From the NCBI GenBank assembly GCA_009869945.1, contig WIXG01000034.1, positions 186,001 through 250,000 on the forward strand: 64,000 nucleotides of DNA. Direction: 5' to 3'. The position numbers and the translations under genes are program-made. The notes beneath the pieces were generated by a model. It did not search any database and had not been told where the DNA came from. It saw only the letters and a program-made list of their open reading frames with translations. Numbering within the stretch: position 1 is the first letter of the stretch; each line of letters starts with the position of its first letter. Source of the DNA: Mesaphorura yosii. Taxonomy: Eukaryota; Arthropoda; Collembola; Poduromorpha; Tullbergiidae. Below are positions 1 to 64,000 of this stretch, piece by piece.

Positions 1-3000
1 CCGAGATTCATCTTCAGCTCGTCTCGTCGTCGTGCGTTCGTGTACTTGCCATTGTTTACACAGAGCCTTCATGTTCATGTTCGATTTTATGCATTTGTTT
101 CTTGACATCGCTCAAGTGTGCTATTTATATTGCATTAATATCTTGAATTTATGGCAGCCGTTCACATACGCACACGCAGCTGAGTACAATTCGATGCGCT
201 GTGATGCGGTTACGAGAACGAGGCAGAGCAGAGAGTTTTACTGTTTGCCTTAATAATTGTAAATCTCTTGTAAGCACTTGGAGATTAGATCTTCACGTTC
301 CATACTATCTTCTCATTCAGTGCAAAGCGCAAGGGCACTTCCATCATATCGCATGCATCTCAGCCCAGGATCCTCAAAAGATAATCAAATAAATCGAAAA
401 GTGGATCGTTAACATATCATCCATCCGTGCTAACAAATAACGGTAGATACCATACATCAATCTTGCCATCAGAGTACGGTGCATCGCATACTTGCTCGTC
501 CAGAATGTATTAATCAATCTGGCTTGACAAATATTACATCACTCGCTGCTGCTGCTACTGTTACTGAAGCTACTGGCACTGGCTTGGTACACAACGTCTG
601 GAAATGAGCGATCTTAATTTATACACACAACACGCAGATCTTGGATCGCTGATGTTTGGCTTCACCCTTTCAAATATATTGTAATCATTTTCATTCTGCA
701 GATGCGTCTAGCCGCTTTATCTCGTTTGGATTCCACTTCTCACATCTCATTTCTCAGATGAAGAATGTTAACGATCAACGCAATGCTGCGCTTCTCAATG
801 AAGGGCTGCATTGCATAGTTTCGGTCACTGCATAATAACACCCTTGCATCACCGCTAATGATACATCTTGGTTTCTTTTTTCGTACTCGAACGCGCAGGG
901 CGCAATATTGAGGCAGGCGGAAGGTCGAACATCGAAGAACACAGCGCTTTTACGCATGTATCCGTACATACATCTCCTTTCCCCACAGCACAATGCATTG
1001 TAATAAGATAAAAGTGACAGTTTGAGACAAATTAGAATGTTTTTTCGGGAATTTATGTGGTATGTAAACGCAAGGCGTACAAAGAGTTATTGGAATTGAG
1101 AGACGAACGGCTACGCCAAGGCAGGACGAGGGGAGAAAATGAAAAATTCAATCTTGCTCCATGCTGAGGCTCAAAAGATAGTACGAGTAACGAGTGCGAG
1201 TACGTGAATACGCGTTCATTCATAACTTAACTCTTCCAGGGCGCAACGCATGCAATGGTGTGTTGGTAATGGGATAATAGCAAACGTTCTTTTTTCAATA
1301 AAGAGCAAAAACCAATTGGAAAGAATATAATATCTTCAGCCCAAGTTAAGACCATGTGTAGAGTATTTATATTTTCTCATCTTTAAAGCAGACAGACTTT
1401 AAATGGAATGGGCCATGCCTGTCCCGCAGTGAGGCAGACAGGAGAAGGGTAGAGCCATAATGATGATCGTCGCAAGCAGTGAGTCATATTGAACGAATCC
1501 CAACCCATCAGAGGACAATAATTACCCTTCCAAAGTAATAAATAACCAAACGACTGGAAAATGTAATATAATCATAATAATTCCAAAGATAGCTTTCATC
1601 TCGATACAACGCTGAAGCTAAAAAGCAAAGAGTGAAATTGAAATCGTTTTCGTTTCCAGCAATTTTCTTCCTCGTTCCCCGAAATGAGCTTTAAAACGAA
1701 TGTTATGAGGTGTAAAATAAACGTTCTCGATCTAGTTTGCTTACGGTACGGATTCCAGCTTCAATTTGATGAGACCTAAAGCTGGAGCCTAGAACGGTTA
1801 TCACCTCACGTTGAGTGTCAGAGTGTATGCAAGCACGCATGATATGGAACCATTAACTTCAACGCGTGACGATGACATTAAGTGAACTTTTCGTCGTCTC
1901 CCAAGCTAAAGTTTGACTCTTCACCCAACTCTTCATCTTCATTCATTAAGAATAAACTGCTTAAGGTTACATACTGACGCTTGTTAGCTTAGCTTGTTAA
2001 GTGTCAGTTTCTGAGTTTCTTTCTGCTTTAGAGTTGACAAAAACTTTGGCCCAAGAAAATTATCAAACTGCACTGCACGATGCAAAAGTTTGGATTGAAA
2101 ACTGACCATAAATGGAGAGCTGGCTATGAGTTCGTTGTTTGACTTTCTTGTTAAGCACGAGAATGTGACCGCAGCAGTTAAGAAGCTGTCATACAAGTTT
2201 CATAATTTTCCAGTCTCGAGTCGAATTTGTTTGAGATATTTGCTCAGATGAAGTGCTCAGTGCCAAGAATCTGAAGACGTTTGCTATTTGCCAGAATGTC
2301 AATCCAAAGCGTTTGAAGTAACTTGTCGGAAGTTACCTGAGTGCGTTTGTGGCAAGGGTTTTTGTTATCAGTACTTCAGTGGACCGCCTTGTCCATTTTC
2401 TTATTCGCAAAACTATGCCTAGTCTAGCAAATACCGTGGTGCGTCTCTTGTACGAGAATGTACAGTCAACGACGAACTCTAATATGCAACGAAAGTTTTA
2501 ATTAGATAGCTTTGGTTTCGCAAAGTATTAACTTATTAAGCCAGGTACGAACTGCAGAATGCAGGGACTTAATTTTCCGACAATATTTAAGGATCCCGAA
2601 ACTCTATCATCCGCAGGTCTTAAATATTATTAATTACGTTCATTTATGCTTCTATTATGAATAATCTTATCATTAACGTACTCCGCCTCAGCGTTCAATA
2701 TGAATTTTATGCAAAAATTCTAAAGACTTTAATAAACTAGAATGCAAGAGACTTTGCATGCTTTGCGACTTTCTCCCGAGTGCAAAACTTGAAAGCTCAA
2801 AGACCAACATCAGACTGAAACTTCAGGGAAGCATGCAAACAGCGAGCACTGCCATTGATATTCCAGGAGTCGTAGAAAGTAAAGTTCGTCAATTTAATCA
2901 ACATAAATAATATCTCATTTGGGATTTTTGATTCTTGTTTACGATCAGAGCCTCTCAGCCTTTATGGCCGATACAGGCAGCATTGTCACATGGCTTGAAC

Positions 3001-6000
3001 CTTTTTTAACGGCGAAAGTCGCCTGCGAAGCTATTAACCGAACATTTCGAACGCTGCGCAGGCAGCGTAATTTTCAGTGTATTTAAACTTCCCCTTTCTA
3101 CTCAATTGCTTATTGCTTCGTTTCGATTTCCCGTAACTCGTAATTTCCATTTTGAACCTGTGCTGTGCTGCATCTCGCTGTTGGGCCACAGTGCAGGGCA
3201 GAGTCGCATGGCAGCGTTAATGTTGCACTTTATTTTAATTTTCCCCTTCAAGTTCACATCACACTGGGCGAGGTCTTTATTTCAATAAACCAATATTAAT
3301 TCTCTTCTCTGCTGCGTCCGTGCTGCGCTGTGGTTGTGGGGTAAGGGCAAACTGAATGTCGCATTTTTCAGAAAGTTTACACAAGGTTTTAAAAACTGCG
3401 CTTAAAAGAACCCCCGGCTGGCCCTGCATTGCAGTTGCCTGCAGTCTGTGCACTGAATCCAACTCGACTCGCTCTTTGTGATACGAGTGCGAGTGCATTA
3501 AATGAAGTTGTAAAAATTATACAAACTTTCCTTTTTATCTTTGGCAACTCTCGCTCAATGTAAGCAGGAGCAGCAACCAGCGCTCGAAAGAGAGAAAGAG
3601 GTGACAATTTTGATGTTCAGTCTGACAGGATTTATGAACTCAAGCCGACATAATGATAATGACCAGAATGGTGATACAGATGGTGAGGTTGCTCATGGCT
3701 CTGCTGTGCTCAGCTCATTACGACAAGTATTGCCGATGATTTCAATTACGCTTACGCTGCCCTGCGCTGCTCTGCTTTATGCATTCATTTGGTTTTTAAT
3801 GGGGAAACGGAAAGCGACTCCACTGCGGCTGCATTAACAGAAATTTCCTGTGCTCACTTTTGATCTTGATTTATCACTCGGTTTTATTTTGCTCTACGCT
3901 TAGATTGGCCCACCTACGGCGGCCCGTAATTTATAAAAAGAATGAGCGCGCATGCAGAGTGAGAGAACAGCAATATTTTTCGAGGGATTATTTACACATC
4001 AAATTGAATTATATTTTATGATATTTTTCTCAGACCAACATTAAAATTATGCTCGTGCTCAAGCGGCGCAAGTTCAAAAGTCTGATTTGCGTCGCGTGTG
4101 CTGTGCTGCGCTCAAACTTAAAATTTTAGTGCGACCTCTCAAAGGGCAAAGTTACTCTATGTGTTTCTGATTTCATTGCTCTTTTGAATTTTCTACGTCG
4201 AGAATCAAACGCTATCTGAGCGCACTTTTATTCATAATTTATTTTATTGCAATCTCACCGAGGAACTTCATAACCAATTGTGTCAGATCTCAGTCGCTCG
4301 TCTTTCAGCTCGCCTCGTCGCTTCTGCTCTGATAAAAACCGGCAGAAGAAAACTACCTGAGTGTCTTTGCCAATAAAAAAGTTTCCAAACTCTCGTAAAT
4401 GCTGAATGCTGGTGCTGAGTGAAACGGAAAATCGCATGAATTCCTTCCGTTTATTGATGCCACTACTTTCACTTTTGCACCCGTATCCTCGCCCGCCTGT
4501 CTGCTATGCAACGCAGAGATACCGCTCGACTGCTCGCAGACACTCGCGAGCTGCTGCTCGAGCAAGATGTGAAGATTTCCCAAGTGGTTTTTGCTTTCCC
4601 TGCGTCCGTACTTACTGCCTCTCATGATGTATTCACAAAAGATTGATTCCTCAAATATTTTTAGCACGAAGACACGGCACACGAGCGTCGGCGTTTACTG
4701 CGACTTTGTGTGTATAAATTCATATTTATATTTCATAACATGATAATAGTAATAGTAAAGACGCACGACGCAGGCAATGATAATAATATGTATGCATTGA
4801 ATGCACATGAAGATGAGTTATGTAAATTCTATGCACAAAACCCTTCACGTAGATCCGATGACAGCATTACACTTTCCTAGCTGAGAGTGTAGAGCATAGA
4901 GCAGATGACTCAATATTTGTTCAAGCCCTTATAAATTGCCCGTACGTGTGTGCTCTTGCGCTTTGAATTGAGTGAATAGCGGAATATTGTTATGATTATT
5001 GTGTTGTCAATGCGCAAGAGTCTTCGGGACTAGTTCGAGAATACAAAATACAAGAAAGAAGCCAATGCATGACAGGCACAATGCACGAGTGCTACTACAA
5101 AATTTGATGGAAACTCGTCACTCGCTGTATCTGCATTTCACAGAAATTCAACATTCAACCCGTTTTTATGTCTTTATCTTTTGCATTTACCTTCAAATTG
5201 AATTTTTTTTACTTTCTAGTTTAGGGAATGGCAACGGCAATCATAAGACCGTTGATACACTTTGGCAGTGAAAGAATGCAATTCGCTGTATTTGGTTTCT
5301 CCAAGATTTCATTCTCATTTACCACGCCATGACTCATGACTCTCAACCGTCGCGTAGCAATATTTTGATTCAATTTCGAAGAAGGTATCAACATTTGCTT
5401 TGAGATTGCAGCTCGGATACGAAGCATCTAACCAGATCTGCTTCTGACGTCTATTCTGCCCGCGTTTTGACTCCAAACCGAAATTATTTCACAGTTGTTG
5501 GTCATAAATTCGGATAATATGATGAGAATTGTATTGCAGTCGCAGATCTTATTACACACAGAATTATAAACATCTTTACGTATATGGCATTATAATCTTT
5601 GAGCTTAACTTTCCCTTCATGGCTTTCTTCTTGTCTGCTGTCCGCGTCCCTGCCCCGCGTGACAATGCAGCGGTAGCTGACGGCAGCAGGGATGGAAATT
5701 GAGGGATGAGAATGAACAAGTGCACCTTCCCGCAAAGTTGCAACTCCAATCCGGGATAATACCAGATGAAATGACTACAGACTTTATGTCCCCAAGTGCA
5801 TGAAATGTGAAGGCTAGAAGTAAGTAAAGTGAAGTACGATGGACGAAGTCAAAGAAGTTGACCCCAAAAACATTTGAAGGAATTGAGAACCCCAAAATAG
5901 AATGCGCATCGAATTAATCCCATTCTTCTTGGTTTCAGAAGTCTGATGCCTGAATGCAACAGCAAATAGCATCCGTTGCTAATGTAATGCTATTGGTAAT

Positions 6001-6926
6001 GGTAATGCACCTTAGATTCACAATGGTCACAGTCTGGAAGAATTTTGATTCCTAGTTTCAAAGCTCAATGCCCATTGCCATTGCATGACAAAGATTCGTT
6101 TCAGAGGAAATAAAGTCTGTGCAAATACTATCAAGAAATGAAACAGAAGTAGTAAAAGGAGATTTATAAGCCATGAGATGGACTGACGGACGACGACGGG
6201 AGAGAGAAGAAAAGGATTTCCATCCTAATATAGAAAGTCATTTACTTTATAATCTGCTCACGTGTTGCGAGTGCATTCCCTGCTGCCCAATCTTGCATTG
6301 CCATCTCCTTATGCACTTTCAATGCGGACGCATTAAAGAAGCAGGGTGATCATGGCCACCGTGATCAGATCGCATCGTGATAGCTGCGGCGCGGCAGAAT
6401 CTTTTTTACTTTTCCTAGCAGCACTGCACAGTAATTTACTTATCGGAGAAAGCGACGAGGTTAATAAAAATGAATCATACTTCAGCCACGCAACGATCGA
6501 AAAGAGTTGGATGCTTTTTTCGGCCCATTCAGCATGATTCTGGTGAGCGTAGCGACAGTTCTTAATGAAACCAATTTACTACATAATTTCACACAGCGTG
6601 CACGTCTGGAGTCAGTTTCCTTTGAGAAAGTGTCCTTTCACCATCCTGGTGTCCCTGAAAAGTTTTCACCTCAGAAGCGAAAAAAGGCAAGCCCGAATCA
6701 TTTCAGTTTGTATTTATATTTTGGGCGAAGACTGAATTTTACATTGCCTTTTCCAGTTGCGTTTCCTGTCGCATCCGAGTCCCGAGTCATCTTGTGATTG
6801 CGATTAATTGTCCCCATCTTCGGGATATGACACCGTTGGGAAGATTTTAATTTGAGGAGGGGGATTTTTCTCGTGCTCGCGCGTCGCTTTCAGCTTTCAG
6901 ATGAGATTAAGATGCTTGATGGCATT

Positions 6927-6946
6927 GCATGGCATGGCATGGCATG
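6927..6946. repeat. Short GCATG pentanucleotide microsatellite
   Basis: About four tandem copies of GCATG/GGCAT are visible in otherwise unique sequence. No gene is near it and I see no function. Confidence 0.7.
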
Positions 6947-9900
6947 ACTTATCCGAGAGCAAGAGCAACAGAAAGCAGAAATCGAGCCGGAGCACTCGAG
7001 TTTTCTGTTTAATACAACAATTTTGGAGTCACTCGGAGACATTTTCATTATTTTTCCTGTCTCGCGTCGTCGCGCGTCCCGTCACATTATTGTAGGGCAA
7101 TAAAACGAGTCCGCTTCGTGTATATTGCTCGAGTTTGCAAACAAAAATGCATACACGGCAAATAAATTGCGATTCGCAATAAAGTTGGCAGAAAGTTGTT
7201 GAAAAGTGCGCGTAAATTCATGGCGAAAAGGAAGTCAGAATCACTTTGGCCTGTTAATAAATTCTTGTATACAAATTGTATCCAGATATTTACGACCGAG
7301 TTGAAGTTGAGGCACTCTCACATTTTCCTTTCGGCAGTTCGCGACTCGCAAGTCGAAGAGTCGTCGAAGTAAGTGCGTGGAAACTTGCGGAGAAGCGCCG
7401 TTGCTATTGCTGAATTGCTGAAGATGTGGCAGAGATGAAGTTGTGCGAGAGAAAGATGAAATGGTGAAGTATAAAAGTATAAATTTTTTCTTTCACTACT
7501 CACCCTCGTCGTTTCTCTATGCATGGCACTACGTTGTGTGTGTCTATTACCGTAATGATGGTTCGACGATGAAAGTGAAAAAAGTATGAATGAATAGACG
7601 GATGAGTGCACTGATCTTGTATCATCATCACGGGTTATCATTATTATTTCCCAAACAGCACAGCACGAGCACGCATTGCAGTTGCGTAAGTTCTAAATGC
7701 CCGTGCCCGTGGAAAGTAAAAGGCGCAGACAGGCAGAGTAAACGACCGTGTTGTCTTTCGTCAAACTTGTATGGCAATGCATGGCATTGGAAAGATGCTC
7801 GGCGATACTGCATTTATGACAATGTATAGACATTTCCCCAGCACCATTATTGTAATGGCTTTTCCTTCACACTCTGTCCTGTCCACACGTATAAAATATT
7901 GTGTAAATCTTCCTCGTACCGCATTGTCGGCGTTGCGTTACGTTCTCTTTGTCTCTATTGTTATTTTCTGGTTTGGGAAAGCAACACGAAAAAGAAAACA
8001 TGAATCGGATGGTAAAAGTAAAGGCCAGATCCAGACTGCGTCTTGCATGAAAAGCAACGGCATGCATGCATGTAAAAGTATTGCCAGTGCCATGCTATTA
8101 TGGACCAGAAAGATAGATAGATTGAACATTACCGAATCAAAATCCTATTAGTTTGATGACTCGTGGAAATATTACTTTATGCCATTTGATAGGTTTTTTA
8201 CAACTACTTTCCTCTGTCTACTGTCTGCTCTCTTGTATCCTTGCACTGTACGGATTCCATGGCCTGGACCGTGTAAAACTTCTGGTTTAACAAGGCCTCT
8301 TCTCGTTCTGGTGCTTTTATCCGTGTCCGTGTCGTAAGTGAACCCAAGAATAGGATTATTCGCCAGATTTTATAAGCACGCTCGTATCGTTAGCTTTAAC
8401 TGTAACCGTAACTCTGCTGTGTTCTGTAGTTCTGGGTTTCAGTTGGAAACTCTTTATAGGGGCAGTAAGAGAAAATTGCAGCATTCTCACAAATTTCCGG
8501 TCTCCAGCTTAATTTCATTCCAGTGCAGGGCGTCGGAGGCCAGAAGCTGGAATTGTGGCCTTTTGGTTTCAAGCGTAATCCTAATGTAATAATAGGCTTA
8601 AGAAGCTTGCATTAAGGCGAGCCTGCTCACCTCTCGCTTACCATTGTCTATTTGCCGTGAATACTAAGCGCTGCTGCTGGACTAGGTCGTGCCCGTGCCA
8701 TGGCTCTCATGTAGCGCGTATAATCCTTAAATCTCATTTTCGTTAATGATTAATTCAATGAAATTATAAATGGTCCTATTCAATTTGGCCAGTTGGTGCA
8801 AGGATGGAACTTCCTGTAAGTAGTAAGCAGGAATCCATGCAAAGCGTGGCGTTGCGTTGCGAGCCAGTCAACAATTTCCATTGCCGTTGCGGTTATTTGT
8901 TCTTGTTCGCAAAGTAAAGGTGTTGATCCATGTTACTGATAATTCCCAGGAATTGAGCTTCGGTTCGGCTTCGTCTCGTGCCTGCAACTGCCACCCCATT
9001 TTTAAACTTGAAAAATTGATCTTGGCGGCTGATTTATGTATCATTACATCCGTGTATTCGAGCAAATAATAGGTTATGGTTTCAACCATCGCCGAGAACC
9101 AGTTGCAGGTCTTATAAGCTACTTTTTTTTGTGAACAATGTAACGGAAAGAGAAGGAGCATATGATCAGATGGGTGATGGATTCCATAATAAATTGTCTT
9201 CCAACTTGTAAGTACATAGTAAGTCGTAAACAGAAAATTGGAAACCTATTATTTAGTATTAATTTAAGTAGCACAGAGCAATGCAATGTCTATTACTACG
9301 TGACGTAGATGTCAACTCTTTAATAATCCATATCATAACCTTCACTTTGCCCTGCTCAGCGTGAGCTGGTTGAGATGAAGGGTTATTGTGGTTTCAAAGT
9401 GCAACCCTCAACTTGTCAGTCATGTCTCACGCAGGTAAAATGGGCACAGTAGACAGACCGACAGGTAGGTATTACATTGTTAATTATATAATTTATTTAC
9501 TCACTGACAGAAATTAGACACGTTGTTCAACTGACAACAACGAACGGTACAGTGAATTGCAGATAGCAATCCGCCTATCTTTCAAAAGCATGTTCCTTAA
9601 ATCTTTAAGGATTTCTTTCGGTTCAGTTCTGACTTCCTCCTTTGTTGCGTTGTTGCGTGGGGTATTGTCCTCTCGTAAGTCGTACGTAATTTGATACAGT
9701 AATGAGAGCTGAGTGAATTTAACTAGCTTTCGTACATTTAGAATGGAATTCTGCTCTAAATTCAAACACGCATTTGAAGGATTGGGCGTTAATAATTTGA
9801 CTTTGACTGGATTTTAAGCTGTGCTGCAGAGTGCAAGCGCCAATATTTGCTCAATTGTCACTTCAGCTGGCTAATGAATGTGCTTCGAAGTCACAGCGTA

Positions 9901-12900
9901 ACCCAACACGGAACCTGGAACACGATTCCAGTAAACAAAATTAAAATTCAGACAGCGCACACATAATTAACCTTTTACTCAATTCAAACCCATCATTAGC
10001 TCGTATCCCGAAACATGGTTTGTATGTTTTTCATAAGAGCACATGCTTTGTATTGATCTTGAATTCCGCTTTCGTTTCCTGTTACGCGTGCCACACAGAC
10101 CGTATTTGCACTGTACTGCTCTGGTTTAGCTTACCGATTGCGTGGAATAACAAATTTGACCAGGTGGGCTGCGGATGCCGATGCGGGTGGGTAAATTTAG
10201 AACAAAAAGTTTGTCCATGCCAAATTCTCTGCGTAAGTTCGAAAGAAGTGAAAGTTTTCTTGGGCAGGAGTTTTCGGCACGATATTTCTCGATATCCTTT
10301 GACTTTACTCGCAATTTATATAATAACAAATCGAATTATTCACGGGCTGGTCATCGCAGTTCGCCTGAAGCTTAGCTGAGCTTGGCCAGAAATGCTATCT
10401 TTTAGCTGGCGGCGCAGCATTCGTTGAGTATTTTGCCCATAAATAGAAATACGTGCCATTGAATCTTCTTGAGAGCCCTGAGTTGTTAATACCATATCGC
10501 TATTAACGAGATAATAATTATGCGACAAACTCAGCAACCCCAAGACGAAGAGCGGCCGCAACATCGCATCGCTGAGAGTCCAGCATTCATTTTTCCAGCA
10601 CGCACTCCAACAATGCCGCACTCTTCGTAATATGTTGTATTTTCTTCTCATGATGTCATCAGAATTTATACAAAGGACGCGACCGAAAAAATAATGATTA
10701 ATTGCTACGTAATAATGTCACGATGCTTTTCATACATAGGAGAGTCTATCCAGCTATGAACGACTCAAAGTCCAAAGCTCTCCACATCCGCACAGTTCTC
10801 TTCATCCTCGCATCAGTCCGCACTCCAGGCAAGGCAGTGTCCTCCTGCTTTTTGATTCACTTTTGTCCCAAAATTATGTTCAGTTTTTTCTTGTTTTTCT
10901 TTCATGCTTGGGTTGGGATGGAACGAATGGAAATACACACTGCACAAGTTCCGCGTGCAATGTCAAGGGTGAGAAAGAAATCCTGAGTTGAGCACGGAGC
11001 TCGTTCTGTGAAAGGACTTGATGATATTTTCAATGATTTTCAGCTCGTGTAGAGTATTTTTACGGCAAACATGCTTTTACTTCTGCTTCAAGCTGGGCTG
11101 GGCTGAGAAGGCTCTACTTTACTACATTGCAGAGTGCAGTGGGTTTAATATGAACGATGGAAAAACATCGGAGCGTACAAACCCGATTAAATTGTATTGC
11201 GTTTCTTTTGCGCGTGTTTTTTAATGTCATGTGTGAGCAATCTGTATGTAATACCATTTAGTTACGCTAGATTATTTATATTTTTATTGTGCATGAGTTT
11301 TCACAGCGTTCAGCTATTTCCACCCTAAGCGAGTCGGAGTTTTAATAGAATTACATAAGAATTTTTATAATACAATCTGGAAACTCATGTGAAAGCTAAA
11401 AATGGAAATGGCACGAATAAAGAACCGACTGATTCTGATTTGGCTCTCCGTCGCATTGGTTTAGTTCTGATTACTCATCGGACTCCGGTCGAGCGTCAGT
11501 CGCACTGTCCCCTGCGCCCTGCTTGTGATTGGCCAAGCAGGCTACGCTTGTCGTGCCGTAATAAAGATGAGTGACCAAGGACAGCGTGCACTCGTTCTTT
11601 GGCACTTTGATAACAATTGAAGAGTGAACAGCATGTTCATTGAATGTGACAAGTTCGAGCCATGATTTATTACGTCAGCGTATCCAGCACGCTTGCCCAC
11701 TTGGCTTGGATGCTGCGCGCTGCTGCAGGGACGTTTGTGGAAAACCACAACCAAATTACACTTTTTAAGGTTCAAACTCAAACCAGAAGGACCAACTTTA
11801 TGAAAAGTATTTCTGGTATCGGTTTTGGTTTCGGTTTCCCCCATTCAGAATTCTTTTTAGTTTGTTCAGGCACTGTAACCACCGAGCAATGAAATATTGG
11901 AATCGCATGACCAAAATTATTGTAATTTAGCTTTCTCATAATGCGAAATGAGAGTTGAGAATTGCAGTTGGTTACAGAATCCAAACTTGATTATGTAGAC
12001 TGTGTATCCAATATCACTAAATAACTCACGCATTGATCACTTTCAAGTTGTGCAATGAACTTGAACCTATTTAATAAAGTATTTTATAAATGAGTTTTTA
12101 CCATTCAAATAAATGGGTTTCCTGTCTTGGCATGCTCGTGGTGTACTTGATTTTAAGCGTTTCGTACGTGAAGGTCGAATTTCCATTCCCAACCTCCAAA
12201 CTCGCCGCTGTCACCGCATTTTAGTCTCAAATTCAGTTTGATTAATTGGTTATTCTGTTTTATTGCAGGTAAGACGTGGATGCTGTAATCAGAAATGCAT
12301 TTTATATGTCACAACACTACAAAGGGAGCTAAAATGCAATAGAAGGCTTCAGACTGTACAGTATTCAATGCGTGAACACAGCAACCAATGAAGCAGTGGA
12401 CAATAATAATGCTATCTGTCACGTGAAACTTTCTTTGTAGTGTGGTTCTGTATAAGGATATCATCTAATAAGACAATAAGAGGCGAGGGGAAATCTATCC
12501 GATGAATTCAGAGTCTGATTGTGGCAGAGGTCAATTTATCCTGATTATTACTTTCATTAGTGTGAAGGAAGTTACCACTCCCCAGTTTGGAAGTACACTG
12601 TCATTACTCCCTGTCCTATCCTGTCCTGTCTTTTTCCTGTTTCGGAAGATCTTAACTTTCTCGAAGTTAACAGGGACAATACGAAATGCGTGAGGGTTGG
12701 AGATTAATTTACGGTGGCCGGTGACCAGTTTCAGGCTAAAGCGGTGCTGGTGTGCAGTGGTGGACATTAACAAAACACGATACGAATCTTTTCTAGAACG
12801 AATTCAGATTATGAATCATAATTCTGTACTAGTGGAAAGTGCTATTTGAAAGTACTTTGCTGCGAAATTCTAAGAAGATCACCTATTTCAGGCTCAGCTT

Positions 12901-15769
12901 CTGACTTTTCGTTTCCATTTGGTAAGAGTGAGCTTTTATTTCTCAAGCCAGGAAGTGCTTTACCTGTACGCGTGTAAATTGTTAATCAAACTCTGAGTAG
13001 GACGTTAGCCTTCTAATTTATCAATAAACTCCTTCTGTGAAATGAACTCTGAGTGAAGTGTGCACAAAAATTAAATTCTAGAGGTAGTGGGCTTGTATTT
13101 GTGCTCGAGCATTGTATCAGGTAGAGAAAAGTAATCCGACTCAAAGTCGAAGGTGTAACATTTCGCTTCTGATTAAATATTTAATCAATTTTCCTTCTCA
13201 AGACCCTCCACGATGAAGTATGCGTGCTTCGTACAAGATTGATTTATATTTGTCAATGTCGTGAAACAAAGCGAAAGCTCCTCTCGTGCTCCTTGTTATT
13301 AACTGTAACAATCCAATATGGGTAGGTCGACCGGGCCCGAAAAGTGAAATCAGGAGTCCATTGTTCGCCCGTTAATAATATCGAGTTGGACGGACATTCG
13401 AGCCAAAAGATAAAAACAAAGGAAACACCAAAAGGAAAATGAAATTGAAAAAATGTACGCAGTGAAAACAATGCAACCACGGCACAGTCAAAGTCGAAGT
13501 CGAGTTCGAGGTTCTTTCTATTCTTTTCTGGCTGATTGTGGATTGCGTGGGAAAAGGTGATTTAAGACACTCGCGTTTCGTAAGTTATAATACGTGAGCC
13601 AGCCAGCCCCGCTCGGTTCGACGTGCGCCTTGTTGTATGCCTTGTAACGCGAGTCTCTTGATTTTTTCTCAGTCAGTATTATTCTAGAGGTTAATGGGTA
13701 TAAACACAAACACAATGCAGCAACATTTTATGGAAAGTCAGACAGACGTGTCCGTATCCTGTCCGTTTTGTATGCATTTTGCCCGAGTGCGAGGCAGACG
13801 AGAGATTCAAACAGATCAAATATTTGACTTCAACCCTGCACCGCTCTGCATTGCGCTGCGTCTGTGCGCTGTACGCGGCAATGGTAATAAAGACTGCAAG
13901 CACGTCCCTTTTCTGGTTTCATCTTGCAGTTTTTCCTTTTCACAGCATGGAACGTGGCTTGAGCTCTAAATATGCACATGTGTTACTAAACGCAAACGCA
14001 GGGATTCCAGACTTTATAAGGCAACAGTGAGCAAATATTTGCACGCCGAACTTTTGCCGTTGGAACAACAAAAGCGTTTCACCTTCATGTAGCTGTATTG
14101 CAGTCTAATATGTTCAATGCACTGTACACCGTTTACTACAAATATTGTTATTACTTTCTAGTGTTTGTTTTCATGATGCATCAACATACCCGCCGACGCT
14201 GCCCGAAACGAAAAACTTTCATGTTCAAGTCTAATTTCTCATCGAAAAATGCAAAAATAAAAATACACTCGATACCTACTTAAACGTGCCGAGTGTGGGT
14301 TTGAGTGCTTGAAGTATGGCTAATTTGTGTACTTTATGAGTGCTGAGCACGGTCCTTTCTCTAGACAAGCTGGCGAGGGTGAAACAAGTCGGGTCGGACT
14401 CCTGGACGGACCTGCGACTCTTGATTTCATTGTTTAATTAAGAAATATTGCATTGTACTTGCGCTTTGTTTTGCTCTACTGCAATCGCGTTGTACGGCGT
14501 GTGCTTAATTTGAAAAACCACCATGGTGCCGTATCTCCTGCAAACCATCTCCAGTCCGGTTATGCTTTTACGCGACCCACACATGCCATATAATTTAGGT
14601 TGGACCAACAATAGTTCAAACCCGCACTCGTAAATGTCACGTTAGCATGTAAATACGTAAGCTCATTGTCACCGTTCTCTAGCACAGAGCAGATTTGTTA
14701 TCTTTGATCGCATAAATAATACCTTGAGAAATTTGAGTCACTCTACTCCGACTTGTCCGTCTCGCTTTCGACTTTCCCCGCCGAGCAGGGCTGCGCGAAA
14801 ACGGGATCGGAATATCAGAATCGTGAAACCGGCAACCGACCAGATCAGCCGGAAGGGACCCACCACCTCGTAAAATGCATGTTACGGACCCTGCTTAAAG
14901 TAAAAAATAATGCTTTCCTTTCCTAACTGGCTTGGCGTTTGAGTCTTGAATCTGATAATCATTGATTTTCCACCCCACACAGCACAAAAGTGGGTCCATC
15001 CCAGCAAAACGAAAATGAAGGCGTTTGCGTGTTAAAATAAAGTTACGCCAAAAAACTAATAATAACAATTATTATTGCATTTCATGTGAAGCGAGTTTGA
15101 GACGCATAAAGCCCGAAAAGTGGCAAGAATTTTTATGAGTTGACACTCGTTGGCTGGCTAGACAGCTATTCAACCAGCAGGCAGGAAAGCTTTGAATAAG
15201 TTCAGCTAGAATTTCGTCAAACCACCAGCCACAAAAATTTGAAAATCTCTGCCTGCCCACTTTGAAACTTGATAAGTCTTTTCTTGCAACTGATTATTTT
15301 TCTTGCTTTGGCTAAATCGAACTGCTTTCATTTGTGCTGCTGCTGTGCTCGCTTCAAAGCGAATAGCGAATAATGATACCATCATAATCATTTTCATTAT
15401 ACGGAAGCTTTGCCTGAATGACAACTTTCACTTGCAGAGTCATCAAACCCATCGTCGTCGTATTAAGCCCAGGCTGTACGCAAGATTATAACCATGCGTT
15501 TATGTTTACAAAAGCTTATGATGACTTTCTTTGATGGTGGTGACAATGCTATCCTTTACGCAGGCACAATGCGAGGAACGCGGCAGTATAAAGTTTAAAG
15601 TGTACAAGCACCGAAATAAAAAAGAGATTGAAAACTATCGCCTGCCTGCCTGTCGCCCGAATTTACATAAAACATATATGAAATGAATGTTGAACACACG
15701 AACAACACGAAATGAATCAAGCAGAAATGATATTGCACGACGCACCAGCCAGGCCCGGCTCGCAATGAA

Positions 15770-16170
15770 CTTGGGGAAGATGAAAGAAAGAAGGAGCTAT
15801 ACAAGAAAGAAGTATAACAAAAGAAGAGGCAAAAAAGTAATCTCACATTTACACAAAACTTGGGTCTCGACGAAGAGCAGACCACCAGACTCAGACGAGT
15901 GACTCGAGTTCCCTTTTTCAAGTCATTTCCATTTTCATTTCCTCCTCCTGAAGACGACGCGACACGATGAGGAAGCAGGCAGGCAGACTGAATGAAAGAA
16001 AGTAAAGAAAATAGATCTGGCGTTGGAGGAGATGCGTCGGGTTGCGGGTGCACAAAGACGACTCGGCGGCGCAGGGATCCTTCCATTCCAAAATGATGAA
16101 AATGCAAGAAGAAAGGAGGATGAAATCAAGAAGATGATGAAGAAAGACGAAGACGAGACGAGGAAAAAGA
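15770..16170. repeat. Purine-rich (GA/GAA/GATGAA) tracts
   Basis: The plus strand is strongly biased to A and G, with runs of GAAAGAAAG, GAAGATGATGAAG and GAAGACGAGACGAG type in two blocks (about 15770-15840 and 16100-16170). The minus strand translates as Ser/Phe/Leu-rich open frames, as a pyrimidine tract would. I read this as simple-sequence DNA inside intergenic or intronic sequence, not as a gene. Confidence 0.6.
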
Positions 16171-17577
16171 GAAGATGAAGGGAAATAACGCTTTCACTCA
16201 TCTTCCAAGTTAATCTTTGCAACTCTACAGTCGGCTCGGCATTTTGTATCGTTTGCTTACTGCGCGATGATATGACTAAACAAAATTTCGACAATCAAGT
16301 CAAATACTCGAGACGAGCAGTTCTGGAAACTCGTTTCTTTCATCTCTGACTTGAAAGAGAAACCAATTTGGAAGATTTCACAGATTGATTAGAGGTCAAG
16401 TAACTGACTGCTGGGATCTGGAAAGAAAGTCAACAGACCGTCATTTTTTGAAGCCTCGCTAAAAGACATCCAGATTTCGAGCACCCAGCTTTCATTTGAC
16501 TTTTCGACTGCTCATTCTTGACATTCCTTTTTCAATGAACCCCAGTGGAACTTTATTGACGACCCTTTTGTCGTCGAGTCTTCAAGTGACGCCTGGTATT
16601 CATTCTGAAGTTTACTGATGGCCCTTGAACACATAATTTTGAATAGTTCTAACTACAATTATGTTAATTGCCTGCTCCAAAATTAAGATTTGTAGAAGAG
16701 AAGACCTGGCTGGCCTTCTAAAACAATAGTGCAAAGTTATTTTGCTCAAATTCTTGACGTTCTTGAGTGCGGTACGCGAAAACGAAGACAAACTGACTGA
16801 CATGTTAACAAAAGGTATCATGACAACTTCTTGTGAGTCAAGTACCAGGATGTAAGACGCACGGCAAGAACTTGACGACGCGGAGGCACATGCACTTGCA
16901 TGTTGTATTATGCAAATTGTTTTGTTTCGGGCTCTCCTTTGTCAAGTTGACTTTCTCTCACTGCTTCGTCGTTGTCGTATTTCGTGCTTATCATGCTCTT
17001 TGTCCTGCCGTCAACAAGTTGTCAACTTCTACCAACTTTCTGACTACCAACTGCTGTCCTCTGTTTTCCGAAGGCACTTAGTCATCTCATAAGTTTGGCT
17101 CTATTGAAATATAAAATTGTTTATTAACAGTGTAAAATATTTCTACCAAGTTAATTAACAAAACTGCTCGTTTATTTGGCCAAGTGTTTAAAAGCACATG
17201 CAGCCTTTGGCACGATAAATAAGTCACCAGTTGACCAGTTGATATGTGCCTTCTGCTCTTTCTTCCTTATCAAGAATTTACAGTTTTGTTGGTGGACAAG
17301 AAGAAGTATCTGCGAGTCAGTAATTTGTCGAACAAATTTACGTAGTCTCATATTTTTAAGCCTGGAAGCCCGCTGTGCTGGTTAATTGATTTCTTATAAC
17401 CAGTTTCTCCTCATTTCCTCGGTCTCGTAAATAATGAAATTCATCCCGGCTCTTGTTTACAGAAGTTATTTATGGAACCTAATTAGCATTACGTAATTGC
17501 CATTGTGAGGCTGTCTGTGCTGTGCTTCGAAATTGTACGACGTGAGTTAAATTTGTGTATGTTTTTCTGTTTTTCAG

Positions 17578-20500
17578 TCCACTGTGAAGAACATTTATCC
17601 TCGGAGCATTACGTGCATGGGGAGAGGCCTCGGTTCCTGACTCGGGGTGAGACGATGCGTGCAGTCATCGGTGATACCGTCGTCCTTCCATGCCAGGCTG
17701 AACATCTCGGTGAGTTGCATCTCGGCATTGATTTGTGATTAGCTTGGACTTGTTTGGTTGGCACACTTCGTCATGTGTAAGCTCACGCCGCGCGCGCGAA
17801 TCTCATTTCACCGGAAATAAACTCACTAGACGGGCGTCTGCAACTTCCTCGTCTTCTTTTGGCAATTTGCGCGACATTTTATATCTCCTCAACACAGTTT
17901 ATAAATTGAATTTTTACTGCCAAAGTTTCTTTTCTCTCAGCAATATTTAGTTAGACTCCATCAAAATAGCTTCTTCGTAGGAAGATGAGGAAAGATGTGT
18001 TCGCATTTGTACTATTTTGCCTCTTTCCAATTTGAGTTGTCTTATTATTGCTATTGCTTGGAAACTGAAAGGGTGAAAATAACAAGGGACCAGGAAGTAT
18101 TTCAGTTTTACGTTCAGCATTCCAAAATAGGAAGTGGCAATAGAAATGTTGTCATATGCAATTGCTTTCTGAAAAGTAAGGACAAGCCGCATGCGAAGGA
18201 AGAAATTCACAAATATTTGCTATTCGCGTTCTGAGACAATTCCCGGAATATATTCAGTCCCTTTAGCAGGTTTATCGTTGAAGCCTCAAATTAGCCGAGG
18301 CTGAACTGAGGACCCTCCCAAAGCATTAAAGATTTTACGATTATTATCCGTCTCAGTTAGTATGCGGCTATTTCCACTTCCAGTCTCGGCGATTGCCAAA
18401 ATGCGAGTGAGTTTTTAGGTTTAAACTTATTGCATTCTTGACCATGGATTGTGGATGTTTGCCAAATCGCAGTCGCATACCGCCTGTAGTCTACAGCAGC
18501 AACAATTGTCTTGTGTCTTGCCAATTCAGCTGCTAATAACTCGTGCTATTCTCTGCTGCAGGCCCGTATGCAATTTTATGGAAACGCGGAAACTCCGTGC
18601 TAACTGCACGAGAGATGAAGATCATCATTGAGCCCAGAATCACGCTAGTCAACGGATTCAACCTCCAAATTAGAAAAGTGCGACCGCAGGATGGTGGCGA
18701 TTACATCTGCCAAGTGAGCACACAGGACACCATGGAACAAGTTCACACGCTGGAGATTCTGGGTAAGTTCCACTCTTCTTTTTCATGCCGTCTCCAAAGG
18801 GGAAGTATTTAGGCAATGAGCGCAGCTAATAAAATGCACGTTTAAATGAAATCATAATTCATATTTGATGCGAATGCGATGCACATTCAGAGCATAAATT
18901 AATCCGCTGCTCACAAGTGAAATGTGAAAACGGACGGCTTGGCGTTCGCGTTGTATTTGTCTCGAGGATCTTATTAAATGCTGGAAAAGAGTCACAAATA
19001 CAAATACGAGGTTATAAAACCAGTAAGGACGAAGGAGCCAGCAGCAACTTAAATGATGGTAGCACGGGAATAAAGAAAACAGCGAAAGTCGTAATTTATG
19101 GCTGTTGAGGTCTTTCTCTTCGCATAAACTTTCTCTTAAGGCAGAGGCAGGAATTCCGTATTCAAGAGGAGGGCCAGCTCATTGTAGGTGAGTCGAGAAG
19201 AAATTAGAGCTACGAGTTTTAAAAACCGAGACCACAAGAATTTAAACCGCGGCCGCGTGAGTTGGCATCTTGTACTTCAAGGCAAAAATTATTAGACGAA
19301 GGTGGGAGAGCATTTTAGATCGAAATTATTTATTGCACACTTGGCTCTCGCCTACCACAGCCAGCCATTCAGCTTTTCTCAGCGAAACTCAAATTCCACA
19401 TCAGCATCGAGCAAAGAGTTTAAAGCGCGTTACATTTTAAAAATATGCTACCAGTGCAGAAATCAATGGATTGAACAGATTTAAACTGGGACCTGCAACT
19501 AGCCTGCCTGCTTGCTGTGTGTTGTGATCGTGACGCGGCGTGGTGGCAAATGGTCTCCTGGCCATTTGAAAGCTCAGTTTAATAACGCACACTTCCAATT
19601 TGAGTATAAATCATTTTTATTATGCTGACGCCGAAGCTGAGTCGTGCTCGCAGTCGTGCCCAGTCAGGAACTGATACATTAAATGGGCTTAACACATGAA
19701 ATACGTGAATTGCGAATCTGATACCTGATGATTAATTTTAACGAGCGTCCACTGTGGGCCGTACCATGGCCATGATCATGGATATTGAATGTCATTGTCG
19801 CGTCGTTGAGCGTGGGGAATGAGCTCTTAACATTTCAAGTGTTAATTGAAATGCTAAAGAGACATGGAAATGGTGTGATTGATCCAAACCATGTCAAACG
19901 CACTTTAAAGCGGCAGGGTCATAAATCTTGCGATTGGTCACGCACGGGAGATGTACTGGGTCGTTGTTCATTCATCACAACGCGGTTCTCCCTCATTATA
20001 ATAAGCCATGCGACAGAAGTCTTGCCGATCCAATTGACAGTCATCGCTGATTGTTGTTAATGGTCATATATCTCCATAAAGTAAGTAATGAATGATCCAT
20101 GCCATGAATAATGCGAGCATAAAAATTGAATTCTTGAACAAACTCTTTCACATGCCGCATGCTGCCAGTTGCCTTTTGCGTTTCGCTGAACTGCACTGCA
20201 CGCTCGGCCTCAACGCTACCGCGCTCGTTTGTTCATGCAGCAGCAATCATTTATGAATGAATAATATGAATAGTTAAAGCACTCAAGTGTGGAAAATGAC
20301 AATTTGTGATTTGAAATGGGTTATGCCTGTGTACATTAAATTTTTTACCCTTCATCCGTGAACGCGAACCGTGAGCAATGTGCATGAGGCATGGGTTGGC
20401 TTGGCTTTGGACACGAGTGGAGTGTCGTGCAGTACAGAAGTTCACTGGATAAAAGTACGCGTATGCATCCGTAATAATAATGGAACATAAAAAAGGTTGT

Positions 20501-23500
20501 ACTCTTTTATAATAAAACGAGCTAAAAGAATGGGCAAGGAGCATGGATTTTTTATTTTGCATGGATTTCGTCTCGGTACTTCGGTTTTGAAGTCACTCTC
20601 GGTTTTTTGGCCATTGTACAGCTTGAGTTGATGCAGAAACCAAGCTCCAATGCCCCATGTACCATTAAATAAAACATTACGCTGCATTTATTCCATGCGC
20701 CTATTTGTTTTGCCAAGTGAAAGTTTGTTTTTGCGTTTACACCATAGGCAATGAATGACTTCAGAATCAGAAATAATGAATACAAAGAAGAGCGAGCAAG
20801 AAAAATGCCATTGGCGAAACATCATTAGGCCGCATGCAAAATGATGATAAATGATTGTCTTTCACGTTCGAACAGTTTCACCCTAGCTCTAATTTGTTCT
20901 TTGATTCGAATCCGCTTTTCATCTCTCATACATAAGTTCATTATTTTTCTTATTCGGTTTTATCACGACCCGAACTGATTCATGAATCATGATCATTTTC
21001 GGCTCTTTCAATTCAGTTCATTCGATGGGACTTAATCTCTGCTGGCTTAATTGTATTAAGACGGGCGGCGTGATTAAAATTTTGATGTCAATGTTTGCCG
21101 TGGCGGAAATTCGTGCTTCGATTAAGATTTTTATGAAATTGTGATGTCATTTCTTAGCATTCCATATTCCATTCTGATTTTAGAGTCCTCGCGTCCTGAC
21201 GAAATTGATTTTCCGATTCTCCCTACTTCATGCGATGGCCTGAAGTGAGAATTTTCTGCATTTCTGATGACACTCATCATTTTTCCAATTTTGACAGAAT
21301 TGGGTTACAACAGGAGCCGCGAGGAGCAGAGGACTTTTATCATGAATAATGCAATAATATTTTCATCTGTTCAGTGGAAACACCTCAGGTTCCTTGTGAT
21401 GTGATCGGTTTGCCGTTTGCAATTTCATGGAATATTTCTTCGTAGATTGTGGAATATGATTATCACCTTATACAATAAAATGCCGAAATCATAGAAAAAT
21501 GCAATATTTTTCGGTTTCTCAGCGTCTCATTTCCTGGATCCAAATATTCAATTTATTTCTGTACACAAGCGAGAGAAATTCGATTTTCAGACGCAGACGT
21601 TCAGCTGTTCTCACTGAATTTAATTCTCGCAGATGACAGATAAGATATGATGGGTCGGTCGGTCGTTGTTGTGCGGTTCAGGTTCACTTGTTATGCATTT
21701 CCATTAAATCTAGTGGTTATTGAATTCCTGCTCGAGGTGATGTGCGATTTGCTGAAGGTGTTGGCGCAGCAGATTGACAAATGTGATGCGCTACAAGGCG
21801 TCAAATCTTAACCACCGAAGGCATTGGAGACCTACGTGTGTGTTTGACCAGAAGCATTTGGTTCTATAGTTTTGCAATATGACGTGATGTTCTAATTTTG
21901 TTGCTCTCAATTGCAGTCCCACCAAGCGTGCGAAGCGAAGCTCACAATGGCCAGGTGGTTATCAACAAAGGCGACTCCGTCAACCTGCAGTGTCGTGGAA
22001 GTGGAAACCCGGTTCCAACTATTCGGTGGACGAGAAAGGTAAGGTCGATGCCCGAAGATTAGGTCTACTTTGACAAGACGTTGGCATTATGCTGGGAGTC
22101 GAACGTTTAAAGCGAATCTTTCATGCATTTTGTCTACTCTTGGCAGAATAACTTGAACCTTCCGAATGGAGAGCAATTTGTCGAGGGAAATTCGTACAAC
22201 ATTCAGAAAGCTGACCGACACCAAGGTGGTACCTACATTTGCACCGCCAGCAATGGCGTAGGAACACCCGCTGCCGCCACCATTGAAGTGAAGATTCACT
22301 GTAAGTTTCCGTCCGTTCAGTCCATCATCAGCTGATTGTGTGTTTCTTCGAAGTTGATTTCATTGTTTTCATCTGCAGATCCACCAGAGATTTATGTAGA
22401 GAGAGCTTGGATTCATTCTGGTGAAGGATTTGAGGCGGAATTAGCGTGTTCGGTGCACGCTGATCCACCAGCTACGGTAAGTACATTGAAATGGTCCTTG
22501 CTGGCGGTAAGGTAAGGCGGTAGAGGCGAGACTGGGGTGTAAGCCAAATGAATAGGAAATACAAAGAATTCACACAGGAAGTAATATTGTGTGAATTATG
22601 CCACACTTTGCTTCGTCTCAAGGTTAGCTGTGTAAGAAAAAATACACGTTGAAGTCGATAAAGTCATTATTCAATGAAATGGGGAGAAAGCATTTCTAGA
22701 TTGCTTTGCCTCGCAGTTTCTCATTCCCAACTTTCCATTTCTGGTGTTGTTTTACTGTTCTTAACAGTTATAAAATGTAGTTTATTGTAATAACTTGACT
22801 AAAGTGATATTTGTAAGAGAAAAAGGGAAAATTGATTTTCTTTTAAAAAAGAAATGAAACAACCCAGACAGCCATGGAGGCGTTTTCACTGGTAATAAAT
22901 AAAGCGATGGAAGAATGGTGCTTTTTTCAATTTTTCTTTTATATGCTCTTTCATTCAATTTAAGCACACTTGGGTCGGTGATTTCATTCTTTAAAACAGC
23001 AACACAACCTCGTTTGTTAATGTCAAGAAACAGGCCGCGTGTTCGTGCATTTCCGAACTTACTCATTCGATGTCGAGTTTCTCAAGGCTTGTTAATTTCA
23101 CAGGTGCGCTGGTATCGCGACACAATGCTGTTGGACACAACCGATCGACGACTTGTGGAAGAACGCGGATCGCGTCATTCTCTCATCATCCGCAAAGTTC
23201 AGGCATCCGATTTCGGGAATTATTCTTGTGAAGCAGACAACAAGCTTGGACGGGTTAAGAAACACATGGAACTTTCAGGTAAATGTGGAACTAATTTTCT
23301 GAACAAGACAAATTAAAACAAGTTGCATATATGTGCTCAAGAGTTTCATTGACAAGGTGAAAAATGTGATTGCATTTAATATTCACAGGCAAACCTAATC
23401 GAGCTGTGTTTCGAAGTGATCCGAACGGACGAATGCGAGATACATTCAACATTTCATGGATCGTTGAAAGCTTTTCACCAGTGACTGAACATCGTCTCCT

Positions 23501-24243
23501 TTACCGAAAAGCTCATGTATGATATGCTTTCTGTTTCTGTTGTCTTTGCCTTGAAAGAGATTGCATGCATCATTTATGTGCTGGGCGATATTTCCAAGTT
23601 CGTTGAGTGCTCTCTTCAATTGACATTATTTGTTATTGCAGTACAACGAAACCCATGACATACCAGGAGAGTGGAATAACGTTATAATTCCTGGAGTGGT
23701 TCTTCCTGGCTCCGACTCGCTGTACTACCCACATCAGGGGAATTTATTGACATCCATGCCCAGGACTAGTCCATCAGCAGCTGCGTCGTCAGCCACAATT
23801 ATTCATGAGAAGGCATACTTTCTTACGAACCTTGAACCCGAGGCGGAGTACGAAGCACAAGCGTTGACGAAAAACAGATACGGATGGGCACAGCCATCGG
23901 AGCTTTTCTCCTTCCACACACGAAGAACAGGTACGCAGGATCGAATTCGAAGTAGGCGAAAAGAAGTACAGTGCAGTAGAAACTAGAAAGAGAAAGAAAG
24001 TCTTTAATTTGGAACTTTCACTTTACAGATCGCTATCCATTCGAGTCATCTCCGCAGCATGATATGTCAGATCAAGAGATGCGTGATTTGGGCATGACAG
24101 CTGCATCGTCACTTGCCATTTCAATTCGTCCAGCACTGCTACACCTCAGTACAGCAAACTGCTTGACAATTTTCTTAGTCATACTTTTCTACGCCCTCCC
24201 TTTCTATTTCCTAAGTTGTAATAATAGCATTCGTGTGCACTAA
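17578..24243 (+). CDS. klg: Klingon-like immunoglobulin-superfamily adhesion protein (5' incomplete)
   Basis: Nine exons: 17578-17709, 18562-18762, 21917-22038, 22147-22300, 22379-22476, 23104-23278, 23389-23516, 23642-23930, 24029-24243. They encode three Ig domains followed by one fibronectin type III domain. Each Ig has its cysteine pair: LPC/YIC, LQC/YIC and LAC/YSC, with typical DGGDY, HQGGTY and DFGNY turns before the second Cys. Recognisable stretches are RPRFLTRGETMRAVIGDTVV, NPVPTIRWTRK and LIIRKVQASDFGNYSC, in the order found in Drosophila klingon. The C-terminus ends in a hydrophobic segment with a very short tail, consistent with the GPI anchor known for klingon, though a transmembrane end is possible. 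Klingon acts in homophilic adhesion, photoreceptor fate and memory in flies. The first exon shown starts in mid-codon, so the signal-peptide exon is missing from this model; intron 2 is large (3.15 kb). Lachesin or amalgam relatives are less likely because of the FNIII domain. Confidence 0.9.
18763..21916 (+). other. Large intron of the klingon-like gene
   Basis: This 3.15 kb GT-AG intron separates the exons for Ig domain 1 and Ig domain 2, while most of the later introns are about 80-130 bases (one is about 630). I see no coding exon or RNA gene in it. Its size relative to its neighbours makes it a candidate for regulatory elements. Confidence 0.65.
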
Positions 24244-27200
24244 AATTAAGTTTGCTAGATAATCAGTAGCTAAGATTTTCTACCACCCACTCGAAATAGG
24301 CTGGAAAAGACAAAGCGTATTCAGAGACAAACCAATAATTTTTGAGCTTCAATTTATCTATAAAATAGCAAATATTTATGCGAATGAGAATTCAGAATTA
24401 CGAACAGCGCTGAGCCGGAATTAATTCACCAGTCTCATTCTCATGTCATCGTCTTCTGCTACAAAGCGAATCTCGTTGACGTTAACTGTAAGTGTAAATA
24501 GCAATAGCAATACTTCTAACCTAGTTGTATTTGTATAGCTGTAAGCTTTGCCGCGTTTGGGATTGCATGGTTGTGCCATTAAGTAAATGCGTGCGAAAGT
24601 AATTGCGTGTAAGGCGGACTTTATGTCTTTGTGTGCCTTTCCACAGTTTCTTATTTCAGTCTGTAAATCTTTCCCGTTTTGTCTTCGAGAGTTGTGCTTT
24701 CATGAGCGTTTCGTGGATGTAATTAAAGTGACACTTTTCTACCGCTGCGGTAACAATAAGAGTCCTGCGTAACTTGCTGTGTGTTGGACTTATTGGATGC
24801 CAGATTATGTGAAGAAACTCAATTAGTCAGAATGTAAATATTTAGAGCAAGAATAGGGCTAGAATCTGTAGTAAATCTTAACTTAAGGGCAGGATTACAT
24901 TTGTAATCAACTACTAGACGATATTATTGGAGTTGGTCTATGTTTAATGGTATTGCAATTTTAGTGGCTAGACGAGTGTACTTTTGTCCGTTGTAAGATT
25001 TTATTTATTGGCGACATCTGAAAATTGCTATTAATTCTGGGGCAAGCTTTAGAACTGTACAGAATCACCTCTTTCACTGTAAAGCTATATTTTTCAGTCT
25101 CGTAGAACTGAAATTGGATTAGATTTAGTATAGGTTTTGAGCATTGAATTGTGTTGTAAGCTTTCACGTTAGGAGAAATCTCGAAATAAAAATTTACTGA
25201 ACTTGCCATCAGAAAACCGTTGCATTTTAAAATCATTCTAAACTATATGAGTCACTCATTCATGCGTCGCGAATTCATGCTGAGTTTGGCCACAGGCGCT
25301 TGTTTACCATTCAAACTGCGGGGCACAAGCAGACGAAATCTCCTCGGCCCGAGTTTCAGTGCCGCCCCTGAGCATTTAGTGCTTAATCCAATTAACACTT
25401 GCGCCTGCCTGAGTTAATTTCGCTTCCGCGTATGTGGAGCGACGATCCAGTTGGTGTACAAACGAGTTTGTTTGCATTCAGTGAAGCGATTGCGCTAATC
25501 TTCGGCGCGCTGCGCTGCTTTGCGAATGCGCCTGCGTGCACGACGATTCAATAATTATTGCACTGAAGCTAAAGTGTCAACACGAAATTTCTGCTGGGCA
25601 GTTCCAAAATACAAATCTGACGGTCCGAAGTGAAATTTAGAATCATCGAGTTGTCGAGTGAATTGCAACTTCCATTCGACAGACGCGACCAGAGTCCCGG
25701 AACCCTTTTCAACTATAATTGAACTTGTTGTAATGCAAATTGAACGTGCAATCTCTAATTGACAGTTTGTGTTAAAAAGAGAAGAGAAAAGAGAAGGGTA
25801 GCCAAATGCCAGATATGCCGACGCCGACAATAACAATATTCTATCCCCTTGCCTTCCCTTGTCTGGTGACATTGTTCAGCTTGTTCAGTATTCAATTCAA
25901 TGTCATATCTGTTCGGTACTGTGCAGTCGCGTAGCGATGTGCCTGTGAGACGGGAGATTTGGACTTGCCCTGCGCAGTATTCTTGTACAATGTTCACTTG
26001 AGTGAACTTTCGCATCCTATTATGGAATGAATTAAATAGTTATTATGGTTCATCTGAAGTCTAAAGGATAATAATAGAATTCAAAGTGAAAGGCTGCATG
26101 AATAGAAAAGGAAGAATCCACAAATGACAAAAGCGACGGATTTCGGGTCGGTAATGAAAAAGGGTTAACCCATATTTACATAAATTCAAATTCGGATAAT
26201 TCCTGCATTGGATGACTGTGAATGTGATGATTGTTGTCAACTGTCGCTCAGCTCACAATCATGCATGTGCCATTGTCACATTGTCAGCTTCTCATCGTAC
26301 CCGATCATGGAAGAGCTATTGAACAGCATCAGAACAACTGTCGGTTAGCAGCAGCGGGTCAGTTTCTCAAGTTTCTCGAACGTGTGCGTCGGGTTAAAAT
26401 GAAGTTCATCACTTTGCAAAATATTGATTCTAAGTTTCATGTAATATTAACCCACTTTATTCTGATCGAAAGCTTTCACCAGTCCAGTCCGCTGGTGAAA
26501 GATTAACTTTGGGAATGGCTACGCGAAATGTAATTCATGAATTTTTGATTTCTATGAGTTTCTTCACCTCGTATTCTTCGCGCATGCTTCTGGATTAACT
26601 ACAAACACCGGCAGTCCACTGCGAAGAGCTAGGACCATGGTATTGGACTCTTTTCTCCTAACAGCTCCCTGGGCCTGAACGCCTTGGCTGCATCAATACA
26701 ATCCTGTATTAACATGTCTTCAGTGTGCTTACGGATTCGTTCATGTCTGTGTCTCTTAAGCGTTAAGTAGGTGTGCTTAAGCGTTAAACAGCCGAAACAA
26801 ATGCGACGACTGCTTCATATGGCTGCTGGTTTTAAGATGGTTTGGTTTAAGATATGGTCATATGGTTTTAAAATGTGCTCAGGTTATTCATCGCTTGAAA
26901 TGGCGTATAAGATGTATTGATTTGAATTTCGGACGAATCCACGAGTCCTTTTCCATTAGTATATTTTCTCGGAGCTGGGGATTGGACGCTCTTTCCGGTT
27001 AGCAAGCCTTTACTGACAGCCACTGATGTAATTTCCAGGTAGCATCAATCGACATGTTAAGGATGATAAAGATCATACACATAATTGAGCAAGAGTGCAA
27101 TGCATTGCATTCATTGCTGGCGGCTAAGATTAAAAAGTGGAGTGGAAATTCTAAATCGCTAGCAGTGGCTACGGCGTGCAGCAAGCCTTATTTCAAGCAT

Positions 27201-29300
27201 TGGATGATTGAATCCAATTCCTGTGGATTACAAAACATCGCTTTTCCATTTAGCGTGGTTGTGAACCGATCCGCGGTGAATTGTGGATCCTGATCCGCAA
27301 GTTGCATCGCTGGCAGAGTGCGAGTGCAGTGCTCCTCCAGGATGACTATGAGATTAATTTTGTGCTGGAATGGCTGCTTGCTTTCGCGTGCTCGCGTCGC
27401 ACTTCTTCCTCATCTTTACGCTACTCACCCCGATGTCATGCAAAAAGCTTGCAGAAAAGTGCGTACGCCTTGCCCTGGAGTCGCAAACCTGAAACGAGCT
27501 GAGACCTTCAATTTATGAAGACTTTGAGAAAGTGGCGGCATTCATTGTTCGCCGTTCGTGAATCATGACCCTGGCTCTGATTCAGGCTCTGGAAACTCTG
27601 GATTCTCTTCATGTTTAATATAATTATTATTTTTTCTGCTTACGACTGCGGAAATCGTTATAAAACACTTGTCATCATTTTTCTTTTTAAAATTTTGAAG
27701 GAAACTGCTTACTGGGCATAAAAATGAGTCATTGATGATTATCTCATCTACTTTCCCAATTCTTCAGAAGTACAAGCTTCCAATCTCGATCCTGGCTTTC
27801 ACTATTCAAGGTTTTAGATTTAAGATGAAGTGCATTTTTCTCATAATAGAAACTAATTTCGCGGGTTCACAGTCCGCACGTGCTGTAATGAATCCACTTT
27901 TAATGGTTTTGTACGCCAGAACCGTGGTAGAAATTCAGACTTCGAATCAATCTGCCTTTCATTACATTGTGGATTGGATTGGAAAGAGTCCACGGAAGTT
28001 CATCCTCGACAAAAAACGCGTAGCGTAGAGATGCTTAGAGAACGCACAATTGACAGAAGAAGAGATGAAGTACCGCATGCATAACACAAACCTTTTACAG
28101 CGAAGAAAAGAGTTCATTTTCAAACGTTATTGTAAAACTCATTCAAGCATTTTAGCAAGTTCAGCACTATTATTGCTTTTCTTGGCCTCGCTTTCTCTTT
28201 CAGTTCCTTTCTCCCGTCGTGGAGCAGTTTACATCGTATTTCGCGTATTTTGAGGATCTTTATTGAAAAAAGAGGAAGTTACAAGATGAGGGTGAGAGGA
28301 AGCGTTTTTCTTATGTATACAACCACTCACGGCTCACCGTTCATGGCTGGCAACTGGCATGGCAAGCAATCGACGTCACAGGAAATCAACTAAGGCTAAA
28401 GTGCCCTGAGAACTTTACCGGGCTAGCGACCAGGATCGCATCATTATTCTGACATTCCATAACACGAACTCGAACTCAACTCGCATTGCGACATAAAATA
28501 AGTACGTAATAATTTCTCACATTTTTAATTTAAAGAAATCTGAACTTTTACGAATTATCCCGAATTTTTACGAGCTAAGAAGTTTCAGGACGGAGTCAAC
28601 GCCAGCGCCAGCAGATGATAACGATAAAGTCTTTTCTTGAATTGCCAGCGAACAATTTGCTTTCTGGATACTGGTGCTAGGCGTCTGTAACAATTGTGCG
28701 CCGCCGCTTTATCGGCTGGCCACGCCATTTTCATTACTGGGTCATCGGGTTCGGAGTTTAAACCAATCGCAATTCTGCAAACGATAATCTAAGTCAGCGT
28801 CAGAAGCAGCCGTTTCGCCATTCTGTTATGGTTGAATTAGATGCTGGCGAAGACGACGGTCAACCATTCAGTTCAAGTGTTATTGCTTCAAGAATGCGAA
28901 TTCCAGCTCGTAAAATATTATCGCTCCAATTTTTTCGGCAATAAAAATTCGGCAGAAAGTTTAGCACTTCTTGGACACATTGTTGCCATAATTCGATTGC
29001 TACTGAAGTTTTTTTGAATTGCACGAAAGTAAACAAACGGTGGACCAACCGTCTCACGCGTTTTCATTTGAAGTCAATCGCATTTTGCCCCACCTGAAAA
29101 ATACTCTACGCATTTGCATCTTCCGTTTCTTCAGTAATTTTAATTCACCGAACGGTGACCCTTGCCAATATGTACGAAAATTATTTACTGTGCGGCTGCA
29201 CGCGTGCCCGTGGTGTGATGGTACACATTTGCACTGGGAGCATGTGGACCGGTCTTCAGATGAGGCAGTACCAGTTTTATACAACTCTTTTTTATTGTAT
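24244..29300. other. Gene-free stretch between the klingon-like gene and the tRNA gene
   Basis: The first few hundred bases are presumably the 3' untranslated region of the klingon-like gene. In the rest only short, mutually overlapping open frames occur, none with exon-like borders or a recognisable product. No mobile element or clear repeat was seen. Confidence 0.55.
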
Positions 29301-29386
29301 GGTTCCGTAGTCTAGTGGTTATGACGCCTGCTTTACATCGCAGGTAAACTCGCAGGAGGTCCCCGGTTCGATCCCGGGCGGAACCA
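29301..29386 (+). tRNA. tRNA-Val (anticodon TAC) with a 13-base intron
   Basis: All cloverleaf arms can be drawn. The acceptor GGTTCCG (29301-29307) pairs with CGGAACC (29379-29385) before discriminator A. The D arm closes GTC/GAC, the T arm CCCGG/CCGGG encloses TTCGATC, and the anticodon stem is CCTGC (29327-29331) with GCAGG (29352-29356). The anticodon is TAC at 29334-29336. The intron, 29338-29350, lies at the canonical place one base 3' of the anticodon. Its GTAAA (29344-29348) is complementary to the anticodon-loop TTTAC (29332-29336), the anticodon-intron pairing usual for eukaryotic tRNA introns. Without the intron the tRNA is 73 bases and closely resembles animal tRNA-Val(UAC). A T7 run at 29393-29399 is the Pol III terminator; the A and B boxes are internal. 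Confidence 0.95.
29338..29350 (+). other. tRNA intron
   Basis: Thirteen bases between tRNA positions 37 and 38. It starts with TCGCAGG, and the same seven bases recur at 29350-29356 spanning the intron/3' exon border, so the 3' strand of the anticodon stem (GCAGG) is present twice, 12 bases apart. Confidence 0.85.
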
Positions 29387-29392
29387 GGAATG

Positions 29393-29399
29393 TTTTTTT
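29393..29399 (+). terminator. RNA polymerase III terminator of tRNA-Val
   Basis: A run of seven T residues begins seven bases after the end of the mature tRNA. Confidence 0.85.
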
Positions 29400-29923
29400 G
29401 CACTTTTGTTTTCGTTTTCCCGTGTCACAAATGTAACCTGCAGGCTACTACCCTTTAAGCTCTCTGGTTTAATTGAATTGTTTGGCTACACTCTGTGTTG
29501 GTTCTTCGTTGTACTGCGGAACTTTTTTCCTTTAGTTTGCACAATTGTGTGTAGCGTGATGGTGATTCTTAAAGAAATTGATTGAAGTGGAGCCAAAGAA
29601 CTCTTTTATTTAGTTAAGTGCACCCGGTAGGATCTGCACTGCAGTCCTTACAAGAAACAGACGTGGACAGATGAGTGACCTCCTCGAATTAAAGTAACAG
29701 AAGCAAACAGTGTGTGAATTAGTTCAATCTTTGAAATGCCCTGGCTTCAAGCTTACGTACAGAAATAACCCAAACTCTGATCAACTTTAACTTACTTCTA
29801 AGAATAGTGCATAGTAATCATAGAACAAGGAAATAGTAATTCTAGTTCAAGCTGCACCTGCCCTTCTTATTATGTACTGAGAAAATTAATTCGAATACAA
29901 CAGGATATCTAGGAACTACGTCA

Positions 29924-31846
29924 TCAATAATTAAACTTCAACTTTCTTGGTCGCATGAATTCGTCAATCATTTCATCCGTAACCTTCGCCTTCCTTTCCT
30001 GAATTCCCCCAACTAATGTCTGTAGTTCCGCAATCAAAATTGCCTTCAGTTCACCGGTGAGCAATTTGCCGGATGTGTAGTTCTCTTTGATTTCGTTTAG
30101 TTTATCGTCATCAGGAAGGAAAAAGCGCAAATACTGATACGAAATATCAACGTCACAATTTCCTCCAAACTCTCTGTGTTCTTCCACGCTGGTTCTGCCA
30201 CCGGAAAAGGCATACTTGTTGATCTGAAATTACCACAGTTTAATGAATTATTGGCTCATTTTTGGAATGTGAGATCCAAATTACCTTTTTCTTGATTTGA
30301 GCTGCTGTATCAGTCAAGAATATTGCTGAATTCTCATCAGACGCTGACATTTTCGTTTGTGCTCCTTGAAGTGCGGGGAAGAAGGTAGAATGTAACAGCG
30401 CCGGTTTGGGACACCCGAACTTTGGGGCAACGTCACGCGTCATCCTGAAATATGGGTCCTATCCACGAAGATTCCCAATGAGTTCAAAATTATCATTTTT
30501 GACAGTTTTAAAGTTGAGACTGTACCTGATCAATTGCACAAGGAATAAGACAAGGTATATCTTTCCTCTTATTGAAGATCAAGGGGAAACTAGTCGAGAA
30601 ACATGGAGCGGCTTGAACGGCTGGAAAGTGAATTTTGCCGATGCAAGCTGCAGGCAACAGTCAAAATTAGTTCCTCTCGACCTCTCGAATTGCATTGAGA
30701 ATCGAAGGTGCTCTGCTTCAACTTACTGCTGTCTTCGAACCCAAATATTCCTCTTGCTTGGCTAAAAGTGACACTTCTGGAAACCATGTTCATATTCCTG
30801 TAGAATTCTGGACTTTGCCTAAGAGTAGAAGCCAGAGACACAAACGGTTAAACAAAAGTAGAGAAGACTTGTGCCTAGCACAAAATATTTACCCGATGTA
30901 GGTGAAATCCGAGAAGATAAACGTTTTCTCAACATCAAAACCACAAGCTATGATTTCTCGAGTATTTGCTCTCGCGTACTATTAAAGTTAGGCAATAGAA
31001 TATTCATTCATTTTATACACAACCGACACGACTTGAGAGTTGCGACTTACATCGCATGCAAGAAAGGCACTTACTTTAATACTATCTTCGACAGAAATAT
31101 TTTTCCAAAGGAACTTTTCATCATCCGTCAGCTGAACAATCAGCGGAACGTCAAATGCGTCTTGAAACCACCTACAAAAGAATTTTGGACTGAGCTGTGA
31201 ATCGTTCGAGGATGGAAACTGAGCGATAACGCTTGTAACTGTTACTTACTTCGCAAACAGGAAAGGAACTAGATGCCCAACGTGCATTGACGTAGAAGAT
31301 GGTCCGCGGCCAGTGTAAAGATAAAAAGGCTTGCCATTTTCGTAGAGATTCAGTATTAACTCCAGGTCACGTTGACTAAATATTATTCCACGTCGTATAA
31401 AAGGATGCACCGGTTTTTTCGTTAGTTTTTCCATTCTATCAATCAATTCTTGTGTAATTCTTGCGCACCCAAACCTCTCTGCAATGTTTCAAATATCATG
31501 AACAATAATTGAACGCTTCAAGCTCCTTCCAACATCGAAATGAAATTACGGTTAACTTACTGATGAGTTTATCATAGTCGATGCCTTCATTTGAGGTTCC
31601 TTTGACGTTCCACGGATCAACTACGTCCTCCTCTTCTCCATTCGAAGCACCATCGCCGCTCATTCTTATCGCATCCAATTTCTGTTCGACTCCGTCAACC
31701 TCCGCCATCTTCTCAATCTTTGCAGTTGCTGTTTTAGCTTGGTCTGGTTCAGCGCTGGCGAAAATGTCCACTACCTGGTTTTGGTTTTTGTCTTCCACAG
31801 ACTGCAATAGGAAAGTATTCCTGAAATTGTCTTTCATTGTCACCAA
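29924..31846 (-). CDS. WARS1: Tryptophanyl-tRNA synthetase, cytoplasmic
   Basis: Charges tRNA-Trp with tryptophan in the cytosol; class I aminoacyl-tRNA synthetase. Exons in coding order on the minus strand: 31846-31561, 31478-31250, 31171-31075, 30978-30893, 30818-30727, 30647-30526, 30458-30285, 30223-29924. The HIGH-type signature reads SMHVGH after [12 protein letters not shown], and the KMSKS loop reads KMSAS within [19 protein letters not shown], as in animal enzymes. Other conserved stretches are [34 protein letters not shown] and [14 protein letters not shown]. From the ATG at 31846 the protein is 461 residues. A good acceptor at 31802-31803 suggests that a separate upstream first exon could instead join at 31801, so the extreme N-terminus is uncertain. 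The N-terminal part is acidic and I do not see the WHEP domain of vertebrate WARS1. It is divergent to YIF1, 1.2 kb away. Confidence 0.95.
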
Positions 31847-33053
31847 CGAAATCTCGACGTTTTGACTAACACTGGTTATTGGAATTATATTCTACGTTAA
31901 TCAATTACCAACTACATTCACTGACGCAAATGAAAGTGAAAAACATACACCATATTTAAAGAACGAAACGAGAAGACCTCGTGTCTCGCGTGTGGTTATG
32001 AATTGAAACCGCAATTACGTTTACGGAGGAATGTTCACGCATATCATGTTCCATGTGTGATCAAATGATGACAATCTTACCACAGTTGCGCGATGTCCGT
32101 TTTAACATTCAACTCGTAGTCGTGCGTTACACTGACCAATTACGATCCGGTTTTCTTCAGCATTGTATTGCTGATTGTTGATTCCTACGCATGGTCGTAC
32201 GAATTTAGAAGGATGAGTAAAGCTGACGAAATTAATTCACGAATTTCACTTTCACGATCAGACGATGCCACAACCACTACCACTCAAATGCACTGAAAAG
32301 AATGCAAGAATTTATAAATAGTTAAAATTAGGCCAGCTGTTGTCGCATAAGTAAACGACACATGTGGAGAATGATTAACGAATGAAGTTAAATAAGTATC
32401 ACGCCGGGCACGGAGTGACAACAGGACATGACGGGACTTACCATCACCGTTAATTTCTCATGGGCAGATGACGTAATTGCAAGATGTGCTTACAGTTGGC
32501 CAGTTGATCGAAAACCACAAGCACACCTCAAAAGCAGACCAGTCAAGTATCAATGTCAGCACTTAATCCTCACTAATCTCCGCCTACTCCAAATTCCCAG
32601 AATTGCTTGGTGCTAATGATGAGCATGTGCTCTGCCACCGTAGCTTTCACAGGTTAAAAATAAGCGATCAAGACAATCGAATCGAATTTGCAAAAACTGT
32701 CACATGTACTCGCAGTTGGTAGTTCATTCCGTTTATTATTGGCAGTGCACTTTCAGATTTGCATGAATTGCATAGCACGCGTTTGTATGAAATCCTTGCG
32801 CCTGTCTCTTGCCAAATCATCACCCGCATAAACGTAAATATAAATTTACAGCCTGTCATTAATATTCTTCTAAGGTTAGAGTAACCGAATTTAATTAATT
32901 GAATTTGCATTTAAGTCATTCTTTATTTGAGCTATTCATTCCACATTAGATTAGAGTTACCAGGTTCCAATCAGGAGTCGTACGTAGTGTGTTGAATCCG
33001 TGTTCCATCGAATTTGGCTTCACAAAAAACATTTCTATACTTAATTCATCAAA
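31847..33053. other. Intergenic region between divergent WARS1 and YIF1
   Basis: About 1.2 kb separating the two start codons, expected to hold both promoters and 5' untranslated exons, including a possible WARS1 leader exon. I see no TATA box I would defend and no coding exon. Confidence 0.5.
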
Positions 33054-34519
33054 ATGTACAGCGATCACCAAAACGACTGGGGCCAGCCAGCCCAAGACCC
33101 TTACTACTATTACAATTCAGCGAGTGGTACATACCCGGCGGCAGCAAGAGGTGGAGGTCCTCCTCCCCAGGGTGGTGATGCTCCCGGATACTTCGGCGGC
33201 CAACCGCCTTACGGTCAACAACAGCAAGGTGCTGGTGGAGGCGGTGGTGGATTCTATAATCCAATGAATAACCCTGCATTCAACCCGGTCTTCACGAATA
33301 TGGCGAAACAATATGGAGAATCAATGATTGGGCAGGGCAAGGAAATGGTCGATGAGAAGCTGCAAAAGTTCGTCACTGTCTCAAAGCTGAAGTACTACTT
33401 TGCCGTTGATACGGCGTACGTATTCAAGAAATTAGGCCTGTTGTTGTTCCCGTTTACGCATAAGGTAAGTTGATTCTGTTCTGAACCATGTCGGCAATTT
33501 CTTAGTCATCTTCTCCGTCAATTGACGCCATTTTGTAATGGAATTTCAGGATTGGTCAATTCGATTTGACAAAAATGAAGATAATGCTGTACAGCCTAGA
33601 AATGAAGTCAATGCTCCAGATTTGTACATACCACTCATGGCCTTCATCACGTTCATACTTGTGGCTGGAGTGTGTTTGGGTATGCAACAGAGGTAAGTGA
33701 ATCTGTGAACCCTTCGGGTGCTGTCAGCCCAGTTTATTAGGAGTTGTTTTAGAAGTTCTCAGGCGAATTATCTTCAGATAATTGTTTCCATGCAATTATT
33801 CCAAGAGAAAGTATTTCGGCCAAATTGTTTCCAGACAATTGTTTCAATGAAATTGTTTCAAGAGAAAGTGTTTCCGAACAATGTTCTCAACACGTTTTTA
33901 GGTTCAACACATCTTGAACCCGAACCACATGCTTGATATTGATTTGACGCTTTGTAATCTTATCGATTTGACAGATTTTCACCTGAAATACTCGGAATGC
34001 AAGCTAGTTCAGCTATGGGATGGTTGATTCTCGAATTGATGCTTTTTCTTGGTTCCACGTACATCATCAATACAGATCTTAAAGCATTTGATCTAATGGC
34101 ATTCTGTTCGTATAAGTTTGTTATGTAAGTTTCTATTTCTAAACATCTTCTATTCACAATTGACTTATTGACTAATTCCGGTTGTTTATTCTATAGAATG
34201 ATTCTTTCTCTGTTGGTGTGCATCGTGCTTGGGAAGACTGGGTATTACGCAGTTCTTATTTATGGAAGTTTGTCATTAGTAACTTTCTTGGTAAGTTGAA
34301 AATGTGGAACTAAAACTGCTGATTACATCGCTAAATATTGGTTAACTTGAAAATGGTTTTGTGCAGATTCGAACTCTGAAGGTGCAAATCTACAGCGTAA
34401 CTTCCCATGAGCATGTCGTGAGCGGCAGTAACAAGCCGAGGTTGTACTTACTCTTGTCACTGGCTGGAGTGCAGCCGCTGCTGATGTGGTGGCTAACGTA
34501 TCATCTTGCGAGATGGTGA
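33054..34519 (+). CDS. YIF1: YIF1 (Yip1-interacting factor) membrane trafficking protein
   Basis: Five exons: 33054-33464, 33550-33692, 33975-34124, 34197-34290, 34367-34519, giving 316 residues. The N-terminus is a Gly/Pro/Gln-rich cytoplasmic segment. It is followed by the YIF1 core, with [40 protein letters not shown] and [17 protein letters not shown], then five predicted membrane segments ending in [19 protein letters not shown]1 pairs with YIP1 in ER-Golgi and intra-Golgi membranes and supports vesicle traffic. Paralogues 1A and 1B of vertebrates cannot be told apart here. The second intron (282 bases) is larger than its neighbours and holds a 57-base tandem duplication. An AATAAA signal lies at 34677-34682. 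Confidence 0.95.
33775..33888 (+). repeat. 57-base tandem duplication inside a YIF1 intron
   Basis: Two adjacent copies (33775-33831 and 33832-33888) align end to end without gaps at roughly four bases in five; both contain CAAGAGAAAGT near the middle. They account for much of the extra length of this intron. Confidence 0.8.
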
Positions 34520-34676
34520 TTTACACGGAGCCGACATCGGTGTCATCAATGAGTGTAATTGTGGAGGAGGACGAATCGACGACTGAAACATCCAATGCGA
34601 CTATGCTCCTAACTAATTTAGAAAAAACACTAACTATTTAATTACCATATGCAATTTTTCTGTTTAATACGCTGCA

Positions 34677-34682
34677 AATAAA
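34677..34682 (+). promoter_or_regulatory. Poly(A) signal of YIF1
   Basis: AATAAA about 158 bases after the YIF1 stop codon; the first canonical hexamer downstream. Confidence 0.6.
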
Positions 34683-35083
34683 ATTAGTAGAATGCTTCCG
34701 GAACTGAATTTGGGCTTTCGCCAACGCCTCTACATGTGCTGCATTGTCACCCATGTTATGCTGCTTTGAAGAATTCAACAATTTAGAATAAGCACATGCC
34801 ACTAAATCCATACAAATGCGACAGGGGCCTTTTAACTTTCTTTTCCACTTGTCCACATATTGTAGAGCAAACTTCAAAGTACTGGTCAATAACAAATATT
34901 CTCATTCAAGAAATGAAGCGCGAGAATCCTTCACTCAGCTGTCACGCCGTGTGTGTGCAGTCCTAACTGGTCAATCGCAAGTCTACTGAATATTTTCTCT
35001 TACAATCAATTTACCTGTCTAATGAAGTCTTTGGTTTGATTCTTTCATCATTTGAACAATTTCAAGATTATTTCGAATATGAC
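34683..35083. other. Spacer between YIF1 and HDAC8
   Basis: About 400 bases with no exon I can support; expected to contain the HDAC8 promoter and 5' untranslated region. Confidence 0.5.
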
Positions 35084-36874
35084 ATGGATTCCAACTCCGC
35101 GCCGTCAAGCAACGAGAATGAGAATAAGAACAAGTGCACTGAGGTCGCGTACGTTTTTGATCATGACCTGGCGAAAGAGTTGGACAAAGTACACCCAATT
35201 AAGAAACGCGTAAGGGTCAAAGTTTCGCAGTTTGTTCCCGTCGACGGCGTCAGTCATTTCATTGTGTCATTGCTATTGTTTATACAGGCGTTCGTCGTCC
35301 ACTCATTGATTGAGGCGTACGGTCTAATGAACTCCGTGAAAGTTTTACCGTCGATGCTGGCCACGGATGAAGACTTGCTCTCCTTCCATTCTCGGTCCTA
35401 CTTGGAGTATTTGTCATCATTTGGCACAAACTCAGACACGGAACAAAGCACTGAGATAGATGAAGAGAACAGTGACGAGGAGGCAGCCGATAATGAGTAT
35501 GGGATCGGTAAAATCTGTGTTCTTTGACTTCTTTTGGTTTCCAGGCGTGTTCCTCATGCGGGTAATCCGTGATTAGGTTACGATTGTCCATCCTTCAAAA
35601 ACATGGGAAAGTTTGCTTCAAGAATTGTCGGCGGAACGCTGGCCGCAGTGGAGGCCATTTTGAGCGGCTCTGCTTTGATTGCGATTAACTGGTGTGGAGG
35701 ATGGCACCATGCCCAAAGGTAAGCCAAGGCTATCCGAAGTTCGACAAGATTCAAGATGTTTAAAGAAATTTTGTCTTTCATAACAGGGATGAAGCAAGTG
35801 GGTTCTGTTATGCTAATGATATTGTGATTGGAATTCAGAAACTTCAAAGTGTCTTTGCCAAAATTCTCTACGTGGATTTGGACGCGCATCACGGTTAGAA
35901 TTGTGGAACTGCAACGAACCAAAAAGTGGAGAATCACAAGTGTTTCCATTTCTATGTTCCATACAGGTGATGGAGTTGAAAATGCATTTAGCTATAGCAA
36001 GAAGGTTTTCACGTTGTCCTTTCACAACTTTGAGCCAGGCTATTTCCCAGGAACAGGAAATATTGGGGATGTGGGATTTGGTCGTGGAAAATACTATGCG
36101 GCTAATTTACCGTTGCATGGCGGCATTAATGACGACGATTTTGCGCATCTTGTTACACAGTAAGTTCCCTGCAGTCTGTGGCTCCGTGTTCGAGGTGGAT
36201 GGAATCTGTCTACGAAGTCATAGTCATGCTTTCACTGCTGCAGGTCGTTGAAGATTGTCATGTCAAAATTTAAAGCGGAGGCTGTCGTTGTTCAGTGTGG
36301 AGCAGACTGTCTCGCCGGAGACCCTCTTGGAAATTCCAACTTGACTGAGATTGGGTTGGGAAAAAGCGTCAACTCAGTTTTGCAGTACAAGCTGCCAACA
36401 GTATTTCTGGGAGGAGGTACGACTTGTGATGGAAGTTGGATACATTTTTACACTTTAACTTTAATTTTACATTTATGACTGAAATAGGTGGATACAGTGT
36501 GCCAAATACCGCAAAGTGCTGGACGTACTTAACATCAGTAGTACTTGGACAATCTCTGTGCGCTGACATCCCAGAGCATCATGTTAGATTAAAATTCTTA
36601 TCTCATTTGAATAATTTTGAAAACGTTGGCATCTAATGGAACCATTTTTTTTGTTCTGTGTTAGTATTTCGAATTGTATGGCCCAGATTTTAATTTGCGA
36701 ATTACACCATCACTTCGGAAAAATTGCAATTCAACTGAATACTTGAGGGTCATCTTGAAGCAGATGCAAGGTAAGATGAGGAGATTACTGTCTCTGTCAA
36801 CTGATATCCATGAAGGGATACAATAATTAATGAATCTTTTCTCAGAAAACGTGAACAAAATCAAAACTACGTGA
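35084..36874 (+). CDS. HDAC8: Histone deacetylase 8
   Basis: Class I zinc-dependent lysine deacetylase; in animals it deacetylates the cohesin subunit SMC3. Nine exons: 35084-35209, 35288-35507, 35577-35718, 35787-35893, 35967-36159, 36244-36416, 36488-36582, 36665-36770, 36846-36874, giving 396 residues. The catalytic parts are all present: the double-His WHHAQRDEASG, zinc ligands in [12 protein letters not shown] and GADCLAGDP, and the transition-state Tyr in GGGGYSV. The HDAC8-type opening [12 protein letters not shown] and the end [16 protein letters not shown] distinguish it from HDAC1/2/3. Two departures from the human protein are visible. The serine that human HDAC8 carries in RASMVHSL (Ser39, a known PKA site) is Phe here, and the loop before YGIGYDCP carries an enlarged Glu/Asp/Ser-rich insert. 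The ATG at 35084 is the first in-frame ATG. Confidence 0.95.
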
Positions 36875-37064
36875 GGAGACCGAGATTAGACTTTGGAACT
36901 TCGACGAAAGTTACTGTGATTGTAACCTTGGAAGACCGTAAACGTGTTACCACTTGCACTCGATTTGATGCTACCAGCTTATATTCTTGATACCGCGATT
37001 AAACTTTCCAATTTGCTACATTGTTGGTACTCATTTTCTTACTCTGCATTTCGTTCATCTTGAA

Positions 37065-38833
37065 ATGGCAACGTCCGCCAAACAAAATAAATGTGCGCTA
37101 CACGAGCTTAGCACTAACAATATCTCGGAGGTCAATGAAGAACGCCCGAAAGCCAAAAAGGCCAGAAGACGTTTGCAGAGCAATCTAATCCATCCGTCCA
37201 CGGCAGCAGGCGCAGGCAACACTACTTCTCGAGACGCTCAAAAGGACCTGGAAGTCCTTTTCAAGCCTACCGTGAAGGACTTGGTTGCTCTCCATATCGC
37301 AGATATGTGTCAACGTTCATCACGATTAACAATTGAAGACTTGAGAAAGTCTGGTGCAAAGTTTGAGTCCTCATCTTCGTCTGAAGATGGTGAACACGAC
37401 ACAGAAACAGACATGACTTTTTGCGTGAGTGAAAAATCATTCACTGAGTGGGCCTGAATTCTTACTTTAATTAAGTTATTTAATTTCCTTGCACGTGGAC
37501 TTGTTGAAAGTGCTGCGGCAAGTCCATCAAGTATGAGATAGATGACAGATTTGACGATAACGCGTTTCGGGCGCATTTCATGTCGAAAACTATGCTCATC
37601 ATGGCGGCTACCCTTGTGGTGCCGATAGTCTGGAACATGTATGTTCTTTTCAAGTGAGTCGAGGGCACAGGGCGAAAATCGCATGGCTCAAATGACTACA
37701 ATGACGCATTATTATTTGTATTTTTCTTTTACAGTAAAGGCACGCGTATTTATTTCATGGAAGGTATTGAATTGAATGCTGCTATATCTGGGCAAGTACA
37801 AGTTGCTAGATTTAAAACCTAGCTTTAGAAATTTTTTGTAATACATCCATTTATTCGCATTCAGAATTTTCATTTTGGGTTTGAATATTGCCGTTAGAAG
37901 AATGAAGCTTGGGATCGCGATAAATGTCGTGTACATGCTTCGTGTATGTTTCCATTTCCGATTCATACTTCATTTGACGATATTGTGACTGGCGGATGGC
38001 AATCGGTGAATTGCTGCGTGATTTTGATTGCAGTCGTTCGCCCTGGCCTTCACGCTTACATCATTGACATCGTACACCGAACTTTTAGTGCTGAAATGTG
38101 CATTCGAATCTCCTTACGTCCACATTCAAGGTAATTCAATCTAGGAATGGAGCCAGATTATGGAGCTATCTATTTGTATAAAACACAGATCCTGCTCAAG
38201 ATCGGTATAAGTTGATGATGAGCATAAAAAATAGTGATGGCAGGGCTATAAATGCCACTACAACTCCCGAGCCTGAAACAGCCACTCATGGCGCGCAATT
38301 ATTCTTGCATAAGCTTCCTGTGCTTTGGCTCATTGTATGTGTTGTAGTATTTCTGAACTGGGCCAGCATTGGGCTGATTTTACGATGTCTGAATGTGGAC
38401 AAGGTGAAGGACTCGTCATTAATAGAAAAGGCCACGTGACGTGATTTTCGGCGAACAGAGTGATTTTTAATACAATGAAATGATTTTTAGACTGAGCCGA
38501 ACGGAGTCTGGATGTTTGGCGTTGGATCCGTTCTTGGGTTTCTGGCGACCATCATGACGTTCGTTGTGCTTTTGATGCTGGATTATGGCCAAGGTCCCAG
38601 AGTATGGGATTTGACTCAAGTGTTCGCCGTCGGAGTGTTAACAATCGTTGAAGCTCTTGTAAGATTTGAGATCATGAAAACCTTATCGATCTCAGAGCAA
38701 GAACCTTTCGTCTGTTAATTGTTTTTGTATTTCGTAGTGGCTACCTGTACGATGGAAGCGTTTGTTCGAAGGCAAAACCATGAAATTGGGCGAGTCAGAT
38801 TATTTCAATGTAGCTGGAAGATTCTCGATATAA
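37065..38833 (+). CDS. Multi-pass membrane protein of unrecognised family, copy 1
   Basis: Eight exons: 37065-37424, 37511-37653, 37735-37791, 37865-37943, 38034-38130, 38189-38403, 38491-38658, 38738-38833; total 404 residues. The first 120 residues are charged, Ser/Lys/Glu-rich and probably cytoplasmic, ending in an acidic Ser run and Cys-Cys-Cys. About six hydrophobic segments follow: around TMLIMAATLVVPIVWNMYV, ELNAAISGIFILGLNIAV, the span over SFALAFTLTSLT, LPVLWLIVCVVVFLNWASIG, GVWMFGVGSVLGFLATIMTF and LTQVFAVGVLTIVEALWL. The loop before segment 4 has a potential N-glycosylation site (NATT). Intron 3 has a GC rather than GT donor (37792-37793). I do not recognise the family. The next gene downstream is a diverged paralogue, and the gene starts only 190 bases after the HDAC8 stop. 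The donor after exon 6 (GTGAAG) is weak and needs a transcript. Confidence 0.7.
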
Positions 38834-39123
38834 CGTACGACATGCTGAGAATAAAAGCTGCCATTTTATTGAGCTCTTCTGTTTCTGTAAAAGCCCCCAC
38901 TTCGTTGCGAGTCTCCTCATTTGCCTCATTTTGCTACGTTCCTTCAGTTCACAAATTATATGGCAACAATTGTAACTGACTGAGATAATGATACAGAAGT
39001 TCTCAGTTTGTCAAGACTCATGTGCGGAAGTCAACACTCGAACAGCATTTTCGTGGTTTCAATTTGTTACAAAATTCAGTCGAAAAGACTTTCAATTAAC
39101 TTGACGTAATACTCGATATTGAA

Positions 39124-40761
39124 ATGGAGAATCGCCCTCCATACACGCCCTCATACCCGAGCGGCCAGCAAGACGGGGACGACCTGAAAGAATTTCATTC
39201 ACGGGTGAAAGAACGGGCAAAACATGGCCTGGATAAACAGAGATGTCAGTCTTTATTTCATGACCTGCAAGACACAATTGTGGACGCAGCTCATGAGGAG
39301 ATTGTAAACAGAGGAGCGGTGGCGAACGAACTGATCGAAGAGATTGACAGGCAAGTGCAGGAGGAGTACAAACGACGGAAGAAGAAACGGACCGCCACAG
39401 GTTTTTGGGTAATGAACTTTTCGCACGAATCTTGCTCGGGCCATGTGCACAATTATCGCACGGTCCTCACATTTCTCGCGACAGATATTCGGACATCACA
39501 AAAAGCAGGACATGGCACCCGGATTTCTAAACCCGGACCTGTGTTCCAAGTTTATCAGCAAGATCTTGTCAATTATGATAGCAAGGCAATTAATTCGGCA
39601 GCCTTGCCTCAGTCTATTTCTTCTCTAGTACGTCTAAATCGTAGAGGATGACATGAATTCTTCACTCTTGGCTGCATTAATTTTCTTGTATTTTCTAGCA
39701 AGCCATTACACGATTGGTTCTTTGGTGAAGTAATGCGCCTTCAGCCCATTTTGTTGGCTGCGTAAGAACAACAGTTTCATTATTGAATAGGAAATACGCT
39801 ACTGCATCTAGATTTGATAACTTTTGTGCAGGGGAGTCTACGCTATGTTTTTCCTGATATCTCACAGCAATAAAATAACAGCGCTAATTCGGAGGTACCA
39901 ACTTCATGCAATCCTATTCATCTTGTCGGTAAGCGTCAGTATTCAGACAGTTGGCGCTGTGACTCTTGTCCGCATGCCATTCTGTAACCCAAATCAATAT
40001 AGGAAATTACGTTGGGAGTGGTTTGGTGTTTTGCTGCCTTCCTCCTTGAATACGGCGCATTTCGATGGTACGGAACATTGGACACATTCAACGACTACGA
40101 CGAGGACGAGATTCACAATCGGAATAATTGGAGACAGCTGAAACTTACGCCTCCCGTGTTTCTCATCATATACGACCTACAAATTACTGTCAATGTAACT
40201 GGAGCTCTGCTACTACAAACTTTCACTCCGGTAAGATCGCGTTTCAGGTCTCACCGTAGACCTCAGCACAGGATGATGTTACATTCAGCGATGCAATGTG
40301 AAAGCAACGTGACAGTTGATGAGGACTTGTATTCTCTCCAGATTCACATCGGAGCACACGAACTCTATCGAATTATGATTTGGCTGAGCTTTCTCACGTT
40401 TATTCTCTCCTTCCTCGTCATCTTCACAACAACGTACGGATTGATTCCGATCTGGGGTGGGACATGTGATGAATTTTAGGAGGCAGACTTCTCAATGAGA
40501 GAATATGAAGCTATCTTACTTTTTATGTGATTTCAGACGGATTTCAGTCTGTACTCGGGACAATGGCGGGACTGGGGAAAAGTTGGGTAAGTGAAGACAC
40601 CGGGGGCCGTGGGTTGAAAAATGCAAAAATACAATGCTTCGGACAATTTCATGTTACAGATATTTTTGTACAAAATCTCAAGACTAATGTCCGGAAGAAT
40701 GGTACCGATAAGCTCCATGGATTGGAACGATGTGTTTTACGCTGCTTACGTAGTTTTCTAA
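39124..40761 (+). CDS. Multi-pass membrane protein of unrecognised family, copy 2
   Basis: Eight exons: 39124-39408, 39485-39627, 39699-39761, 39832-39928, 40003-40230, 40342-40456, 40537-40586, 40660-40761; total 360 residues. A 95-residue charged N-terminal region (with KRRKKKR) precedes about six hydrophobic segments, including PILLAAGVYAMFFLI, HAILFILSEITLGVVWCFAA, PPVFLIIYDLQITVNVTGAL and RIMIWLSFLTFILSFLVIF. Exon 2 is 143 bases in both this gene and copy 1, and introns 1-4 have the same phases (0, 2, 2, 0). The stretch FLTFILSF with a later W...SRLMSGR aligns with FLATIMTF with a later W...KRLFEGK of copy 1. The end of exon 6 is the least certain border (40456 or 40465). No known family is recognised; a receptor, transporter or channel-like role cannot be chosen from the sequence. 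Confidence 0.65.
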
Positions 40762-41820
40762 GACATTTTGACATTCCAGACAGTCGAAACTGTTTTCAGC
40801 CTAGAAAGAGTAGATGAGACAATTCTGGGGAAATGGAGTGTAAAATGATCTTTGCACGTTCGCTTATTCGCTTTGTAGTTTTGTGTATTTTCATTAAGAC
40901 CTCATGACAAATTAAAGTTGACTTGTTCGAGTTCGAGGGCTTGGACTTGACTACGAAAGATGAAATTACATGGGGAGGTAAAATTTATCCCCGATTCGAG
41001 ATTCAGCTACGAGCAACGTAGTGAAAGTTCTTTCTTTGCTTGCTAGTGTGTTTAATGCAAGTGATGTGAATCTGAGCGAAGTGAGTTCGAGTTCGGATTT
41101 CATTTCGAGTCGAGATCGGAATACCATACATATTTCACCACACACGAACAGAAAGCTCGAATATTTACGTGTACAAAAGGATAAGCGAATGTTGCACAGA
41201 TGCCACAGAACGGCAGATCATGTTCTGATTGGCGGCTGCTGCAATAAACCACAATCTTTATTATTCTTGTTTATTATTCGCATTTGTATTGAAAATTTGT
41301 ATTTGTAAACGTCGCAGCGAATTTCATCTCAGTTAGCGAATGATTATCGTGATCGTTTCGGTTTGACTTTAACTCGCAATCTAATTTTTAATGTTTAGAT
41401 GGTTATTTTGTATTGCGGTTCAGTGTTTTTAGTTCAATGTGATCTGTGATTCAAAATCTTGGAAATATTCCTGAAGTTCTACGGTCGATGATGCTTACAT
41501 GTGCGTTGTACGTCGAAGAGCCAAGATAAGCCCTTGGAGCTAGGAATTGTCGAACATTTGTTAATGGACAGTTCGAAATGTAAGTAAAGACCACTCGAAT
41601 ACGAAAGCTGTAGTTGTTGGAATAACTGCAGTGCAGTCCCATTCCATTCCCAATTTGCTAATCATTTGATTCTGCATTTGTTTAGGAAAGAACAAATCAC
41701 TTCATGATATTTGGTAGCCGACACCGAACAGAAAAATACGTAAGCGATCTGAAAAGTTTCCAATTAGCGAAACGAAACGGCAATTGCAAGTCATTCTTTA
41801 TCTCCAAAATTAGATACACA
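40762..41820. other. Spacer between membrane protein copy 2 and NFRKB
   Basis: About 1 kb. An ATG at 41704 is in frame with the NFRKB start used here and would add 39 residues. Otherwise I see no exon. Confidence 0.5.
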
Positions 41821-44800
41821 ATGAATCAAATCGACGGAATCGAACACGTGCTGATTGGAAATTGGCATGCACGCCTTCCCTCAGCCATCTGTACTGATCC
41901 AGCAATTTTTAATTCCATTTTCTCGATCAACACCTGGGAAAATGTTCTAAAACCTGAATCTAAGCAAAGAATTTTGGTAAGTTAAATGAAGGCTTGTCAC
42001 TTGCCATCACTGTCACAACTCATAAACTCATTACTCATAGCTAATGTTGCTCCCATGTGTCATTGCAGCAAATGCTTCCAAAAGAAATCCAAAGCTGTCA
42101 AGGCCTCGGTGTGCAGACAATTCATGATTTGCTTTCTGGGGAATTGTCCAGGTTCAGCTCGACACCATTAGAGACTTTCTTTAATCAACTGGATGGGGGT
42201 TTATTTGAGCCAAGCGTCGTTCCAACAAAAGAAGCAATCAAAAAGGTGTGGAGGAAAGACACGAAGCGGATCATCAAGAAATGTCAAATTAAAGTTTTAC
42301 AAGAACTTCTTGTGTCAACTACAAAATACTTCGAGGAAAACTTTCCATCAAAAGAAATTCAAAGCAATGGCATCGGACCACACAATTCACTAATATCCAA
42401 ATCTGGCAAAGACCCGGCGACATCTGTAAATGGGGTAATACCTGCGAGGGTCAACACTGTAAACCCGAATATATCTGATATCGAAAATGAACTACAGAAA
42501 CGTGCAAGAAAGCGATTCGTTTCTGAATTGTCTGAAATTGATACTCAAGGCAATTGTGCGAGCTCTGACGATGAAGAGTTTCCAGGTTGGTAACACAAAG
42601 AGTTACTTTTCTGATCATATTTAGTGACTGATTTTATGCTTTAATTTGATTACAGTTACAAAGAAACCAACGCGTCACACTTTCCGAGGAGACCTGAAGA
42701 AGCATTTAACAGGAAGAACAAACCAAAGTAGGGAAACCTTTTTGAAGAAAAAACTGGCTGATCATTACGGTCGATCTGCTGGCGTAGGGAAACAACAGAT
42801 ACAGGCTCAACAGCATCCGACAGAGACACCTGCTTCGGCGTCTTCAGCCACGAAACCTGTGTCAAGGCCGACCACGCTGAAGTCGCGAGAGGAGCAAACC
42901 GCGGCTCAAATGGCTAAGTTTCCTAAAATCTTACCAGCTCCTTCAGTCGTTTCACCGACCGAAATTAAAGCCGCTATTGGAAACGAAGAAACAAGTGTCA
43001 AGATTCCTACTGCTTCCACGAGCTCTCAGTTCAAGAACTCTCCCTTACTCGCATCACAGCTACAGGCACCGATCATTTCATCCAAGAAGCATGGCAGCAA
43101 CCAATCAGAGATGCAATTAGCGAACAGAGTGCTGATGCAGTCCAATACTAGTTCAAGCTTCATGCATTCACCGTTTGGTATGTCTGTTGTTGACGAGATG
43201 GAAAGCTCTTCCGATGACGAATTTGAATCGATTGAGCCTACAATTGGATTTGCATCAAATGCGAATTTGTCTGGATCAAGAAACTTTTCGCCCAAGACCG
43301 GCACGAAAGGATCAAAAGGTTTGGGTCGAAATCTTCAACCACATTCTAAAACAAAAGGCAAGTATACTAGCAAACAATCCATATCAAACGCTAAATTGGC
43401 CACAACCGTTGTAAGTGTTCAAAATACAAGCTCCACCAGCACCGTCAATTCTTCGTCAGCTGTGAGCATCGCCGCCTCCAGTACAGACAGCACCAGCCAA
43501 GCACCAACGTTATTCGGATTTACTCCGACTCCGACAAGTAGTACAACAGCTGTGAAGTTCGAAACGCCTCCAATCCTTCTTACCAGTGGCAGCAGTGTAA
43601 GTACTAATCCTACCAGTGCGATCCTGGCTACTTCGTCCGGTGTCCAACCTGCAACTGCTCCTACAATTAAATTAACTCCAGGATTAGTAGCAAATACGCT
43701 GGGAAGCAACCGGCTTCTCTCTGCCCTGACGCCTGGCGTTGCTTTGCTGCCAGACGGGCAAGTGGGCAATCTTACTGCGAGACCAACACAATCCGGCACC
43801 AGCTTTAATATCTCGAATGCGACAATAGCGCCGGGAAGCTCAAATGTGCTTGTGTTAAATGGGCCATTGAAGAGCAACAACGAAGTCACGCAAAATGAAG
43901 CTGCTAAGAATCAGCCAGTTTTTCGAATACAGTGTGGCCCAAGCACGCAAACGTTTACCGCCAGTATGAGCATGAGCAGTGCGAGCACGCCAATTACATC
44001 GAAACAATATCTCCCTTCAAGAATCTCCGGCTCATTAGGATCCAGCGTGGTTTCGCCAAATACCTTGCAAGACCTTAACTTCAGTCTTAATTCTGATGGA
44101 AACGTTGTGCAAAGCAATACAAGTGCGGAGAAGCTTCTTTCTGAGAGTGCGGAAGATAAGATTGATGATTTATCAGTGCTGGATGGCAATCCGTTCGACT
44201 CAATCCCAAACTTAAGTGATGAGTTGGATGGATTCGACTTGGACTTGGTCGAAGTCTGCGATTTTCAGTAAGAGATTACGTAAAAACGTTGATGTGCTCA
44301 TTCCTGTCGGTAACATTGAGCGAATTTTGTTTGAATTTTCTAGCTCACTTTTATCTGAAGAAAAACATTATGCCAGTTTCTTCTCCCTCATACGAGACGT
44401 TTTGTGTTCCACGAAGGACCATCGCATGACCTTCGTTTGCTTGGAGAAGACTATACGAAAGTGGTCTCTAAGTCCTTCTGCGCCCTCAAATACCTGGTTT
44501 ACACTAGTTAATGACTGGAATGAAGCTTTAAGTACTGCTTTAAATTTCTTAGCTGGAAACTACCAAGGTAGGTCATGTGAGGTTTTAGTGAAATCAGATC
44601 CCAGCACCACTGGACCATTCCAGCTTAAATGTTCACATTCCCCCTTACAGATGCTCATCCTGAGGATTTTGTTCCATATATTGAATACAAATACAAGACC
44701 AAATATTATCAAGTACGTTCCGATATATTCAATAGCTCGATTCATTCCTGCTTCTAATCAAATCACGTATTCCATATTCTAGTGGATTGGTGCCGGGCGT

Positions 44801-47229
44801 GACAGTGATAATAACATGCTTCCACTCTGTAGCATGTGGTTAGAGAATTTAGGACGACTCCCTCCCATTAAGAAACTTGAAGCAGAACCCGACGAGCCTG
44901 AAGAAGACGACGAGGACAATGAAGATTCCGACAGTCCAGATGTTGAAGTAAAGAAAAGGCCTAAGCGCCCCATAACACCTCCTCCACCTCGCTGTGTGAC
45001 TACTTGGACAGTAAGACCATCGAATGATGAAGAAAGGGAGTACTTCCAAGAACAGGTTTGCTACAGTTGTAATTGTATCTCTGGCCAGGATTTTAGGAGG
45101 AATTATTTGTAACCCATTCTATTATCTAGGAACGTCAACGGTTTGAGAATCCTCACAAGGCTTTCACTTATCGGATGCATGACTATGAATCTGTAGTTGG
45201 ACCTGTGAAGGGAGTTTACTCAAGCCAAAGCGGAGTAACAAACAAGGCTAGGGGCCATTCTCTACTAATTGATGATCGACCACCATACGTGACGATTTTA
45301 GCTTTAGGTAGGTTACATGGTCTGAATAAGAAACTAAGAGTTCGCTTGGCAGTTCAACTTATTCAACTCTTAAATTCTGTTTCAAGTTCGCGACGCAGTA
45401 GCTCGTCTTCCAAATGGTGAAGGAACAAGATCTGAAATATGCGAGATGTTGCGCGACTCGGCATTTCTAGCACCGGAGGCTTCAAATATCACACTTAACA
45501 GCGTTGTGAGTGGGGCCCTTGACCGACTTCATTATGAAAGAGATCCATGCGTCAGGTATGATTCACATAAGAAGAACTGGATCTACCTGCACCGAGATCG
45601 GAATCAAGAGCAATTCGGTAAATTTCACAATTCAGAAAAGGTCCTATTGAAGATCATTCTTAAAGTGTGTCATGCTCTCTTGGTTTAGAACGTCTTCACC
45701 ATAACCGCAGTTACACAAAGTCAACCAAATCAAGGAGTAACACAACAAGAAAAGCCAGAAAGCACAATAAGTCGACATCCTCTTCAGGAAGTCAGGGACA
45801 TGGACAACTAGCAACTCCAAGTTCCTCTCCAACAACAAGCGATCAGTCTTCGTCTGCAACAACCTCAACTGTGTCCACAGTTAAACTGCCTCCAATCGAA
45901 ACCATGCTTGGGAAATCTGGGATTGCGTTGACCCAGTCTGGCAGGAGCCAACAGCTTCAGTCTGAGACTGCCATTTCAAAGCTTGTTCCACAGAGTGGAA
46001 ACCAGGCAATTAGTGCGTCTGGTGCGGTTGTTTCTAAGCCTACAGCCGCAGGGCCTACGACAACTCTGCTCGCTGCCCAACTTAGCAAGCCAATTGCCAA
46101 TAATAGTTCTACGCTTTTCCCTTCGACCATTCACGGCGCAGTAAAATCTACGGCGTCGACAATGACTATTGTTCCCACCCCTGCCTCTCAACCTAGTTCC
46201 GTCAGCGGCCCCACCGGGTAAATTGCTAACGACTACGGTATATTGTAAGAAAGGCTTGCGGCTTAGGTATAAATCACATCACGTGTTTCTTTGGGCAGGC
46301 AATTGATGCTGGGACCGAATGTTGTAAGATTTGGAGGCCCGCTCCGGTTTTCTCCAGTTCGGGTTCCTGCTTCCGTAGCCGGAGCCACAGCTGGTCTAAG
46401 ATTGTCACCAAGAATTGTTCTGAGAGGTGGTGTTCCAGGCCAAAATCAAGTAAGTTCCGATGGCTATTGTAAATTCTAAGCAACAGTGTTCCTTGCCATC
46501 ATCAATATTAATTTGGTTTGGTCTTCTTAACAGGGCATCATAGTCGGACAAACTCCTGATGGCCAAACAATCATATTTCAAGCAGCTCCGAGTTCTGGAG
46601 TTGGCACAATGCAAGTACAGCTCGCATCCGCCACAGGGCAAATGCAACCTGAGGCAACGAGTCAATCATTTGTTGTGACTTCGAATGTTTCTGCGCCAAT
46701 GATGAATGTCAACTCCAACATAAATAGCACTTCGAGCCCTCCAACTTCGACAGCTTTACCTTCAGTGGCCGTATTTCAAAATAGCACCAAATCCGTGCAA
46801 GATACAAACGTGATGTTAAAATTAGAAGCGTCAAACCCGCAGTCAAGCTCAAATGTCTCCAGTGTGTTGAATGTCAATCCACCACAGCAAGTCGTCAGTA
46901 TGTCGTCTCAGATATCTAAGCAATTGACCGCACTTACAACCTCTGGAGTGGGTCCCCAAACAAGTCCCATCATAATCAAGTCAAACCAGGGCAATTTTAT
47001 TGTACCTGCTCGTATATACGGAGCAGGACCTGTAGGAGGTAAGCCCAAGTAACAGTCTGATTTATGGAACTCGCTAATATTGTAATTGGTTATTGCAGAA
47101 TTTAAGATGGTTCCAATCCCTGGAGCGGGTAATCAAACGGTTTACGCCAGAATTGTTCCTCAATCTTCCGATCTCTCTTCAGTCCCATCGGTCAGATTCA
47201 TTACTCCGGATACACCTTCAAGTCAATAA
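41821..47229 (+). CDS. NFRKB: NFRKB, INO80 chromatin-remodelling complex subunit
   Basis: Twelve exons: 41821-41976, 42069-42585, 42656-44267, 44344-44567, 44651-44712, 44783-45055, 45130-45307, 45387-45617, 45689-46217, 46299-46449, 46534-47038, 47099-47229; total 1522 residues. The N-terminus (INTWENVLKPESKQRIL, LETFFNQLDGGLFEPSVVPT) matches the DEUBAD region by which NFRKB binds and restrains the deubiquitinase UCH37/UCHL5. The winged-helix-like core is very well kept: HKAFTYRMHDYESVVGPVKG, RPPYVTILALVRDAVARLPN, GEGTRSEICEMLRDS and SGALDRLHYERDPCVRYD. Long Ser/Thr/Gln/Pro-rich, probably disordered stretches lie in exon 3 and the last third. Its role is nuclear, in INO80-type nucleosome remodelling. 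The start could instead be the in-frame ATG at 41704. Confidence 0.93.
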
Positions 47230-47636
47230 TGCGTAGTTTTTCACCCAACTTAGTGATTTCGAATGTGAGATCTTTTTCAACGGTTGTGTTCTCAATCTTT
47301 TTAATATTGTATTTTAATTAACGCACACTTTAGAAAGTGTTCAAGTATTTATGCATGATCTGACTGTTGACAAATTTTTAATGTTAATGTGTAAGATATT
47401 CCACGATACCTTACCTGAATGAAACATGACTGTATTTCGTTTTTGTTAGTTTTAATGAAACTTGATTTTTGCTTTTATGACGCAAGGCATAATTTCTGTA
47501 CTGATTCTGGATTCCTGTCTCCACTTGTATTGATATTATTAGTAGTAAACCCTGGACGGAATGTACAATTAGTTATAGGAGAAAAAGAATTGGGTATTGT
47601 CTATCGTATCTCATTTTGTTATTGTGCTGGTATTTC

Positions 47637-47649
47637 AATAAATTTTATT
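47637..47649. promoter_or_regulatory. Bidirectional poly(A) signal between convergent genes
   Basis: AATAAA (47637-47642, + strand) sits one base from TTTATT (47644-47649, i.e. AATAAA on the minus strand). It is 408 bases after the NFRKB stop and about 150 bases after the stop of the minus-strand small gene, so one near-palindrome could serve both 3' ends. Confidence 0.55.
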
Positions 47650-47799
47650 CAGGACTTTGAATTTCGGCGTCTGTTTTTCTTGCAAGTGTTTGAATTGGGG
47701 GCGTAAGTGTATCCGATTCCACAGTGTAGAGAAAGAATGTCCATTTTGACTGGCTGTGAGGGTCAGGTTCGTGCGAATTTCAGTTAGCAATTTTGATTG

Positions 47800-48212
47800 T
47801 TAATTAGACCTGCAATTTTGTACCTGTTTCACCGATTGAGTAATAGAAGACTCATCGCTATCGTCTGAGATTTCAGCGTCCTTTCCCTCATCAGGCAGGC
47901 CTCGGCCTCCGCTTCGTCTCTCTGCCTCTAACTTCACAGATTTTTTCTTAACACAATTGCTGACTTGTTTATCAAATCTTGAACCAAAGCCACATTGATA
48001 CGAAGTTGGGTCCAGACGAACTCGCCGTTACATCGGTACGGCCACATCATGGCAGAGTCGAACCGAAAGGAGCTTCATATGCAGCCTACCTTACTGCTGC
48101 TTGCGAAATCGATGGATTTTGATGATTTTTCTTCTCCTTTCCCCTTTCCAGTCGATGTCGGAGCAATACAGGAGAAAACTGGCGCTAAGGTCAGAATGAC
48201 GATGAATTCCAT
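47800..48212 (-). CDS. Putative small secreted Lys/Ser-rich protein
   Basis: Two exons on the minus strand, 48212-48095 and 48020-47800, give 112 residues. The N-terminus, MEFIVILTLAPVFSCIAPTS, looks like a signal peptide. It is followed by a Lys/Ser-rich stretch (GKGKGEEKSSKS), a middle part with two cysteines (YQCGFGSRFDK, SNCVKKK), a dibasic ERRSGGRG segment and an acidic Ser-rich tail (ISDDSDESS) ending near a last Cys. The intron has a GTAAGG donor and phases agree, but its acceptor has a poor pyrimidine tract. I recognise no family. The gene lies between the convergent NFRKB and the co-directional decarboxylase. Confidence 0.4.
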
Positions 48213-48460
48213 GTCAGCGACCAATCCATGCTTGGTGCGATAGAAGCAATTTGCTCCACCTGCAAGAAGCCTTGCGTTATGCCTTTGAATATTACTTTAT
48301 TCTTGTTGAAGTGCGAGAAATTCTTTTTAGGTCATTATTCATTACACGCTAAGTCATAAACAATTATTCTTAGAAATAGAAGTCGAAGAGTTTCACAAAG
48401 AGGTACACTTAAATTATTTTAACAGGAACAACTTTATTATAGTTATAGAGTGTGCAACTT

Positions 48461-50830
48461 CTACAAGTCGGCTCCGAGTTTCTCGATTTCATTGAGAAAA
48501 TAGTCGATGTCATCATTATTAACGGCCGAGCTTTGAAGCACCAATCTGAAGAAGTTCGGCCATTTTCTTAGTGGCTGGTAAGTCACCATCATCGAACCAG
48601 ACTTCATCATTCGTTCTTTGATCTTCGGGGCGACCTGAGACAAGTGTATTGTATGTTAAATGTTACCACATCGCTAAGCAAGCACAAATGCAGACGCAAT
48701 AATTACACAATTACCTTGTGGATCGTCTCATTAAACTCGTCACTCCCAACTTTCAAGTGCCTGAGCGAAGGAGGAATATACCAGAAACTGATATTTGTGC
48801 ATTCTGGATTTTCCAGCACCAATTTGAAAGACTTGTTTCGCCTCTTCAGTTCGTCAACAGCGTATGCCGCAGTTGTGTAGAGATGGTCAATGTGCGCTGT
48901 GAACCCTCGGACTCCCTTTTGACATAAAAAAATTTGGATAATTTAATGCTGCGGCTCCCAAATTTGAGCCTCAATGGAGAAGAGCATGAGCAAGTACCTT
49001 TGCCTTCCACATCAGCCAAAACTTAAAGACATCAGCCCGTCGTCCGCATTGAATATGCTTATCGCCCGTGTCATACTTTGACGCGTCGTAGAATTTGTCC
49101 TTCTGAAACAAGTATGTCGCGTTCGTGGCATGTGCCTCTGCGGCGAGTCTGTCATCACGGAGTAGAAGAGTGGAACATTGCTGCGGAGCGCAAAGCAGTT
49201 TGTGAGGATTCCAAGTCACCGAGTCCGCCCTGACCATCAACAATTTACATCAGCATAATCGGATTCTTCCCATCCCGATCTTCAAATGTTTGACCGTTCT
49301 TACCGTTCAATTCCTTTCATGACGTGACGATGTCTGTTGGACATCAAAGCCCCACCGCCCCATGCAGCATCCACTGAAATTCAATGAAATCATTAGCAAA
49401 CTAGCACGATGTCAGTATGCTGAGTATCATACATTGACACTTACCATGAAGCCACAAGTCGTACTGTGCACAGACGTTTGCAATGTCGTCAATTGGGTCG
49501 TAAGCTCCAAGCACCGTTGTCGCTAAATGTAATTAGAAATTCATGAGTATGAACATCAATTCCATGTCTAGCATTGCGTTAACCGTTACCTGCAGTCGCA
49601 GCCACAAGGAAAGGCTCGTGTCCCTTCTGTAGCGACAGTTCTATTTCCCTTTTGAGTTCATTCACGTCCATCTTTCCACGCGAGTCCACTTTGACCCCGA
49701 CAACGTTATTGCCACCTAGTCCTATTGATTCATACGAACTGGTAACTTGGTAATTCTAAACGCAAATTGCAAATAAGAAGCCATTGAATTCAGCCATACC
49801 TTGGAAAGACGCCAGTTTCTTCATTGAGTAATGCGCGTCCTCAGAAGTGTACATCACGAGTTGTTTGAACCCGAAGAGCCCATCCTCCTGAATTGAATGA
49901 CTTTTCTATTGGTTCTATTGGACGCGTGAAGAGCGCTTTTTCTCACCTTGACTTCAGGTCGCTTTTTGAACTTGGCCAACGAAATTGCGTATCCATTTGC
50001 AATTGAGCCACCGGGACAAAAGAGTCCGTCACCTTTTCCAGGCGGAAATCCAACCACATTACGCATGTTCTCGAACACTTCCAGTTCCAGCAGTGTGAAT
50101 ACCGGTGCTACTTCGTACGTGTAAACTGAGGCATTGAGAGTCGCTGCAACCCAATCTGCACAAACGCCGATGGGATCCAATCTGAAGAAGTAAGATGAGA
50201 AAATAAATAGAAGTTCAGGTTTGAATTCTCTGAATATCCTGTAGTGACATTTCCGTACCCTGAGTAGAGCTGATTGACAAAATGAGGATGTCCAGTCTTC
50301 ACACTGTACTTCAGCACCAGCTCAATTAGGTGCAGCAGCTCCTGGTGATTTTCAACCGGATCTTGGCCCAACCCCGTGTCGATGATCTTCTTCATTTCCT
50401 CAGGCAGATGAAACCGAAGTACTGGCTGATCTCGACTGAGCCCCTCGAAGAGTCCTTCGCGCATGATGATTTCGAACGCGTCTCGGAGAAACTGCTCGTG
50501 CTTCTCCCGCTTCGGGATGGTGACAAAGTACTCGGGATCCGCCAATATGCTCGTATCCGCCATTTCGGTAGGACAGCCGCTGTCGGCGTCGTCGCTGCTA
50601 CTGCTGTGCTCTCCAAACTGGTCAAACGGTTCGATTCCTCGGCTGAGACAGTTTCCTCCAATTTTGACATCCCTTCTCGGAACATTTGCCACTTGACATG
50701 GCAAATTGTCGTGATGTTGGACGGATGCGGATGTTTGCGGCATGACGAGACCTGGCCAGACCGCGTTGTTGGTTGAAGCAACCTCCGTTCCACAAGTGCT
50801 GTTCACTTCTGAATTCTGACGTCGGCACAT
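48461..50830 (-). CDS. b: PLP-dependent decarboxylase, black/CSAD type (aspartate 1-decarboxylase or cysteine sulfinate decarboxylase)
   Basis: Group II PLP decarboxylase. Nine exons in coding order: 50830-50259, 50181-49947, 49887-49800, 49721-49590, 49522-49445, 49373-49304, 49229-48998, 48915-48715, 48634-48461; 593 residues from the ATG at 50830, or 504 from the in-frame ATG at 50563. The cofactor Lys is in [21 protein letters not shown]-like [19 protein letters not shown] and the substrate-side THPHF-type [14 protein letters not shown] are present. From memory, the PQQCST after the PLP Lys is typical of insect aspartate decarboxylase (black), whereas vertebrate CSAD has a Leu there, so beta-alanine synthesis is the preferred reading. 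In insects beta-alanine feeds N-beta-alanyldopamine for cuticle tanning. The 89-residue N-terminal extension, Ser/Asp-rich near its end, is not conserved with the catalytic part. AATAAA for this strand lies at about 48432-48437. Confidence 0.9.
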
Positions 50831-52063
50831 AGCGAATACGTGGCAAGCGACTGATTGTAGAACTCGGAAAATTACTTGTTCTGTGCAGAAACACTTTCCG
50901 TGTCCTTCGACTTCACCTTATGGCATGTCGCTTATGATTTGATCACGGAAAGGAAGGACTTTTATATAGAGTGCGGCTTCTTCAATGTCGTGCATGCATA
51001 CTATTTAATTATGGATGCTCAGCCAAACCAAACGATTCTACTTGGAAATGGAACATTTTATTATATAAATTGGTTTTACCCAATAAGCCTTAACCGAAAG
51101 CAAAGTGTGTAAAGAAATCGATAAATGTCATTCAGCGACCGCATGCAGAAATACTTGGACTTGATACAAGGCACGTTCGGGGTATTTCCGGTGTCTACCA
51201 AATTATGTAATTGATTGTGCTTGACTTGACAGTATACGCTGGCCTTCGCTTAATTCATCATTCAGCTGGGTAAAAACGCTCCGGATAGTGATCAAAGGTG
51301 AAGGAGGGGGGGGGGGGTGGGTAGTCGGGACATGTCTACGGGCGCTGAATCATAGTGATTGCTTATTCATTGACAAAGCTGCGGTGAACTTGAACTTCAG
51401 TCACGAAATGCCACAAGCTACTGAAGTTTCAATTACAGTTTGATCTTCTATGGGCACTGTAATTTAGCAATGCAATGCCAGGATTTCCAGAAATCAACAA
51501 TGAAAAATGTCATCTACGTTATTTACGTTCACGTGCACAGAATTTTCCCATTCATGATCAAGTTCAAGAGCAAGTCATGATGGCAGAGCATGTGTGAAGC
51601 ACAGAAGGTATTTCCAAGTAAGTATTAACGATCATTGACGTGAAATCAAATTCCCGATATCAGGAATTACATTGCACAAGGTAATTGGCCAGCAGCCAAG
51701 CTGCTGGTTTGCTTATCTTGCCGACCGACAAACCGACAGCATAAGCAAAGCCATTTGCTTATCTGCCCTACGTAAGGCCGACATTATTATAAGAAGGAGG
51801 GGGTGGGTACACTGCACGGTATCCGATAGCCCACCTCCCAAACCTGATGACCTGGGTACGGTATTTAGCTTTTCAGATTCTTTATTGAATGGGTTGCAAA
51901 CTCACAGAAACCGTGATGACAAACACTCTACAAAAATAGAATTGCATTGCGTTGACAAAGTACAAATACAAAAGCTAAAAGCTCCAATTTCACACAATAT
52001 CAAACCCACTTGAGCTTTGACCTCGGATTCCACAAATAACGAGACAAAAAGGCATACAATCAT
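50831..52063. other. Gene-free spacer with a G run and small inverted repeats
   Basis: Holds the presumed promoter of the decarboxylase (minus strand) and the 3' flank of the dumpy-module gene (minus strand). A run of 11 G lies at about 51307-51317, and a set of short direct and inverted repeats at 51689-51764. I see no exon. Confidence 0.55.
51689..51764. repeat. Nested inverted and direct short repeats
   Basis: CCAGCAG (51689-51695) faces CTGCTGG (51701-51707). TTTGCTTAT (51708-51716) is inverted at 51741-51749 and repeated directly at 51754-51762, where the match extends to TTTGCTTATCT. The whole could form adjoining hairpins. Confidence 0.6.
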
Positions 52064-55000
52064 TTAATTGTAACCTGGCGCAAGTCTTAACAGCAAGTTC
52101 GTGTGAGTTGCGTCCACACACGTTGGCTTGTGCTTGATAACAGTGCAGAACGTGTACTCATTGCGCGAGCATTTGGTGTGGCACGGATCCGCACAAACAC
52201 CCGCAATGCATGCCAGGTTCTCCGGACAGTCGTGGTCCTTGAAACACTTTGGAGTGCACGCAGGCGGTGATCCGAAGTATCCGGCGAGACAATGGCAAAT
52301 AGCTCGGTTTCGGCTCACGATGCACGAAGCCATCGTCCCGCACGGAGATGGATTACACGGATTCACTTGTCGACGGTTGACCAAACTGTATGGGCCCGGA
52401 TGTCCTTCGGTGGCATTTGCGTGCTCTGCTGAGCTGAAACATCTTTTCCTGAAACGTGTCAATAAAATTACAACTCTTAGTATGGTCGCTTCAGTACACT
52501 GGTGCAGTGGAAGAGATCTTAGGCCGTCTTACCAGGGCTGTCCAACATTCGGACACCAACAAGTCGCCCGGTGCTTCTTTGCTTCGCACCTGGCTTGGAG
52601 AGCACAAACGTGCTTGCATGGACTGTCGCAAACTTTGTGCAGACCACAGCTCATGTCATCGGGGCAGTCTTCATCGGTTTCGCATTCATCTCCTTCAACT
52701 ACATCGAACAAACATGTGATTGGTACAATCGTCCATTCATTGTTACACTAGTACGAAATGCCCAAATGCTTACATGGAGGCCTTGGCGGGAGCTTGGCGC
52801 AATTGTAATACGGATCTCCAGTGTAACCGGCCGGACAGAAGCAGCTTGGAATGTGCTTCTTAACTGCAGTAAATAAGCAGAGTGGAGAAATTCAGCACAC
52901 TAGTTGTGTTTCCGTTCAGTTTGGTGTTTGGTTCGGCGAACTTACTTATGCATTCAGCGCCGTGTCCACATGTTCCCATGCATGGCGACTGGCACTTCAT
53001 GTTGATACAGCTCTCCTTATCATCGCAATCACTTTCGTGATGACATTCTTTCAGGTGTTCCACTGGCGTCTTGTCTTTGATACAGTTTGTGAATCCGTCT
53101 CCAGAGTAGCCTTTCAGACACTTGCACGTTGGGGCGTCGCCTTCAATCACACACACGGCATTTCCAGCGCAGTGCACCGTGGAGCAGGCGTGGACGCATC
53201 TTCCTTTGACACAGGTCTGGTCCGATTTTCCGCACTCAAATGCGCTCACACAAGCTCTGTAAACAAAGTAACGAATGCACATTCAATTAGTTCCTCGACC
53301 TGTCAATTGGCATTTGTCAGCAATCGCAATCGGTATTGACCTGCAATTTGGAGGATGGCCGACGTATCCCTAAATGCAAAATAAGCAAAGATTAATTTGC
53401 TAGTTAAACTAAGGGGATTGAAAAAAATACCTGCAGACACCTACAAACAGGCCCGATTGTGGACTCAATGCACTGGGAGTTCACACCACAAACGCGGATT
53501 GGATCTCTTCCACAATAAGAACCTTTAATATAGACGAAATCGTGACTATCCATACTTCTAGCCCGACGCTGTCAGAAAAATAGACCCTATTTTCTTACCG
53601 CTGTTCAGTAAGCAGTTTCCATCGTCAGCCGCGTACGTGTTGATCTCACAGGCACATTTTGGCTTGTGTTCGTCAACCTCACACTTTTTCCAAAGTCCCT
53701 TGCAGAATCCTACACATGGATCTCTGCAGTACCCATTAATACAAGCCTCATTTCGTCCACAGTCTACGTCCAGGTTACATCGGGCAGCAATTTGGTCTAA
53801 AGAATCGGTCAATGACAATGATTAAAGCAATGGCTGCAGAATTGGAAGAATGACGTGTATTCAATGTTTGTCAACCTTCAACCACGGCTGCGCAGGATTC
53901 GAAGGCATTTCCAGTGAAGCCAGGCTCGCAAACGCAGGTCTACACTAGCAATTCAAGTATGAGTTTCAAAACAGCGTGAAGTTAAAACAACGCACCTTAT
54001 GATGTCTGACCACCCAGCACTTGGCATTGGACCCGCATTGGACATCCTCACAAGGGTCTCGGCATTGGTTCTCAATGCAAGCCAGCTCCGGTGGACATTG
54101 CTCATTCTCCGTGCAAGTGGAAGCTGTAAGAAAGAACGCCAATGAATTTGAGTCACTTAAAGCAGCTTACACGAAGCAAACATTCAGTTATGGCGGCTCC
54201 GTCTTTTCTTGACATTTTATTATTACTTTGACTGATTCAGCTACTTACGATCACTAGTTGGTCGCAATAAAGCGCTTACTCAATTCAGTGACTTGCCGCA
54301 TTAATTTGTTGGATTTACACACTCATTTTGATTTCCGAATCGGAGCAACCCTGTTTGTTGTGTAACTGATCAAGCAATAAATTGACCGTCATCAGCACCA
54401 GCTGTTAGTTGTGATAACGTGAAACGGTCGTTTCTTTCTGCCTTTGCACGGATGATTTACGTCGTGGCGTTACCCCTACCGCACAATCGACTCATTTGGT
54501 CAGTATTTGCAACAGTTTAGTCGGCGCAACTGCGGTGCAGCAGCTGGCAGTAAACACCTTACATGTTTCGATAGGCAACGGTCCGCGAAACATTGTAGTT
54601 CGCTTTGTTCAAACGCAATTTAAAGTCATCTGTCTTTTCTGCAACCGACCAACAAAAAGGAATCAACTGCCAACTGTCAATCATAAAAATAACTTTGTAC
54701 GCGATACGCGAACAGCGAACGTGTTTTTACGACGTACGCCCGGCTTGGCTCATTATGGAGTTGAGAGAAGATTCAAAGATACGATTCGTTTTTGGTCAAT
54801 GCGGCGAGACGCAAGAAGCGAAGAAGCTCAATTACAAAATATTCAAACGAAATAATTCAAGATTTGCATTATGATAAACTGCCAAGCACAAACAACAACA
54901 AAGTAGAGTCCTTACATTTACAGTTGTTCATTTTTCGTCAATCGAAATTAAAACTCACTCACCCTTGCAATTAAAGAACGGATCCCCAGTGAAGCCTTTC

Positions 55001-55890
55001 AAGCACCTGCAAATGGACAGGACAATTTAAAATGTGAACTACACAAATTGCGAATGATTGAAAACCACGAGTGAATAATCTTTACCTGCACACTGGGAAA
55101 TGGTTGATTACTTTGCACTCGGCTCCAGTTCCACAAATTCCCTGGCAGGGATCTTTGCACAAATTCTGTCCTCTGTTCAAAATTGGCCATGATTTGGAAT
55201 TGCTCTTACTTTTGTACTGTTTCTTAGCTTACTTGACGCATGCCAGATGATTTGGACAGTCTGTGTTTTGGGAGCAAGACAGCGGTCTGCATTTCGGAGG
55301 AGCTCCGACATGGTGCGGCTTGCCTGAAATTCGTGACAGCAGGGCGTCTTACTATTTAAAAATGTGCTGCCTTGGTTTTATGCTGAAAGCAATGAATACA
55401 TACATGCACATAGAACAGTTTGAGTCTGCTGGTTCAACGGCGCTGTGACATTAGAGCTCCCGGCTGGACTCCCGCTTTTGTGAGACCAAGTGCTGTAGTA
55501 GTTTTTGAGGGCTTTGGCGATCGGTTGTCCCCACTCAAACGGTGGCCCCTCAAGACCCGAGTCTTCACTCCTTCGCTTCAGGTTGTCGACTTCGAGACAT
55601 TGGCTGTACGGGCCACAGACTCCAGGATCTTCACACGGTGGAGCTATTAATTGTCGAAGAAAATAAGAAATTTATGTAATTATGACTCATGTCAGACATT
55701 TGGGCAAATTCACGGCACGCGATCGTTCACTGATAAGGATACGGTATAATGCTCAATACAGAGCAGCACCGACCCATGCAAAATGCAAAGGTAATGCATA
55801 AAAGAGCGAACCTTTCCCAGCGTGAAGTTCATGTGGGGCAGCGAGCATGAAGACAACAATGAGCAGAATCCAATTAACCCTCTCTTTCAT
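52064..55890 (-). CDS. Secreted cysteine-rich protein with dumpy/EGF-type modules
   Basis: Fourteen exons in coding order: 55890-55812, 55643-55404, 55323-55233, 55172-55086, 55006-54963, 54123-53996, 53939-53876, 53796-53599, 53522-53431, 53369-53341, 53276-52945, 52863-52774, 52698-52533, 52448-52064; 674 residues. The first exon encodes a clear signal peptide (VNWILLIVVFMLAAPHELHA). The rest is a chain of EGF-like modules alternating with the DPY-type cysteine pattern: GAPPKCRPLSCSQNTDCPNH, then CKDPCQGICGTGAECKVI, and near the end NPCNPSPCGTMASC with GSPPACTPKCFKDHDCPENL. This is the repeat grammar of Drosophila dumpy, but the protein is tiny by comparison, and I see neither a ZP domain nor a membrane anchor. 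It is likely an extracellular-matrix or cuticle-associated protein. Exon 2 contains a non-modular Ser/Asn-rich insert before VLCAC. It is divergent to the next gene. Confidence 0.82.
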
Positions 55891-58800
55891 TTTGGTTTCT
55901 GTTCTGTGGTCACGGTCCACGGTATTCCAACTTCCAATTTTCTTCCTGCACAAGAAAACGTTGTTATTTAGTTCCACTTCACAAAAGAGATCAGTTCATG
56001 ATTTTGCAGCACACAAAAGATTCTCGACTCCTGCGAATTGCGAATTCAGATTCTTTTCTTATTCTGGCACGATGCACCTTCTCAAGCAAGAGGAAATGGT
56101 TTACTCAATGTTTTTGTGGGTGACTGATTAAACCCTGCATTGCATTATTACCATTACTGACTGGTTAATTCGGGTTTAGCAGTGTAATGCCTGCGTATTA
56201 TGCATAATGCGAATTGTTCCACCTTTTTAGTCTGGCTCATCCCTCTCTTGTCTCCTTAATTGAACCGAAAAGATCTTTTGTATGACTTTTCTCAATGGTA
56301 AAAGCCACGGGGTTATCGCGCACTTACTTTTTGTTAAGGAAAACATGTTTTGCAAGCTTTTGTACTGCTTTCAGCACTCAATTGCCATTATCCCATTCCT
56401 ATTCAGCAGATTCTTCAGTATCAACTGACTACGACTGACTCCAACCACCTTTGGCACAGGTTTAATGAACTTTTTGGCTCTCACTACCATGGTGCATGTA
56501 GTTGCGACTGGCCATGGCCGTGCCGTGCCCTCCTGGCCTTTAACAATGACAATAATTAAAGGATAAAGCAATTCTGTGGCGAAAATCAGGAACGGGCGAT
56601 TTCATTAAGCAAATGCAGCCAAATGCCCAGAACAAATCAGTATCAGGCTTCCAAGAGAATCCAAATTGAGATTTGTCATTTGACTATGGTATATTCCATT
56701 AATATTTTTCAGTCTGCCAGTTTTCCCAGGTGAACACATCACTAGGGATTCGCAGCATCTTTCCTTTATGACTTTACATTTCATTCCGTATGTTTCATAT
56801 AATAAATGGCATAGTTTTTATTTCATAAGTTGGCTTTTGCGTTTTGAGAAATTATTGTATCGCATGGTCGTGTCTATGCAGAAGCTTCATTCACCAGGCA
56901 TGTGCGAGTTGCGATTTTTTATCTTAAAATTCGCGTTCTTATCCTACTTTACACCAGAGGCACGAAATTGAGTAATAATTAGCATTCTCCCATAGCGGTG
57001 GGACCAGTTATCGCATCATAAAAAGAGCTTTTAAGGTGAGATATTGGAGAAATTCCCAAACCCCAGATATCTGAATCAGTTGACTTGTATCGGTTTATGT
57101 TCTCCTAAGACGATATTTTCACTCGAGAAAAAGTACTTGTTTTGGCCTGGGAGAGAGGAGAGGGAGGAAATTGTTCTGGTGAAGATAGCAAAATATTTCC
57201 ATACTTGCCTGATGAATTTAGTTCCTGCAGCTCCATATTAGCAATCGATGCCAATTCCGTCAGTAAATGCTCTTTCCCGGACATGACTAACTGATAAATA
57301 ATCGAATAAGCACTTATTCTCCAACCCGGAATTTGAAGTCACTTTTCGGTGGCTCGGAGTCTCGGTTTCATAGTAAAATCATTTACGAAATGTGAAGTAC
57401 AAAACTCGCTCCCGACAATGAATTGCGGAAATAAAACATTTCGTAACGAAAGGAATTTACGAATATACGAAGGCTATGGGAGAATGCTAGTCCTTATTAA
57501 TGGCATAATATTTCATAACAGCGCAGCGTACTATCATTGCGCATTGTTGAAACGCGTGAAAATATGCCGTTGTTGTCGGTCGCTTGCACAAATCACGATA
57601 TTGCGTCCACAGCCCAAAAATGAATGTCAAGCGCAACCGCGGACGGAGACGACGGGTGCGGTGTGCGATTGTTTGTGACGGTGCAGCGCAGAGTTAGGCT
57701 CAAGGTGCTAATTAAGAATGAGGAATGCAGGCTTCATAATTATTAATTAGCTTCAGGAGTAATTTGAAAGCATGAAATTAAAATATAACGCTTCGTCTGT
57801 ACCATTATGATCACGATTAATTATTGCCTCTTCAGAGCAGCTACGCAATGAGCATTCAGGAAGTTCATCTTTCTTACTCATTTCGCCTGTCGCGGTCGTA
57901 TCTTTTCGTGTCCGGCGAAATCTGTTGGTACATTTCAGGCAAAGCCATTTCGGCATAGGCGCAGAGCCAACAAATCCTAATTGCCTATAATTATTTCGAG
58001 TAGACTTTCAGAGTTACAAAATCATGTCAGAATTTGGAACACCATTACGCAATTTAACATTTTGAGATTCTGGGACGAGCAAATTGCACATTGTGTTGAA
58101 TTACGAGTAGTATTTTACGATGCAGTTATGATTACATGTGTTACAAGTTACGGGGACTCTCGACAGCGCATGCAAGGCGAAGAAGAAACAAATGTCACTT
58201 AATTTCTCGCTTCAATTGTTTTCTTGTTAGAAATGGAATTGTCTGTTTACGGTTACACATCTCTCACTGCATTTACTGTCTTTTGCGAAGCGACTACTTA
58301 AGTTTGAAGATTAAGTGGCTACATGATTTTGAAATTGGAACTGAGGAGGTGGTGAATGACATACTAGAAAATCGAGACAGCGAAAAGGCGTGTCAGTGTT
58401 CAGAGTTCGAGTGTTTGAGAACTGTAACGTAACTGAGAAAGAAATGTGCGCAGAATTTCTGCCAATAAGCACTTTTGTCTGGCTGGCTGGCTGGCTGAGA
58501 CAGTCTCGGGCTCACTTCTCACTGTTCTTACAATTCTAACAATTAATCACATCTGTTGTTCTAAGAAATGACGCCCGACGGGATTCGTGAGACGAATGTC
58601 AATATTCAGAGGCAGATGCTTGTATCAATTTATTCTCAGCCATCATTTCTGCCGTCGCGGATCATTAACCTATCTTTAGCATTTCGCAAGCGGCGCGGTA
58701 AACAAGTTCAGCTTCATGTCAAACTCATGAAGTCGAATCGAAGATTTGAATCTTCAGTGGATGGTCTTGAATCTTGAGTCCTGAATGGAAGCCGAGTCGA

Positions 58801-59781
58801 AGTACTTAGCCATGCTTTATTGCTATTGCTATTACTTGTTTGCTTGTAGTTGTAAGTACATTGTTGCGAAAAGCCAGCTCGATATTAGTATTAGCATGAA
58901 TGCGCACAATGATTCATTATTCGTGAGACGTGAGACAATACAACACAATATGAATTACAATATCGTGTTTACTCAATGATAATTATAACAATGATCAACT
59001 CAATGGGCACTCTCGAATTACGAGAGAAGCCATTCACATGCTGACATTGGCATTGCCCTTTGTCGAGCTCGGCGGCAACAGTCAAGACGCACAAGCATAT
59101 CGACACTCGCTGAAATAATAACAATAATTTGCATCTCATCTTTGGGCTTGGGCTGCGACTTTGACTGGGCGTGATTGCAAAATGATGAGATCGACTGTCC
59201 AAGATGCACTGAAATGTAAACAAGTTTTACAACGTGTGATGTGTGATATTTGCAGCTGATTCTGTTGCAAACTCTCCGATACAATCTGAATTGAAATGTA
59301 CCTGGTTTTATGTGCATTTGTGCAGCGTCTTGAACGGATTCACAGGTGATGTGAGAGATGAGACTCAAGCTGCAGCTTCTCATGCGAATTTCTGGGTACA
59401 TTTGGTAACGTAGTCGTAGTTGTAACTTGTAAGTTAAGTTGTGCTTTTAGAGCGAGGGACAAGATGAGACCGAGACAGACTTTTTGAAAGATTCTTCTTA
59501 ATCACGAAAGAAACGTGTTTAGAGCATAATCGTCCTTCTTTCAGTGCTGATGCTGGTGCATTACGCTGAGTAGAGATTGGCTTCGTAACAAAGATTAACT
59601 TTGTTACTTGACGTATTGTTTCTGAGTTAATAATGTAAAGCGTCAGGCGTGCTTTGCTTTAACTTTTCCATCGTGCGAGAGATTAGTTTCTTGTCAAGCC
59701 AGGGTCTGGCATTACCTGAGCTTGTGACACATTTACATACTAATCAAGAGTTAGCGGATTAAGGCTGAAGTTTACACCAAA
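55891..59781. other. Spacer between two divergent secreted-protein genes
   Basis: About 3.9 kb with no exon I can support; expected to contain the promoters of both flanking genes. A short (CTGG)4 microsatellite lies at about 58479-58497. Confidence 0.55.
58479..58497. repeat. (CTGG)4 microsatellite
   Basis: Four tandem copies of CTGG (58479-58494) plus a partial one. No gene is adjacent. Confidence 0.75.
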
Positions 59782-62700
59782 ATGAGAATGGGATCCTCGT
59801 TCCATGTGATACTGGCATTGGTGAACCTGCTCCTTATTGTGATAGTGACTCCTAGCTATGGGTTTCCGTTTCCAGAAGAGAATTCAGGTACGTGAATTTG
59901 ACATTTGATTCTTGCTTTGCTTTGAAGCCTGATGCAGTAGAATGTAGAAGTTTAAAGAACTCCAATTAGCGGCTCTTGCTGTGATTTAATGTTTATGGCG
60001 ATCCTGGCCTGTGTCGTTTCTGCTTGAGTTGCACAAAGGGAACCGTGCTAAAACGCTAAAAGTCCCGTTCATATTTCACACGCTAATTGCTAATTAGTGC
60101 TAATAAGACACTTTAAGTGTTTGTTTACGTACACTTTAGACATTAGCTGCAAAATCAACGGTGTAATTACATCACGTTTTCATCTCTTCATATTTTACTT
60201 TGTTACAGATCTCTGCCACAGTGCGACATGTGGGCTAGGAGCAACCTGCTCTCAAGTTTCGAATCTCATCGTTTGCACTTGCCTGGACGGGTATGAAGGA
60301 GACGCGTTCAAAGAATGCATTCCAGCGTCAACAACAGTTTCCAGTCAGCCATCGCCATCTTTGCCGGCTACAACGTCCCAAACAACGACGACTGTCGCGA
60401 GCACGACTCCAACGGCTACTCCAAGCTCAACCACCACGACCAGAGCATCGACTACGACCGCGACTGCAGGTAAAGGAAGCAATAAATCTTAGTCTTGCTA
60501 CAATTCCTCCGCGCGACAGTTGCATGTTGCAGTTAAATTAGGTTTGACACTTAACAACGGCGCAACGTGACGCCACAATTGACAAGACGAGAATAGTCTG
60601 AGAATTGTCACTGGCATTGTCATTGCCATTGCATTTTGCTCGGCTTTTTTCGCAATTCATTATTGTATTGTTCATGTCGTGTCGCACAATTTGTCCTTCT
60701 GGTACTCATGTTCATGTTATGCATCTTCTTACTTACGCTTACATTACTGGCTAAAGCACAGTCGCAGCGTGGCAATGCAATTATGGATTCGTGGATTCAT
60801 TCAGGTATGAAAATATTATTGCAAAATTGAAAACGGTACAAAAATAAATTGGAGTATCGTCGCAAAGTTTCTTGGTTCTTCATCTCAAGTCAAGTACGCC
60901 TTCATTGCAGAGATTTCAAATGACTTCTTCACTCCGACCGCAAAAATGTGCGTTAACCAAATTAGTTGTAAAAAGCGTTACACTAGGCTTGCGCCATCGC
61001 TAAGTCATGCCACGGAGTGTCTTAGTCGAGGATAGTTTCAGCTTGGCAGAAGCTGAGCTGCAGATGAGCTTGAGCTGAGCTTGATGGGATGAATTGGCAA
61101 AAAATATGGGAAATGCATTTCTTGATGCAATTGCGAATGTAGGTTAGCAGTTGAGCGTGTAAAATGTTGAAATTGTCATTGCGAGGAGTCAGGCCATGTA
61201 ATTATGGAGCACCAACATGCAATCGGCGAATTATGGCAATATGGCTTGCAATTAGCGTTAGCCGAGAACACGGAGCGCATTTCTTACTGGTTCACGAGGG
61301 GATCCTGATGATCGCTTCTGTTTTTTAGGTCCCGTGGCGGTGACTTCGGAGACACTGTTCAACATCCCAGTAAAAACCCAAACTTATCATGAAGTAACCA
61401 GAACTGAAGCTCCCGTGCAACAGCAGCATACGAGACATCAGCAGGTTTCGGCTGTTGTAACAGAGGATTCACTGCTCAAGCAGTACCCTTCGGCTCCGCC
61501 AACTCTCTCCCATTATGCTCCGACGTTTCAGCAAAAACTCCATGCACAACCAGTACAGTTCGGGAGTGGAGGACATTCCGGGCCGTCGTCACAATCCTAC
61601 GATCCTGTAATGCAGCAGCACATGGTAAATTCCCATCATGGAAGCCAATACAATCAAGAGCAGCAGCAACTCACCTTGTTTGATGGAACACGCACACGGG
61701 AGAGGCCACAACAACAGCAGCAACCTCAAAGTCACCTGGGCCCAATTAACGGCGACGACGCCAACGAAAAATATTACTACCACGATAACGTACACCAGCC
61801 TGCGCCTGCACACAATAGAAACAACTATCAAGGCAGCGGCGGCAGCAGCAGCAATTCCGCTACGGCGAAGTTCGGCTCGAATTCTGGCAGCTACAATCTT
61901 CCGTTTAATACGCACGACCACGGCCAGGGCCACGGCACTCAGCAGAGCAATAACCACGGATCGCAATCCGGCCACGGCCATGTGAGTTCATTTGGAAATT
62001 CCAAGGGAGATATGGGCTCCATTGTTGCTAGACCTATTCAGGATTACAACCGTCGTCCAATTCTGGGTGGAAGTGGAAACGCTAACCGATACCCAATCTC
62101 CAGCAGCAACGACGACAATAACGCGGGACTTGAAGATGAAAACGGCGACGACGAGATGAGAGACGCCACATTCATCAAAGACCCACTCGGGAAGTACGAA
62201 AAGTGTCATTCAGTGAATAATATTGTCGTTTGTGCCGATAATACAAATGCTGGATCTGAAAGCAATGGTAAGTGAGTAAAGTAAAGCTTCGATATATGCG
62301 AATGAAGAAACCTGACTTCATAAACTTATTTTGGTGATTTAGCGAAAAGTGAATTTAAACACCAACATCACGTTCCAAGTGCAACCCAAAAGCCTTTGGA
62401 AACCCGAAGGATAGATTCAAGACCCGCCGGTTCCAATTCGAACAATTATGGCACGGGTCAGTCAAGAATACCGATCTTTCCTCCTTTGCCAGTCAGCTCA
62501 GACCGTATCAACCAGAATTATCAACAGACTGACCAGCAATCGACTTACTACCCAAGCAGCAGATACCCGACGGAGTCAAGTACGAATTCCCATTCCAGTT
62601 ACTTGGAGTCTCAGTTTCCTAAGCGCAGTCCAAGCCCAATTCCACACCCGGTTTCAGTAGGCTCCACAACAGTAAAGGATCCTGCGCAAAACAGCATGTG

Positions 62701-63109
62701 TCAAAGATTCTGCGGAGAAGGATCGGTTTGCCGAATAGTTCTCGACCGGCCAGTTTGCGGTTGTCCAGAAGGTGAGTAAGCGAGTCAGCGGCAATGTACC
62801 CCAAGAATCAAGCAAGGCAATGTAATATTATTTTGAACTTGTGTTTCAGGTCACACTGGCGATGCAACAGTTCGATGCACTCCGATCTTGAATTCGAAGT
62901 ATGATACAAAGAGCTGTCAACGCCATACCGACTGCCCACAGACGGAAGTTTGCCATCAATCTCGCTGTGCGGACCCCTGCGACGAGTCTGCCCGAACGTC
63001 TAGAAGTAATCGCTGTGGTTTTAATGCAGCCTGTCGAGTCATTGAGCATACGCAGCTGTGTAGCTGCGTGGATGGATTCAATGGAAATCCGTACCTCGGC
63101 TGCACATAG
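59782..63109 (+). CDS. Secreted EGF/dumpy-module protein with long Gln/Asn/His/Gly-rich linker
   Basis: Five exons: 59782-59887, 60209-60469, 61329-62267, 62343-62771, 62850-63109; 664 residues. A signal peptide (FHVILALVNLLLIVIVTPSY) is followed by one EGF-like module (LCHSATCGLGATCSQ ... CTCLDGYEGDAF). Then come a Thr/Ser-rich mucin-like stretch and about 400 residues of low-complexity Gln, His, Asn, Ser and Gly. The C-terminus returns to two disulfide modules: CQRFCGEGSVCRI ... CGCPEG, and a DPY-like CQRHTDCPQTEVCHQSRC leading into CGFNAACRVIEHTQLCSC. There is no membrane anchor. The end modules resemble those of the gene at 52064-55890, with which it is divergent. Most exon borders fall after the first base of a codon. 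AATAAA at 63274-63279 is the likely poly(A) signal. Confidence 0.82.
61400..62100 (+). repeat. CAG/CAA-rich low-complexity coding tract
   Basis: Exon 3 of the secreted EGF-module gene contains repeated CAGCAGCA/CAACAGCAG words encoding Gln runs, mixed with His-, Asn- and Gly-rich segments (for example HDHGQGHG and SGHGHV). The minus-strand open frame here is a shadow of this composition. Confidence 0.75.
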
Positions 63110-63832
63110 TTAAACGACTGCAGAGATATAATTACGAGTCTTTGTGTGCTTTGTGAGTTTGGAGGAATGCAGGGGTTAATCATTAGTAATTTATTGTTAT
63201 TTAATCAAATGTTGACTAATTTTAAAAGAATGATGTACGGTGAAGCATTCGATGTTGACGGTTGAGAGAAATCAATAAAACAATGTCTGTGATCTTAAAA
63301 GTCATTAAAATTATCACTTGTGTCTAGTGGCTTTCCTGTCGTAAATTTCTGCGAATCAGAGCATTGGTACTGTGGTATCTGAGAATTGTAAATTCTATTT
63401 TTGCAATTTTTCAATTTTCTTATCAACGTCATCCCCATGCTGTCTTCCGTTTTTGTACGAATTCAGTTTTTATGGTATTAACTTATTGCCAAGGCGGGCG
63501 CCATTCATATGACGAAGCAAACGATCTTGACGTGTTACAGTCACGGAAACTCTAGAACTCTTTCGTCTCTACTGTGCCTTCATTTGTCCTGGAAAAGGAG
63601 AAGACAAGGAGTGTCATTCATCTTTCTGCCTTCGTGCTGCGAAGTTGAACTACTGAAAGACAAAAGCTCTTCTCAAATGGTGAAACTCATTCAAAACCGC
63701 ATTAATTTAAACGTTCTTTGATGATTATCAGAGTCGTTTAGTTAACTTCTTGTTAAAGCCCCATATCTTAACTTGAAAACTTGACAAAGTGATTGGAAGT
63801 TCTAGGAAGATTGTGCAAGCGAGGTTACGAAC
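63110..63832. other. Spacer between two secreted-protein genes
   Basis: Apart from the poly(A) signal of the upstream gene I see no feature; the right half should hold the promoter of the next gene. Confidence 0.5.
63274..63279 (+). promoter_or_regulatory. Poly(A) signal of the EGF-module gene
   Basis: AATAAA 165 bases after the stop codon at 63107-63109. Confidence 0.65.
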
Positions 63833-63941
63833 ATGGGCAAGCATACGAGCAAAATTATTACTCCGTTCCTGATACTCATCCTCGTTTTAGTGGGCACTGG
63901 AGAATCGACGATTTGGAGTGATCCTGAATCTCCTGAAGCAG
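63833..63941 (+). CDS. First exon of a secreted protein, cut by the window edge
   Basis: ATG at 63833 opens a 36-codon exon beginning MGKHTSK, followed by a strongly hydrophobic signal peptide (IITPFLILILVLVGTGES) and a short acidic stretch. It ends at a GTAAGC donor (63942) after the first base of a codon. That arrangement (signal-peptide exon ending in phase 1) is the same as in the two secreted genes to the left, so this is probably a third member of the cluster. The domains lie beyond the window. Confidence 0.6.
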
Positions 63942-64000
63942 GTAAGCCTCGACTCACGTTAAACCAACTTACAAGGCATACAAGGGAGATGATAAGAGAT

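What the first reader, a model, noticed from the sequence alone, without database searches (positions are those of the whole stretch)
37065..40761. Tandem pair of paralogous six-pass membrane genes with no recognised family
Seen: two adjacent same-strand genes, each with a charged N-terminal region of roughly 100-120 residues and about six hydrophobic segments. Intron phases 1-4 agree (0, 2, 2, 0), exon 2 is 143 bases in both, and exon 3 is 57 versus 63 bases. Both have a phase 0 intron after membrane segment 4 and another within a residue of the same place before the last exon. Sequence similarity is weak but collinear, e.g. FMSKTMLIM/FISKILSIM near the start and a W...RLxxGK/R motif near the end. 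Inference: an old tandem duplication in a fast-evolving membrane protein family I cannot name.
Basis: partly seen in the sequence, partly recalled or inferred. Interest (0 to 1): 0.75.

Follow-up and report, generated by a model that had tools for sequence, protein, structure and literature searches.

The report
Tandem pair of orphan membrane-protein genes
Two neighbouring genes in a small animal genome, probably an arthropod, look like old duplicates of one membrane-protein gene that no family library at hand recognises; this is a genuine but fairly ordinary kind of orphan gene pair whose job is unknown.

Summary
Gene A (37065-38833, 404 aa) and gene B (39124-40761, 360 aa) are open eight-exon same-strand genes. 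They look paralogous: the membrane-part score is reached by 4 of 2000 local and 1 of 2000 global ten-residue-window shuffles, and in a sequence-only alignment 4 of A's 7 introns have a same-phase B intron within one column (0 of 20000 random placements). Similarity sits in exon 2, A exon 7/B exons 6-7 and exon 8; exon 1 and the outer-loop exons show none. Topology looks six-pass with both ends inside, weaker for B. Pfam, NCBIfam and PDB sequences give nothing above threshold. No third copy was found, but the search with A does not find even B genome-wide. They are not recognisable gustatory receptors, though that is not excluded. 'Lineage-restricted new family' is untested: no eukaryotic collection was available and no structure was predicted. 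Function is inference: perhaps channel- or receptor-type subunits with a shared core and a diverged tail and outer loop.

The parts
37065..37424 (+). gene A exon 1: charged N-terminal tail, residues 1-120
   Evidence: ORF
37511..37653 (+). gene A exon 2 (143 bp): juxtamembrane part and membrane segment 1
37735..37791 (+). gene A exon 3 (57 bp): short loop and start of segment 2; followed by a GC-AG intron
37865..37943 (+). gene A exon 4 (79 bp): rest of segment 2, start of 3
38034..38130 (+). gene A exon 5: rest of segment 3, start of outer loop
38189..38403 (+). gene A exon 6: outer loop with an N-glycosylation sequon (N267) and segment 4
38491..38658 (+). gene A exon 7 (168 bp): segment 5 and most of 6 with YG..P..WD..Q between them
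38738..38833 (+). gene A exon 8: end of segment 6, short tail with RLFEGK, stop
38850..38855 (+). AATAAA shortly after the stop of A: suggests a separate 3' end
39124..39408 (+). gene B exon 1: charged N-terminal tail, residues 1-95
39485..39627 (+). gene B exon 2 (143 bp): juxtamembrane part and segment 1
39699..39761 (+). gene B exon 3 (63 bp): short loop and start of segment 2
39832..39928 (+). gene B exon 4 (97 bp): rest of segment 2, start of 3
40003..40230 (+). gene B exon 5 (228 bp): rest of segment 3, acidic outer loop, segment 4; counterpart of A exons 5+6
40342..40456 (+). gene B exon 6 (115 bp): segment 5; with exon 7 (165 bp together) counterpart of A exon 7 (168 bp)
40537..40586 (+). 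gene B exon 7 (50 bp): most of segment 6
40660..40761 (+). gene B exon 8: end of segment 6, short tail with RLMSGR, stop

Best explanation
Two genes descend from one ancestor by an old local duplication, and both still encode open frames. Each protein crosses a membrane six times with both ends in the cytosol (predicted): a charged tail of 95-120 residues, segment 1, a short outer loop, segments 2 and 3 joined by a short basic inner loop, a longer acid-rich outer loop between 3 and 4, segments 5 and 6 joined by a short loop carrying YG..P..WD..Q, and a short tail carrying RLxxGK/R. Most likely mode of action (inferred): channel- or receptor-type membrane subunits, in which a shared core (segment 1, segments 5-6 and the tail just after 6) does the common job while the cytosolic N-tail and the 3-4 outer loop, which have diverged past recognition, give each copy its own regulation or partner. 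Shown by the calls: open spliced frames, similarity and intron agreement beyond chance, no match in the libraries searched. Inferred: topology, membrane location, function. My odds: coding genes 0.95, paralogy 0.93, six-pass 0.75, channel/receptor type 0.3.
For: Complete spliced frames with usual splice sites; synonymous codon choice above the non-coding expectation (z 2.1 for A, 4.5 for B); AATAAA after A. Paralogy: BLASTP E 0.001 for the single pair; shuffles 4 of 2000 local and 1 of 2000 global in ten-residue windows, 2 and 1 of 2000 in five-residue windows; 4 of 7 introns matched against 0 of 20000 random placements; A-B z 4.8 while A against 5 same-genome gustatory receptors lies between -0.49 and 0.24. 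Where similarity lies: exon 2 z 3.65, A7/B6+7 z 3.68, exon 8 z 2.37; exon 1 z -0.57, A5+6/B5 z -0.28. Topology: basic loop after segment 2 in both, basic tail after 6 in A above all, 7 acidic residues in the 3-4 loop of each, a sequon at A N267.
Against: Codon bias is weak: A's mean score per codon is still below zero, and a first, cruder codon score did not separate the frames. Identity is only 21%. One A intron needs a GC donor. B scored z 3.6 against one of five gustatory receptors, and in a translated search of the window alone B's match to A's exon 7 (E 0.34) only ties two other places, 5059-5232 and 7747-7971, so the sequence evidence is not proof by itself; the introns carry the case. 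At zero tolerance only 1 intron matches (P 0.046). B segments 1 and 6 are weak, B has no sequon in its 3-4 loop, and the charges beside segment 1 and in the 4-5 loop favour neither side. Nothing in the sequence names a substrate, pore or ligand.
Confidence: 0.6

Rival explanations
1. A and B are cryptic members of the insect gustatory/odorant receptor superfamily of seven-pass ion channels (GR, GRL, Grl).
For: Length 360-404 aa, predicted cytosolic N-terminus, a phase 0 intron just before the last exon, as in Gr genes (PMC7746228, PMC9998090, passages read); the genome has many Gr-like stretches (84 rows at E 0.1 or less); B against one of five receptors z 3.6, and true receptor pairs of this genome can score no better: 3 of 10 receptor-receptor pairs have z below 2. 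PMC9998090 says most Grls lack a recognisable TM7 motif and that predictors miss TM7 in some.
Against: No 7tm_7 match at E up to 10 for A, B or the four trimmed pieces given (HMMER filters drop most matches above 0.1), whereas same-genome receptors ring. Six segments; the 27-30 residues after segment 6 hold no clear further segment (19-residue maxima -0.25 and 0.8) and no TYhhhhhQF motif by eye. The longest loop is predicted outside, not inside. Profile comparison with five receptors: probability 0.3%.
Confidence: 0.1
2. They are diverged members of an ordinary conserved membrane family whose profile is too far to detect from two sequences. This is compatible with the duplication itself.
For: Only single-sequence and two-sequence searches were possible; sensitivity is low: A as query does not find B genome-wide at E up to 10.
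Against: Pfam-A, NCBIfam and PDB sequences give only sub-threshold matches, different for A and for B.
Confidence: 0.35
3. Two unrelated membrane genes lie side by side and look alike by chance and by shared hydrophobicity.
For: Exon 1 and the A5+6/B5 pair show no similarity; exons 3 and 4 little (z 1.0 and 0.6). B scores z 3.6 with one receptor and ties at E 0.34 with two other places of the window.
Against: Shuffles that keep composition in 5- or 10-residue windows rarely reach the A-B score; matched intron positions and phases; exon lengths in register 143/143, 57/63, 168/165, 96/102.
Confidence: 0.05

Closest known systems
Insect/arthropod gustatory receptors and gustatory receptor-like proteins (7TMIC superfamily)
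   Same: About 350-500 residues, N-terminus predicted inside, great sequence divergence, phase 0 intron before the last exon.
   Different: Six rather than seven segments by hydrophobicity, no TM7 or its motif seen, longest loop outside, no profile match.
Multi-pass orphan gene pairs in invertebrate genomes in general (recalled, no call)
   Same: Local duplicates, open, no family match.
   Different: Whether these two are lineage-restricted at all was not testable.

Membership tests
7TMIC (GR/OR/GRL) | seven membrane segments | tested here: not met
   six in A, five to six in B; no clear segment in the last 27-30 residues; hydrophobicity scales only, and PMC9998090 warns that TM7 can be missed
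7TMIC (GR/OR/GRL) | intracellular N-terminus | tested here: inconclusive
   charge distribution mostly favours it; no experiment
7TMIC (GR/OR/GRL) | TM7 motif (T/S)Yhhhhh(Q/K/E)(F/L/M) | tested here: not met
   not seen by eye in either C-terminus; definition from PMC7746228, which calls it diagnostic but not definitive
7TMIC (GR/OR/GRL) | intracellular loops longer than extracellular | tested here: not met
   longest loop between segments is the predicted outer 3-4 loop in both, 58 and 37 residues by my boundaries
7TMIC (GR/OR/GRL) | 3' phase 0 introns | tested here: inconclusive
   last intron phase 0 in both, and the one before it in A only, but no TM7 exon follows
7TMIC (GR/OR/GRL) | 7tm_7 profile match | tested here: not met
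   none at E up to 10
7TMIC (GR/OR/GRL) | Orco-like fold with anchor domain | not tested
   no structure was predicted
any Pfam-A family | score over the gathering cut-off | tested here: not met
   best E of the six queries 0.033 to 0.47, all under cut-off
A and B as one paralogous pair | sequence similarity beyond hydrophobicity plus shared intron positions | tested here: met
   see the Against line

The most novel reading that the evidence does not exclude
A previously undescribed arthropod membrane-protein family with its own six-helix architecture, kept as a tandem pair that works together as two different subunits of one channel or receptor.
Probability: 0.12. Interest if true: 0.6.

Novelty: new member of a known kind. 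Interest (0 to 1): 0.3.

Why it matters
If the pair proved to be a new fold or a paired channel/receptor of arthropods it would add a gene family to a group with many orphan genes. As it stands it is a supported pair of orphan paralogs, of a sort common in newly sequenced invertebrate genomes (recalled), and its main use is as a seed for an ortholog search.

Tried and rejected
Family libraries: Pfam whole and trimmed, NCBIfam trimmed, PDB by single sequence and by two-row profile: chance-level rows only. Third copy: protein searches of the genome with A, B and a 90-residue piece of B found A and B themselves plus one E 3.96 row, which read as noise with stops. A translated search of the window alone (the flank loci had not been read in) had rows at E 0.34-0.77 at 5059-5232, 7747-7971, 24332-24496 and 60818-60991 that I took for chance and did not follow up; over the window plus 200 kb of flank no row outside A and B was below E 1. 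Two motif patterns gave 1 match (gene A itself) and 0; B itself cannot match, since an intron splits its motif. Relatives in viral and prokaryote contigs: 87 and 256 pattern matches, none confirmed; the patterns came mostly or wholly from exon 1, which is not conserved, and these collections are not where an animal family would be sought. Gustatory receptor origin: tested and disfavoured, not excluded. Shared 9-mer TTGAAATGG at both start codons: rejected as evidence, since it occurs 7 times in the window against 1.14 expected. First codon score was uninformative, perhaps because of its training set; the synonymous score replaced it. Literature: searches gave no paper; one listing (tomato russet mite genome); one search listed 8 of 13, the receptor papers among them; two listings, neither on such a family by title and start of abstract. 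Attempts to name the organism: COX1 search gave no match, rRNA search gave no answer (repeated once), odorant receptor family no match, with no positive control ringing.

Structure prediction was not run.

Full report
What is there. The window lies in contig C34 of a 93,006,257-base genome in 1127 contigs. Gene A and gene B lie head to tail on the + strand. Of 10 open frames of the window given to Pfam, 5 matched a family: upstream of the pair a histone deacetylase gene (one of its two stretches over the cut-off; it looks like HDAC8 to me, recalled) and further up YIF1; downstream a gene with the NFRKB second winged helix domain. Rebuilding the exons from splice sites gives A as eight exons, 1215 coding bases with stop, 404 residues, and B as eight exons, 1083 bases, 360 residues. 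Introns are 58-111 bases, all ending AG, 13 of 14 starting GT, one GC. An AATAAA lies at 38850, just after the stop of A, which suggests that A ends before B starts. Synonymous codon choice exceeds what non-coding triplets would give for the same proteins (z 2.1 and 4.5), though A's mean score is still below zero and an earlier, cruder score did not separate the frames. The chance of no stop in so many codons is 2e-9 (A) and 2e-8 (B) at the non-coding stop rate, but I chose exons partly for openness, so these figures are generous.

Are they paralogs. BLASTP of the pair gives E 0.001 for a single comparison, over 68 columns. On the membrane part, local score 64 is reached by 4 of 2000 shuffles that keep composition in ten-residue windows and 2 of 2000 in five-residue windows; the global score by 1 of 2000 in each. 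As a control with same-genome membrane proteins, A against five gustatory receptors gives z -0.49 to 0.24; B gives -0.62 to 0.91 with four and 3.6 with the fifth; A-B gives 4.8. In a translated search of the window alone, B's match to A's exon 7 ties two other places at E 0.34. So sequence alone is not conclusive. The introns carry the case: in a global alignment made without knowledge of introns, 4 of A's 7 introns have a B intron of the same phase within one column, against 0.15 expected and 0 of 20000 random placements; at zero tolerance only 1 matches (P 0.046), at five columns 5 match (P 5e-5). Exon lengths agree in register: 143/143, 57/63, 79/97, 97+215/228, 168/115+50, 96/102, which, if they are paralogs, implies at least two intron gains or losses since the duplication.

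Where they are alike. Exon by exon against full shuffles: exon 2 z 3.65 (4 of 2000), A7 with B6+7 z 3.68 (5 of 2000), exon 8 z 2.37 (44 of 2000), exon 3 z 1.01 (338), exon 4 z 0.58 (541), A5+6 with B5 z -0.28 (1171), exon 1 z -0.57 (1420). So the conserved part is the entry to the membrane with segment 1, segments 5-6 with YG..P..WD..Q, and the RLxxGK/R tail. The tails at the N-end share charge, not sequence.

Topology. Kyte-Doolittle finds six segments in A at 1.3 or more and five in B, whose first is just at 1.3; the sixth of B shows at 0.97, and A has one more weak stretch in its tail at 1.0. Basic residues lie after segment 2 in both and after segment 6 in A above all; the 3-4 loop has 7 acidic residues in each and a sequon in A only; the charges beside segment 1 and in the 4-5 loop favour neither side. 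On balance this fits both ends in the cytosol. It is a prediction from hydrophobicity and charge, not from a trained predictor.

What family. No Pfam-A, NCBIfam or PDB sequence match above chance for the queries given, nor for the two-row profile against PDB. The same genome gives 84 rows for the gustatory receptor family at E 0.1 or less, with frames ending in TYAVIILQF (L043) or near variants of the receptor motif (L020, L021, L042, L044; read), so the method can ring in this genome. The receptors, with no odorant receptor match (no positive control), suggest a non-insect arthropod; this is inference and the species is not known to me. Against the criteria in PMC7746228 and PMC9998090 (passages read), A and B meet length and, by prediction, N-terminus inside, and have a phase 0 intron before the last exon; they do not meet seven segments, the TM7 motif or longer inner loops. 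A receptor origin is not excluded: 3 of 10 receptor-receptor pairs of this genome score below z 2 themselves.

Other copies. Protein searches found A and B and one noise row, a translated search of the window plus 200 kb of flank found no other row below E 1, and motif patterns found only A. But A as query did not find B in the genome at E up to 10, so a third copy as diverged as these two would be missed. The scans of viral and prokaryote contigs were empty and say nothing about animals.

How it probably works. From two sequences I can say only that the core segments named above have been held and the outer loop and N-tail have not. That pattern suits a membrane subunit whose core does a shared task and whose tail and outer loop have taken on separate regulation or partners. 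A channel or receptor is my first choice at about 0.3; a transporter, scaffold or lipid-handling protein is not excluded. I saw no pore, catalytic or heme motif by eye; no call tested this.

Verdict. Real, correctly described in nearly all points, paralogous on the evidence, unrecognised in the libraries at hand; novelty beyond that could not be tested. Tandem orphan membrane paralogs are a common kind of gene in invertebrate genomes (recalled), hence interest 0.3.

Noticed in passing
G000 contigs, e.g. L020, L021, L042-L044: A sizeable gustatory receptor repertoire (84 rows at E 0.1 or less), many rows lying in one open frame of over 400 codons.
   Followed up: partly
window 37418-37517: Gene A carries FCCCG across the exon 1/2 junction, three cysteines ahead of segment 1, which might be lipid-modified; gene B has no cysteine there.
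   Followed up: no
window 37792-37864: Gene A intron 3 appears to be a GC-AG intron while the matching intron of B is GT-AG.
   Followed up: partly
window, 7 places listed: The 9-mer TTGAAATGG occurs 7 times against 1.14 expected (0 of 100 shuffles reach 7), two of them at the start codons of A and B.
   Followed up: no
window 29300-29387: A tRNA gene (Rfam 59.9 bits) for which ARAGORN reports a four-base anticodon, perhaps because of an intron.
   Followed up: no
window 5059-5232 and 7747-7971: Two + strand places whose translations match B's segments 2-3 at E 0.34 in a window-only search; probably chance.
   Followed up: no
window 33045-45685: Neighbours on the + strand: YIF1, a histone deacetylase and an NFRKB homologue.
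   Followed up: partly
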